From: a virus
Reading direction: 5' to 3' (one strand)
Length of the DNA stretch: 49,203 nucleotides
Virus record (IMG/VR): IMGVR_UViG_3300025162_000010
Location: 1-49,203 of that record
This document shows, in pieces, positions 1-49,203 of the stretch. Position 1 is the stretch's first letter. Every line of letters begins with the position of its first letter. The translations under genes were made by a program, and so were the position numbers. The notes below the pieces were generated by a model that saw only the letters and a program-made list of their open reading frames with translations, was not told the origin of the DNA and did not search any database.

Positions 1-127
1 GAAGAAGAAGAAGAAAAGTTTACAGTTCCTTCCGACCTAGGCATTTAACAATAACACTCTATGTCACCATTAAGCAATTCTAACAGCGACTACATCAACA
101 CAGTTGATTACAAGAAACTTGAGCACA
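1..127. repeat. Terminal direct repeat, left copy (circular-contig overlap)
   Basis: Bases 1-127 are identical to 49077-49203. The repeat starts inside a GAA run encoding the Glu-rich end of the 98-residue protein at 48828-49124 and runs into the portal gene, so it does not look like a designed terminal repeat with its own boundaries. A length of exactly 127 matches a common assembler k-mer size. I infer a circular or circularly permuted genome with a unique length of 49,076 bp. Confidence 0.93.
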
Positions 128-1911
128 AGCTAAACCAGATTAACACAATTCTGGAAGATGCAGTTAGCAAAACTGTCGCTTCTCGTCGGTTGCGGTATGT
201 TGACATTGATATAGAGGTTGAGCGTGAGGCGGGGAGAATACAGCCTGACGAGATGTATATCCCCGTCCACACCATTGATACTAACATTAGGAGAGAACAA
301 CCAGCATATATCCAGTATATTGCACAGTCGCCTAGGGCTGTCATATTAGAAGATGTGGATGATGACGCGGTTGAACTGTCTGCCTTAGAGAAAGATTTAA
401 CCAAAAAGCTACGGTATGATGGGTGGCAGAAGCCTCTCTTTGCCACCATTGATGGATTCCAAGCGAACGGGTTTTCTATACTTGAAGTTGTGCAAGATTT
501 ATCAACTCCGGGGGAAGTAGCTTATGAACAAGTACAATCAAGTGACTTCGCTTTTATCTCAGATACTCGCGATTTACAGGCTGCTGAGATGTTGGGCAGA
601 ACATATCATTATACCAAGACTAAGCTATTGTCACTTTGTGGGGATAAGTTGAATCCTAAAGATAGTGATTGGGATAGGGCACAGGTGGAGAGGGTTACTA
701 ACACTGAGTCAAAGGCCAACGCTGGTGAGTCGGATATGTTTGTTGCTGATAAGGACAAGTCTCTTTACCGTATTCAGAAAATCGTGTTTAGAGTTAAGGG
801 TACGGTATATGTTGGTTGGGCTTGTATTGGTGTTGGTGATGATTGGTTGAGACAACCCAGACCCCTTTTTATTGGTCGTAGGAAGCAAGGAGCAGTTCAG
901 CAAGCTCCAATGATGCAACAAGGACAGGCGATGCAACAACAGGCTAATTGGGTTGAAGAGTTTGAGACGTCATATCCATTCATTCTATTTCAGTATCTTG
1001 TGTCTGAGAATGACACCATTAACCACCTTAAAGGTAGGGTATATATGGACCAAGATGCGCAAGAAGGGGTTAGTAGCCTTCTTTCTTCTACAGTTACACA
1101 AGCTCGTCGAGCTGCTGGAATGTATGCTTCTAAAGATACAGATGACCCTAATGATGATGTGTTGATGCAGAAGAACGTGTTCTTTAGGCCTAATGCATTG
1201 ATTAACAAGAAAGTAACCTTCGGTCACTTAGACGCTCCTGAGCCTGGTATCTTCTCAGCTATTCAGATGTTACAAGCTGGCAATCAATCTGAAACTTCAC
1301 AGGTTAACTTTGCTGAAAACAACAACCAAAGAGACAGTAGAAAGACGGCGTCAGCGGTAAAGGAATCAAGAGCGCAGAGGCAGGAGTTGACTTCGACACA
1401 AGTTGTTCTTTTCTCTCTTGCCTTGACTGAGCTGTATCAGAAGATGGTTGGGGTTATTAAGTCCAGAGTATTAGCTGGTTTGATTAAAGTTAGGCCTGAG
1501 TTGATAGTTCTATATCAGAGAAGGTTGGTTATTAAACCTTCTGGCGATACTGATGTTATTGAAAAACAACAGCTAATTCAACAAATGACTAGTGCATGGC
1601 CTATTGTTCAAAACACCGCTGCTGGACCCATCTTTATGATAGACCTTATTGAGATGATGTTCCCGGCGCGGGCAAGCAAGTATGTTCAAGCTATTCAACA
1701 AGCACAACAGCAAGCTGCTAGTCAACAAGCACAGCAAGGTGAACAGATGAAGCAATTTGCTATGCAGTTAGGGCAACAAATTGTTGAGCTTTCTAAACAT
1801 CCTGAATTCTTCTCTAATGTGGGACAGTTACATGCTGTTCCCATCATTGAGGCAAAAGCAAAACAAATACAACAGATGGCTGCGTCTATGCAACAAGGAG
1901 GTAAACAATGA
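61..1911 (+). CDS. Portal protein (head-tail connector)
   Basis: This 616-residue protein is called portal from its size, fold-like composition and position. It lies after the terminase genes, across the circle join, and before a scaffold-like gene and the major capsid gene, which is the standard packaging order. Portals form the dodecameric ring at one capsid vertex through which terminase pumps DNA. The first 130 residues are charged and helical. The last 80 (about 540-616) are extremely Gln/Ala-rich and probably form the helical barrel or an internal tail. The start ATG has no Shine-Dalgarno sequence; the upstream bases are AATAACACTCT. The stop overlaps the next gene in an ATGA. The assignment rests on context as well as sequence, since portals conserve few residues. 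Confidence 0.75.
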   Translation: MSPLSNSNSDYINTVDYKKLEHKLNQINTILEDAVSKTVASRRLRYVDIDIEVEREAGRIQPDEMYIPVHTIDTNIRREQPAYIQYIAQSPRAVILEDVDDDAVELSALEKDLTKKLRYDGWQKPLFATIDGFQANGFSILEVVQDLSTPGEVAYEQVQSSDFAFISDTRDLQAAEMLGRTYHYTKTKLLSLCGDKLNPKDSDWDRAQVERVTNTESKANAGESDMFVADKDKSLYRIQKIVFRVKGTVYVGWACIGVGDDWLRQPRPLFIGRRKQGAVQQAPMMQQGQAMQQQANWVEEFETSYPFILFQYLVSENDTINHLKGRVYMDQDAQEGVSSLLSSTVTQARRAAGMYASKDTDDPNDDVLMQKNVFFRPNALINKKVTFGHLDAPEPGIFSAIQMLQAGNQSETSQVNFAENNNQRDSRKTASAVKESRAQRQELTSTQVVLFSLALTELYQKMVGVIKSRVLAGLIKVRPELIVLYQRRLVIKPSGDTDVIEKQQLIQQMTSAWPIVQNTAAGPIFMIDLIEMMFPARASKYVQAIQQAQQQAASQQAQQGEQMKQFAMQLGQQIVELSKHPEFFSNVGQLHAVPIIEAKAKQIQQMAASMQQGGKQ

Positions 1912-2174
1912 CACCACAACAAGAGCTAGATAAAAGAACAGAAGATTTCCACAAAGAGTGGCTCAAGCATCCAGTAACTCAAGATGCTATAAAACTTTTG
2001 AAGAGTAGGTATGACCAATACAAAGGAACGTTACAAACTAATATTCTCATCAGCAGTAACAAGGAAGCTGAGGATAAGATTAGAAGTGCAATGACTACGG
2101 CAGAGGCCCTTGGTCTTATCCTCTTTGAAACAACTCAATTCGTGCAACAAATAAATAAACTAAACAAGACCTAA
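1908..2174 (+). CDS. Small helical protein between portal and scaffold
   Basis: This 88-residue hydrophilic, mostly helical protein is not recognised. Its start overlaps the portal stop (ATGA) and is preceded by AAGGAGG, the clearest Shine-Dalgarno sequence in the window, so it is translated with the portal gene. The position suggests a head-assembly accessory, but no motif supports a specific role. Confidence 0.7.
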   Translation: MTPQQELDKRTEDFHKEWLKHPVTQDAIKLLKSRYDQYKGTLQTNILISSNKEAEDKIRSAMTTAEALGLILFETTQFVQQINKLNKT

Positions 2175-2178
2175 CATT

Positions 2179-3414
2179 ATGCCAACAGAACCATTAAAAC
2201 AAGTAACCCCTATTGCTCCCGCGCCTATAAATCCACCAGACCTTAGTGGACATTTTACATTAGAAGGGTTTGATGTAGACCAGCTTCCTTCACATGGTGA
2301 GGTCAAAGAGGCTGTGTCTACTGACAAAGTGGTGGAGGGTGAAGTGCCAATCAACACTGATGCGAATGATAAGACAGACAAAACTAAGACAACTTCTACT
2401 GAAGTTCTGCCAAAGACTGAAGCGGAATCTGGGACGCTTGATGCTGATGCTTCGCTTAAAGTAGAGTCAAAAGACAAAGGTGATGGATTGCCTAAGTTTT
2501 TGAAACCTCCTAAAGGTAAAGAAGGTGAAGCAGCCCCCACTAATGTTATTCCACTAAAGACTGCTGAAGTAAAACCTATTGTACCCAAGCTTGGTGCTAG
2601 AGACTTCACCGGTTTTTCTAAAGAAGAGTCTGATGCTGGTAGACAGATGTCTAACGAAGCTTTTGCTATCTATAAGAAAGCTATTACAACTAGAAACGAG
2701 TTGACTAGCCTTAAAGAGCAGACTATTATGCAACATCCCCAGGCGTATGTTTTGGACCCTGGGTTTCAACAAGCTCAAACAGATTTGTCTTATGCTAGAA
2801 AAGAGGCAGATTATTGGGAACAACAGTTGGTAAATATGGATGCTGGCAAAGAATTTGTTCCTATTTCCGGTTTTAATCCACAAACTGGTGAGCCTATTCT
2901 TGGACAAGCAATGCCGGCAACTAAGGCTATTGAGGAAAGGGTTAGAATGATGGTTCACAATTGTTACAATGCAGCACAACAATTGCAAGGTAAGTTGCAA
3001 GAGTATCCTGCTAAGTACCAAGCTAATGTAAAAAGTGACTTAGAAACAATCCATAACTATAGAAAGCAACAGTTTGGGTGGGTTAACGATGAAAGATTGC
3101 TTGACTACTCTGTTAATGTAGATGGATTGGGGGAGAGAACCCTTAAACAGATTGGTGAAGATGTTAAACGCATAATTCCTTCGTATATGCACTCACACCC
3201 GTTGTCCAACGTTGTTAGTGACTTGGTTATTTCTCTAAGACTAAAGCAAGCTGAGTTGACGGAAGCATTAGCCAATCAACAGGTACAACAAGTTAAAGCA
3301 AGTGAGCAAGACTTAGTTGAACCTTCAAGTAAAGCTAGAGCTATCTTAAAGAGTAAGAATAGTAAGTTTGGGGATGACGATAAGTTCGTTATTGACCCAT
3401 CTTTAGGTATCTAA
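2179..3414 (+). CDS. Probable capsid scaffolding protein
   Basis: This 411-residue protein lies directly before the major capsid gene. Residues 1-140 are acidic, Pro/Thr/Lys-rich and probably disordered. Residues 150-390 are Gln/Glu/Lys-rich and predicted helical or coiled coil, as expected of a scaffold. The end reads DDDKFVIDPSLGI, close to the end of the 98-residue protein at 48828-49124 (EEEKFTVPSDLGI). In many phages the scaffold C-terminus is the part that binds coat protein, so a shared tail may mark both proteins for the procapsid. No protease motif is visible. The call comes from position and composition. Confidence 0.62.
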   Translation: MPTEPLKQVTPIAPAPINPPDLSGHFTLEGFDVDQLPSHGEVKEAVSTDKVVEGEVPINTDANDKTDKTKTTSTEVLPKTEAESGTLDADASLKVESKDKGDGLPKFLKPPKGKEGEAAPTNVIPLKTAEVKPIVPKLGARDFTGFSKEESDAGRQMSNEAFAIYKKAITTRNELTSLKEQTIMQHPQAYVLDPGFQQAQTDLSYARKEADYWEQQLVNMDAGKEFVPISGFNPQTGEPILGQAMPATKAIEERVRMMVHNCYNAAQQLQGKLQEYPAKYQANVKSDLETIHNYRKQQFGWVNDERLLDYSVNVDGLGERTLKQIGEDVKRIIPSYMHSHPLSNVVSDLVISLRLKQAELTEALANQQVQQVKASEQDLVEPSSKARAILKSKNSKFGDDDKFVIDPSLGI

Positions 3415-3419
3415 ACCAG

Positions 3420-3436
3420 TTGGCACGATACTTGCT
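3420..3436 (+). promoter_or_regulatory. Sigma-54-type promoter before the major capsid gene
   Basis: The site reads TTGGCACGATACTTGCT, an essentially perfect -24/-12 element (TGGCACG-N4-TTGC), with GG at 3422-3423 and GC at 3434-3435. Predicted +1 is near 3447. It is followed by ATAATAAG, so TGCTATAAT could also act as an extended -10 for the housekeeping sigma factor. Four other noncoding sites in the window share the pattern. Confidence 0.72.
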
Positions 3437-3446
3437 ATAATAAGCT

Positions 3447-3534
3447 ATCTGCTACTCGGTGTGGAAGGGCATCCACGATTGCTACTATCTTCTAAAGGGC
3501 ATTAGAGCGAACAAACCGTCTCTAATGCCTTTTT
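3447..3534 (+). ncRNA. Possible short leader RNA ending at a terminator
   Basis: From the predicted sigma-54 start to the U-run is about 88 nt with no ORF. It contains a hairpin at about 3461-3476 (GTGGA/TCCAC) and then the terminator stem at 3498-3529. It could be a free-standing small RNA or a leader controlling read-through into the capsid gene. This is inferred from sequence layout only. Confidence 0.35.
3498..3534 (+). terminator. Rho-independent terminator or attenuator before the capsid gene
   Basis: A perfect 10-bp stem, GGCATTAGAG (3498-3507) with CTCTAATGCC (3520-3529), has a 12-nt loop and is followed by TTTTT. It lies after the 3420 promoter and only 27 nt before the capsid start codon, an odd place to stop transcription. 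Confidence 0.8.
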
Positions 3535-3561
3535 GCTTAGAGACATAACAGAAAGAAAATT

Positions 3562-4890
3562 ATGCCCGTAATTTACAATCAACCAGCTTCCTTCGGTAAT
3601 GCTACTGTTGAGGATACGCAGCGACTGAATATGTTGCCTTTTTATCTCGTCCGTAACGAGGTAAAGCAGTTTCCTGTTTGGTCTGTCTTTGACCAATTGT
3701 ATGGAGATATTCCTTGGCAGCCTAATGAAGGTAACACTATGCGTGGTGTTACTCCACAGCGTTCTCCGGTTTCCCGTTCCTTCTTTCACCCGAACGCAAT
3801 TACCACTGTTCCCAGGAAGGACATCTATCAAGTTACTGAAAGCGTAGAGAACGCAGTTTTGTATGCGCATAATTACGAATCCTTCCAGTTTAACTATCTT
3901 CCTTCTTTTACTGTGTTCTGGAAGAATTACTTACAGTTTGCTAATACTGACATCGTTCGACAGATTGCTGTCAGTAATAACCAGTTCATCGAGACGATGA
4001 TGTGGGAAGGTTCGCCCTACTATTATATCGCTGGCGTTGGACTTCAAACTGGCGCACCCACTGCTCTTGGCAATGACGCTGGAACTGCTGCTAACTCTAA
4101 GACTAACGCTTGGCTTCAAGCTGTTACTAATGGAACTGGTGGTGTTGCTGGTATCTCTACTATGGGTCTTCGTTTGCGCGATGTGTTCAACTCCTTCATG
4201 GCCTTGCAAGAGGACTTGGCTGCTCCTGCATTTGATGGTGCAAAGAACATGCCAAAGGATAATGAAGGCTTGAAGGGTAAGTATGTCTTGCTTGTCTCAA
4301 GTGAGGACTTTCTTAACTTTACCTTTGACCCTGATGTCATCAATAAACTCGCAGGTCTTGCTCCTTGTGATTTGAATCTCTTGTTCAATGACTTCAAAGG
4401 ACTGCTGTTTGGTTTCTTGACCTGCAAGATTAACAAGTATCCTATTCGTTACAACATAGCGGATGTTCTTGACCCTGCTGGCACGACCACTCTGTATGCT
4501 GCTGGTTCTCCAATTGCTCCTGAAATCTTTGACCCTACGGACAATAAGTGGAAACCGAATCCGTATTACACGAGTCGTATTACCGCTCCTTGCACTATTA
4601 CTTGGATTCTTGGTGGCGACCGCGCTAAGACTATTCAAGTTGGTCCTCCGCCCAAGGAGTTTGCTAATGTTAGCATGGACAAGAAGAAGTTCTATGCTAT
4701 GCGCTGGAATGGTGAAGTGCAGCTGACTGACCAAGTGCTAATCTTCGACACTAATGGCGTTCCTTCCTTGAACAACTATGGTAAACAACTTAAGTTCATT
4801 TCTGAGTTGACCCACGGTTATCTTGAAGGTGAACGGCGTCATGCCTTCCCTATCTTGTCACGGCGCACACGCCCTGCAAACGTTGTCTAA
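3562..4890 (+). CDS. Major capsid protein (N4 gp56-like)
   Basis: This 442-residue protein is the coat subunit that forms the icosahedral shell. The call rests on its place right after the scaffold, its typical coat length, and an N-terminal half (about residues 85-140, including a VTESVENAVLYAHNYESF segment and then a long helix) that resembles N4-gp56-type coat proteins. It has its own promoter/terminator cassette upstream, and no strong Shine-Dalgarno sequence (GAAAGAAAATT precedes the ATG). The protein is compositionally ordinary, with no frameshift. Family assignment is from memory of the fold family. The capsid role is better supported than the subfamily. Confidence 0.8.
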   Translation: MPVIYNQPASFGNATVEDTQRLNMLPFYLVRNEVKQFPVWSVFDQLYGDIPWQPNEGNTMRGVTPQRSPVSRSFFHPNAITTVPRKDIYQVTESVENAVLYAHNYESFQFNYLPSFTVFWKNYLQFANTDIVRQIAVSNNQFIETMMWEGSPYYYIAGVGLQTGAPTALGNDAGTAANSKTNAWLQAVTNGTGGVAGISTMGLRLRDVFNSFMALQEDLAAPAFDGAKNMPKDNEGLKGKYVLLVSSEDFLNFTFDPDVINKLAGLAPCDLNLLFNDFKGLLFGFLTCKINKYPIRYNIADVLDPAGTTTLYAAGSPIAPEIFDPTDNKWKPNPYYTSRITAPCTITWILGGDRAKTIQVGPPPKEFANVSMDKKKFYAMRWNGEVQLTDQVLIFDTNGVPSLNNYGKQLKFISELTHGYLEGERRHAFPILSRRTRPANVV

Positions 4891-4917
4891 ACATCAATTA
4901 ACTATACACACATCAAT

Positions 4918-5454
4918 ATGAAAAAGTTAATCATTTCCCTCGCGTTCACTGTTGGCCTCATCAGTATGGCTTCTGCGCAGAACCTTACGTTCTCGCTGAC
5001 CGTCACTAATGGTGGGTTCAAACAGCTTGTCACTCCTAATGGGCCGTTTGTTCTTGCTAGTGTTATCCTCTCTTCAACTAACACCGCTTCTATGGTGTTG
5101 ATTGATACTGATACGGTTGACACTACTACGTATATCAATACGGCGTACACAAACAAAACTAGTTATGCTACTAACTTCACCTACTTCTACACTAACTACT
5201 ATGGAGTAGTTACTACAAACACTGGTGGTGTTGCTGGTATTACTGGCTCAGGCGCTGATACTGCAAACCATCTGGTTTTGGTTGATGTTGATAACACGGT
5301 AGTGCGAACTACTAACAACCTTCCAACCATTACAGTTGCCTGCACCAGTACGCCAACTGTTGTTGCTAACGCTGCCGCGACTATGTATCGTGGTCTTTGG
5401 GTGCGTAATGATGGCCCTAGCACGGCTACCATTACTGTTACTGGTCATCGATAA
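4918..5454 (+). CDS. Exported protein co-transcribed with capsid
   Basis: This 178-residue protein has a clear Sec signal peptide: KK, then a hydrophobic core, then ASA just before Gln at residues 19-21. The mature part is rich in Thr, Asn, Val and Tyr and predicted beta-rich, and residues 85-178 could form an immunoglobulin-like or beta-sandwich fold. It follows the capsid gene by 27 nt and is closed by a strong terminator at 5472-5500, so it is probably as abundant as capsid. A capsid-linked decoration protein would not normally carry a signal peptide. It may instead act at the host envelope. I do not recognise the family. Confidence 0.72.
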   Translation: MKKLIISLAFTVGLISMASAQNLTFSLTVTNGGFKQLVTPNGPFVLASVILSSTNTASMVLIDTDTVDTTTYINTAYTNKTSYATNFTYFYTNYYGVVTTNTGGVAGITGSGADTANHLVLVDVDNTVVRTTNNLPTITVACTSTPTVVANAAATMYRGLWVRNDGPSTATITVTGHR

Positions 5455-5471
5455 ATCAACCTAGAGGGGAG

Positions 5472-5511
5472 GGTTACTAGAGGACACAACTCTAGTAACC
5501 TTTCTCTCTTT
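5472..5511 (+). terminator. Rho-independent terminator after the capsid unit
   Basis: A perfect 11-bp stem, GGTTACTAGAG (5472-5482) with CTCTAGTAACC (5490-5500), has a 7-nt loop and is followed by TTTCTCTCTTTT. It separates the capsid unit from the fibre genes. Confidence 0.88.
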
Positions 5512-5525
5512 TCCTTCTACCTTAT

Positions 5526-5849
5526 ATGCTAAGAACCATTGGATTTTGTGAGAAGAATATCTTCCCCGTTCCTGCTAAGGCTATAACAGTTGCGTCTGCT
5601 ACGTCAACGGTTGTTGTGCCAGAAATGCGGGGAAACGCTGACGAGATTGCTTATGTGACTATTCAGAACACTACTAGCAACCTTGCTTATTACGCTTTTG
5701 GACAAACTTGTAATTCTGTATCCAATTTTCATGGTGTTCTTGGTCTCAATTCAGCCGTTCCAGTTCCATATGCTGGTTCTGTAGAAGTGTATAGCCCGAA
5801 TGGAACCGTCATTGCAGTTTGTATCTTCAAGAGAGTTTGTGGACTATGA
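5526..5849 (+). CDS. Small beta-rich protein of unknown function
   Basis: This 107-residue protein is rich in Val, Thr, Ala and Asn with no signal peptide, unlike its neighbours. The pattern of alternating hydrophobic strands suggests a compact beta-sandwich, such as phage head-decoration or fibre-attachment proteins have. It is the first gene after the 5472-5500 terminator and overlaps the next gene by an ATGA. There is no visible promoter in the 25 nt before it, so it may depend on read-through. I do not recognise a family. Confidence 0.6.
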   Translation: MLRTIGFCEKNIFPVPAKAITVASATSTVVVPEMRGNADEIAYVTIQNTTSNLAYYAFGQTCNSVSNFHGVLGLNSAVPVPYAGSVEVYSPNGTVIAVCIFKRVCGL

Positions 5850-6553
5850 AAACCTTTCTACCATTGGTATTCATTTCTACTAGCTTAATCGCTGGTCCTA
5901 GTCCTACTCCTAGTGGTGGCGGTGGTGGAGGCACTAACACTTACCATTATTACTACACTAACATTTATCCAGCTAGTGCTAGTATTACTGTTACCAATTT
6001 AAGTGCTAACTCTAATGCAGTTGCTGCTGTGACTGGAACCAGCAATCTTGTATTTGTGTTTGGCATTCCTATTGGGGCTGCCGGCGCTAATGGAACTAAT
6101 GGTAACAATGGAACTAATGGCACTAATGGTGTGAATGGAACAAATGGAACAAATGGTAATAATGGTGCTACAGGCCCCGCTGGAACCAGTGGAACTGACG
6201 GTGTCGATGGTGTTAATGGGACTAACGCTGTAATAGCATCCCACATTTTCACTGACATCTCAAGTGGCACGGCAACTTGGGCACACGGTTATGGCAGCAA
6301 GCCTACTTATATGGGTGCTACTTTTAATTGTGTAACCAATGACGGGGGTATGTATGCTGGAGAATCAATCCCGCTATTCGATGTTCAGGATGCTTCATGG
6401 TCACAACCTTACTTCAGCACATTGCTCAATACTACTAACATTGTCGCTGACTCAGTTAGTACCAACAGCACGGTAGCTCGTGTTATTGTGAGAAGGGCTA
6501 GAAACTCAATCACAAATCTTCTTAACTTTACCATAACCGTTTCTTATCAATGA
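5846..6553 (+). CDS. Exported collagen-like fibre protein (short)
   Basis: This 235-residue protein starts at the ATG that overlaps the previous stop (ATGA). That start yields a signal peptide ([17 protein letters not shown]), whereas the longer frame open from 5819 would bury it. Next come a Pro/Gly linker, a Thr/Asn/Tyr-rich stretch, and a collagen-like Gly-X-Y block (about residues 78-130) built from GTN, GNN and GVD triplets. A beta-rich C-terminal domain of about 100 residues may be a trimeric head. Collagen-like repeats in phages form trimeric stalks of fibres. The stop overlaps the next gene by ATGA. Whether it is in the virion or on the host surface is unclear because of the signal peptide. 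Confidence 0.72.
6079..6225 (+). repeat. Collagen-like coding repeat (Gly-X-Y), first block
   Basis: Near-perfect 9-bp units (GGA/T-ACT/AA-AAT) encode GTN-type triplets. The reverse strand is open here only because of the repeat. This block is in the 5846-6553 gene. Confidence 0.85.
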
Positions 6554-9147
6554 AACATTTAATTACTGGTTCGTTGTTATTGGTTAGTTTGTCACTTCAA
6601 GCGCAGTATGTTACTGATGAATATACTGCTACTGTTAATGAAGTAATAGATGGACTTAATCAAACAAAACCAGTAACTCCTTGGGGCTTGTCTCAAAGTG
6701 GTTATGTTGGAACTCCGGGACCTCAAGGACCTCAAGGACCAGCAGGGTTAAATGGTACTAATGGCGTTAATGGTACTAATGGTATAAACGGCACTAATGG
6801 TATAAATGGTATCAATGGAACTAATGGTATCAATGGAACCAATGGTGTCAATGGGTTGAACGGAACTAATGGGGTAGATGGCATTAACGGTACTAATGGT
6901 ACTAATGGTCTTAACGGCACTAATGGTGCAACTGGACCACAAGGAATTCAGGGTATTCAGGGTATTCAGGGTATTCAAGGAATTGCCGGGACAAATGGTA
7001 ATACTGGATTGAATGGTACCAATGGTATCAATGGTCTTAATGGAACCAATGGTACCAATGGTATCAATGGTACCAATGGTATCAATGGTCTTAATGGAAC
7101 AAACGGATTGCCAGGATTGAATGGTACTAATGGTGTCAACGGTATCAATGGGACAAATGGTGTTGATGGCATGAATGGTAAAGACGGAACGTCTAATTAT
7201 CTATTACTAATAAATAAACCCACACTAGGAACAATCTCTTCATTGAGTAGTAATGATTTTATCCGTGCAGGCTCTTCTGTTTTTACCAACAACAATAGTG
7301 GCGGTCCTATTGGTAAAATAGTAGGGCAAGGAATCAACACTAACACTGATGAATTCTTAAACAATAAACACAACTATACCGGCACCTTTACAAACTTGGT
7401 TGCAGCTGACATCAACGGTTATCCAATTGTTGGTTGTAGATATGGAATCTTTCGTGACAATGGTAGTGGAGGGTTATCCTATACTAATGATGCTGGCACA
7501 ATACAATTTTTCTATTACGGATATTGGTCTGTAGAGACAAACACTGTAGATACAAATGGTATCACGACGTATGCACTTGGCATAAACACTAATTTTAATA
7601 TTTCACCTACAAATATAACAGGCACTTATACTGATACTGCAGACAACTATGGTGATGTTATATGTATTGTTACAAACGTCTTAGTTAAAGGTGCAAGCAT
7701 AGCTAATGGTGGGGTTACAGCATGGTCTTATAGTTTGAATGGTGCTGTGATTGCTAATTGGCTCGACCTTACGAATTACATTCCGGTTGGAATAGACGGA
7801 ACCAACGGGAATAATGGTTTCAATGGCACCAACGGAAATAACGGCTTGCCAGGCACGAACGGTTTACCCGGTTTACCCGGAGTTAACGGGACTAACGCTG
7901 CCGTCGGACTTGTAACCAATGTCTGGACCACCAATGTGTCAGGAACGGTGTCTGGAGACACAATCCACAGCCCCGTAACAAACTCAACCTATGCCGTCGC
8001 AACAACCAACTGGCTTGGTCTTGCCGACAGCAATTCTTACATTGGCTCATTCACGGGCAATTTGAACCCAACTTCAGCTGTGATAAGTTCGGTATCGTCG
8101 GCCAATTCAAATCCAAACGGCAACGAATTTCCAACAGCAGCATGGGTGAGAAGCCTTTTTTCTGGTGGCCAATTACTTTACAACATCACCAACGTCCACC
8201 CCTCTGGCTGGCTTACTGAATCCAATTCCGGTTGGTATGTCGCCTCCGTTTCGACCAATGGCACCGCACAAGTAAGAACCTACAATAATGTCGTAGCGGG
8301 TGACTACTTGGGAACCGGGATAATGAGTACGCAAAAGTTCACAACCATATTTTCGCCAATGGTGGTCAACGCCTACCTGTCCTACAACTTTTCCGGTTCC
8401 AAGGCGGTCAAGGTGCATCCCGAATTTTACTATTCCTACGACGGCACAAACATTTTGGGAGACTGGTCTTGTGGCGGACAGACCTTGACTGCCAACACCT
8501 CGACGAACCTATACACATTCGTCATACCAATCCCATCTTTAACAGCTACAAATAACGCCGGGTTCTTTGTGTGTCGGCGGTTCAAGGTTGATTCCGCCAG
8601 TTCCAGCGTGAATGTGAGCGTCCACGGCAGCGGTTCTACTCCATCCACTATTGGATTTCAAAATCCTGCCGTGTCCGACCCTTCACTTGGAGTGCGCGGC
8701 GCGACTGGAATAGTTTATACGGCATGTTCGGCCATTACCAATGTTGCGTACGATACGACTTTGCGAACACTTACATTGTCAGGGCCGTCACAGGTGTTTG
8801 GAACAAACATCACCAGCACCCCGCTCGTGCTGACCAGTTCAGGCAACCAGACAAACTACACGTTGCCACTTCTGCCGGGCGTACCTTATATGCCCGTTAC
8901 TCTCTATACAGACAGCACTAACGCGCACATTGCCTTTACCGAGACGAACGCGAACTGGTCTCGGACGGTCTTGTTCAACGGATGGACGAACGTGATTGCA
9001 ACTCGCATTTCGTTTGCCGCCGGTAGCACGGTCAGGACGAACTTCAACTTTGACCCGGTGCTGACAAATGGATTCTCGAAAGTGATGCACTTTTATTGTG
9101 TGGATGGCACGAACATCATAGTCACCGATGGCGGGCGATGGAGATGA
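6550..9147 (+). CDS. Exported long collagen-like fibre or adhesin
   Basis: This 865-residue protein has a signal peptide (core [14 protein letters not shown], cleaved before Gln at about residue 19). Residues 55-215 are an almost pure Gly-X-Y repeat (GTNGVNG types, with [10 protein letters not shown] and repeated GIQ units inside). Beta-rich domains follow, then a second short Gly-X-Y block at about residues 415-450, then more beta-rich domains to the end. Long Gly-X-Y blocks form trimeric stalks. From about nt 7790 onward, base composition and codon choice shift abruptly toward G+C, with AAC/ACC/GGC replacing AAT/ACT/GGT. The protein is therefore a mosaic whose tail was probably acquired separately. 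Both ends overlap neighbouring genes, so it is part of one translated chain. A receptor-binding fibre or a host-surface protein are both possible. Confidence 0.75.
6715..7188 (+). repeat. Collagen-like coding repeat, main block
   Basis: About 470 bp of degenerate 9-bp units (AAT-GGT-ACT and variants) encode Gly-Thr/Ile/Val/Leu-Asn triplets. An internal tandem of GGTATTCAG (GIQ) lies at about 6950-6979. It is a likely hotspot for slippage and recombination. Confidence 0.9.
7789..7902 (+). repeat. Collagen-like coding repeat, second block, at a composition switch
   Basis: A shorter Gly-X-Y block (GTNGNNGFN, then [12 protein letters not shown]) uses AAC, ACC and GGC codons, unlike the AAT/ACT/GGT of the main block. 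The G+C-richer segment of the genome begins here and continues to about 10,530. Confidence 0.8.
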
Positions 9148-10133
9148 AACTACTATCACTAATCTTAACAATCTGGGCTAGTTGCGCCAACGCTCAATTT
9201 GGCTATCAGCCCCCGTTTCTTGGGAGCGCGAACGCGGGATTGGCGGGACCGGCAACGTGGGATTTGGAAATCACGGTCACTAATGCCAACATGACTTTTG
9301 TAATTACCGCCTTATCGGCCAGCGGCTTGATTGTAAATTGGGGTGATGGTAACACCACAAACTACACCGGGACGGGGACTGTCACCAACCAATACGTCAC
9401 ACCCGGCACTTACACCTGCTCATTGCGCGGGACGGCCAACCTGCAATTTGGCAACGATGCGCTATCACGAACCATGTTTACCAGAGTATTGAATTCCTCC
9501 GCCCCGGTGGCTATGACTTCCGGCAACGCGACCTTTAGTGCGTGTTCTGGTGTAACTAATTTTGCCCCCGACACACTCTCAACCCAAACAAACATTACTC
9601 GACTAGACGCTACCTTCAAAAATACTCTTGCGGTCGCAATGCCGTCGGTGAATGACTTGATTCTAGTAACCCGGCTGGATGAGCTTTATAACGGTTGTTA
9701 CAAGACGTTTTATTTCAGCGAGGTGAGCAGTTTAACGAGGGTGAATACCTTGCTGAACGCATTCAACTCTTGTTACGGAGCAACAAATTTTCCTGATGTT
9801 TCTACCATTATTTCTAATACGACATTGGCAGGAACGTGGCAGGATTGCCAAAAATTGATAAACGCTTCGGCGGTTGACACAATGCCGTTAGTGACAACCA
9901 TAGCCTCGTTTCATCAAAGCAATTATGCAATGACAAACCTTCCTGCGATATGGGCGACAAACACTATTTTGCACGATGTGTCGTATGCTTTTTATCGCTG
10001 CTACGCAGCCAAAGGAACGGCCATTCCATTTTGGGACACTAATCGGTTTCCGCTAATTGTCCACAGCAACAACTGCTATACGGACTGCACCAACTTAACA
10101 GACTACGCTACAATCCCTACCGGATGGAAATAA
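9144..10133 (+). CDS. Exported PKD plus BspA-like repeat protein
   Basis: This 329-residue protein starts at the ATG overlapping the previous stop (ATGA), which gives a clean signal peptide ([15 protein letters not shown] before Gln). An upstream in-frame start at 9096 would mask it. Residues 30-95 look like a PKD-type domain, with NWGDG and a later PGTYTC strand. Residues 100-329 carry BspA/DUF285-like repeats with recurring Cys and aromatic positions ([18 protein letters not shown]). BspA-type repeats are surface adhesion modules in bacteria and are often carried by mobile elements. The segment has the G+C-rich codon use of the preceding gene's tail. It is probably an envelope or fibre protein; exact role unknown. 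Confidence 0.68.
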
Positions 10134-10137
10134 AACC

Positions 10138-10536
10138 ATGAACGACAGTGCAAAATCAAAAGCTGGGTTGGTCTATGGCGTCATTCAAGGCGTCGTCATT
10201 GGAGCAACGGTGTATATCTTACAAGGAACTGTTTCTACGGTAATCGCGCACGGCAATACGTTGTCGGCGCAGGAAACGTCCCTGAAAACCATTAGTGGAC
10301 GTATTGACCACTTTGAGAATCACGGAAGCTCAGGACTGGAATCATTCCGGGCAAGCTCTGAGCAGATTTTTTCAGCACAAGACCGTCGCTTTGACAAGTT
10401 GGAAAATGCCGTCATAACACTTCAAGGAACCCCCGGAGAATTGAAGACCATATCCGCCCGCCTGGACAACTTGAAAGACGGTCAGTGTCGAATTGAGCGG
10501 TCGTTGGAGCAGCACATGCAAGCCAACACGAAATGA
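10138..10536 (+). CDS. Membrane-anchored coiled-coil protein (lysis cassette candidate)
   Basis: This 132-residue protein has one transmembrane segment near the N-terminus (about residues 10-38, GLVYGVIQGVVIGATVYIL) followed by a helical, heptad-like domain to the end. The layout is like XhlA-type or spanin-like lysis accessories, and it lies directly before a holin-like gene whose start overlaps its stop (ATGA). No catalytic motif is visible. The role is inferred from topology and neighbours. Confidence 0.55.
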   Translation: MNDSAKSKAGLVYGVIQGVVIGATVYILQGTVSTVIAHGNTLSAQETSLKTISGRIDHFENHGSSGLESFRASSEQIFSAQDRRFDKLENAVITLQGTPGELKTISARLDNLKDGQCRIERSLEQHMQANTK

Positions 10537-10886
10537 AGAACGAGTCAATGGCGAATTTCCGTGGTATATCTATAGCATTTATTCTTATTGCAATCGGTTC
10601 ATTGCTCCTCTCTCCAGTGATAATTTGGTTGAACATAAAAAACAAACTAACAAGGGAAACTATGATAAACATACTAAAAAGTAAGGTCATTCGCACGTGG
10701 TTGCTTCGCAGACTGGCTAGCGCTGTTGGAGCATTTTTGGTTGCACAAGGATTGCTTAGTGACTCGCAGATAGCTGATGTCACAGGTGCCATCCTAGTGC
10801 TTGCTTCATGCGCACATTCTCTCTGGGATAAAAGAGATACAATCAAACAGGACATCATCAATCTTACCAACAAACCAACTGTATGA
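10533..10886 (+). CDS. Holin-like membrane protein (Pam3 gp28-like C-terminal half)
   Basis: This 117-residue protein has a first transmembrane segment at residues 9-33, a basic helix with RTWLLRRLAS, and one or two further hydrophobic segments at about 60-95 (GAFLVAQGLL, GAILVLASCAHSLWD). The second half resembles small Pam3 gp28-type putative holins, which usually start near the ATG at 10662 here (preceded by AAGGGA). So the gene either fuses an extra transmembrane segment to a holin or has two translation starts. Holins permeabilise the inner membrane and time lysis. Base composition returns to the AT-rich norm inside this gene. Confidence 0.6.
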   Translation: MKNESMANFRGISIAFILIAIGSLLLSPVIIWLNIKNKLTRETMINILKSKVIRTWLLRRLASAVGAFLVAQGLLSDSQIADVTGAILVLASCAHSLWDKRDTIKQDIINLTNKPTV

Positions 10887-11275
10887 AGAAAGCTTTCGTA
10901 ACTATTGGTCTTAGTCTTCTTGTTTGTGGTTGTGCCAATAAACAGATGCTAAATAACACTACTGGAAATGGCGCTAATATTCAGATGGTAGTGCCAGTGC
11001 CGGGAACCACAGCTAGTATCATTAGCGTGGGGTTACAATTTGGCATCTATAAAAACACAGCCCTTATTCAACCAGTTAGCACTAACAAGATGTATTGTGC
11101 TTCTGTAGCAATCCTCTCTAAAACGAAACAAAGTGACTCTATTGTTGGAACGGCAGGAGAGACTAATAGCGCTTCCGCAACAATAGCTGCTGGTGCTAGT
11201 GACATCAATGCTATAATACTTGGTACCGCAAGCGTTAATGGTAGCACTAACACAATGACTGCAACTGGTAACTAA
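10883..11275 (+). CDS. Small lipoprotein
   Basis: This 130-residue protein begins with a lipoprotein signal (LSLLVCGC, lipobox Cys at about residue 18). The mature part is Thr/Ser/Ala/Asn-rich and low in complexity. The start overlaps the holin-like gene's stop (ATGA). After a membrane protein and a holin candidate, an outer-membrane lipoprotein could be an o-spanin, which disrupts the outer membrane in lysis. It is longer than most o-spanins and lacks their proline-rich look. A superinfection-exclusion lipoprotein is the alternative. Confidence 0.6.
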   Translation: MKKAFVTIGLSLLVCGCANKQMLNNTTGNGANIQMVVPVPGTTASIISVGLQFGIYKNTALIQPVSTNKMYCASVAILSKTKQSDSIVGTAGETNSASATIAAGASDINAIILGTASVNGSTNTMTATGN

Positions 11276-11282
11276 CAATTAT

Positions 11283-11352
11283 GAGACGCATCAGCAAACC
11301 ATGTGACAGTGGTTCCTTGTTTACTCTGAGTTAACATTTGTTGGTGCGTCTC
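11283..11352 (+). other. Long intercistronic RNA hairpin
   Basis: GAGACGCATCAGCAAA (11283-11298) pairs along all 16 positions with TTTGTTGGTGCGTCTC (11337-11352), two of them G-U pairs. The 38-nt loop holds a small inner hairpin (CCA/TGG). There is no U-run, so it is not an ordinary terminator. It sits alone between the lipoprotein and the fibre gene at 11364 and could be an RNA-processing or stability element. Confidence 0.65.
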
Positions 11353-11363
11353 TCCCATAATTT

Positions 11364-11951
11364 ATGCCTGATACATTACATCCACCGTATGCCGCCGGAG
11401 CTACAACCATTCCTAGAACACTTGTTCGTTGGTTAGATATTAATGCACAAAATGGAGCTCTTGCCCGCGCTCAGACATATATTACTCTGCCAGCCTTCTC
11501 TTATACTCCTAGTGCATGGACAGGTGTTAGCGATTTAATTGCCACGTTTAATTGTGAGTCGCCCAATGCTTTCTCTTTTACTGGCCTCTTATCCATACTA
11601 CCAAGCAGCCCTAACTACGTTCTCTATGTCTCTCATAGAGTTGGTGGAGATGTTACTCGATACTTATTATGGGATGCTGTAGGTTCAGTTCTTACTCAAC
11701 CCGCTCTTGTATACATAAACCAATTGATAAAGAAGAATTTTCGATTTGAGATTTGGAGTACATCACAAAGTCTAGTCAGTCAAGCGTTACCTATTAACTT
11801 TTATACCACTGTAAAAGCCAGGCAAGATTATCGTTATGCAGTCGATAGTCCTCTTGTTGCTGTTGACGCAGTAAATACAATCTTCTCTTTCCCTCTTCCA
11901 TCTGCTTTACCATTAACGCTACCTCCGACATCAGTCTCAGTAACAAACTAA
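11364..11951 (+). CDS. Virion-associated protein of unknown function
   Basis: This 195-residue, mixed alpha/beta protein has no signal peptide and follows the long hairpin at 11283-11352. Regions rich in aromatic residues and Pro (residues 45-75 and 130-160) look like a beta-sandwich. It precedes a fibre-like gene by 7 nt and is probably part of the tail or baseplate set. No family is recognised. Confidence 0.6.
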   Translation: MPDTLHPPYAAGATTIPRTLVRWLDINAQNGALARAQTYITLPAFSYTPSAWTGVSDLIATFNCESPNAFSFTGLLSILPSSPNYVLYVSHRVGGDVTRYLLWDAVGSVLTQPALVYINQLIKKNFRFEIWSTSQSLVSQALPINFYTTVKARQDYRYAVDSPLVAVDAVNTIFSFPLPSALPLTLPPTSVSVTN

Positions 11952-11958
11952 TATACAT

Positions 11959-13173
11959 ATGCCTATTCCAAACACCGCCGATTTCATCACTGGATTTCAA
12001 GCAACGGGACATACTTCAATCACCGCCGCTCAAGTAGACTTACTAGTTAATGGAGCTACCCCAGCTTCTGATAGAGGGCTTGTTGTTGTTACGACCGATT
12101 CTGCTGGAGTTCCGCAACCACCTAACGCAACTACAACGCCGTTGTTTGCTAATTACATCTGGCTTCGCTTGTGTCCATTAACAAGAGCAGCCATTTTGCA
12201 TATTTGGAATCCTTTGGCAAACTATAACATGCCATATAGTAATACAAGTGGTAATACTATGGCTACTTTTTGGAACCCATCTACCGGCGCGGCAGTTGCT
12301 GCTAACTCCATAACCAATGCTCAATTAGCAGGCAGCATTACAGCTGACAAATTGGCTGGTGGTATTACTACAAGCCAGCTTGTAGATGGTAACACTTTCC
12401 TGGCACTTAGCACTACACCAACAGTTGCTACTCAAATCTCAGGCTCTTTTGTTGCTGGCTTTATTATCAATAATGCAGTTATTACTGGAGCTATGATAGC
12501 GCCAACTACCATTGAAGCTAGTAACATCAAAGCTGGTGCAGTAACACTAGCTAAGATGGATACCACTGGTGCTATCTATACTTGTCTTTACAATGCTGCA
12601 GCCAACACTCCTTCATGGGGCGTGGTTCCTTCCATAGCTAGACCAGGAAGTGGGGTTAATTCTACCACGATTAATAAGATACCTTACGTTTTAGCAGCAG
12701 GTGCTGGTGATACAGGTACTTGGAGTATGCGAGACCTTCCAACAGCTGGATGCATATTACAATATAGGTTTTTTAATCTTTTAGATGCTGACGAAACTGG
12801 TGTGCCAGGGCCTACGATGTACAAAACCTCTGCAACGCTTAAGATAGACAACTTTGTTCCAGTTTCTCCAACAAGTACAATAGTAGTCAAGCTTGATGGA
12901 CTAATTTACAACACTACTGGAACAAGTTACATTGACACACAACTTAAAATAGATAAAACAAGCGGCCAAGCTAATGCTTTTGTGGTTTATGCATCATCTG
13001 ATGATTCAGGGCTTAGCAATAGTAATCCACACGTATGGACTCCAACTTTAGAATACAAGTGGTCCAATCAAACAATTAGATGTGATGTAATCTTTACGTT
13101 TAGGTGCCAGTCTTCACAGGTACCTACACTTAAAAAGAATGCTTACATTGAAATCACTGAATACGTTGCTTAA
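11959..13173 (+). CDS. Tail fibre-like protein
   Basis: This 404-residue protein has a central repetitive stretch (about residues 115-200) of short beta-turn repeats (ITNAQLAGSITADKLAGGI, later NIKAGAVTLAKM), typical of fibre shafts in phage tails. The N-terminal 110 residues would attach to the tail and the C-terminal 200 residues form a beta-rich tip. It has no signal peptide, unlike the collagen-like proteins upstream, so this is the better candidate for the true virion fibre. Start spacing is 7 nt from the previous gene. Confidence 0.62.
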   Translation: MPIPNTADFITGFQATGHTSITAAQVDLLVNGATPASDRGLVVVTTDSAGVPQPPNATTTPLFANYIWLRLCPLTRAAILHIWNPLANYNMPYSNTSGNTMATFWNPSTGAAVAANSITNAQLAGSITADKLAGGITTSQLVDGNTFLALSTTPTVATQISGSFVAGFIINNAVITGAMIAPTTIEASNIKAGAVTLAKMDTTGAIYTCLYNAAANTPSWGVVPSIARPGSGVNSTTINKIPYVLAAGAGDTGTWSMRDLPTAGCILQYRFFNLLDADETGVPGPTMYKTSATLKIDNFVPVSPTSTIVVKLDGLIYNTTGTSYIDTQLKIDKTSGQANAFVVYASSDDSGLSNSNPHVWTPTLEYKWSNQTIRCDVIFTFRCQSSQVPTLKKNAYIEITEYVA

Positions 13174-13179
13174 CATCTT

Positions 13180-14163
13180 ATGCCAGTTAAATACATATTA
13201 GCACAAGCTGGTAGTAAAATGGGGTTAAACCCATCTGCTGCAAGCAGTCGTGCTACTCTGTTGCGCTTCTTGAATGAAGCAGCAATAGAATTGTACGACC
13301 AATCTGACCCCGCAGGTTCATTGATGGAACAAGTGTTTAAGGTGAATGGAGACCAAACTATCTCTTGTCCTTCATGCGTAGGCTCCATTAGAGGCGTTCG
13401 TGAGATAAATACTAGAATTGCTTGGTCTATCAACCAGATGCGTCCTCGCTATAATCAATTCAATTGGGTTGATAACTGGCGCAACATACGATTGAAGAAC
13501 ACACAAGCATTGATGTCTACTGTAACCAACGCTTCTTTAGGAGTGTTGACTGTTCCAGTTGTTGAAACACCTTCAATTGAAGTAACTGTATCAGGGCCTA
13601 CACCCACCGCTACTATGGCAAGTGAGACAGTTATCATGACGTCAACTAGTATGCAAACTTTGAATACATACACAGACTACACATCTGTTAAAAAGAATGC
13701 AATCAATAAATATGATATAACCTTGTCTGATGTAGACGGCAAGGTGCTTACTATTATCCCAAACAACCAACTGTCTGCTCAGTATCAAATCATTGATATC
13801 TCTCAATGCCCCTGGCTTGCTCTTAGTTCTTCTACGTTAGACCATTACGTTGAGATATTGTATAAACAAGCTCTTACTTGGTTATCAAATGATTCAGATG
13901 AGTTTGTCTTTGGACCAAAATACGATAACATTCTGGTCAATAAGATGATTCAACTGTGGTATGAAGAGCAGGGCAAACCCAATTTAGCTATGGCATTTGA
14001 TGCTAAAGCTACCAGGTCTTTAGCCCGTAAGCATGAAGATGCAAATAGAGCTACTGAAGACATGATTGCGACTGTAGCTCATCCTCATGATGCTCTTCTT
14101 GCCCGCGTTCGTAGTGGTAGGTTCAGATACTACCGTGGTTATGGTGCTAGAGGCTACGGATAA
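13180..14163 (+). CDS. Head-tail adaptor / tail tubular protein A-like
   Basis: This 327-residue protein starts like podovirus adaptors: a helical domain (ATLLRFLNEAAIELYDQSDP) leading into a long beta-rich middle, then helical segments (EILYKQALTWL, then NKMIQLWYEEQ) as in gp11- or gp4-type connectors, which bind below the portal. The end is Arg/Tyr/Gly-rich (RYYRGYGARGYG). The next gene resembles the tail tube or nozzle protein, which is the expected partner. Family placement is by architecture and order rather than a signature motif. Confidence 0.6.
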   Translation: MPVKYILAQAGSKMGLNPSAASSRATLLRFLNEAAIELYDQSDPAGSLMEQVFKVNGDQTISCPSCVGSIRGVREINTRIAWSINQMRPRYNQFNWVDNWRNIRLKNTQALMSTVTNASLGVLTVPVVETPSIEVTVSGPTPTATMASETVIMTSTSMQTLNTYTDYTSVKKNAINKYDITLSDVDGKVLTIIPNNQLSAQYQIIDISQCPWLALSSSTLDHYVEILYKQALTWLSNDSDEFVFGPKYDNILVNKMIQLWYEEQGKPNLAMAFDAKATRSLARKHEDANRATEDMIATVAHPHDALLARVRSGRFRYYRGYGARGYG

Positions 14164-14168
14164 ATGGT

Positions 14169-16034
14169 ATGATTACAGATACTACACAGGATGCTTCAGA
14201 ATACAACCAAGCCTCTTTCATTGGTGGCATGGACCTACTGTTGGATGATACTAGACTACCATCTAATAAATACAAAGCAGGGTTTGACTTAACAAACAGA
14301 TACGATGTCCTTGACCCTGTGTTGGCATCTGTATTAGATACACGCCTTCCTGCTGGGAATATACAAGAGCATCTTTCTTTTGGTAACTATGTAATAGCTT
14401 TCGTCTCAGGTAAAGCTTACTATCGTTACTATACGGATACTATATGGATAGAGATAGCTGGTTTCTCTATGAATCCTAATGCACCACGCTTTTGGACATG
14501 TCCTGTACCAATTAGTACCACGAACTATGTAAGGCTTGCCGCTACCGCAACACTAGATACAAATGACTTGGGAGTATCAAACCCTGCTGGAGAGATACAA
14601 ACCCTCAATGTTGCGGGTTCTGCTGCTGGCAACTTGCCAGGGTTATTAGTTCAAGATAACATTAACCAACCACAATTCATATACATTGGTATAGATGGCC
14701 TGCCTATTGCAAAGAAAACGCAAGGCTATAAACAATGGATGATTAGTTACACAGGTCCAGAGAATACTACAGTCGCTACTGATGGAGACAAAAGAGAGTA
14801 TGTTCCTATTGGTAATTTCATGGCTTGGGTTAATGGTATACTTTTTATTTCATCGCAAGACTTTAACTCTATCAATCGTTCAGTCTCAGGGCGTCCGTTA
14901 GACTTCGTTGTCAATGTAGTTAATACATTAGCTACCACTGCATCTCCGTCAACAGTAACTAATACTAATGGAGATAGCATTGACATTCCAGCTTATACAC
15001 AAATTCCAGGAGGGGATGCTACCACTACGTCTTATACAGTAGGTGTTGGCGGCATTACATGCCTAAAAGCTTTGTCAACTGGTGGTCTGTTCATTTCAGC
15101 ATCAGGCGCCAACTTCGCTGTTACTTTAAACCAGACTCAAAATGCACCTACACTTTTCGGTGAATATACATTTAACAGAACATTTCTCTTTAACTCAGTC
15201 TGTCTATCAGATAGAGCCATCTTCGATACAATTGGTGACACCCGATTCATAGAATTAACTGGCATACGCTCATTCAACGCAATCAAGCAAAATGCTAACG
15301 AAGGCAAGAACTCTCCATTCTCCGCTACTATCCAAGGAATCTTTGGGCCTGATACAAATCCAATCATTCAAAACGCTTCCGCTACCGCCGCTATTTTGTT
15401 TAATAACTACGAGTTATACAGTGTCAATACTATCCTAGGGCCTTGTATTGCCAAGTATGATACTATTAATAACTGTTGGGTATCATTTGATTTTCAACAG
15501 ACTGGCGGAAAAGCTATAAAGATGTTTTCTAAGATTGAGCTTTCAATCAATCGACTTTACGCAGTAACTACCGACAATCAACTCTACACACTATACGTGG
15601 GGCCGGAGGTTACTGCGCCCTCTTTCCGTTCTATTGGCATCTGTTCTTCTATCTTATATGCTGGCAACACTATCAAAACGGCACACCCTAAGATAGAATT
15701 AAAATGCGATAAAGTCAGAGCTATCATCAACAAGATTACCGCTGACGCAACTTGTAGCTTAACACTCTATTGTAATAATAGGATGACGAAGGCCGGAAAC
15801 GTAATTAAGAATATTACATATGAAGATGCTCCAAGCACTACTACTGATGTTTTAGTCTTACCTGATGTAGGAACGCAGATGATGAATCTCTTGTGGCCTA
15901 CTAGTGAAGCAGAGTCTGGTTGGAAATACTTTGCTCAATTCAACTGGTCCGAAGGTTCCTTCACACAGTTCTCATTTGAAATGCAAGAAATGGCTCCAAT
16001 GAATCCAGAGTATACACAAGGACTAGTAGCATGA
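14169..16034 (+). CDS. Tail tubular protein B-like / tail stabilisation protein
   Basis: This 621-residue beta-rich protein opens with a segment typical of podovirus tail-nozzle proteins: FIGGMDLLLDDTRLPSNKY, then a region containing RYDVLDPV. These proteins form a hexameric nozzle under the adaptor. Repeated beta strands through the middle (residues 190-450) fit a propeller-like domain. It follows the adaptor-like gene, and its stop overlaps the next gene's ATG (ATGA). Confidence in the tail role is good; the exact subfamily is not established. Confidence 0.66.
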   Translation: MITDTTQDASEYNQASFIGGMDLLLDDTRLPSNKYKAGFDLTNRYDVLDPVLASVLDTRLPAGNIQEHLSFGNYVIAFVSGKAYYRYYTDTIWIEIAGFSMNPNAPRFWTCPVPISTTNYVRLAATATLDTNDLGVSNPAGEIQTLNVAGSAAGNLPGLLVQDNINQPQFIYIGIDGLPIAKKTQGYKQWMISYTGPENTTVATDGDKREYVPIGNFMAWVNGILFISSQDFNSINRSVSGRPLDFVVNVVNTLATTASPSTVTNTNGDSIDIPAYTQIPGGDATTTSYTVGVGGITCLKALSTGGLFISASGANFAVTLNQTQNAPTLFGEYTFNRTFLFNSVCLSDRAIFDTIGDTRFIELTGIRSFNAIKQNANEGKNSPFSATIQGIFGPDTNPIIQNASATAAILFNNYELYSVNTILGPCIAKYDTINNCWVSFDFQQTGGKAIKMFSKIELSINRLYAVTTDNQLYTLYVGPEVTAPSFRSIGICSSILYAGNTIKTAHPKIELKCDKVRAIINKITADATCSLTLYCNNRMTKAGNVIKNITYEDAPSTTTDVLVLPDVGTQMMNLLWPTSEAESGWKYFAQFNWSEGSFTQFSFEMQEMAPMNPEYTQGLVA

Positions 16035-16390
16035 TACAACCAATGTTCTTAGACCTAGTTAACTTTGTCTTTAACCATAAAGCTGACAAGACTTTTATGG
16101 GGTATCCTCTTAGTAGAATAATCTTAATGTTAAAGACTGGTATAGACGAGGGAACCCTTCTTTATAGCCTTGACAATAAGAATAGAGTAACTGGCATGGT
16201 TCTTGCTGAAAAGGATGATAACAAGAAGATTCTGTTAGTTACTGAGAACCTAGCCATGTCATTACCTAATCTAAAAGAATTTGCTAAAGTGGCTAAGCAA
16301 CGGTGGCCTGGCTATAAGCTAGAATGGATTAAACATGGTAATCGTAAATCTTATGACTCAACAACAGTATACAAAAAACTAAAAGTATGA
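16031..16390 (+). CDS. Small GNAT-like or unknown protein in tail operon
   Basis: This 119-residue protein is translationally coupled at both ends by ATGA overlaps. The middle (YSLDNKNRVTGMVLAEKDD, then ILLVTENLAMS) resembles strand beta4 of small acetyltransferases found in podovirus structural operons, but the acetyl-CoA loop (Q/RxxGxG/A) is not evident. A role in virion assembly is suggested only by location. A sigma-54-like sequence (16191-16207) lies inside the gene. Confidence 0.5.
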   Translation: MIQPMFLDLVNFVFNHKADKTFMGYPLSRIILMLKTGIDEGTLLYSLDNKNRVTGMVLAEKDDNKKILLVTENLAMSLPNLKEFAKVAKQRWPGYKLEWIKHGNRKSYDSTTVYKKLKV

Positions 16391-17529
16391 CATTCAATGA
16401 CAAGTTTGAAACGCGGAGTAGTCTTGTTCTCAACGGTAAGTTCGGCCCTAAATTTAGCATAGCTTGTTGTTCTGGTGGTGGAGGTTCTAGTGAAGGAACT
16501 ACTACCCCACAAATGACTCCACAAAAAATGTTGGCTACTTATAGCCAAGCTCTTCCTGGTATATTAGGAATCCAATCTGATGCAGTTGCTCCCACTACTA
16601 GCGCAATGGCTGGAGGTGCTGCTGCCGCTAATCCAGTGTATACGGCTTCTGGTCTAAGTCAACTCGGTTCTTACGCGCCGGGATATGCTACTGCTGGTAA
16701 TGCACTCGCACAACAACAAGCCACAGCACAAGAACAATTATTTAGTGGTAAGGGAAGTCAAATAGCTCGCGACGCATACGCTCTTAATAATGAACTTAAT
16801 CCTGTTCAAGCTGCGTCCAATAGACAGTCGACTAACCTGCTTAATACTTACAATCTAGGTGGACTAAGTCCGGGTGAATATGCAGCCATTGAACGCTCTC
16901 TTAACAATGCCAATCAATCAACTGGTAACTTAGGTAATCTAAATGCAACCAATACTATTACTAATGCAATGAATTTTGGTGGTGCATTTAACAGCAAACT
17001 AGCTGGACTTGGTAATGCTCTTGGAGCAGCTAATCAAACTGCAGCCAACCAGAGCGCTCAGTTCAATGCAGTAAACACTGCCCTCGGTGCTGGTAATACT
17101 GCAACTAACTTTGGTCTTACACAATACAATCCTACGCAGGCTAACAATACACTCACGACCCCATTCTCCGCTGCCGCATCACTTGGCAATCAAATTGCAG
17201 GCGTTGCTAGTGCGCCTGTTGGAACTACATCTAGTTCCAATGCTAGTGGTGGGTGCTTCTTAACTACCGCTTGTTGTGAATGGAGAGGCCTTCCTGATGA
17301 TTGTGACGAGTTGACCACACTACGCAACTTTAGAGATAGTTACGTGCCTAAAAGCAAAGTTGATGAGTATTATAGGATTGCTCCTACTATTGTGGAGAAG
17401 GTCAGAGGTAATAAAGAAGCCCTTGAATTCATATACCAAACCGTCAAACGCTGTGTTACATTAGTAAAAGCGGGAGAACCTGTCAATGCAATGTCGGTGT
17501 ATGAAGGGATGGTGAACAAACTCGTATGA
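16387..17529 (+). CDS. Virion/ejection protein with C-terminal CFI-box domain
   Basis: This 380-residue protein has residues 40-280 very rich in Ala, Asn, Gly, Gln and Thr, as in internal virion proteins that thread through the tail. From about residue 288 a Cys-rich domain begins with GGCFLTTACC, then DCDELTTLRNFRDSYV and about 70 helical residues. This matches the CFI-box C-terminal domain found at the ends of many bacterial and phage proteins, whose function is not settled. The order adaptor, nozzle, this gene, then a giant protein matches podovirus ejection-protein genes. The start overlaps the previous stop. Confidence 0.62.
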   Translation: MTFNDKFETRSSLVLNGKFGPKFSIACCSGGGGSSEGTTTPQMTPQKMLATYSQALPGILGIQSDAVAPTTSAMAGGAAAANPVYTASGLSQLGSYAPGYATAGNALAQQQATAQEQLFSGKGSQIARDAYALNNELNPVQAASNRQSTNLLNTYNLGGLSPGEYAAIERSLNNANQSTGNLGNLNATNTITNAMNFGGAFNSKLAGLGNALGAANQTAANQSAQFNAVNTALGAGNTATNFGLTQYNPTQANNTLTTPFSAAASLGNQIAGVASAPVGTTSSSNASGGCFLTTACCEWRGLPDDCDELTTLRNFRDSYVPKSKVDEYYRIAPTIVEKVRGNKEALEFIYQTVKRCVTLVKAGEPVNAMSVYEGMVNKLV

Positions 17530-18104
17530 GTCCATATGGTATAGAAAATTACGGTTATGTTCCATTGTCTGGCAGCAATGCTGTAATGCTCAATTCATTA
17601 GCTGGTGCTCAAGGGAATCAATTGGTACAGCCTGTGCAAAGGTCTATTAGACAGGATGAAATACAAAGAGCAGCGGACCCGTTCAATTCTAACTTTAATC
17701 AAGACCCTGCACACATGGCTCATTGGGGGCTGAACGAATCTCACTTAGGTGAAAAGGATGAGGATGGGAATAGAATCGTCAATAAAGCAGGGCTACAAGC
17801 AATGCGTAATGCTCAATTTGGCAGGATGCTTATACCGGAAAATGCTAATATGATAGATTCTGGCGCAGCAGGGCAGGCAGCTGCAGCTTCATTACAAGCA
17901 CAAGGAGAAAACCAAGCTGCTGGACAACAAGCAAGGGGTTTATTTGGAAGAATTGTAGGTGCAGCAAAAGGTGTGTATGCAAGAGACCACGGAGAACAAC
18001 CTGTTTCTAACTTTATTCAATCTGCATTTACAAAACAAAAGGCCAACACAAAAGTAACTGGTACTGATAATAATGATGATGAAAGTGCCACAGCTTCTTG
18101 GTAA
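17526..18104 (+). CDS. Ejection-operon protein of unknown function
   Basis: This 192-residue hydrophilic protein is rich in Asn, Gln, Ala and Gly. Residues 110-150 are alanine-rich and helical (AAGQAAAASLQAQGENQAAG). It is coupled to the CFI-box gene by ATGA. The composition is like internal virion proteins that unfold for ejection. No domain is recognised. Confidence 0.6.
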   Translation: MSPYGIENYGYVPLSGSNAVMLNSLAGAQGNQLVQPVQRSIRQDEIQRAADPFNSNFNQDPAHMAHWGLNESHLGEKDEDGNRIVNKAGLQAMRNAQFGRMLIPENANMIDSGAAGQAAAASLQAQGENQAAGQQARGLFGRIVGAAKGVYARDHGEQPVSNFIQSAFTKQKANTKVTGTDNNDDESATASW

Positions 18105-18124
18105 CAATCAACTAACTAAATAAT

Positions 18125-19498
18125 ATGTCAACACTCGGTTCAGCTTTTATTGAAGGCGCACTTCGAGCATCTTCTCCATTTACTACCACTGGAACCGTCA
18201 AAGTTAATGAACAAGGGCAATTGATTGATGATAATGGTTTAGTTAAACGCCCTGAATTCTTAGGAAGATTGGTCAATCCTGAAGGTGCGTCGCGTCGTGA
18301 TACTTTGCTTGATAACTTTGCTATGCAAGGTGCACTAGAAAAGCAAAGATTACAATTAGATAGAATCAGACAAGGAGAGCTGTTTGATACACAACCTTGG
18401 AGCCATAGAACTACTAAAGGGGACTTTGGACAACCTGAAGCCAATGTGATGAGTCCCCCGCTAGACAGCGCTTCTTTTGGATCTTTTAACAGCCTTCCAA
18501 AATCTACAGCAAATAATATGCTTAATCTTGTTTCTGCACCTGTAGAAAATTATGAAGACTTTACATCTGGTTTACCAACTAAAGCTAACGTATTAAACAC
18601 CAATCTTCACGCAAAAGAAAGAGCGGCTGCTATTGACCAACTAATCAATCCTAGACTGAACCCTCTTGCAAGAATGCCAGAACTTGAAGCTAATGCTTCA
18701 ATAAACATGGGAGAACCGGAACTAAGAGCTAGCGCTGCTAACTTGGGAACAAGAGCTTTAGTTGGAGAGAACCAATTTAACCTTGCTAATCAACCTGCAA
18801 TTCAAGCACAAGCTTTAACGGACCAAGCTAACAGGGCTAAAATATCAACAGACCTTACGCCTTTAAGCATTCAAGACCAAGTTGAAAAACTTAAAGCTGC
18901 GCTGGAAAGAAATCCATTTGACTTTGCAGCTCAAAATGAACTATCTAGGTTGGCTAAAACAGAAGCTATGTTCACGGGAAAAATGCAAAGTACAAAGTTC
19001 CAAAACGAATTCATGAGATTGTTAAGTGAACAAAACCAATTAAAAACACAGGCGCTTCCTGCCGAAGGAAGCCCATACATAATGCGTTACAATCCAGAAA
19101 CTCATGAATATGAGTCTATGCTCAACCCTGATTACCTTAACTACCTGAAGAAAATAAATGCTAATATGGGTGAAGGAGAAGGTATTACAAGTCCGAGTGG
19201 GTTCACTATCCCAGATAGAAGGCCAATGCCTGCACTTGGTTACGGAGAGGCTCCAGCTAAAAGGCCAATCAAAGCAAAGGTGGAAAAGACAAAGATGACT
19301 GAAAAGGCTAGACCACTTATTAACAAAGACTTGCCTTATGGTGGCTTGGTGGGGACTTTTAGAGACCAAGGCAAAAGCATATATGACTATCTCATAGCCA
19401 ATCCTGCCACCGCACTACGTGACATTACAGGCGTAGAAGAACCTCTTGACCCCAGACCTCTAATGGAAACCTCTAGGAAACTCTTAATTGGAAGATAA
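18125..19498 (+). CDS. Probable internal virion / ejection protein
   Basis: This 457-residue, largely helical and low-hydrophobicity protein is rich in Asn, Ala, Leu, Glu and Gln throughout, with a basic stretch (about residues 375-400) before a short C-terminal domain. It lies between two other ejection-type genes and ends 2 nt before the giant protein gene. The function is inferred from position and composition. Confidence 0.58.
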   Translation: MSTLGSAFIEGALRASSPFTTTGTVKVNEQGQLIDDNGLVKRPEFLGRLVNPEGASRRDTLLDNFAMQGALEKQRLQLDRIRQGELFDTQPWSHRTTKGDFGQPEANVMSPPLDSASFGSFNSLPKSTANNMLNLVSAPVENYEDFTSGLPTKANVLNTNLHAKERAAAIDQLINPRLNPLARMPELEANASINMGEPELRASAANLGTRALVGENQFNLANQPAIQAQALTDQANRAKISTDLTPLSIQDQVEKLKAALERNPFDFAAQNELSRLAKTEAMFTGKMQSTKFQNEFMRLLSEQNQLKTQALPAEGSPYIMRYNPETHEYESMLNPDYLNYLKKINANMGEGEGITSPSGFTIPDRRPMPALGYGEAPAKRPIKAKVEKTKMTEKARPLINKDLPYGGLVGTFRDQGKSIYDYLIANPATALRDITGVEEPLDPRPLMETSRKLLIGR

Positions 19499-19500
19499 CT

Positions 19501-22500
19501 ATGATAGACCTAGCTGATATCCCACCACAAGATTTAGAATTCTTTCGGTCAAAAGGTTTTAGCGATGAAGATATTGCTAAAAATGTCTCACCACCCATTA
19601 GACCTTTACAAGCACCTAAAGGCCAAGCGCCTGGCGCACTTACAACTTTGGCCGAACATGCTGCTGTCAACGTAGGTCCTGGGGCAGCTTTTACTATAGG
19701 CGCAGAACCCGGCGCTGCTGCTGGTGCTGCTTGGGGCGCACCACTTGGTCTTGTTGGCATAGGTGCTGGTGCTTTTATTGGCGGTCTTATTACTGGTGGT
19801 GTTGCTTCATGGGCTGTATACAAAGCGCAACACGCAGCACTTGAAAAGATGGCCCCGGAATTTACTGTTAAGATGGACGAGGCCTTAGCAAAAGGTGCTG
19901 AAGCCCACCCTTTCATGGCAATTGCGGGACAGATTGTAGGTAATTTACCTAGCATGAAAGCTGAAATTCCTAAGCTTTCTCAACTACCCTTTAGAGCTGC
20001 GCTTGGTGGAAGCATCGGTGGTGTTACGCCTCTATTAGAAGGAAGGTCTCCAAACTGGCAAGACATAGCTGGAGGTGCCGCTAACGCTGCTGTGTTAGGA
20101 GGTTCTAGGTTTAAGAAAGGACCAGCACCTACGGTTAATGAACCAACTAAAACCCCTACCACTGAAGCTGCCCTTGCTGAGAATCCTATTGAGACTGAGT
20201 TTACTAAGCGTTCACCAGATGGAGATTACGTATTAAATAATGACGTAATCAAGTCAATGTATAAAGCACAAGTTAAGCGCCCACAACCACCCCTTGATGC
20301 TGCCAATAACATAGAATATCATAAGGCAGATACTACTTGGAAGAATACTCTTAGGGACCCAGAGGCAATGCGACAAGTATTATCGCAACGATACATTGAC
20401 GCATTATCCGCTACCGCTAATAAAGAACCTTCCCCTGAGCCTCTTAAAATGGCTAAGGAAGGGGACGCGGGTGTCGTAGCGCCCATTGATGCAGAACAGA
20501 CTACCACAGCCGGAGACCTTATTGGTTCACCAGAAGCAGCTAGACAAAGAACGCAGGATTTTCATAAAGCGCAAGAAGAGTTAGCTGCACAAGAGACTGT
20601 CGAAAGGCTTCCTTTGAAAGACGGGGAAGAAGGGCCTAAAACTCTTTCTCCTGTTGAAACTCTTCCTAAGACTCAGCTTCCGCTCACAGAGCTTCCAGTG
20701 TCTAAGAACACCTTAAATATTACAAAAGACAAATTCCTACCATCTACAATTGCTAGACCTGAAACGAAACCTATTGTGGAGGGTAATGAGCCGTTGGCAA
20801 TCGAGAAGCCTAACGCCCCGGTACATGATACTAGAACTGAGGCAGAACTTATTCAAGATAGATTAGAGGGGACTGGTGCACAATATACTAGACCAAAGTT
20901 AGAACAGTCAGCAGCTAAACCCTTGCCTTGGGAACAGACTGACCAAGCACCTAAGATTGTTACTGACCACATCAACAACCAAAAAGAGAACCCAACTACA
21001 GGTTCTGTTCTTTATAGACTCGCCCATGCTACTGGACACAAATACCAACCTCTTGCTGAATGGCTTTGGGTTAACATGGATGCTAAAAGCAGGGGAGTTA
21101 AATGGAAATCATCTCCTACAATTGAAAACAGCCAATACATGTCACCACACAAAGGCAGGGGGCCTAGTGACCAAGTGACAATGCGAACAGACGAGACTCT
21201 TCACGCTCCCACTATCCTTGAAGAGGCTGCCCATAGCATGACCTCTGCTAAAATACCAGAAGGCTGGAGGGGTTTAAGGGGGGCTGAGTTGAAGGCAGCA
21301 ATGGACAGTTGTTTGATTGACCCTAAAGGCTCTGCTCACTTGAAAGAACTTGTAAGATGCTACTATGAAACAGCACATGCTATAGGTGCTTATGATGCAC
21401 TATTTGTTGAGAAAGCCTATTCAGCGTCTCTTAACAAAGCTGTAGAAGGTATTGCAGGACATGCTAGGGATGCCCAATCATTGGGTATTATGTATGACAT
21501 GGGTGACTTACATGAATACATAGCCAATGCTTTCAAACAAAGAGACTTTCAATTACTACTCAACAGCATTAAGACTACTGGAAACAGGACCATGTGGCAA
21601 AGACTTATCAACGCTGTCAGCCATATGCTTGGCGTACCCATTGACAAACATGGAATGTTAGACAGGGTGCTTCGTAACGCGGCTGAGTTGATTAGACAAG
21701 AAAGAGGGCTAGATGTTAAGCGAGGCGTAGAGGCAATTCCGCACGCGGCAGAAGCTATACCAAATGATAGAATAGTGCGATTGGAACAACAGGTAGAAGC
21801 TGCAGGGTTAAACAGGGGAGGGGCAGAAGAAGCCTACAAGAAGGTCAAAGGGAAGATTGAAGAACCAGTGCCGGTAGCGCGGGAAAGGGCTTTGGAAGAA
21901 CTGCGGAGCATAAGAGAAGAACACGCTTCAAGAGGCATCACACCAGAGGAAAAAGAAGCGTCTGTGAACGCTAACCGTTCTCGACCGGTTAACGCAGAAG
22001 AGGGACCTACTACTGCTAAAGACTTTGGAGTATTCAAGAAGATGTTCGGTTCTGTCTTAGATAACATCCGCGCTATGAATCATCCTGGTGCAAAGTTTTT
22101 AGCTGATGCTTATCAAAGGGCACTAGACTATAGGCAACAACTTACTGGTCGATATACTAATGCTATCGTAGCTGCTGGGAAAGGGTTGACAAAGACGGAT
22201 ATAATACAATTAAACAATGCCTTTGAAACCTACGTAACGAAGAAACAAATGCCTCAAGGCCTTAGTTCTAAAGCATCTTCCTTCTTCAAGAAGGCTGTCG
22301 AATTGTATCAACAGTTCGGTGATGAACACATTGCTAACAAGGTGCCCATCATGGACAAGAACGGTAGCATGAGACTACTGTATAAGATGCCGTGGAAGTT
22401 GCCAACAATGGCTAATCAAAAAATTGAAGAACTGTTTAGGGCAAACGAAAACGTAGAAGCTATGGGATTGGCAAGGCAAGAATACTTAGACTACAACACT

Positions 22501-24402
22501 AAGGTATTAGGATATGCTCCCAATGAAGCTATGACAAAGTTTGAATCATTTAGAAAAATGATACAGGGCGACTTGCAAGGCTCAGGCTTGTCACATCAAG
22601 ACTATTTTAACGCTATTCGTAAAGCTGCGGGCGACCAACTTCCTCCATCATGGAGAGAGCAAAACATGGTCAAAAACATGCAAAGATATTTCGACCGCGC
22701 TGGAATGGCAATGGCGCACTACACTAAGGTAGAGTCTAACCATAAAGCGATGGCTGCTCTTGGACAAACCAAAGATGCTTGGGGCAATAAAATTCCACAA
22801 TATAAAGAGGGCTCAGTGGCCGGCACTACTGCTGTTAAGGAAGCCTTAGGCCAGTTCCACACTACTCCAAAAGACATTTCTCAACAGACTGAAGAGGGTT
22901 CTAGTGCCCTAGCGACTGGCCTTTTTATTGCATCGCCGGGCCTTGAAGTGCATAAACTAGGCTCTAATCTTATCAAAGCTGTTCTCTATGCAGATAATCC
23001 TTACCAAGCTGCCAGGTCGGTTGGATATGCTATAACGCACATGAAAGAGGGTTGGAATCATTCAGTTGAAGGTGGGCTTATTAAGCTAACAGCTGCGTCA
23101 GCACATGACATGTTCGACAACTCTTTGTCCATTCAACAACGTATGGGAGGCGTTGCCAAGCTGGTGCGTGGTGTCTCAACCCTTGCTGGCTTGACGACTG
23201 AAGCTAACGCTGCTTTCCAACAGATTTACTTTGAACACCTGTTGCCAACGATAGTGGCTAGAGCTAACAGCGGGAACAAAACGGCGCAAATGAAACTACG
23301 CCATTGGGACCCAGACTTCCGCACAGGAAAGACTTATACCAGACCAGAGATACAACAGCTTGCATCTACAACTGGTGCTTACGTGCACGGCACTGGTGAC
23401 ATTAGACAAATGCCGGCATGGATGCTATCAGATGGCGAGCTATCTGGCTTTGCTCAACTAGCACACTGGTCAATCGCACAGACTAACAACTTTATGCACG
23501 ACGTTTGGATGCCTGCTAAACATGGCAACCTAATGCCACTATGCTCAGGTCTGTTTGGTTCTGCTGTTGCGGGGTATGTGATTAAAGAAATTAGAGAAGA
23601 GATACAAGGGAAGAAGGGTGCTATACCTTCATTGGAAGAGATTGAATCTTCTAGGGGAGGTTTGATGGGGAATAAATCATTGATAATGTATAATGCAATA
23701 GCTGGTATGCAATATGCTGGCTTTGGGGGGTTGTTCTCTCAGGTAGCTAAGTATCCATTCGATGCTGCTTACAAGAATAATCCACAAGGGGCAACGTTCC
23801 CGCTAGATGAGATAGCTACAGATGTGTTGGCAACTGCTAACAAGGTTGCTACTGCAATGATTAATGACCCTAATATTAATTATGTAGACTTGGCTGCCAC
23901 GGTAGCGCAACACGTCCTAGGCTCTAATATCAAGCTAGCTTCTATTGCTATCAACCAAGGCATTAACAATGGTATGATTACTGGCTTGCCTGCTGAGAAA
24001 AAGAAGCTATCAGACAAGATGGGTGAGTTAAGAAGGTTTGATATGGTTACTGGTATACCATACAATGAGCTAGATGTTGGCACCAATCCATTTATGAATA
24101 TTGAACAGAGGAGGTTCAGGATGGAACAAGACCCAAGAGCAGCAGTTCAAATGCTACCCACACTTATCTCTAACATCATGAAAGCTTACGGAGACCATCC
24201 CGATGTTATGATGCAAAAGATTGAAGCGTTAAAAAACAACTCTTATGCCACATTCCCTAGCATGGAAAAGACTCCCTTGTCCTTCTACGAATACATAACT
24301 TACTTAAAGAAGAAAGATGGGCCAGAGAAAGCGCAAGCAGCCTTGATGGATTACATGAGACACAAAGCCATTAACCAAGTCAAGTCTTCTGTCGTTCCTT
24401 AA
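19501..24402 (+). CDS. Giant internal virion (ejection) protein
   Basis: This 1,633-residue protein is the largest in the genome and last of the structural operon, the usual place for the big podovirus ejection protein that enters the cell with the DNA. Residues 59-107 are Gly/Ala-rich and hydrophobic (AAGAAWGAPLGLVGIGAGAF), suited to inserting in a membrane. Residues 210-480 are Pro/Thr/Glu-rich and probably disordered. Residues about 560-590 contain LHAPTILEEAAHSM, which recalls a zinc-metallopeptidase helix but has Glu where HExxH needs the first His. The rest (700-1630) is helical. Part of it may act on the cell wall, but no transglycosylase motif is clear. It is convergent with the minus-strand replication operon, 5 nt apart. 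Confidence 0.68.
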   Translation: MIDLADIPPQDLEFFRSKGFSDEDIAKNVSPPIRPLQAPKGQAPGALTTLAEHAAVNVGPGAAFTIGAEPGAAAGAAWGAPLGLVGIGAGAFIGGLITGGVASWAVYKAQHAALEKMAPEFTVKMDEALAKGAEAHPFMAIAGQIVGNLPSMKAEIPKLSQLPFRAALGGSIGGVTPLLEGRSPNWQDIAGGAANAAVLGGSRFKKGPAPTVNEPTKTPTTEAALAENPIETEFTKRSPDGDYVLNNDVIKSMYKAQVKRPQPPLDAANNIEYHKADTTWKNTLRDPEAMRQVLSQRYIDALSATANKEPSPEPLKMAKEGDAGVVAPIDAEQTTTAGDLIGSPEAARQRTQDFHKAQEELAAQETVERLPLKDGEEGPKTLSPVETLPKTQLPLTELPVSKNTLNITKDKFLPSTIARPETKPIVEGNEPLAIEKPNAPVHDTRTEAELIQDRLEGTGAQYTRPKLEQSAAKPLPWEQTDQAPKIVTDHINNQKENPTTGSVLYRLAHATGHKYQPLAEWLWVNMDAKSRGVKWKSSPTIENSQYMSPHKGRGPSDQVTMRTDETLHAPTILEEAAHSMTSAKIPEGWRGLRGAELKAAMDSCLIDPKGSAHLKELVRCYYETAHAIGAYDALFVEKAYSASLNKAVEGIAGHARDAQSLGIMYDMGDLHEYIANAFKQRDFQLLLNSIKTTGNRTMWQRLINAVSHMLGVPIDKHGMLDRVLRNAAELIRQERGLDVKRGVEAIPHAAEAIPNDRIVRLEQQVEAAGLNRGGAEEAYKKVKGKIEEPVPVARERALEELRSIREEHASRGITPEEKEASVNANRSRPVNAEEGPTTAKDFGVFKKMFGSVLDNIRAMNHPGAKFLADAYQRALDYRQQLTGRYTNAIVAAGKGLTKTDIIQLNNAFETYVTKKQMPQGLSSKASSFFKKAVELYQQFGDEHIANKVPIMDKNGSMRLLYKMPWKLPTMANQKIEELFRANENVEAMGLARQEYLDYNTKVLGYAPNEAMTKFESFRKMIQGDLQGSGLSHQDYFNAIRKAAGDQLPPSWREQNMVKNMQRYFDRAGMAMAHYTKVESNHKAMAALGQTKDAWGNKIPQYKEGSVAGTTAVKEALGQFHTTPKDISQQTEEGSSALATGLFIASPGLEVHKLGSNLIKAVLYADNPYQAARSVGYAITHMKEGWNHSVEGGLIKLTAASAHDMFDNSLSIQQRMGGVAKLVRGVSTLAGLTTEANAAFQQIYFEHLLPTIVARANSGNKTAQMKLRHWDPDFRTGKTYTRPEIQQLASTTGAYVHGTGDIRQMPAWMLSDGELSGFAQLAHWSIAQTNNFMHDVWMPAKHGNLMPLCSGLFGSAVAGYVIKEIREEIQGKKGAIPSLEEIESSRGGLMGNKSLIMYNAIAGMQYAGFGGLFSQVAKYPFDAAYKNNPQGATFPLDEIATDVLATANKVATAMINDPNINYVDLAATVAQHVLGSNIKLASIAINQGINNGMITGLPAEKKKLSDKMGELRRFDMVTGIPYNELDVGTNPFMNIEQRRFRMEQDPRAAVQMLPTLISNIMKAYGDHPDVMMQKIEALKNNSYATFPSMEKTPLSFYEYITYLKKKDGPEKAQAALMDYMRHKAINQVKSSVVP

Positions 24403-24407
24403 ACCTA

Positions 24408-25793
24408 TTACAATTTCTTGTAGTATAAAATCTCTTTACCTACTAGCTGGGGGTCTGGATGGAACACTTCTTCTATCTGATTTACTAGCTTGAGGAATTC
24501 CAAAGCTTCGTCGAACTGTGCCCTATTGACGCCTAGCTTATGGACCACAATCATCAAGTCCACATACGTCTGTTCCTTCCCTTGTAGCATCTCTAGTATC
24601 TTTTGGCTTGCCTTACTCTCAGGAGACTTCCCTTCCAATATCAATGCTAAGTGCATGTTGGGCTTTTCTTTAGCTATAATTGCTATTGCTTTCTGAAAGG
24701 TCTCAATAGTAATTTCATTAGCTGGCGCACCTTTGTCATCTTGCTCAGCATCTTCAGAGAAATGAAGAGCCATTGCTAACTTCATCACATGGATATTCAT
24801 GCGAGCGTCATAGGGAACCATCTCTGGATGCTTGTTCTTAGGCATCTCTACTTTACAATAATTGTCCCACCACGCTGACATCCAATCAGCAGTGGCTTGA
24901 GACATCTTGACAGGCCCGTATAACATAGTCAACTTCTTTATGTGTTGGACCAACACTTCTTTATGCTCCTGTTGTTCTTTAGTTAGTGGCGGAAGCCACA
25001 TAGCGTTCTTTCTATTCTTCGGAGCATAGATATAGTGAGTTCTGCTAGAGAAGCCTTCACCAATTAAGTCTTCTGAAAAGGTGGTTTGCATAAACGATGG
25101 TGTAGTACCAGCTATGATATTAAGGCAACCTCTTCTTATTCTATCACGCCCTCTAGTAATAGAAACATACTCGTGGTCTATTGGACAATCATAAATTGAT
25201 AGCAAAAAGTTATTTGTATTCTGTGTATTCTTTTTCATCAATGAACTAAGCTCCGGCAACACAAAGCATAGGCTAGAATGACCGTATGCTTTAATCTTAT
25301 TAACACCATCTTTATCAGTCTCTATGTGATTGATATATCTAAATGCTTCGCCTAGCGCCTTAATAAGAGCTTCACACGTTATGCTATCTGCACAAACCGG
25401 GATTAAGAGTGGTTTGATTGTATTCTTAGGACCCTTGCTTGTGCCTTGAAATTCAGTTGAAGAAGCGTGTTTTATATTCTCCGACACGGAGGCTTCTATA
25501 ACAGACTGGTTCTCTGGGGTCTTGGCTAAATTCTCATTGCCTTTGGTCATGTCTAAAGTCCAGTGTTTAAGTAAGTTGCAAACTTCTTTTAACACAAGCC
25601 CTTTACCAACCCCAGGCGGACCACAGAGTATAACATACATATTGGGATAGCAAGGTTGATGAACAGGGCCTAACCACACTCGTCTTTGGAGGGAGGCAGC
25701 TATCGTGTAATACCATGACCATCTGACAAAGTTATCAGGTGACGGAAGCCCATCAGTGCAGGCCAGCCAACGGTCATGATTAGTCATATCCAT
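24408..25793 (-). CDS. P-loop ATPase, primase/helicase-like (DUF3987-type)
   Basis: This 461-residue protein is a probable replicative ATPase. The Walker A is CGPPGVGKG (residues about 57-65), an acidic motif sits in LCFVLPELSSL, and a downstream strand has NIIAGTTPSF (sensor-like) followed by GEGFSSRTHYIY. This arrangement resembles DUF3987/D5-type helicases fused or linked to primases in phages and plasmids. No separate primase zinc finger is seen. The last gene of the replication operon, it overlaps the polymerase gene by 10 nt. The helicase role is inferred, and no HNH or primase catalytic motif is visible. Confidence 0.65.
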   Translation of the reverse strand: MDMTNHDRWLACTDGLPSPDNFVRWSWYYTIAASLQRRVWLGPVHQPCYPNMYVILCGPPGVGKGLVLKEVCNLLKHWTLDMTKGNENLAKTPENQSVIEASVSENIKHASSTEFQGTSKGPKNTIKPLLIPVCADSITCEALIKALGEAFRYINHIETDKDGVNKIKAYGHSSLCFVLPELSSLMKKNTQNTNNFLLSIYDCPIDHEYVSITRGRDRIRRGCLNIIAGTTPSFMQTTFSEDLIGEGFSSRTHYIYAPKNRKNAMWLPPLTKEQQEHKEVLVQHIKKLTMLYGPVKMSQATADWMSAWWDNYCKVEMPKNKHPEMVPYDARMNIHVMKLAMALHFSEDAEQDDKGAPANEITIETFQKAIAIIAKEKPNMHLALILEGKSPESKASQKILEMLQGKEQTYVDLMIVVHKLGVNRAQFDEALEFLKLVNQIEEVFHPDPQLVGKEILYYKKL

Positions 25794-26896
25794 GTTAACT
25801 CCTGTAATCCTAATGGATTGGATTCTTTGACACTGTTCCAGTTAAAACCACAGTTTTGCTCTGACCTCATGTGAAACACCGTTCCATCATTTGGTGATAC
25901 AAGCTCTTGATTCATATGTTTTTTCATTCTATCTCTAGCATCTTTTACAAAGGTTAAAGGGCATTGAAGCATGTAACTATCATGCGTATCTGCTAACAAA
26001 TCATAAGGCAAGCTTTCTCTTTCTACATCAGCTTGCAAGCCAACTGTAGCCCTTCTAGTTATCTCAGCAACCGTAGAGGCAGGAGACCAAGCGTAATAGT
26101 CTTTCATCCTAGAATCTATGTTGAAATCTGTTACCTGAAATGGGTGGCCAAAGAGATTGAATAACATTCTAGTCTTAAGAACTTGGTTCTCCACTCTCCT
26201 ACAACGCTCTGGTATTTCAGGGAAAAGTCCTCTATATGTCTGCAAGAACTCAGCAGCTTGTGCATCTGTGATGTATATCTTTCCCTCTGACTTGGTTAAG
26301 ATATTCATACGAAACGTATTCTTCTCAATACCATAGTTAGCACTATGACAAGTTTGCTTAGCTAAGTAATAGTAACGTTCTTCAGCAGACCAGTTATCAG
26401 AGGACTTGATTAAACGGTCTAAGTCTTTCCAAAAAGGATTCTTCTTTAAGTCAGAAATTTTAGTATCACATAGTTCGTCAATGTTAAAATCTTCTACCAG
26501 ACCGCCAGACTCTTTAAGTTTCTTGGTCCACACATTTTTGAACAACTTCAATGCTACATATACATGTGGCTTGACACCATTGATAAACAATTGTCTGTAA
26601 TCTAATGGGTCACATTCATAAGCCACTATCAAAGCATCGGCACCAGACTGGTCTGACTGGAGGAAGACTCTTAGACACACCAACTCCTGCTCCGTAAAGA
26701 ACACGGTCTCTCCTGTTTTTAACCACTCTGCGCACTTCTCACTTAAGGCTGGTGTGAAACCATCAGGCCTATAAATCTCTCTTAAATACTTTTCCCAATT
26801 CTGCATATTAGAACCCCAATAGCCTAATACTTTAGTTGACGAACGGCGGAATGTTTTCGTTCCACCGTTTTTATACATGCAAGAATTCCTATACAT
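25784..26896 (-). CDS. Family A DNA polymerase, polymerase (palm/fingers) half
   Basis: About 370 residues carry the three polymerase motifs. Near the start, TKTFRRSSTKVL followed by SNMQNW corresponds to the TGRLSS/NLQNIP region. Motif A is SDQSGADAL. Motif B (O-helix) is KQTCHSANYGI, with Lys and His at positions usually Arg and Lys, and Tyr at the position equivalent to E. coli Phe762. Motif C is THDSYM. I chose the ATG at 26896, which overlaps the exonuclease stop as ATGTATAG. A TTG six codons upstream keeps the same frame open to 26914. The exonuclease half lies immediately upstream in another frame. A +1 shift at the junction would join both halves into a normal polymerase, so the gene is split. 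Confidence 0.88.
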   Translation of the reverse strand: MYRNSCMYKNGGTKTFRRSSTKVLGYWGSNMQNWEKYLREIYRPDGFTPALSEKCAEWLKTGETVFFTEQELVCLRVFLQSDQSGADALIVAYECDPLDYRQLFINGVKPHVYVALKLFKNVWTKKLKESGGLVEDFNIDELCDTKISDLKKNPFWKDLDRLIKSSDNWSAEERYYYLAKQTCHSANYGIEKNTFRMNILTKSEGKIYITDAQAAEFLQTYRGLFPEIPERCRRVENQVLKTRMLFNLFGHPFQVTDFNIDSRMKDYYAWSPASTVAEITRRATVGLQADVERESLPYDLLADTHDSYMLQCPLTFVKDARDRMKKHMNQELVSPNDGTVFHMRSEQNCGFNWNSVKESNPLGLQELTWI

Positions 26897-28493
26897 AAAG
26901 ATTAGTTTGTTCAACTACAGGCTTGTGCAATGTGCCATCTGGATTCTTCCAGGGAATAAACTTCAAAGAAGAGGTCTCTTTTTGCACCTTCCTATAGTGT
27001 AGAATCAACGGAATCACAGCATTGTCTGGATGCTTCATAGCTAACCTATACATGATATTCTTTCCAAGAGAAGGAAGCCCTGTATCTGGCGAACGGAAAA
27101 GAACTGAGTATTCAAGCATATCGTGGAAGTAAGCACACGCTTGTTTATTGCCACCAGTGAAAGCGCCTTTGAATGACTTTATGTAAGTCTTCATTTCGGA
27201 CACGCCAACCTCGCCTACTAACAATCCCATCATCCTAATATACTGCATCATCAACTTGTCATTCTCATTTGTAATCTTATCTTTAGCTTTGTCGTCATAA
27301 GCTATTCCTTGTAATGACATCAATAGATAAGGAACTATGCTATCATTGGCAAGCTTAATAGATGCCTCAAGACCGGGGATTGTTTTGGCATACTTATCTA
27401 TTGCCTCCTTGATTAAGAACATAGTATACACATCTTTAGCACAATACCTCAGCTTCTGCGTCATGTGTTCCCGCGTTATGTATCCTTGACTATCTGTGTC
27501 TTTGTGGAACCTTTCCCATGTCCATAAAGAAGTGCAGTGACCCAATGACTTTTCGACACAAGGGAAGCACCGATGCTGAGCCAACATAGTATCGTAGCAC
27601 TTATACACAGGTATATGATACTTTGATGCCAAGACGAAGAAGTCAAAACAAGCTCCATTGTGAGCCACAATAGTATTATCCCTGATAGCAATAGCCAACG
27701 CTCGAAGAATACGATGGTAATTACTATAAGCAGGGCGATAATTATTATCGAGAATAGGCACACTATAAATATTATGCCCGTCAAAAGAGAATGCAAAGCA
27801 AAGTAGATTTTGTTCTTCATAATCTGTTTCCATGTCGAAATAAAAGAACCTTCCTTTATTAGAAGTTAGTACATTTACTACATCTTCTGCCATTGGGTAA
27901 AGTAGGTAGGTAGGTACATTCTCACATAAGTGTTCCACTCTTGTTGGGTCTTTATCTTTGGACAATAATCTTTTAATTTTGGATACGTCTGCCTTAATCC
28001 AGAAAAAGTAATTGGAACGTTTAGTTGGAGAGAAGGCCTTAACGTCACCTTCATCCTCACTATCTTCTGATAATTCATCACCACCACTATACTCTTTAGA
28101 AAGCTCATTATGGGATTGTTCATAGTTCTTAAAGTCTGCTGCATCTTGTGGGAAGAAAGTTGCAATGGCTGGTATCTCTCCCACATATAAGAGACTGCCC
28201 CTCATTTCATTTAGTGTGTTCTTCCTAGTATCAGGACACCATTGGTGCATAGCTGCTTGACCTAACAACAGTATGCACTTTGTTCCTTCAAGCCAGGGTG
28301 AAGTATCCTCCATCACTCTCACGTCACACAACATACTATTTAACTCTGGCTGTAAGCAATCATTAAATAGCGTGCCGCCATTGGCAGAGAGCAAATTACC
28401 AATGCCGGGCTTCCACTCTTTATCAAAGCGGGATGGGTTGCTCATGACTATTGTGAGCCCTGAGTATTTACCCTTGGGTTTGTTTCTTAACAT
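26889..28493 (-). CDS. 3'-5' exonuclease half of DNA polymerase with UDG-like N-terminus
   Basis: This 534-residue protein has residues 12-120 resembling a family-4 uracil-DNA glycosylase fold (TIVMSNPSRF, PGIGNLL, ILLLGQAAMHQW), but the terminal HPS-type motif reads FFPQ, so catalysis is doubtful. Residues 130-160 are an acidic linker. The proofreading exonuclease follows, with ExoI at YFDMETD (about 218-224), ExoII at VAHNGACFD (about 276-284) and ExoIII at YCAKDVYTM (about 350-358). The last 100 residues correspond to the start of the polymerase thumb (ILHYRKVQKETSS), and the frame then stops while the polymerase half continues in the next gene. Proofreading and replication are its likely jobs, acting as a two-subunit enzyme or by frameshift fusion. 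Confidence 0.85.
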   Translation of the reverse strand: MLRNKPKGKYSGLTIVMSNPSRFDKEWKPGIGNLLSANGGTLFNDCLQPELNSMLCDVRVMEDTSPWLEGTKCILLLGQAAMHQWCPDTRKNTLNEMRGSLLYVGEIPAIATFFPQDAADFKNYEQSHNELSKEYSGGDELSEDSEDEGDVKAFSPTKRSNYFFWIKADVSKIKRLLSKDKDPTRVEHLCENVPTYLLYPMAEDVVNVLTSNKGRFFYFDMETDYEEQNLLCFAFSFDGHNIYSVPILDNNYRPAYSNYHRILRALAIAIRDNTIVAHNGACFDFFVLASKYHIPVYKCYDTMLAQHRCFPCVEKSLGHCTSLWTWERFHKDTDSQGYITREHMTQKLRYCAKDVYTMFLIKEAIDKYAKTIPGLEASIKLANDSIVPYLLMSLQGIAYDDKAKDKITNENDKLMMQYIRMMGLLVGEVGVSEMKTYIKSFKGAFTGGNKQACAYFHDMLEYSVLFRSPDTGLPSLGKNIMYRLAMKHPDNAVIPLILHYRKVQKETSSLKFIPWKNPDGTLHKPVVEQTNLYV

Positions 28494-28545
28494 TTATTTA
28501 GCAGACTATAACTGGTCTGCCAGCAGTTGTTCACCCACTTACCAA

Positions 28546-29106
28546 TCAATCAACAACACCGAAGATTTCATCAATCTTGGGCCAATGCTTGACCAACGCT
28601 TTACCGGTCATTGGATGCTTCATAACACTTCCCAATGGACGAGTGCCAGCTTTCTTAGCTTTAGCAATCTCTTCAACAGTGGGAGTCTTGCGCTGTTCTG
28701 TTGCTTCAGATGACATCTGAGTATAGACCAGCTTACCTAACAACTTAGACACAGGTGGGTTGTCTGTGTCAACTTCCGCGCCATCCACGCCCAATTTCTC
28801 ATACAGAGAAGGCTGGGAAGGATTGTTACTAACAAACACTCTTGCCCTACATTGGGCAGTCTTTGTTTCGTCAACCTTTCCATCCAAGTCCAGGACTTTG
28901 GTAATGAAATACATCTTGGCTTTTACGCCAGCGATGTTGACTTCTTGGTCACCAACTTGATACGTGACCGGCTCCACCACTTCAAGCTCAAGCGTAATCA
29001 TTGGATTACCTGAATTTGCCGGAGCAAACTTAGCACCAATGATACGGTTCTTGAAACATGAATCCGACGGAAACGGTACCTCTGCGTTCCAGTTTACAAT
29101 AGACAT
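28546..29106 (-). CDS. Single-stranded DNA-binding protein candidate (DUF669-like)
   Basis: This 186-residue protein begins with a beta-rich domain (residues 5-90) like phage DUF669-type proteins, often encoded beside Sak4 or polymerase genes and thought to bind ssDNA. Residues 115-186 are a Lys/Glu/Pro-rich tail. It sits between the Sak4-like ATPase and polymerase genes, the expected spot for an ssDNA-binding protein. The start codon lies after a 79-nt gap from the 53-residue protein. The family call is moderate. Confidence 0.5.
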   Translation of the reverse strand: MSIVNWNAEVPFPSDSCFKNRIIGAKFAPANSGNPMITLELEVVEPVTYQVGDQEVNIAGVKAKMYFITKVLDLDGKVDETKTAQCRARVFVSNNPSQPSLYEKLGVDGAEVDTDNPPVSKLLGKLVYTQMSSEATEQRKTPTVEEIAKAKKAGTRPLGSVMKHPMTGKALVKHWPKIDEIFGVVD

Positions 29107-29185
29107 ATGTTTTGTTTAGTAGTAGGATACTAGCCATGTTGTTTTTGTTTTGTTAATCCCAGCATCAAATACGGTGCGAGGGAAA

Positions 29186-29347
29186 TTAGCTACCAAGTTC
29201 AAGACAGCGCAAGTAATCAAGCACTTCGCCCATAGTGGAGCAGTAATGAACCTCAGGATGAGGTTGACCGTTACCTAGGTCAATCTTGTCGCGCGGAGGG
29301 GTCATAACTAACCAACCGTTTTCTATCTGGTTTATTTGTATTTGCAT
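29186..29347 (-). CDS. Small 53-residue protein
   Basis: ATG at 29347 opens a 53-codon frame that begins MQIQINQIENGWLVMTPPRD and ends in a helix with EVLDYLRCLELGS. The frame fits neatly between the Sak4-like gene (stop at 29354) and the ssDNA-binding candidate. Similar small proteins (one beta-hairpin plus one helix) are common beside phage replication genes; function unknown. Confidence 0.6.
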   Translation of the reverse strand: MQIQINQIENGWLVMTPPRDKIDLGNGQPHPEVHYCSTMGEVLDYLRCLELGS

Positions 29348-29353
29348 ATGTGT

Positions 29354-30220
29354 TTATTTTGTTTTGTTTTTCTTATACTTGAGGAACGTTGTGTATCCTG
29401 CAAGAATAAATTTAGGCGTTCCAACTAGGCTAGAACAACCACCATCTAGTATATCATCCCCTTGTGTTTGCCATAGATGGATAGAGCCATAAGATGTAGG
29501 TGTCGAGTCACACCATTCTTTTATGGTTGTTTTGTCTGTGTTATACTTAGCGCATACTTTATCAACCTCTTCAGCAGACTTAGGCTTACTGATAACTATC
29601 TGCCTAATCCAATCCGTAAAATTACCACCCATCTTATCAGCCGCTTGACCAGTCAAGAGAGGCTTAATCTTACCATTGTAAGACCCGTCCTTATTCCTAT
29701 CATCTTGCTCATGACTTATCATTACTACATCACACGACAATGCTTTGAAAGTGTTCCACACTTCAGTAAAGAATTGCTTTTTCAAATCCCATTGAACAAA
29801 CTTGTTAAACTCACCACGCTTAGACGTTGCAAGTTCGTCCTCATTGTATTTATACCATAGATGGAAAGAGTCCTCAATGCCAGTAAGACCGTCTACTAAG
29901 AGCGTCTGCTCATGAACCAGTTTAGAACCTTCAGTTGTCAGCCACTTAAGCAAAGCGTCCTTCGTCTCAGGTGGTGCCAATGTCCCGGCCCTTTTAACTA
30001 TAGTATCTACAAAGGCGGGATTGTATATTGGTATTAGTGGCACATCGCTTCTGCTTAGATGTGCAGATATCTTTCTATCAAAAGATAGAATGATTGGATT
30101 TGGAAAGGTCAACGCTGCTGTTGTTTTACCAGAGAACGGCGCACCTTGTATTCCTAAACGCACTTGATTATCTTCTATATCAGAAAGATAAACACTTCCT
30201 TTGGGTTTGTATAAGTCCAT
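29354..30220 (-). CDS. Sak4-like RecA-fold ATPase (recombinase/annealing partner)
   Basis: This 288-residue protein has a P-loop GAPFSGKTT (about residues 26-34), a Walker B strand in QTLLVDGLTG (about 101-110), and a later DVVMISHEQDD strand typical of Sak4/AAA_24 proteins. These assist phage single-strand annealing recombination and usually cooperate with an ssDNA-binding protein. The gene is 2 nt downstream of the kinase and followed by the small protein and the ssDNA-binding candidate, which supports the call. Confidence 0.75.
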   Translation of the reverse strand: MDLYKPKGSVYLSDIEDNQVRLGIQGAPFSGKTTAALTFPNPIILSFDRKISAHLSRSDVPLIPIYNPAFVDTIVKRAGTLAPPETKDALLKWLTTEGSKLVHEQTLLVDGLTGIEDSFHLWYKYNEDELATSKRGEFNKFVQWDLKKQFFTEVWNTFKALSCDVVMISHEQDDRNKDGSYNGKIKPLLTGQAADKMGGNFTDWIRQIVISKPKSAEEVDKVCAKYNTDKTTIKEWCDSTPTSYGSIHLWQTQGDDILDGGCSSLVGTPKFILAGYTTFLKYKKNKTK

Positions 30221-30222
30221 AA

Positions 30223-30732
30223 TTAAAGTTTTAGTTTACTGACTACTTCAACCAACTCTTCTATTGTTCCATTGTTGTCTATTACGAAATCGTGCTTTAC
30301 ATCGTCTAAGTCTGTTTCACTTATATGACTATCTGCGTAACAGGCCTTCTGCCTTCTTACCCTGATTATGGCAGCCCCTCTCTTTTTCAGATAGTCAAAC
30401 TCATTCTTAAACCTACAATCAGGTATCACTACCAGTTGTAAGTTACCACCATCTTCAAAAGCTCTGAGCGCACTCTCCACCTGCTTAATCCAGAAGTCAT
30501 CGCCATACAACTTCCTTCTATAATCTGTTCCCCAACCTTGTAAGATTAACCTAAAGTTATCTTTGAATTGGTCTATGAACTCAGTCTTAACACCACACGC
30601 GCGGGCTACCTCGTGCTTAAGAGCTGATGCAAAGTAGTAGCTGATTGAAGGCCCTTTGAAGTTGCGCCTTATTATTGCTGCAACAGTATCTTTGCCTGAA
30701 CGTTTCTTACCAGAGATTGCTATTAATTTCAT
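30223..30732 (-). CDS. Deoxynucleoside monophosphate kinase
   Basis: This 169-residue protein has a P-loop at the N-terminus (AISGKKRSGKDTVA, residues 4-17) and a LID-like region with RRKLYGDDFW, then VIPDCRFKNEFDYLK, which is characteristic of phage dNMP kinases (T4 gp1-type). It phosphorylates dNMPs to dNDPs for phage DNA synthesis. The stop is 2 nt from the Sak4-like gene and the start overlaps the nuclease stop (ATGA). Confidence 0.82.
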   Translation of the reverse strand: MKLIAISGKKRSGKDTVAAIIRRNFKGPSISYYFASALKHEVARACGVKTEFIDQFKDNFRLILQGWGTDYRRKLYGDDFWIKQVESALRAFEDGGNLQLVVIPDCRFKNEFDYLKKRGAAIIRVRRQKACYADSHISETDLDDVKHDFVIDNNGTIEELVEVVSKLKL

Positions 30733-31769
30733 ATGTCATTATACTTTAGGGGGTTAAACACTACACGCTTGAAATTCCTTTTAAGCAGAAGCTCACTCAC
30801 ATTATCTGGATGTCTACAACAATCCCAGAAAGCGCACTTGCCATACTGTTTTACACAGACGCCATTAAGGATACCTTCCTTTGGTATGTAACCAGTTTTA
30901 ATTGCCTGAGACAACTGCCTAATCTTATCATCAAGCGTCAACTGGAAAGCATCTAAGTCAGCAGGACGAATAGGGAATATTTCACTTCGTTCAAACTTCG
31001 TATCATTGGGTTCTTTCTTTAAGAAGATTGCGTCAATGAAACATGACACTCCAGTAGCTCCAATGGTTCCAAGAACACTATCAGGATGCATCACAGACAT
31101 TAGCTTAAAGGCTAATGAATATACTCTAAGCTGCCTGCTCAATTCATACTGTTGAAAGTAACCTATGTTATCCCATGCACTGGTTGTCTTCCAATCACCT
31201 ATGGCGTATGCACCATTCTTAAACTTACCAACCTTGTCTATTGTTCCACACAAGTTGACTATAATATAATCATCTTCATAATACTTTATGGAGAAGGTTA
31301 TTTCACTAGCTGGTTGTAGGGTATTCTTTATACCATTGCACACAACACAAGGTTTCTCAAACCTGATGCCTTCACCCTTGCATAACCAACAAGGTTGCAC
31401 AAGCTCTATCAATTGAAACTTATCATCTTCCATGATGAAATCATTCCACAAGTTAAAGCACGTTACGTCTAAATGCCTAGCATCTCTTAACCAGTCCTTT
31501 CCTTTAGGGGGGTCGTTTGCTGGTATCTTATCAAACATCTTATGCGCTGCTCTTCTAGCCATGACTAAATCACCCTTAGACTTGAAGGCTAGGTCAACGA
31601 ACTTGTGAACGGCTATACCATACATCATACTGGCACCTTGCCTGACAGGTTTGTAGCCACCTTCTGACATGCCATTTTCATCTTCACTTCCTATGACTGT
31701 CCTATACAAATCTAAGATACATGCACTATGACCTAGTGCTGTAGCGTCTAAATTAAATGTTAGTTTCAT
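30729..31769 (-). CDS. PD-(D/E)XK nuclease, Cas4/RecB-like, with Fe-S-type cysteines
   Basis: This protein has about 346 residues from the ATG at 31769; a TTG two codons upstream is less likely. RecB-like motifs are GIAVHKFVDLAF (about residues 51-62), GTIDKVG with AIGDWKTT (about 175-197, the catalytic D and D-x-K) and RQLRVYSLAF (QxxxY type). A Cys near residue 17 plus CVKQYGKCAFWDCC at the C-terminus fits the four-cysteine iron-sulphur cluster of Cas4 and AddB relatives. A DnaJ-like zinc-ribbon insert (CWLC, then CVVC) sits at about residues 127-146, unusual for the family. It probably resects DNA ends for recombination together with the Sak4-like protein. Confidence 0.75.
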   Translation of the reverse strand: MKLTFNLDATALGHSACILDLYRTVIGSEDENGMSEGGYKPVRQGASMMYGIAVHKFVDLAFKSKGDLVMARRAAHKMFDKIPANDPPKGKDWLRDARHLDVTCFNLWNDFIMEDDKFQLIELVQPCWLCKGEGIRFEKPCVVCNGIKNTLQPASEITFSIKYYEDDYIIVNLCGTIDKVGKFKNGAYAIGDWKTTSAWDNIGYFQQYELSRQLRVYSLAFKLMSVMHPDSVLGTIGATGVSCFIDAIFLKKEPNDTKFERSEIFPIRPADLDAFQLTLDDKIRQLSQAIKTGYIPKEGILNGVCVKQYGKCAFWDCCRHPDNVSELLLKRNFKRVVFNPLKYNDI

Positions 31770-31821
31770 AATCAAGTTTATCTCTGTCTAGCTTGTCTAC
31801 CGTTTTCATTTCTTTGCTCAT
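31753..31821 (-). CDS. Tiny coupling ORF (22 codons)
   Basis: ATG at 31821 overlaps the upstream gene's stop (ATGA) and the frame (MSKEMKTVDKLDRDKLDYET plus two residues) runs into the nuclease start region. It is highly charged. It may exist mainly to carry ribosomes across the 48-nt gap to the nuclease start. Coding status is uncertain. Confidence 0.3.
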   Translation of the reverse strand: MSKEMKTVDKLDRDKLDYETNI

Positions 31822-32063
31822 TTCTTTTTCCCTTTCTTTCTAAACAAATCCATATCTAAACCCATCTTAGCAAGAGACTCTAAAGCTCTCTTCTTACCTG
31901 GGCTAACAAATACGGCAGGTTCATGTTGTGGTTTTGGCTTCATCAATCTCGCCCTCTCTGGACGTGTTACATCTAAGTAAGGCTTAAAGTGTTCTAGCAG
32001 TTGTGCGTCAGAAAGTTTTGCTAATTCATCAGCACTACAATCTAGCAATTGTGAAAGGGTCAT
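31818..32063 (-). CDS. Small protein of unknown function in replication operon
   Basis: This 81-residue protein has an N-terminal helical half (residues 1-35, LSQLLDCSADELAKLSDAQLL) that could be a small interaction domain. The rest is basic and ends in a Lys-rich tail (KKGKKK) that could bind nucleic acid. It is coupled by ATGA to the gene upstream. No family is recognised. Confidence 0.65.
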   Translation of the reverse strand: MTLSQLLDCSADELAKLSDAQLLEHFKPYLDVTRPERARLMKPKPQHEPAVFVSPGKKRALESLAKMGLDMDLFRKKGKKK

Positions 32064-32671
32064 GACAACCTAATGATTGCTACTCTATCTTGGGTTATAG
32101 ATGCTTGTAGATTGCTTAGCCCATTCAACCTAACTTTCAAATCAACTATCTCGTCAGTTGATAATGCTAATCCATCCTTTACGAAGGGCTCAAAATTATC
32201 GCTATCCTCAATCCAATCATCCAGCTTCCGCAACCACAAGGGCTTAGTAACCTTGGCACCAACTGACTTGGGAGTGAGCTTGACTGACTCTGTATTACCA
32301 AAGCCGGGAATGAAGGAGATGCGAACGCCTAGGTTCTTTTGCCTCTCTACCCTTACCAGTTCATACCACCTTTTATACTTCTCCCTTTCTTCAACTGTTG
32401 AGGACTGTTCTAACAACCAACGGATAGATTGATTGACTCTATTGTAAAGAGTCTGTGGAGAGATGTTTGTTTCTTCCGTGCACCATGTAGCATAATCATA
32501 TAGAATATCTTCTTTGTCAACCAGCATCTGTTCAATGAATGGCTTTATCTCATCAGCATAAAGCTTCTTATAGTAAGGAGCATTACTATGATGCGACCAG
32601 CCTGCTGGCTTGGTAGCTTGAAGTAACTTGACTATCTTCTCAACACCTACAGGCTCTATAACATTATACAT
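32060..32671 (-). CDS. Protein of unknown function in replication operon
   Basis: This protein has about 203 residues from the ATG at 32671, which overlaps the preceding stop as ATGTATAA, the same junction type as in the split polymerase. An alternative frame-open start at 32725 would overlap the upstream gene by 62 nt. The N-terminal half (about residues 15-110) is helical, with Trp and Tyr conserved-looking positions (GWSHHSNAPYY, SIRWLLEQ), and could be DNA-binding. The C-terminal half is mixed. Not recognised. Confidence 0.65.
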   Translation of the reverse strand: MYNVIEPVGVEKIVKLLQATKPAGWSHHSNAPYYKKLYADEIKPFIEQMLVDKEDILYDYATWCTEETNISPQTLYNRVNQSIRWLLEQSSTVEEREKYKRWYELVRVERQKNLGVRISFIPGFGNTESVKLTPKSVGAKVTKPLWLRKLDDWIEDSDNFEPFVKDGLALSTDEIVDLKVRLNGLSNLQASITQDRVAIIRLS

Positions 32672-32966
32672 GCAACTCTCCTTCTTCATTCCCATAGATT
32701 TGTTCATTGACAAACTTAAGAGCAACGCCCATTGCAGCAGGCTCTAACTTGCAAGCCATCCTCAACAGCGTGTTGCTATCCTGTTGGCATAGGTGGATTC
32801 TTTTCCCGTCTAAATCAATAAAGGTCTTAGCTAAAAGACTATTACAAATCATACACTTTTGCTTTTGTTCAACAGGTGCGGCGGGAACTGGAGGCCAACT
32901 AGATGGATATTGAACGGGGTCCGCGTTTGCTAAACTAGATATTGAGTTTAATGTTTGGTCTATCAT
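32664..32966 (-). CDS. Zinc-ribbon protein, first gene of the replication operon
   Basis: This 100-residue protein has a CxxC pair (KCMICNSL, about residues 37-44) and a further Cys in HLCQQD (about 59), hinting at a zinc-binding module with one ligand replaced by His or Asp. The N-terminus is Pro/Ser/Val-rich. It follows a roughly 400-nt structured leader from the sigma-54-type promoter at 33378-33394, with no Shine-Dalgarno sequence before the ATG. Role unknown. Confidence 0.65.
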   Translation of the reverse strand: MIDQTLNSISSLANADPVQYPSSWPPVPAAPVEQKQKCMICNSLLAKTFIDLDGKRIHLCQQDSNTLLRMACKLEPAAMGVALKFVNEQIYGNEEGELHV

Positions 32967-33366
32967 ATGATTGATTATGGTTCTTTGTTAAATTGTCCCC
33001 TAGTCGAACGAGCACTTGCGCACTCATAACACCTCGTAAGGTATTGTTTTCTAACACTCGCTAGGTTCTAAGCTATCATTACTTTCAACGATAGCAGGAA
33101 GTCAGGTCACATATTATAGATGTTAGACCATTATCTATACTACACTCTTCACTGACTGGCGGGCGTGCCATCGAAGGCAGTCGCTGGCTTTATTGTCAGC
33201 AAGCTAATGTAGCCCATTCTCTCTTAGTGTCTAGTCCACAGATAGCATAAGCTCAAAGTGGAGTCTAGGAAATTATGTTACATTCTAAATCTTATATCGC
33301 GAGAGATAGTAACCTAGAGTCGCGTGTCAGCGCACAATGATAAACGATAATCATGTGCCACCAACA
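32967..33366 (-). ncRNA. Structured leader RNA of the replication operon
   Basis: The 400 nt between the predicted +1 (about 33367) and the first start codon hold no ORF. On the minus strand I can pair several hairpins by eye. GCACATGAT/ATCATTGTGC and a 7-bp TATAGAT/ATCTATA are two. A 9-bp GCTATCGTT/AATGATAGC has one mismatch. AATACCT/AGGTGTT closes a TACG loop, and GAGTGC/GTGCTC closes a GCAA loop. This density of stems and tetraloops suggests a folded RNA: a 5'-UTR regulator, or a separate ncRNA. A core segment (33214-33237) recurs in the noncoding region 43104-43646. Confidence 0.5.
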
Positions 33367-33377
33367 AAGTTTATTAT

Positions 33378-33394
33378 AGCATTTTTCATGCCAA
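33378..33394 (-). promoter_or_regulatory. Sigma-54-type promoter of the replication operon
   Basis: The minus strand reads TTGGCATGAAAAATGCT, followed by ATAATAAAC. GG and GC are separated by exactly 10 nt. Predicted +1 is near 33367. It lies 27 nt downstream of the sigma-54 activator gene. TGCTATAAT also fits an extended -10. Confidence 0.68.
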
Positions 33395-33433
33395 CTACCA
33401 GTTAAGTATAACTCCTAACACTAACTGATAGTT
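33393..33433. repeat. Inverted repeat upstream of the replication promoter
   Basis: AACTACCAGTTA (33393-33404) and TAACTGATAGTT (33422-33433) are complementary at 11 of 12 positions, 17 nt apart. Each arm is itself a small palindrome (AACT-N3-AGTT). The near arm abuts the -24 element and the far arm overlaps the end of the activator gene. It could be an operator or enhancer-like site, or the end hairpin of the activator mRNA. Confidence 0.55.
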
Positions 33434-34305
33434 CCCCATACGTTGTGTCTGATAACATAAGTCTGGATAGACCTTACATTATACCTCAAGTCAAGCAGCC
33501 CTTTCTCTAACTCATATCCATACTTCTCCAAGAACTTATCCCCGCCTGGTAATGATTGACATATCGGCACTACATCACACAGTCGGCTCTTCAATGGATT
33601 GATAGTGAGTTCAAGAGGATAGATGCGAGCATAAAGGTCCTCACGAAACGAGCCCCCCTTTACCATCGTCTCAAGGTTGCGGTTAGTTGCAAAGACAAAC
33701 TTACAATTGATTGATTCATCTTTGATGGAGCCTACTTTACATACCGTCTTTTCTTGCAGGGTCCTTAGCAACTTAGCTTGCATTAGAATCGGAAGCTCAC
33801 CTATCTCATCTAAGAACATTACACCATCGGTTGCCTCGGCTATGAAGCCAGCCTTATCAACATACGCACCAGTGAATGAACCTTTGACATGACCAAAGAG
33901 AATTGACTCAATCAACTGCTCTGGTATGCCCGCACAATTGATAGCTCTGAAAGCACCGGTCCTAGCAGCTATCATCGACTTGGCTATAATCTCCTTACCA
34001 GTGCCGGTAGCACCAGAGATAAGAACTTCATAGGGAGTAACAGCAGCTTTCTTGGCGCGCTCTTTCATGGCTAGAGTCTTTTCATCTACCGTAATAAATT
34101 TAGATAGATGTAACTCACCTGGGTTAAGAGTGTCCTCAAGAGTCCATTTACCATCCGCTTGTTTAACTACGCGATATGGTAACTTGGTTGATTCTATTCT
34201 TCCTATTACTACATCTACAAAGTCTTCACCATTAGCTAGCATCAACTCTAATGCTCTACGTGTAATGGGACGACCTTCTTGTTGTGGTTGTGATTGTGGT
34301 ACCAT
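33421..34305 (-). CDS. Sigma-54 activator: AAA+ domain protein without HTH
   Basis: This 294-residue protein has all the marks of a sigma-54 enhancer-binding-protein AAA+ domain: Walker A GATGTGKE (98-105); the sigma-54 contact loop GSFTGA (142-147; canonical GAFTGA) after FGHVK; Walker B VMFLDEIGELP with D166-E167; sensor I FVFATNRN (203-210); arginine-finger block FREDLYARI (220-228); and a sensor II helix NVRSI (276-280, canonical NVREL). Residues 1-80 are not a receiver or known sensor domain. The protein ends just after sensor II, so the Fis-type HTH is missing. Known HTH-less activators (Helicobacter FlgR, Chlamydia CtcC) work from solution, and I infer the same here. It probably hydrolyses ATP to remodel host sigma-54 RNA polymerase at the phage's TGGCAY-N5-WTGC sites. 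It is the last gene of the 39.8-33.4 kb unit. Confidence 0.9.
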   Translation of the reverse strand: MVPQSQPQQEGRPITRRALELMLANGEDFVDVVIGRIESTKLPYRVVKQADGKWTLEDTLNPGELHLSKFITVDEKTLAMKERAKKAAVTPYEVLISGATGTGKEIIAKSMIAARTGAFRAINCAGIPEQLIESILFGHVKGSFTGAYVDKAGFIAEATDGVMFLDEIGELPILMQAKLLRTLQEKTVCKVGSIKDESINCKFVFATNRNLETMVKGGSFREDLYARIYPLELTINPLKSRLCDVVPICQSLPGGDKFLEKYGYELEKGLLDLRYNVRSIQTYVIRHNVWGTIS

Positions 34306-34307
34306 AT

Positions 34308-34628
34308 TTATCTCTTCTTCGCTTTGAATATTTTCTTACACCAAGCATCCCATAAACTAATAGCCTTCTCTCCACTGTATGTTAAGCTACGGTTAGCTTG
34401 TAATTGAAACCTAACATATGGTTCCCATCTATCCAATAGCTTGTGCGTCCTAGCATATTCACCCATAGTCATGCTTCTTAACACATGCATCTCTTCTGGA
34501 TTAAATTCATGTGCATGAACAGTGGGTCTCTTAGGTAATAGGTTGACAACCTCACCGTATTGATTCTTGTAATAGAATCTAGCGTATTGACACTTGTTCA
34601 AATCAATTACTATTCTATTGTCTTTCAC
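34308..34628 (-). CDS. Small protein of unknown function before the activator
   Basis: This protein has 106 residues from a GTG at 34628 that overlaps the preceding stop (GTGA) and is preceded by GGGGAGG. A longer GTG start at 34655 is possible but lies deeper in the upstream gene. It is basic and rich in Arg, Lys, Tyr and Trp (RWEPYVRFQL, SLWDAWCKKIF), so nucleic-acid binding is plausible. It is 2 nt from the activator gene, so the two are co-translated and could cooperate. Not recognised. Confidence 0.6.
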   Translation of the reverse strand: MKDNRIVIDLNKCQYARFYYKNQYGEVVNLLPKRPTVHAHEFNPEEMHVLRSMTMGEYARTHKLLDRWEPYVRFQLQANRSLTYSGEKAISLWDAWCKKIFKAKKR

Positions 34629-34804
34629 TCTTCCACCTCCCCATATCCTGCACACCTAGGACATTGTTCAGGCCCGTTTTCATTTTGCAAACTTCCATCG
34701 CCATCACACTCAGGACACATCACCATCTCTGGTATCCTTTCCTTGACAGGCATCCTATTATCATATTCAGCCTGCGCTCTATTGAAACTAGCATCTCCAC
34801 TCAT
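34625..34804 (-). CDS. DnaJ-type zinc-ribbon small protein
   Basis: A 59-codon frame runs from ATG 34804, overlapping the ligase stop (ATGA). Residues 29-55 carry CPECDGDGS, then CPRCAGYGE, two CxxCxGxG-like motifs of the DnaJ cysteine-rich type that would bind one zinc. It is coupled at both ends. Function is unknown; such ribbons often mediate protein contacts. Confidence 0.65.
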   Translation of the reverse strand: MSGDASFNRAQAEYDNRMPVKERIPEMVMCPECDGDGSLQNENGPEQCPRCAGYGEVEE

Positions 34805-35727
34805 AGTTCTACCTCATTCCTTTTGCCTATAAACACAGGGCTTCTTGGTTTCGTTTTGACACCATGACCCTTTGACTTATAGACTATTGTTTTGTTTAAC
34901 CACTCTTCTCTCCTATCCCAAATCTCTGCACGCTTCTTATCCGTCAAGCCCACACCCGTTCCTATCCTGCCTTCAAGCCCATTCTTATAGCGAACAACAA
35001 ATGCACCAAGCACTCCCTTACCGACCATGCCTTCTTGACAAGAAGAGCGTTTGGTCAACCCTACGAAATCCGTTTTACTTGCGTTAGTGTTTAACAACTG
35101 TTCCTCGAAGCCAATGATAACAGCCTCATCGCGGGTGAAGCGAGCTAGCTTAATTAAGTATTGTTCTTTCAGCGTTGACCTGCCTTGCTTGTATGGAGAG
35201 TCTGGTACCCTAAAACATATGCCTTCACCTTCAACCTCTTCTACACGCTTAAAGGCATTGAACAATTGCAAAGCATTTCCACAATGGAAATAAAAAGGAA
35301 GTTCCACGCAGAGATTAGGTAACTTGCACATAACAGCTTCTTCAATAAGAAAGAGCCTGTTGACATAACTATAATTGTTTCCTTGCCACCAATCTAATAC
35401 ATGAAACTGTATCTTGTCTTGGTCTTGATGAACCTTGCTCATCACAATAGATTCTATTTGGTCATAGGGCAAGTCAGGATTCCACAGCTCCATGTCCAAT
35501 CCATAAGGCAACCATTCAGCCCTTTTAGAGATGCTGATGTTAGGTATCTTTTTCAAGGTTCTGCTGGCTAAGTCACCTAGCTTAATAGCCCGTATCCCAT
35601 CCTTCTTAAGCGTTACAATTACGGGATATCTTAACCCTTTCATCTTCTCAAGAATGACTTCATCTGTATGAGGTTCATCTGGTTTAAGTAAACTGCAAGC
35701 TAACATTGGTCTATTGAATGTGTTCAT
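34801..35727 (-). CDS. ATP-dependent DNA ligase
   Basis: This 308-residue protein has nucleotidyltransferase motif I LKKDGIRA (about 40-47, adenylated Lys41 in K-x-DG), motif III GLDMELW (about 76-82), motif IV EGICFRV (about 168-174) and motif V YLIKLAR (about 189-195). The C-terminal 100 residues form an OB-type domain (GVLGAFVVRY, GRIGTG). The length matches small T7-type ligases. It seals nicks during replication and recombination. Confidence 0.85.
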   Translation of the reverse strand: MNTFNRPMLACSLLKPDEPHTDEVILEKMKGLRYPVIVTLKKDGIRAIKLGDLASRTLKKIPNISISKRAEWLPYGLDMELWNPDLPYDQIESIVMSKVHQDQDKIQFHVLDWWQGNNYSYVNRLFLIEEAVMCKLPNLCVELPFYFHCGNALQLFNAFKRVEEVEGEGICFRVPDSPYKQGRSTLKEQYLIKLARFTRDEAVIIGFEEQLLNTNASKTDFVGLTKRSSCQEGMVGKGVLGAFVVRYKNGLEGRIGTGVGLTDKKRAEIWDRREEWLNKTIVYKSKGHGVKTKPRSPVFIGKRNEVEL

Positions 35728-35792
35728 ATTAGTGTGCGGCGATGTAGTTTTGGTGTAGTCACAGTTTTCATGCGGGTTTAGATATTCTACTG

Positions 35793-36128
35793 TTAGGCTT
35801 TATCCGAGCGTCCATAGGTTGCGTATCGCGCAAAGGCGATTCCGATTTCGCGTTCACGGTCTGTCAGTTCGCCGAGACTTTCGCGGAGCTTGCCTTTCGC
35901 CACCGAGTCGAATGACTGCGAGGCGAGTTCGGCGTTTCGTTCGTTGATATACGCGAGGTCTAGCAGCCGAGCGGCAGCGTTGTATTCGGTAGACGCCGCT
36001 TTCGTGGCGATTTGCATGTGCATGTAGTGCGGGAAGCGATTGAGATTGGTGTCTATAGAGCATGTAAGGTCTACCGTTTGCTTGTGCGTCTTACTAGACA
36101 TATCATTGTCAGTTAGTTTATCTTTCAT
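35793..36128 (-). CDS. Small G+C-rich accessory gene
   Basis: This 111-residue helical protein is rich in Arg, Ala and Glu with no known motif. Codon use (GCG, CGC, GAG, TCG) is clearly G+C-richer than the flanking helicase and ligase genes, so it was probably inserted recently. A 65-nt noncoding gap separates it from the ligase. The start ATG follows the helicase stop by 5 nt. The first 20 residues are polar (KTHKQTVDLT) and the remaining 90 are helical. Confidence 0.6.
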   Translation of the reverse strand: MKDKLTDNDMSSKTHKQTVDLTCSIDTNLNRFPHYMHMQIATKAASTEYNAAARLLDLAYINERNAELASQSFDSVAKGKLRESLGELTDREREIGIAFARYATYGRSDKA

Positions 36129-36133
36129 ATTAT

Positions 36134-38356
36134 TTAATCCTCGTTTTCTTCACCTACCAACCCTGTATCTTCACCAGGTTTATCCTCAAGCAAAGTATCT
36201 TCGTATTGTTTAAGCTCATCAACTGAGCCCCTCACCACCAAGTCAGACCATGACTCTTTATGCTTGACAATCTTACTCAAGCATCGTAGACCTTTGCCTG
36301 CAATGTCAGCCACCCTACCCTCGATTGTGCCTCGATAATAGATAAGATGTTGCTTTGTAACTGACAAAGATGTTAAGCGCGGGGCACGACCTACACCTTG
36401 CACCAGTTCGATTGGCGACCATGTAGGTGTAACAAATACTTCCCTTGGACGAGTAGGCACAAGTGGTATATCTTCCTCTACCACGTATCCAGACTCTTTC
36501 CTTCTACACTTAAATTTAGTTTGTTCATCTGTATGATGAAGCGAGAGACCAACACCACCGGCCTTTAGAGTGTATATGCAGTATAGTGTTTCCCCTCTTT
36601 GGAACTTATCAATCTCTCTAGTTCTTTCTTCCAAGCTCTGCATACCTAGTCGCAAGTGTTCAGGTATCTCCATAAGAACCCTATCCTCTACCTTATCTAG
36701 GTCCAAGTTCTCAAGCAACTCTTCCTGTGTTACCCCTTGTTCTTCTAGTTGCCTTGCGCTAAGAGACAATATCTTTGCTCTCGCCTTCTGCTTATCAGTC
36801 AGTTGTGTTTGCCCGCCACCCCATATGATTGATATTTGGTCTCTCTTTACACCTCTCTTCTCAAGTTCCATGACCATTGCAATGATTGTTGCCTTGAATG
36901 ACAGGGCACAAACAGCGGCATTGCCTTGCTCAACACTATCCATCATTCTACCTACTAGATAATTACTACGACAATACTCTGCTGCCATTCGGAACTTTAA
37001 GAACTGAACTAATAAAGCCATGCCAACAGGCATCCCGCCAAGACCTAGTGTCTCAAGTCTAGCTTTCTCTGCTAGATATCTTTCCCATGCTTGATGGTAA
37101 TAGTCAGCCTCTTCTTTGTTTTGAAACTCAATCATCTGGATGTTATTCTCTGCCTCGAATTGAGGCCTAACACCCTTGACTCGAACCACATATTCTTCTA
37201 AGTCAGCCATCAACCTTTCAACCGCTGCCTCATTATATTCATCTGGCGGATTGGGATATGCAATAGCCTCAGCATACGCTGGCCAAGTCTCATTGGTTAA
37301 GACAGCCCCTTGCGGAAACCCAGACCTCTTACCACAGATATATTCTAATGATTTGTGTGTGCTAACAGCCCAACACTTGGCTTCAATGACTCGTGTAAAT
37401 GGTGTAGCACTGATGAAGATTTGCTTAGGCTGCTTATCCTTCATATCATTAAGCGCACACGCTATGTTATGTTGTAAGCTGCCTTTGTTTTTAAGGGCTT
37501 GACACTCATCCCACATCAATATAGCAGGCTGAACGTTCCTCTTCCATGTCCACCTCTCTTCTTCCTCTCCAGCAACAATAACTACCTCACGCTTTAGCCA
37601 GAACTTACCAGATGAAGAGCGCAGTTGTTCAATGTTAATGACAGACGTGTCCTCTATGCCCATATTAAAGTCTCGCTCTAACACCCGTTCGGTTTGTGCT
37701 ACTACCGATGCGCGTGTTACATATAGATATGGTATGTGAGACATCGTTCTACCTATATGATATTCTTTGTCTGCAAACCTTCTCAATAATCCACCCGCCA
37801 TCCATGTCTTACCGGTGCCAGTGCCGGATAAGATTAATACTGACGGACGGTCTTCTACCATTAGCTTATGCCATCCTTCTACTACGGCTTTCTTTTGAAA
37901 CCAGAACAGAGAGGCTTGCTCATTGGATGACTTGACGAAGCCATAGTTGTCTTCAGCAGTCAGCTCTTTCTTAGGAGCTTTCTTTTGCTCGGTCTCTTCT
38001 TGTTTGAAAATATCTTGTTCAACCCTATCAAGGGCTTCGTTGACAAAGTCTTTAGCCTTATCAGTTGGAGCAGATGCCGCTGTTGGTGTTCCTTGGTTGT
38101 CATTTATATCTTTCTCAAGTTGGTCTCTTTGCTTAGAAAGAAATTCTTTTAACTCAGCAAATACTGCAGAGCCTTTCTTTAATTCTGGATGCTGTGTTAA
38201 GTATTCTCTTCCATAACCTAGCTTAGAGTAGACACCTTCCCATGTCTTTATCTCACCGAAGTTCCATGCTGATAGAACTTGATTGTGAGCCATGATAAGC
38301 TGGTCTCTTAGACGCTTATTCGCTTTCTGTTGTGGTGTTAATGGTAGCTTGGGCAT
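36134..38356 (-). CDS. SF2 DEAD/DEAH-type helicase
   Basis: This 740-residue protein has motif I SGTGTGKT (177-184), motif II DECQ (283-286), motif III SATPF (about 315-319) and motif VI VQGVGRAPR (in the C-terminal third). The N-terminal 140 residues are helical and Gln/Lys/Glu-rich, with no DNA-binding signature. The C-terminal lobe is interrupted by a long coiled-coil-like insert (residues 410-580). It resembles phage Snf2/strawberry-notch-like helicases used in recombination or replication restart. It precedes the G+C-rich gene and the ligase in the same orientation. Confidence 0.82.
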   Translation of the reverse strand: MPKLPLTPQQKANKRLRDQLIMAHNQVLSAWNFGEIKTWEGVYSKLGYGREYLTQHPELKKGSAVFAELKEFLSKQRDQLEKDINDNQGTPTAASAPTDKAKDFVNEALDRVEQDIFKQEETEQKKAPKKELTAEDNYGFVKSSNEQASLFWFQKKAVVEGWHKLMVEDRPSVLILSGTGTGKTWMAGGLLRRFADKEYHIGRTMSHIPYLYVTRASVVAQTERVLERDFNMGIEDTSVINIEQLRSSSGKFWLKREVVIVAGEEEERWTWKRNVQPAILMWDECQALKNKGSLQHNIACALNDMKDKQPKQIFISATPFTRVIEAKCWAVSTHKSLEYICGKRSGFPQGAVLTNETWPAYAEAIAYPNPPDEYNEAAVERLMADLEEYVVRVKGVRPQFEAENNIQMIEFQNKEEADYYHQAWERYLAEKARLETLGLGGMPVGMALLVQFLKFRMAAEYCRSNYLVGRMMDSVEQGNAAVCALSFKATIIAMVMELEKRGVKRDQISIIWGGGQTQLTDKQKARAKILSLSARQLEEQGVTQEELLENLDLDKVEDRVLMEIPEHLRLGMQSLEERTREIDKFQRGETLYCIYTLKAGGVGLSLHHTDEQTKFKCRRKESGYVVEEDIPLVPTRPREVFVTPTWSPIELVQGVGRAPRLTSLSVTKQHLIYYRGTIEGRVADIAGKGLRCLSKIVKHKESWSDLVVRGSVDELKQYEDTLLEDKPGEDTGLVGEENED

Positions 38357-38359
38357 AAA

Positions 38360-38806
38360 TTATCTTAATTCCTCTTCTTTTGTTACAAGTTTCTTAACGC
38401 CTATCGCCCTTATGCTACCAAACTTGCCTAGACTTACTAGATGACATGCTTGCGTCTTGGCCCTATCCTCATCATAAGAGTATTCCATTACTAGATGTCT
38501 GGCAACTATCTTAATGTTGGCTTCTTGTATGAATCTCTTCACACGTTCCTTATGTGACCATGCTTTCTGTCTCTTGTAATTGGCTAATGAATCATGCCAA
38601 TCACGATAATACCACAAGATTGGATACACAAGCGGAGAACCTTCATGGTCTTCAAATTGAACTTTGAAGAGCGTCTCATCTTTTACCATCTCTTGAACTA
38701 TTAAACCTAGCTCATAGTTAGGCAGCTCTCTGCAATGTCGTGCTCCCAACGTCAGTTCAATAAAGGTGGCAAAGTGTAGAGTGATTGTGTTGTTATGCTT
38801 TGACAT
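38360..38806 (-). CDS. Protein of unknown function before helicase
   Basis: This 148-residue alpha/beta protein is rich in His, Tyr and Trp (WYYRDWHDSL, KAWSHKERVKRF). The start overlaps the upstream basic protein by 14 nt and the stop lies 3 nt from the helicase start. There is some resemblance to small nuclease or NTPase accessory proteins, but no motif is clear. Confidence 0.6.
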   Translation of the reverse strand: MSKHNNTITLHFATFIELTLGARHCRELPNYELGLIVQEMVKDETLFKVQFEDHEGSPLVYPILWYYRDWHDSLANYKRQKAWSHKERVKRFIQEANIKIVARHLVMEYSYDEDRAKTQACHLVSLGKFGSIRAIGVKKLVTKEEELR

Positions 38807-38945
38807 AAGGCAGATTCCTCTCGACTTTTATACTCTTCCTAACCATTCTTTTTCTCTTGCCTAAGCCCAGCTTGAGTTCACGGTTCACTTTACAGGCTTC
38901 TGCAAGACGAGACTTCCGTTGTTTTAATGTGGTTCGTTTGTTCAT
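38793..38945 (-). CDS. Very basic 50-residue protein
   Basis: From ATG 38945 the frame encodes 50 residues, nearly 30% Lys/Arg (TLKQRKSRLAEA, LGKRKRMVRKS). The longer frame (to 38978) would start inside the upstream hairpin and is less likely. It is probably nucleic-acid binding: a transcription or antitermination factor, or a nucleoid protein, given that two hairpins lie just upstream. Confidence 0.55.
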   Translation of the reverse strand: MNKRTTLKQRKSRLAEACKVNRELKLGLGKRKRMVRKSIKVERNLPYVKA

Positions 38946-38969
38946 AATGTTGTGGTTGTAACAGCTAAA

Positions 38970-39024
38970 GAGAGCCATCTTATTGATAGCTCTCGTTAAA
39001 TGGGCATACTATAAGCGGTATGCC
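38970..39024 (-). terminator. Two hairpins after the 39,046 gene (terminator/attenuator)
   Basis: The second hairpin met by transcription, GAGAGC/GCTCTC (38970-38975 with 38989-38994, plus 3 more pairs), is followed on the minus strand by TTT. The first, GGCATAC/GTATGCC (39003-39009 with 39018-39024), has 7 bp. They separate the first gene of the unit from the helicase, ligase and activator genes, and would reduce read-through. Confidence 0.55.
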
Positions 39025-39045
39025 AGCGCCTTAATAAGCTACCTC

Positions 39046-39606
39046 TTAGGCAACTTTTTCTTTGTTCGCCATACGCTTGGCAGCAATCGCAGCATACTTC
39101 GTTTCAATCTCACGAATAGCGCGCTTAAGACGACCAAGCTTACGGTTATTTTCCATCAACTGAGTGTTGATTTCCAGCCAACGCACAGGATTAACTTTCG
39201 TCCCGTCTTCGTTCTCTTCAAAGTCCGGGTCATCCATCAACGCATTGCTGAGGTCAATCAACTCATCCCGTTCGGCAGCCAATTCAGCCTTGTTTGCACC
39301 ACCAGTGTCCAATGACTGGAAGCCTGACAGGATATTATCCCAAATGATGTGGCCCTCCGCATCATAATTGTCAGTCTTATTGCTGAACAGGTCAAGCGCC
39401 ACCTTGCGCAGGTAACGAGTCAACACACTGTTGACAATTTCAGCACCAATGAACTTACGCACAGCATCTTCATTAGATGCCGTAGCCTCCAGCGTCCAGA
39501 AAGGCTGCCCTTTCAAGTCACTTGTCTTACCAAACACGGTAAGAGACAACGGGAGTTTCGTATCATTGCGCGTTACAACTGGCGGGTTTTCTTTAGTATA
39601 GTTCAT
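39046..39606 (-). CDS. Protein of unknown function, first gene of the 39.8-kb unit
   Basis: This 186-residue protein has a beta-rich N-terminal half (residues 15-60, SLTVFGKTSDLKGQPFWTLEA) and a helical C-terminal half of coiled-coil type (about 105-186) ending in a basic tail. It is the first sizeable gene after the sigma-54-type promoter at 39819-39835 and is followed by two hairpins, so it may be made in more copies than the genes beyond. Codon use is slightly G+C-richer than its neighbours. Not recognised. Confidence 0.65.
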   Translation of the reverse strand: MNYTKENPPVVTRNDTKLPLSLTVFGKTSDLKGQPFWTLEATASNEDAVRKFIGAEIVNSVLTRYLRKVALDLFSNKTDNYDAEGHIIWDNILSGFQSLDTGGANKAELAAERDELIDLSNALMDDPDFEENEDGTKVNPVRWLEINTQLMENNRKLGRLKRAIREIETKYAAIAAKRMANKEKVA

Positions 39607-39721
39607 GCTGTTTCTTTCTTGTTTCTAACTGATTGCCCTATGCTTTTATATGCCGACAATCGTGTTGCATATTCCCATTAGCTCGCGAGCTTTCTGCTTT
39701 ACTATGCTAACGGTAAATTGT

Positions 39722-39778
39722 TTATCTTTTCTGACAGTGGAAGTAAATGAGAACGCAGATTATTATTACTGTGAACAT
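39722..39778 (-). CDS. Possible 18-residue hydrophobic peptide
   Basis: ATG 39778 opens an 18-codon frame, MFTVIIICVLIYFHCQKR, which looks like one membrane helix with a basic tail. It starts 30 nt after the predicted +1. It could be a leader peptide or a membrane microprotein. Coding is unproven. Confidence 0.3.
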   Translation of the reverse strand: MFTVIIICVLIYFHCQKR

Positions 39779-39818
39779 GGTTGTGATTCTTTCTTTTCTC
39801 GACTGACAGTGTGCTTAT

Positions 39819-39835
39819 AGCAATTTCTATGCCAC
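39819..39835 (-). promoter_or_regulatory. Sigma-54-type promoter of the helicase/ligase/activator unit
   Basis: The minus strand reads GTGGCATAGAAATTGCT, followed by ATAAGC. GG-N10-GC spacing is exact, and predicted +1 is near 39808. The activator gene itself is the last gene of this direction of transcription. Confidence 0.66.
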
Positions 39836-39861
39836 GTTATATTAACGTGTGTTTATCTGCC

Positions 39862-40134
39862 TTAAAGATGTAGTATCCTAACCATGTTTATCTTCCAATT
39901 TACATTGCCTTGTTTGTCTGCGCTTGGAGGACAATATCTATCTGCTAAGAAATAGATGAAGTTCTTATCTACGTGGTGAAATTTGTAATCTTTTAGTGCA
40001 TGATTAATGGTATTGATGCATGCTTGTCTGGGTGTTGTTACCTTGTAATGCTGCATGATACCATACGGGCGGCTTGTGTTTGTTCCACCTTCTACTCGAT
40101 ATATGGCATCAGCCACTTGGTCTATTGTTATCAT
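39862..40134 (-). CDS. Small lysozyme/transglycosylase-like protein
   Basis: This 90-residue protein resembles small phage transglycosylase-like proteins: AIYRVEGGTN with a candidate catalytic Glu at about residue 15, then PYGIMQHYKV, a helical middle, FIYFLADRYCPP and NWKINMV at the end. It is the only cell-wall-hydrolase-like gene I can find, and it is not in the late operon. The likely role is peptidoglycan degradation in lysis or release. It ends the paralog operon; no signal peptide is seen, so export would need a holin. Confidence 0.45.
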   Translation of the reverse strand: MITIDQVADAIYRVEGGTNTSRPYGIMQHYKVTTPRQACINTINHALKDYKFHHVDKNFIYFLADRYCPPSADKQGNVNWKINMVRILHL

Positions 40135-40695
40135 TTAATTGAATGGATTGGCAACTAATTCACGAATTTTGTCAGCTTGCCACCTTTGCTCTTCTGCTTT
40201 TTTAGCATCACGATTAGCATTAGCAGCACCAGCATAGGTAGTAGCAGTAGCAGCATAGGTAGTAGCAGTAGCAGCAGCACTAGCAGCAGCAGTATAAGCA
40301 GCAGCATAGGCAGCAGCACTAGCAGCAGTAGCAGCATTAGTAGCAGCATAAGCAGCAGCACTAGCAGCAGCAGCAGCATAAGCAGCAGCAGCAAGTTTGT
40401 TCTTTCCCGTCGGATTTTTTATCCAATCTAATGCTGCTTCAATTGCTAATCGTGGCCTCTTATCGTTTGGATATTTATTTTCAAAAATTGGGATAACATG
40501 CTCTGCACAGACGACGGCTATTTTAACTGCGCTTACTTTGTTCAGATGATTACTGTTATAAAGTAACCATATTAGCCAATCACCACGTTCACAAAGGTCA
40601 TAGATTCTCTTAAAATCAAAATCATGTTTTTCTGCAAAGAGTCTGCCGTTGTTGCATGGGCCATTTTCAAGGAACGCTTCTTTTGTGTATTTCAT
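40135..40695 (-). CDS. Imm-5-like alanine-rich paralog 1
   Basis: This 186-residue protein is one of four tandem paralogs. Conserved blocks are MKYTKE, then a Cys-Gly/Asn segment (PCNNGRLFAEKHDFD), then RGDWLIWLL, then PRLAIEAALDWIKNP, a long Ala-rich repeat (about residues 100-160, units of AAAYAAA with Ser and Thr) and the end IRELVANPFN. This matches my recollection of the Imm-5 putative-immunity family found in phages and polymorphic-toxin loci. The alanine block is encoded by GCA/GCT runs that appear as AGCAGC on the plus strand. Function in a phage is unknown; host-defence or toxin neutralisation is a guess. It is translated after paralog 2, 6 nt downstream. Confidence 0.65.
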   Translation of the reverse strand: MKYTKEAFLENGPCNNGRLFAEKHDFDFKRIYDLCERGDWLIWLLYNSNHLNKVSAVKIAVVCAEHVIPIFENKYPNDKRPRLAIEAALDWIKNPTGKNKLAAAAYAAAAASAAAYAATNAATAASAAAYAAAYTAAASAAATATTYAATATTYAGAANANRDAKKAEEQRWQADKIRELVANPFN

Positions 40696-40701
40696 ATTAG
40701 T

Positions 40702-41313
40702 TTAGTTAAATGGATTAGGGATTGTTTCTCTAATCTTATTGGAAAGATTTATCAAGATTTCTTCGTGAGCATCCTCAGTAACGTGCCTGACGATAGCGAA
40801 AGAAGCGGCAAGAATAGCCCCAGTAGCACAAATGGTACAAACTTCCTCCTTAAGGAGGAAGTAAGCCTCAGCAGCTCTAGCGGTGTGAATAATAGTATAA
40901 GTAGCATAATCAGTAGCAGTAGTAGTATCATGCCAGGGAACGCGAAGGAGATTGCGCGCAGCAATTCTATACTGAGTTCGGATATAATTGAGAATAAAAA
41001 TATTACGTTTTAAGCTCTCTGGTGTTATCTCGAAAGATAGCATCTGCTCTGCGAGTTCTACAATCTTCTTAGGGATTGTGTCACCTATCTTGTGCTTGTC
41101 AAAAATAGGCAGAACTTGTTTTGCAAAAATAATAGATAATATTAAAGCTTCTTTTAGCTTCATATTACCACTTTTCTCCAAAAGCCAAGCTAGATGGCAT
41201 GGAACATTATACTCATCATAAATCTTCTTAAAGTCAAAATTCATTGACTCCGCATATGCTAAGCCTGCAGAGCAAGGCTTATGTGCCAGGAGTTGTTCTT
41301 TTGTGTATTTCAT
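40702..41313 (-). CDS. Imm-5-like paralog 2 (divergent)
   Basis: This 203-residue protein has the same plan (MKYTKEQLL, PCSAGLAYAESMNFDFKKIYDE, CHLAWLLEKSGNM, end RETIPNPFN), but the DWLIWLL motif is altered and the alanine-rich block is reduced and replaced by mixed helices. It groups with paralog 4 by its KPC-SGLAYAE start. Divergence suggests functional separation, not a recent duplication. Confidence 0.65.
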   Translation of the reverse strand: MKYTKEQLLAHKPCSAGLAYAESMNFDFKKIYDEYNVPCHLAWLLEKSGNMKLKEALILSIIFAKQVLPIFDKHKIGDTIPKKIVELAEQMLSFEITPESLKRNIFILNYIRTQYRIAARNLLRVPWHDTTTATDYATYTIIHTARAAEAYFLLKEEVCTICATGAILAASFAIVRHVTEDAHEEILINLSNKIRETIPNPFN

Positions 41314-41340
41314 TTCATTTTAGTTTAGTTAGTTGTTAAT

Positions 41341-41964
41341 CTAGTCAAATGGATTGGGGACTATTTCTCTAATTTTGTCAGCTTGCCACCTTTGCTCTTC
41401 TATCATTTTAGTAGCAGCATCAGCAACAGAAGCATCAGCAACAGAAGCAGCAACAGCATTAATAGCAGTAACAATAGCAACATAAGTAGCATGAGCACTA
41501 GCAGCATTAGTATAAGCATTAGTATTAGCAGCACCAACAGCAGCATAAGAAGCAGCATAAGCAACATCAACAGCAGCATCAGCAGCACCAGCATAGTTAG
41601 TAGCAGCAATATAAGCACCAACAGCAGCAATTTTAGCATGAGCAGCAGCAGCACTAGCAGCAATAGCATTCTTTTTCGTCGGATTTTTTATCCAATATGA
41701 TGCAGCTTTAATCGCTAATCGCGGTCTTTTGTCGTTTGGATAATCATTCTCGAAGATTATGAGAACACGCTTTGTGCAGGCGACTGCTATCTTGACCGCG
41801 TTCATTTTATCTATACGATTACTGACACGAAGTAACCACATTAACCAGTCACCACGTTCACAGAGGTCATAGATTCTATGACAGTTGAAGTCATGTTTTC
41901 CCGCAAAAAGCAGGCCTTCGGGACACGGTTTATTAATAAGCAACTCTTTTTTTGTGTATTTCAT
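41341..41964 (-). CDS. Imm-5-like alanine-rich paralog 3
   Basis: This 207-residue protein is the closest relative of paralog 1 (RIYDLCERGDWLMWLL, YPNDKRPRLAIKAASYWIKNPTKK). It has a long Ala-rich repeat (about residues 100-180, with Tyr, Asn, Val and Thr inserted) and the end IREIVPNPFD. The repeat differs in detail from paralog 1, so expansion is independent or decaying. Confidence 0.66.
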   Translation of the reverse strand: MKYTKKELLINKPCPEGLLFAGKHDFNCHRIYDLCERGDWLMWLLRVSNRIDKMNAVKIAVACTKRVLIIFENDYPNDKRPRLAIKAASYWIKNPTKKNAIAASAAAAHAKIAAVGAYIAATNYAGAADAAVDVAYAASYAAVGAANTNAYTNAASAHATYVAIVTAINAVAASVADASVADAATKMIEEQRWQADKIREIVPNPFD

Positions 41965-41974
41965 TTTAGTTTAG

Positions 41975-42010
41975 TTTAGTTGTTAATTTAGTTGTTAATT
42001 TAGTTGTTAA
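41975..42010. repeat. 12-bp tandem repeat between paralogs
   Basis: Three perfect units of TTTAGTTGTTAA plus a partial fourth lie between paralogs 4 and 3. Shorter TTTAG-type repeats occur in the other intergenic gaps of the cluster. It contains no ORF and is probably a duplication scar or spacer. Confidence 0.8.
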
Positions 42011-42011
42011 T

Positions 42012-42674
42012 TTAGTTAAATGGATTGGGGACTGTTTCTCTAATGAGATTCGAGAGCCTTATTGTAGCTTTTTTACGAGCAGCATTATTCGCAATCGAAG
42101 CGTCACAAATATCAAAGGTGTCATACTCGGCCTCGATAGTCTCAATAGCATAAACAGAACTGGTGTAAACAGCAGCATAAACCACTTTATTAGCGTAGAC
42201 AGTGTTTTTACAAGTAATGGCATTAATAGCGGTAATAGCAGCGTTTGCTACAGTTAAGGTAGCCTTAAGAGCAGCAAGAGTGTGCACAGAATAACTAAGA
42301 TAAGCATTGTCAGCAATGTCGTTAGTAATAGCATAAGCAGCAGCACAAACATCAGCGGTATGAACCTCTCTTGATTCTACTAATACCGGGCTAGAAAATA
42401 ACAATTGTTCAATTTGTTCTATAACTTTTCTAGGAGACATGTCACTTGGCTTATGCTTTTCATAAATAGGCAGAACCTCTTTTGCAAAAGAAAGTGATAT
42501 AACTGCTGCTTGTCTTGGCGTCATGTTACCGCTTTTATGTAGAAGCCAAATTAAATAAGAGGCTTGATTGCACTTATCATAAATCTTCTTAAAATCAAAA
42601 CACATATATTCTGCATATGCTAAGCCTGAAAGACAAGGCTTATGCATCAACATTTCTTCTTTTGTGTATTTCAT
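42012..42674 (-). CDS. Imm-5-like paralog 4
   Basis: This 220-residue protein has the same head (MKYTKEEMLMHKPCLSGLAYAE), an ASYLIWLLHKSGNM segment, a middle with moderate Ala/Thr content and the end RETVPNPFN. It is the first of the four to be transcribed. It lacks the pure Ala run of paralogs 1 and 3. Confidence 0.66.
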   Translation of the reverse strand: MKYTKEEMLMHKPCLSGLAYAEYMCFDFKKIYDKCNQASYLIWLLHKSGNMTPRQAAVISLSFAKEVLPIYEKHKPSDMSPRKVIEQIEQLLFSSPVLVESREVHTADVCAAAYAITNDIADNAYLSYSVHTLAALKATLTVANAAITAINAITCKNTVYANKVVYAAVYTSSVYAIETIEAEYDTFDICDASIANNAARKKATIRLSNLIRETVPNPFN

Positions 42675-42676
42675 TT

Positions 42677-42862
42677 TTATTGCATCCCACTAGACATTTT
42701 TCCCCGTTTCTTGAAGAATGTATTGTCTGTTGTTCGTTGCACTGTTTTGCCAATCCGTTGGTCAACTGGAACAATGGCTTCCAATTGTGTTAAAGAATAG
42801 AAATAGACGCGCTTACCATTTAAGATACGCACGTCTGGTTGTAAGTTTAATGATTCTTTCAT
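42677..42862 (-). CDS. Small protein upstream of the paralogs
   Basis: This 61-residue protein starts from ATG 42862. A TTG at 42874 keeps the frame open but would overlap the previous stop. It begins MKESLNLQPDVRILNGKRVY, has a beta-rich middle, and ends with KKRGKMSSGMQ. It is basic and unrecognised. The start is 9 nt after the upstream gene. Confidence 0.6.
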   Translation of the reverse strand: MKESLNLQPDVRILNGKRVYFYSLTQLEAIVPVDQRIGKTVQRTTDNTFFKKRGKMSSGMQ

Positions 42863-42870
42863 CTTTCTTT

Positions 42871-43041
42871 TCAATGTTTATATTCCCCTTTTAAGAAGAC
42901 TTTCTCCAGAGGAATAAGTGCTCTGCCTTGCGGCCTTGTTCCTGCGCATTTAAGCTTGCGCTTAGTATTACCATGAAAGCGCGGGAAATTGTGTCTTGCT
43001 TTACTATAAGCTAGTAGCCTATGAAATTCTTGGGATGTCAT
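42871..43041 (-). CDS. Small basic protein, first gene of the paralog operon
   Basis: A 56-codon frame from ATG 43041 begins MTSQEFHRLLAYSKARHN and continues basic (RFHGNTKRKLKC). It starts 35 nt after the predicted +1 of the sigma-54-type promoter at 43087-43103, with no Shine-Dalgarno sequence (CCGATTAACTT). Possibly nucleic-acid binding; unrecognised. Confidence 0.6.
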   Translation of the reverse strand: MTSQEFHRLLAYSKARHNFPRFHGNTKRKLKCAGTRPQGRALIPLEKVFLKGEYKH

Positions 43042-43086
43042 AAGTTAATCGGAGTTTATTTGTTGTCATAGTCTTTTTCTTTTAAT

Positions 43087-43103
43087 AGCAAAAGCTATGC
43101 CAT
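43087..43103 (-). promoter_or_regulatory. Sigma-54-type promoter of the paralog operon
   Basis: The minus strand reads ATGGCATAGCTTTTGCT, followed by ATTAAA. GG-N10-GC spacing is exact; +1 is near 43076. The site forms one arm of an inverted repeat: 43087-43099 pairs with 43119-43131 at 12 of 13 positions. Confidence 0.62.
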
Positions 43104-43646
43104 CTAACTAATAGATAACATAGCTTATGCTACTTATACTTTCCAACTAGGGATAAACTGACAGTCAAAACCGCATAGAACTATCAGCAACATTTATGCC
43201 TAAACCTTATGCCCAAGCATACTCGTCAGCCCTTACTTTATATCGCTTTCGTGCCCTAGTGTATTCAAGAAGTTTCTTGTTCCGCAAACTGTTATCTTGA
43301 TAGTCTCCCTTATATGTGGGAAGTCAGTTACCAGTATCTTGTATTGCTACAATGTCCGGTGCAACTAATCAAGTTTGCTTCGCGCAAGATATTAACTGCC
43401 AGGGATGATGTTCCATGGACTTCATTACATAGCAGGGCCAATCTCTAAGAGCACGCATTCAATGGCTAAGTCTGGATAAGGCAAGGCAAGAATATATCGT
43501 TGCCTTGTTCGCTTAGTCTTTTAGACTATGGACAATGCCATTCTCTTAGTGTGTAAGTCCCTAGGCTTTGGCTACGGATTTTATTCACATAGTCTTATCG
43601 CCGTTTGGCTTAATCTACTGGGTGCTGTTTTATTGTATAAAATTGA
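43104..43646 (-). ncRNA. Long noncoding region, probably a structured RNA
   Basis: About 540 nt between the terminator at 43647-43687 and the promoter at 43087 contain no convincing ORF on either strand. On the minus strand I can pair AAGGCAA/TTGCCTT (7 bp), GACTATG/CATAGTC (7 bp, long range), TAGTCT/AGACTA, CAAGA/TCTTG and GCATA/TATGC. A core, on the plus strand CCATTCTCTTAGTGTGTAAG (43538-43557, extending to TCC at 43560), closely matches 33214-33237 of the replication-operon leader. The family is unknown; no promoter is obvious. Confidence 0.4.
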
Positions 43647-43687
43647 AACGCCCCGGAGAGCAATTAATGCTACATATCCGGGGCGTT
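43647..43687 (-). terminator. Terminator after the 43,703 gene
   Basis: A perfect 11-bp stem, AACGCCCCGGA (43647-43657) with TCCGGGGCGTT (43677-43687), has a 19-nt loop. On the minus strand it is followed by TCAATTTT, so it stops transcription after the 43,703-44,110 gene. It isolates that gene as a separate unit. Confidence 0.78.
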
Positions 43688-43702
43688 ATTGACCGCAAAC
43701 GA

Positions 43703-44110
43703 TTACTTTGTTTCTAATTTACTGGCCCAGGATGCTAAATCCGTTTCAAGCGCCCACTTTGTGTGGCCGTAACTGATTCCATTCTTGCCGGCATCGGTAA
43801 TCCATTGCAGAGCGCGGACCAGTTTCAACGGATTTGTGAGGGCTACACCCTTCACTTTCGACGCGTCGCTAATGGTCGCAAGACCTTCCTTGTTTGCCTT
43901 GCTAACTCGGATTTCGGCAGTTGCGTTGCGAAAAATTGACCCGGCATCACTGCCTGTTTGACGGGCTATCTTCTCCGCTACGCTAGGCGGAATGGAGAAC
44001 AGCTTGACAAAGGCGTCGTAGAGACGACTCATCTCAGAACTGTATCGGCCTTGTCCAAAATCAGGACGCGTGGCTTCATTATCGTCTGCGGTTTTGTTAT
44101 CGTTTGACAT
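43703..44110 (-). CDS. Accessory gene with own terminator (moron-like)
   Basis: This 135-residue helical protein has a basic, alanine-rich middle and ends near residue 110 with KNGISYGHTKWALETDL. It has no known motif. Its codons are G+C-richer than the paralog genes nearby, and it has a terminator directly after its stop, so it looks like an inserted single-gene cassette. A sigma-54-like site lies 371 nt upstream (44492-44508), but no nearer promoter is evident. Confidence 0.6.
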   Translation of the reverse strand: MSNDNKTADDNEATRPDFGQGRYSSEMSRLYDAFVKLFSIPPSVAEKIARQTGSDAGSIFRNATAEIRVSKANKEGLATISDASKVKGVALTNPLKLVRALQWITDAGKNGISYGHTKWALETDLASWASKLETK

Positions 44111-44491
44111 ATATGTTTATTCGTTTGTGCGTGTCAGGCTAAACATGTTGCTTAACCCGTCCCCTAGAGGGCCAGTTGCCCCTAGGAAAGTCTAGTTGCC
44201 AACTGATAATGCGACGGAGTTGATTACTAGCTCAGGGGCTAGTTGTCATTCGTTCCGCTACCGCTGCCGCTACCGCTTCAAAGAACTACCAAGAGACTAT
44301 AGCATCCTAGCTTGTTTGTCTACAACTATTTTCATTTATTTTGCATGGGTTAAGTGGTTGATTAACAGTGGATTATACATATGGATAAATTTAATGGTCA
44401 ATAGTCCACTGACACCTTTCGCCACTTCGTCATTTCGCCACGTAACGAAATGGCTTCCCGTCCCTTTATGGCACGTTATTGCTAAGGATGA

Positions 44492-44508
44492 AGCATGTCT
44501 TGTGCCAT
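44492..44508 (-). promoter_or_regulatory. Candidate sigma-54-type promoter toward the 43,703 gene
   Basis: The minus strand reads ATGGCACAAGACATGCT, with GG-N10-GC spacing and a TGGCAC -24 box, but TTCATC follows instead of ATAA. The predicted leader to the next gene is about 370 nt. It is weaker than the five main sites because it lacks the shared TGCTAT extension. Confidence 0.35.
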
Positions 44509-44830
44509 CTAATATGTTGTCTAACATACCGTTATATTAGGGCTTGATATAACTCCCTGATATATCGCTACTTACAACAATAATAAAGAACATATAATTA
44601 TTATGAGTTATTTTTAGTTATATTGTGCCATGTAAGCAAGAACCGCGCCAAACGGCCACTTAGGAGGGGATTGTCAGGTATAACGCGTAACAAGGGGGGG
44701 AAAGAGCAATTATTAAAAAAAGTGATATAACTAGGACTTGTATTAAGTCCTGATATAATGGACTACCCTATCTTGTTTTAGAAAATCAAAAGATGGCTAA
44801 TAAGACCCAATCTTATCTTGTCTTTCAGAT

Positions 44831-44884
44831 AGCAAAATATGGTTAGTGTTATGAGTGACATAATGACACTAATCATATCTTGCT
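44831..44884 (+). other. Large hairpin in the control region
   Basis: AGCAAAATATGGTTAGTGT (44831-44849) pairs with ACACTAATCATATCTTGCT (44866-44884) over 19 positions, with one mismatch and one G-U pair. A further TATG/CATA pair closes the loop. It is not followed by a U-run, so it is not a standard terminator. An RNA or DNA structural site is likely. Confidence 0.65.
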
Positions 44885-45042
44885 CCTGGTAATGAGGGGT
44901 GTGGTTGTGAGAATGTATGGGTTGCTTGGTGCTGGTGGAACCAGAAGTGTGAAAGCGAAAAAGGACTATACCTCTCTGGGAATATAATAAATTATAGAAA
45001 TCCATATAACAATATAACCTCTAAAAAGAGACAACTAATGAG

Positions 45043-45059
45043 TTGGCATAGAAGATGCT
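45043..45059 (+). promoter_or_regulatory. Sigma-54-type promoter of the late (terminase) unit
   Basis: The site reads TTGGCATAGAAGATGCT, followed by ATAAAGAG. GG-N10-GC spacing is exact. A small palindrome CAACT-AATG-AGTTG overlaps the -24 side. Predicted +1 is near 45070, only 5 nt before the first ATG, so the first mRNA would be nearly leaderless. Confidence 0.65.
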
Positions 45060-45074
45060 ATAAAGAGAGGGTAT

Positions 45075-45368
45075 ATGAATAAAACCACAATAGTTATCAA
45101 AGAGTCAGTAGAAAGTAGAATGGTTCAAGATTTTCTCCTTGAAATAAAAGAGAATGAGAAATTGCTTGAAGGGAAAAATGTAAGTGACTTCATAAGAGGG
45201 AGGGCTATTAGAAGATTGGAGGTTGTAAAAAGCAGCTTGGAAGAATTGAAGAAACAGATGGCAGACCCTCTTAGACATAAGTTAGTGCAGGAAGGAATAA
45301 ATCCAGAAAATAGAGAAGATTACGAAAAACAACTACAACGACTAAATGCACAAGAAAGAAGGATGTGA
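45075..45368 (+). CDS. Small helical protein, first gene of the late unit
   Basis: This 97-residue, highly charged coiled-coil-like protein (residues 12-75, VESRMVQDFLLEIKENEKLL) has GAGAGGG before the ATG as a good ribosome site. That site would lie at or before the predicted sigma-54 transcription start, so the mRNA may be leaderless or an earlier promoter may be used. Not recognised; it could be a packaging accessory. Confidence 0.6.
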   Translation: MNKTTIVIKESVESRMVQDFLLEIKENEKLLEGKNVSDFIRGRAIRRLEVVKSSLEELKKQMADPLRHKLVQEGINPENREDYEKQLQRLNAQERRM

Positions 45369-45449
45369 AATTAAACATTGACAACGGGTTCTACTACAGT
45401 CTCCAAACACCGGCACTTTCATTTTACATCCTACCCAAAGAGTAATATT

Positions 45450-46088
45450 ATGAATTTACCTGCTGAATCATTGATTAAATGGGGTGGTATTGAAAGTGAC
45501 CCTGACGGTAGATTGATGCCTATGGAGTTAGCTCTTAGGAAACATGAGTATGATATTGTAGGTGCTAAGGTTTTGGACCTAGGCAGCAATGCTGGGCATT
45601 TTCCTTTAGTCTATTCATCTATTGGTGCCAGTCGAGTTACAGCTGTGGAGCCTAGAGAAGTGTTTGCACAGTTCTTCTTTGATGAATTATACACTTTTAA
45701 GGAAGCTGCCAAAATAAGGTGGAACGTGCTAGATGTCCGTAACTACCAAGCTACACCACACGATGTGCTATCCTGTTTAGGTTTGATTTACCATGTCCAG
45801 AACGGGTGGGAACATCTGGATAGATTGGTTAAACAGTCTGGTGCTAAGATAATGTTCTTTGATTCAATGTTCTTTGATTCAATGTTATGGCCGAAAGCAG
45901 GCCTTGGAATAGAGACGTCTAGGCGTAATACAAACTGTGCTAGAATTATTGAAATAGTCCCACATCCATCTAAAGATGATGTTGAGGAGAAGTTTGCGGA
46001 GCGTGGGTGGAAGTTCAAACTACTGTTGGAGAACTGGCAGACAAACAAGAAAGGTTTACGTGGATTCTGGAGGGTTGAGTTGTGTTAA
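45450..46088 (+). CDS. SAM-dependent methyltransferase-like protein
   Basis: This protein has about 212 residues from ATG 45450. The frame is open to a TTG at 45378, but the ATG gives a natural N-terminus. Motif I is KVLDLGSNAGHFP (about residues 40-52), the acidic residue of motif II is in VTAVEPRE (about 62-69), and a further strand is in HDVLSCLGLIYH. It resembles small class I methyltransferases; the target is unknown (DNA, RNA or protein). An exact 15-bp tandem duplication (45851-45880) gives FFDSMFFDSM. It may protect phage DNA or modify nucleotides. Confidence 0.65.
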   Translation: MNLPAESLIKWGGIESDPDGRLMPMELALRKHEYDIVGAKVLDLGSNAGHFPLVYSSIGASRVTAVEPREVFAQFFFDELYTFKEAAKIRWNVLDVRNYQATPHDVLSCLGLIYHVQNGWEHLDRLVKQSGAKIMFFDSMFFDSMLWPKAGLGIETSRRNTNCARIIEIVPHPSKDDVEEKFAERGWKFKLLLENWQTNKKGLRGFWRVELC

Positions 46089-46255
46089 TCTTTCTAATTA
46101 TCTCAATTTGGTGGTATTCTGGTTTCTATGATTATAGGTATGCTTGTTATGAAGACAGTGGCATGTTTACCAAAGAAGATAGAAATTACGCCCTTGTAAT
46201 AGGCCTTATTTGTGGGCCTTTCACATATCCACTATTGTTAGTGCCTAAGAATTGA
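46082..46255 (+). CDS. Small two-helix membrane protein
   Basis: This 57-codon frame starts with GTG at 46082, overlapping the previous stop by 7 nt, and ends 1 nt before the terminase gene. It encodes two likely membrane helices (LIFLIISIWWY and ALVIGLICGPF) with a charged middle (YEDSGMFTKEDR). It could be a superinfection-exclusion or envelope protein. The start codon choice is moderately certain. Confidence 0.5.
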   Translation: MLIFLIISIWWYSGFYDYRYACYEDSGMFTKEDRNYALVIGLICGPFTYPLLLVPKN

Positions 46256-46256
46256 T

Positions 46257-46685
46257 ATGGGGATTGATAGTCAAATACTAGCAGCTTACAATCAAGGCCT
46301 AAAGCCTGATGCTATAGCTGAAGATTTAGGCTTTCCAGTATATGCTGTGAAGGCTAAGTTGATGTCTTTGTCATCTGACTATCGAAAAGCTTGTGGGCAA
46401 GAGGGAGAAGAGGAAGATGAATTGAACTTCTCAAGGGAAGAACAACTGCAAATTAAAAGAGAACTCTTCAATTTAGCCTTATCAACAGAGGATGAACACC
46501 TCAAAGGAAAACTTCTTCTCAATTTGCGGGATGATGGTAAGGGTAGAAAAGATGTAGTAAAGAATACACAGAATACAATAGGAACAATGAATCTCTTGCA
46601 ATTAGTCAATGGTTCAATACAGCAAGCTCGTCAAGGTGCCCGCGCTTTTCAGGGAACTCTTCAAGAGAGGTTTATTGAGACATGA
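46257..46685 (+). CDS. Terminase small subunit
   Basis: This 142-residue protein has an N-terminal helix-turn-helix (about residues 5-45, ILAAYNQGLKPDAIAEDLGF). Residues 60-110 are helical and acidic, and the C-terminus is Gln/Arg-rich (SIQQARQGARAFQG) for large-subunit contact. The stop overlaps the large subunit start (ATGA). It binds the packaging site and feeds DNA to the motor. The size and gene order fit well. Confidence 0.78.
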   Translation: MGIDSQILAAYNQGLKPDAIAEDLGFPVYAVKAKLMSLSSDYRKACGQEGEEEDELNFSREEQLQIKRELFNLALSTEDEHLKGKLLLNLRDDGKGRKDVVKNTQNTIGTMNLLQLVNGSIQQARQGARAFQGTLQERFIET

Positions 46686-48589
46686 CCACTGACGAGTTTG
46701 GTAAACTAAGCCCTTTCGAGCAAGAGTCATTCATCAATGATGGTGGTACGATTTCCCCTACAATAGTCTCTGTTTTGGGTTCGGAGACAGCTCCTGGTGT
46801 TCGTTGTGGTTCTCCAGAGAGTGATGTTGTCAGGGGTAAGCAGGTTGGGTTTCCTACACTAGGGGTTATCATTCCTCCCCTGGAAAGAAGCGAGGTATCG
46901 CTCACCCAATCTGCTCTTCTTTCAAACGTTGTCAATGGGGAGGTTAGTGAAGTAGAAACAAGTCAATGGACAGAAGGCTTTGATATTAAAGACCCTGTCG
47001 AGTTGCTTTTTCTTCTTGATGACGACGTAAAAGAGGGGAATGTTAAGCTACATTCTTGGCAAGCTCAGTTCATGTATGACTTTGCACAAGAGAGCCATTG
47101 TAAGGACGTCCCATTTTATGCTGCTGTTAGAGCGGCAAATGGTTCTGGGAAGGATAAATACATTGTTGCTGCTTGTGTTGTTTGGCTTTGTATGCGTTAT
47201 AGGCTAGCTCGTGGAATAGTCACCAATGGCTCTGGCACTCAGCTAGATAATCAAACTGAGAAGTACGTTAGGTATCTTTGTCAAAGGGCTAACATTGTCT
47301 TTGCAGGAGGGAAGGAGTTGATATGGAAGTGTAACTACAGGGGTTATGAATGTATCGTTACACAAAGTCCAATCGTTCTATTTGCAACAGACGAACCCCA
47401 AAAAGCAGAAGGTTATCACCCTCTCAAAGCTGGTGGTAAGATGGCTATATTTGCTTCTGAGGCTAAGGCTATTTCTGACACTATCTTTACCGCTCTTACT
47501 CGTTGCACTGGATATACACATAGAGTGGACGTTTCTAGCCCTGGGTTACCTATGGGTTACTTCTACGATGTGTGCACAAACAGTCTCAAAAGGAAAGACC
47601 TTGAATCTGTAGTCAATCTACCTCCCACAACTGTGGTTGAGTATCATGTTACCGCATTTGATTGTCCCCACATTACGCCAAATGAAATAAAAGCTTTTGC
47701 TGATAAGCTACCATCTGGTATCAATGACCCCGTCTATAAGTCTGGCATCTTAGCTGAGTTCACAACAACCGATGAAATGGTTGTGATACCTTACACTTAT
47801 ATTCATTGGACTATAAATCACTCTAAGCATAAAGTAGAGTGGAGGCAAGAGCCTTTCAATAAAGGCGGGTTAGACCTATCAGACGGAAGCGCGGAGACTG
47901 TGTTAGTAGTAAGGAATGGGAATAGGATGTTAAAGTTAATCCCGTTTAAGTTTGAAGATACAGAGGATACTCTCAACTTTTTGGAAGAGAAGTTTGCTGA
48001 ACATGAGTTGACTAATAAGCAGGCATTGGTATTTGGAGATTGTTGTGGCATGGGTTCTCCAATGTTAAACTCTCTTCGTCGGAGAGGTTGGTCAAACATG
48101 AGGTATGTGGATAGCAGAGCTAAGTCATCAGACAAGAGGCTTTACTTTAACAGAGGCACTGAGTTGTTTTTCAACGTTAGAGTGTTGTTAGAGAGGCATG
48201 AACTAATAATTGAGATAAATGATAAGATGCTTACTGCACAACTTTCTGGTCGTTACTACAAGCTAGTAGGTGGAACGATTCGTCAGTTGTTGAGCAAGCT
48301 AGAACAACGTTCAAAAGGATACCCTTCTCCCGATAGGGCAGATGGATTCAATTTAGCTTTTTGGGACTATAAGTCAACTAGAGTATTTTCAGACTATAGC
48401 AATAAAGCACCAGACAAACCTTTTGAGTTACAGATAGAAGAGAAGCCTGTCAATGATTTTTCCTTGAAAGCGTGGGCTAGCAGTGACCAGTCAAGCCTAA
48501 ATAGTTTCAGGGAAAGTATAAGAAAACAACAACCACTAGACCATCTTCAAAAAGAGTTGGCTAGATATACAGAAAGCATAAAAGTATGA
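46682..48589 (+). CDS. Terminase large subunit
   Basis: This 635-residue protein has Walker A AANGSGKDK (about 151-159). The acidic Walker B equivalent is MAIFASEAKAIS (about 254-265), where the usual Asp before Glu is Ser. The C-terminal nuclease half has LDLSDGSAETV (first catalytic Asp), ALVFGDCCGMG (second) and RADGFNLAFWDY (third). It cuts concatemers and pumps DNA through the portal. The first 110 residues are a poorly conserved extension. The start overlaps the small subunit and the stop overlaps the next gene (ATGA). Confidence 0.88.
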   Translation: MTTDEFGKLSPFEQESFINDGGTISPTIVSVLGSETAPGVRCGSPESDVVRGKQVGFPTLGVIIPPLERSEVSLTQSALLSNVVNGEVSEVETSQWTEGFDIKDPVELLFLLDDDVKEGNVKLHSWQAQFMYDFAQESHCKDVPFYAAVRAANGSGKDKYIVAACVVWLCMRYRLARGIVTNGSGTQLDNQTEKYVRYLCQRANIVFAGGKELIWKCNYRGYECIVTQSPIVLFATDEPQKAEGYHPLKAGGKMAIFASEAKAISDTIFTALTRCTGYTHRVDVSSPGLPMGYFYDVCTNSLKRKDLESVVNLPPTTVVEYHVTAFDCPHITPNEIKAFADKLPSGINDPVYKSGILAEFTTTDEMVVIPYTYIHWTINHSKHKVEWRQEPFNKGGLDLSDGSAETVLVVRNGNRMLKLIPFKFEDTEDTLNFLEEKFAEHELTNKQALVFGDCCGMGSPMLNSLRRRGWSNMRYVDSRAKSSDKRLYFNRGTELFFNVRVLLERHELIIEINDKMLTAQLSGRYYKLVGGTIRQLLSKLEQRSKGYPSPDRADGFNLAFWDYKSTRVFSDYSNKAPDKPFELQIEEKPVNDFSLKAWASSDQSSLNSFRESIRKQQPLDHLQKELARYTESIKV

Positions 48590-48825
48590 CTAAATGCCCA
48601 CAATGTGGTTACAGTGAAGGTCCGGCGCAGCCAGAGAAGAGTCAAATCATGAACGTCTATATTACCTCTGATGGTAAACGAAGGGCGTGTATGAATCGCG
48701 GAGACCAACAGGTTGAAGCTATCAAGGATGGTGTAAAGACAACTTGGGTTCTAGAGTCTGCATATAACAAGCATCCTACTGCTTCACAAATTGTGCCTTC
48801 AGTCTCGCCTAAACCTACTAAATAA
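48586..48825 (+). CDS. Small zinc-ribbon protein after terminase
   Basis: This 79-residue protein starts with KCPQCGYSEGP (one CxxC) and has a second Cys near residue 35 (RRACMNRGDQ), too few for a complete ribbon, so the site may be altered. The C-terminal half is polar. It is coupled by ATGA to the terminase gene. Similar small proteins often precede portal genes in phages; function unknown. Confidence 0.6.
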   Translation: MTKCPQCGYSEGPAQPEKSQIMNVYITSDGKRRACMNRGDQQVEAIKDGVKTTWVLESAYNKHPTASQIVPSVSPKPTK

Positions 48826-48827
48826 TT

Positions 48828-49124
48828 ATGGACAAGAAAGCAATGATAAAGAAAGAACAGAAAGAAACGCCAGAAGAAGAAGCGGCTGAAAGCCCAGAAG
48901 AGCAAGCTGCGGAGAAAGCTGCTGGTGTGGAGCTACATTCATCTACAGATGAAGTGCCTGTCTCTGAAGAGTTTCAACGACATGCACATAAGTTGGTTGG
49001 AAAAGCAAATAGGCACCACCTTAGTCACCTGAGAAGTAAAATTAGTAACAGAGAAGATGAGCTCAGCAAAGGTGAAGAAGAAGAAGAAGAAAAGTTTACA
49101 GTTCCTTCCGACCTAGGCATTTAA
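48828..49124 (+). CDS. Small acidic protein with scaffold-like C-terminal tail
   Basis: This 98-residue protein is Glu/Ala/Lys-rich and helical, with EEEEEE just before the end. Its last residues KFTVPSDLGI mirror the scaffold's KFVIDPSLGI. It precedes the portal gene across the circle join. I infer a procapsid-associated protein (an assembly cargo or a head-completion factor), because scaffolds bind coat through the C-terminal tail. Confidence 0.6.
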   Translation: MDKKAMIKKEQKETPEEEAAESPEEQAAEKAAGVELHSSTDEVPVSEEFQRHAHKLVGKANRHHLSHLRSKISNREDELSKGEEEEEEKFTVPSDLGI

Positions 49125-49203
49125 CAATAACACTCTATGTCACCATTAAGCAATTCTAACAGCGACTACATCAACACAGTTGATTACAAGAAACTTGAGC
49201 ACA
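49077..49203. repeat. Terminal direct repeat, right copy
   Basis: Identical to bases 1-127. It begins one GAA unit inside the Glu-codon run of the preceding gene and ends within the portal gene, so the portal sequence here duplicates 61-127 and is not a second gene. Confidence 0.93.

Follow-up and report, generated by a model that had tools for sequence, protein, structure and literature searches.

Genome layout and the predicted activator

The stretch of DNA that was analysed, here called the window, is a 49,203-base virus record (IMGVR_UViG_3300025162_000010) with a 127-bp end repeat and a GC content of 42%. Its genes are organized in two divergent arms. The leftward arm contains genes for a helicase, ligase-like and exonuclease-like proteins, a DNA polymerase and a primase/helicase, and the rightward arm contains the terminase, portal, capsid (major capsid gene, 3562-4890) and virion genes. 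DNA polymerase A (25784-28493(-)) is apparently in two parts, one for the exonuclease (26889-28493) and one for the polymerase (25784-26914), and is split likewise in the closest relative, G001. Collagen-like NGTNGT repeat proteins are encoded 3' of the capsid gene (5819-9147(+)) and are possibly tail or receptor-binding fibres. At 40135-42674(-), adjoining the putative promoter of the leftward arm, are four tandem paralogous genes whose products start with MKYTKE, two of which contain alanine-rich repeats.

The open reading frame at 33421-34305(-) has an ATG start and encodes a 294-aa protein. Pfam, sequence motifs, an AF2 model and fold matches all identify it as a putative sigma-54 activator, consisting of an AAA+ domain (PF00158) and an N-terminal segment of about 75 residues. 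The motifs named in the original prediction are all present exactly as described: GATGTGKE (Walker A), GSFTGA (L1 loop), MFLDEIGELP (Walker B), FREDLYARI (arginine finger) and NVRSI (sensor II). The match to Sigma54_activat (PF00158) has an E-value of 1.9e-53 and a score of 181 bits, against a cut-off of 20.2. The AF2 model has a pLDDT of 94.9 and its best fold matches are the AAA+ domains of FleQ, FlrC and NtrC1, with LuxO also matched; the nearest PDB sequences are likewise those of sigma-54 activators. The protein also matches phrog_7998 (E 1.8e-34), a family that is labelled function unknown and spans the AAA+ part only.

The protein had been described as a full activator. This holds for its AAA+ domain, which is complete; ordinary activators, however, also have a C-terminal Fis-type DNA-binding domain, and this protein has none. 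The AAA+ fold and motifs are shared with activators of the PspF/NtrC type; PspF and NtrC, however, bind enhancers and have an HTH at the C-terminus, whereas in the phage proteins no more than 84 residues follow the arginine-finger motif, too few for a DNA-binding domain in any member of the family. No HTH was found in the predicted structure of the window protein. Bacterial activators lacking a DNA-binding domain exist and are functional, namely FlgR, CtcC and FleT (PMC3162934; PMC7175178). FlgR of Helicobacter and CtcC of Chlamydia likewise have a PF00158 core with a GAFTGA loop and no HTH, and are expected to act on sigma-54 holoenzyme from solution, as is the phage protein; FleT of Rhodobacter also lacks a signal domain. 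The phage activator differs from FlgR and CtcC in being phage-encoded and vertically inherited in a phage lineage, in lacking a receiver domain, and in serving what are putatively phage promoters. The Walker A and B motifs, the L1 loop and the arginine finger are kept across the relatives: of 45 family members, 43 have GAFTGA or something close to it in the L1 loop, one of the remaining two being truncated, and all 45 have the arginine finger. In the G011 protein the loop is GAFTDA, with the G-to-D substitution that is also present in FlgR (PMC3162934). ATPase activity, sigma-54 binding and activation from solution may be expected of the predicted activator. In another relative, the activator frame (G061:37262-38005(-)) contains one in-frame TAG, which could be recoding, a frameshift error or a real stop.

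About 75 uncultured relatives were compared. A search with the activator sequence alone returned one relative, and a search with an alignment returned 149, many on contigs of approximately 50 kb. Thirty-five genomes were read (the window and 34 relatives; 1.67 Mb), followed by 11 further contigs of deeper branches; the counts given below include the near-duplicate genomes G014/G025, G032/G033 and G008/G009. The relatives have capsid, portal, terminase, helicase, polymerase and primase in common and constitute one phage lineage. The activator of G001 is 63% identical to that of the window, and this genome has counterparts of the window sites described below at matching places. The viral collection contains 98 capsid relatives, and no capsid match to a cultured or named phage was found among 50,697 phage records. 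The nearest named matches of the terminase are from Akkermansia phages, at 26-30% identity, which is too weak to accept Akkermansia as the host. Searching bacterial genomes for a host returned only two MAG contigs, one of them labelled as a Methanoregulaceae archaeon. This contig is surely misbinned, since archaea are not known to have sigma-54, and Methanoregulaceae was rejected as a host. Most matches to the activator and to sigma-54 in the named phage collection are in draft 'phage' records and appear to be of bacterial origin. The human gut phage MT121960 (L011), which appears unrelated, encodes an AAA+ sigma-54-activator-like protein (19770-20684(+)) that is 34% identical and lacks an HTH. 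No -24/-12 sites were found in MT121960; therefore, the claim made here is not extended to it.

A search that started from the capsid and took no account of the activator yielded 30 contigs, of which 26 contain the activator and the four others are all fragments below 34 kb. Every examined relative of 35 kb or more encodes the activator. Relatives that keep the sites and lack an activator gene, which would have counted against the original prediction, were sought, and only fragments below 34 kb were without the activator; the proposed scan for co-occurrence found that the AAA+ gene and -24/-12 sites go together throughout the lineage. Divergence of the activator tracks that of six core genes (Mantel r 0.93, a value reached by none of 999 permutations). 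The activator is vertically co-inherited with the core phage genes. A T7-type single-subunit RNA polymerase (PF00940), the mark of Autographivirus-like phages with their own polymerase, is absent from 48 genomes in a search that detected the T7 positive control.

The -24/-12 sites in the window and in its relatives

As claimed, exactly five matches to TGGCAY-N5-WTGCTAT are present in the window, all of them noncoding. By chance 0.02 would be expected, five were reached in no shuffle, and the version of the pattern with an N4 spacer has no match. The original prediction had the sites in the right places with coordinates off by 1-2 bases. It also held that all five head transcription units, which is correct for two of them. 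The site at 43085-43102(-) (TGGCATAGCTTTTGCTAT) heads the leftward arm (genes from 42674 down to 24408) and has a counterpart in G001 (24293-). The site at 45044-45061(+) (TGGCATAGAAGATGCTAT) heads the rightward arm (terminase, portal and structural genes), with counterparts in G001 (26786+) and G003 (49766+). The other three, 3421(+), 39834(-) and 33393(-), are located between genes within long same-strand series. The first of these, 3421-3438(+) (TGGCACGATACTTGCTAT), is 5' of the major capsid gene; most relatives have a site in this position too, typically some 130-170 nt before the gene. The second, 39817-39834(-) (TGGCATAGAAATTGCTAT), precedes the gene 39046-39606 and the block containing the activator, and is syntenic in G001, G003 and G016. 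The third, 33376-33393(-) (TGGCATGAAAAATGCTAT), is 27 nt past the activator stop and 5' of a noncoding leader of about 400 nt and of replication genes; in 31 of 34 genomes there is a site no more than 900 nt past the activator, and in about half it is 24-62 nt past it.

Weaker candidates, defined by the pattern without the final TAT, number two in the window. One (44492-44507(-), TGGCACAAGACATGCT) is 5' of the gene 43703-44110 and has near-equivalents in G003 and G012 only. The other (16192-16207(+)) is inside the gene 16031-16390 and 5' of the gene 16387-17529. Its conservation is partly explained by conserved codons for GM(V/I)LA, and it may be a coding coincidence.

Across the 35 genomes, TGGCAY-N5-WTGCT has 168 matches, 140 of them in intergenic DNA, which makes up 18% of the total. 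With other spacers (k=0 to 12) there are 0-13 matches each, 0-3 of them intergenic. The intergenic sites are directed into a co-oriented gene in 135 of 140 cases and not in five, compared with a ratio of 1034:925 for random intergenic positions. It is position and orientation, not motif counts, that tell real sigma-54 promoters from look-alikes (PMC3162934). The sites recur 5' of the capsid gene, the terminase block and the replication block while the flanking DNA has diverged, and this recurrence holds in relatives with capsid identity down to about 30%. Only GG, GC and the bases close to them are fixed among the relatives; the spacer and the positions downstream vary in the manner of sigma-54 promoters. 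The reversed pattern occurs 0-1 times per genome. As a negative control, ten viral contigs (512 kb) with a PF00158 gene and without the family portal were searched and contained no sites. On comparative genomic grounds, the reading of the phage sites as sigma-54-type promoters paired with a phage-encoded activator is strongly supported: spacing, intergenic position, orientation, place, negative control and base pattern agree, the activator is present in every examined relative of 35 kb or more, T7-type RNA polymerase is absent, and a sub-branch described below encodes its own sigma-54.

Four deep members of the lineage (G026, G028, G046 and G047) have only 0-3 clear sites, and the deepest members seemed to be without them. 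Upstream of the capsid genes of the latter is TGGCATATCGTTAGCA, which still has GG-N10-GC and a changed -12 element. The corresponding pattern, [TA]GGCAY-N5-[AT]AGC[AT], has 32 matches in the deep set, 30 of them intergenic, with 0-7 matches at other spacers. A search for the sigma-54 DNA-binding domain (DBD) identified a gene in four deep members and four further contigs (eight relatives: G065, G068, G069, G070, G076, G078, G079 and G080), and the gene was counted in 18 contigs of one sub-branch. Examples are G065:43387-44676(+), G068:13905-15194(+), G069:35469-36764(-) and G070:24499-25788(-). The encoded proteins are 429-431 aa long where read out and 75-97% identical to the first. In the two that were scanned (G065 and G069), the AID, the core-binding domain (CBD) and the DBD are all above the Pfam cut-off, and the RpoN box ARRTIAKYRAEL is present in all four proteins read. 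The phage sigma-54 aligns to solved bacterial sigma-54 over nearly its full length and has no PHROG match. Its gene is surrounded by phage genes and lies two genes away from the helicase. The same genomes encode the activator as well, and end repeats are present in G065. In most cases a -24/-12 site of the [AT]AGC type is found 50-60 nt 5' of the sigma-54 gene itself. G073, a sister to the sigma-54 branch that also has end repeats, has [AT]AGC elements and no sigma-54 gene. Thus, the phage sigma-54 by itself does not account for the shift in the -12 element. The window itself has no sigma-54 gene.

A predicted sigma-54 switch and its alternatives

These observations make it very probable that the gene at 33421-34305(-) encodes a stripped-down phage activator which switches sigma-54 polymerase at phage -24/-12 promoters. 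The protein would be a hexamer-forming AAA+ ATPase, a reduced bacterial enhancer-binding protein that lacks a DNA-binding domain. Closed complexes of sigma-54 RNA polymerase are proposed to wait at the phage promoters; the activator would contact the polymerase from solution via the GAFTGA loop and remodel it by ATP hydrolysis. The replication arm would then be switched on via 43102-, 39834- and 33393-, and the packaging and structural arm via 45044+ and 3421+. Synthesis of the activator would be self-amplifying once started, because both 43102(-) and 39834(-) precede its gene in the leftward arm; the loop might be started by a host activator or by leaky read-through. This order of events, like the self-amplification, is a proposal. 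In most members sigma-54 and core polymerase would be derived from the host, with one sub-branch supplying its own sigma-54; host core polymerase is presumably used, given that no T7-type polymerase is found in 48 genomes.

The original prediction had most or all transcription of the phage routed through sigma-54, which is plausible from the layout. On balance it is likely that sigma-54 governs essentially the entire gene programme of an old, large uncultured lineage, that the on-switch is a diffusible activator encoded by the phage itself, and that one branch has become self-sufficient with its own sigma-54 and shifted -12 promoters, a shift also seen in a sister genome without a sigma-54 gene.

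How far this control extends is the point at which a narrower account deserves serious weight, at somewhat under an even chance: the sigma-54 sites may serve only a late or amplifying layer, with early and much other transcription starting from host sigma-70 promoters. Such an arrangement is compatible with the sigma-54 switch and limits its reach. The activator needs a start-up source, and a sigma-70-like promoter (TTGACC-18-TATAAT, 11 of 12) is present at 44372-44401(-), 5' of the gene 43703-44110, where it is possibly an early promoter. Sigma-70 promoter-like matches also exceed those in shuffled sequence in 32900-39900 (24 compared with 13.9). Against this narrower account, no conserved sigma-70-like site was found at an equivalent place in the relatives, and replication and structural genes alike have sites of the same -24/-12 class.

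The absence of a DNA-binding domain bears on a second alternative. Nothing visible aims the activator at phage over host promoters, so it should also wake host sigma-54 genes. Its main role could then be host takeover, with the phage sites depending on host activators. This is quite unlikely, as phage promoters would be unneeded for a host-only role, it is capsid, terminase and replication genes of the phage itself that have the sites in front of them, the activator and the sites occur together across the lineage, and a sub-branch adds its own sigma-54. Least probable of all, and largely refuted, is a reading of the sites as sigma-70 promoters of the extended -10 type (TGnTATAAT), with a conserved TTGGCA box bound by some phage factor and another function for the AAA+ protein: two of the five window sites do read TTGCTATAAT and ATGCTATAAT, but in relatives GG and GC are fixed at one spacing and are not followed by TATAAT (A 0.56 / T 0.37 at position 17, with almost random bases beyond it), and the deep branch changes TTGC to AAGC/TAGC with GG-N10-GC kept and contains a sigma-54 gene.

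Phage gene expression is known to be controlled by sigma-70 promoters, sigma-70-type phage sigma factors, co-activators and phage polymerases. SPO1 gp28 and T4 gp55 are the phages' own sigma factors, and T7 has its own RNA polymerase. In each case a phage-supplied factor redirects or activates polymerase at the phage's own promoters, as is proposed for the sigma-54 switch; unlike in SPO1, T4 and T7, the switch in the present lineage would be the ATP-dependent sigma-54 pathway. The described phage sigma factors are, to our knowledge, of the sigma-70 type, and we know of no described phage that is built on its own sigma-54 activator and promoters. A survey of phage sigma factors mentions sigma54 or RpoN nowhere (PMC9429907), and no description of a sigma-54-run phage or of a phage-encoded sigma-54 was found in the open-licence literature. 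The parts belong to known families, and what would be new is the use of the sigma-54/activator circuit by a phage as its gene switch. Such a lineage would add a different logic to phage gene control, namely silence until the activator is made, after which all arms can fire together. If true, this would account for tight silence followed by strong induction in a phage, and host range is predicted to depend on rpoN. The lineage, widespread as judged by its 98 capsid relatives, was previously without a functional label for transcription. It also offers natural minimal activators, and sigma-54 variants with putatively altered -12 preference, for mechanistic work.

Leader RNA and other noncoding elements

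A second long noncoding stretch of the window, at 43140-43650, follows the gene 43703-44110 and has conserved patches in G001, G003, G006 and G013. A strong hairpin is present near 43650-43690.

The noncoding leader downstream of the 33393(-) site occupies 32967-33375(-) and folds better than shuffled sequences (z about -3). RNAalifold on whole leaders gave nothing usable. Within the leader is a conserved two-hairpin RNA element (33046-33148(-)), consisting of a TATAGAT/ATCTATA stem and then a hairpin with a loop like TGAAAAGTAA, for which there is no Rfam match. Counterparts of the element are located at L012:14136-14238(-), L099:15554-15656(-), L104:19706-19808(-), L118:4416-4518(+) and L128:19440-19542(-). 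The loop of the second hairpin across these relatives is like TGAANAGTAA, and pairing is kept with differing stems, the hairpins' own stems forming 6.1 of 8 pairs and swapped stems 3.2.
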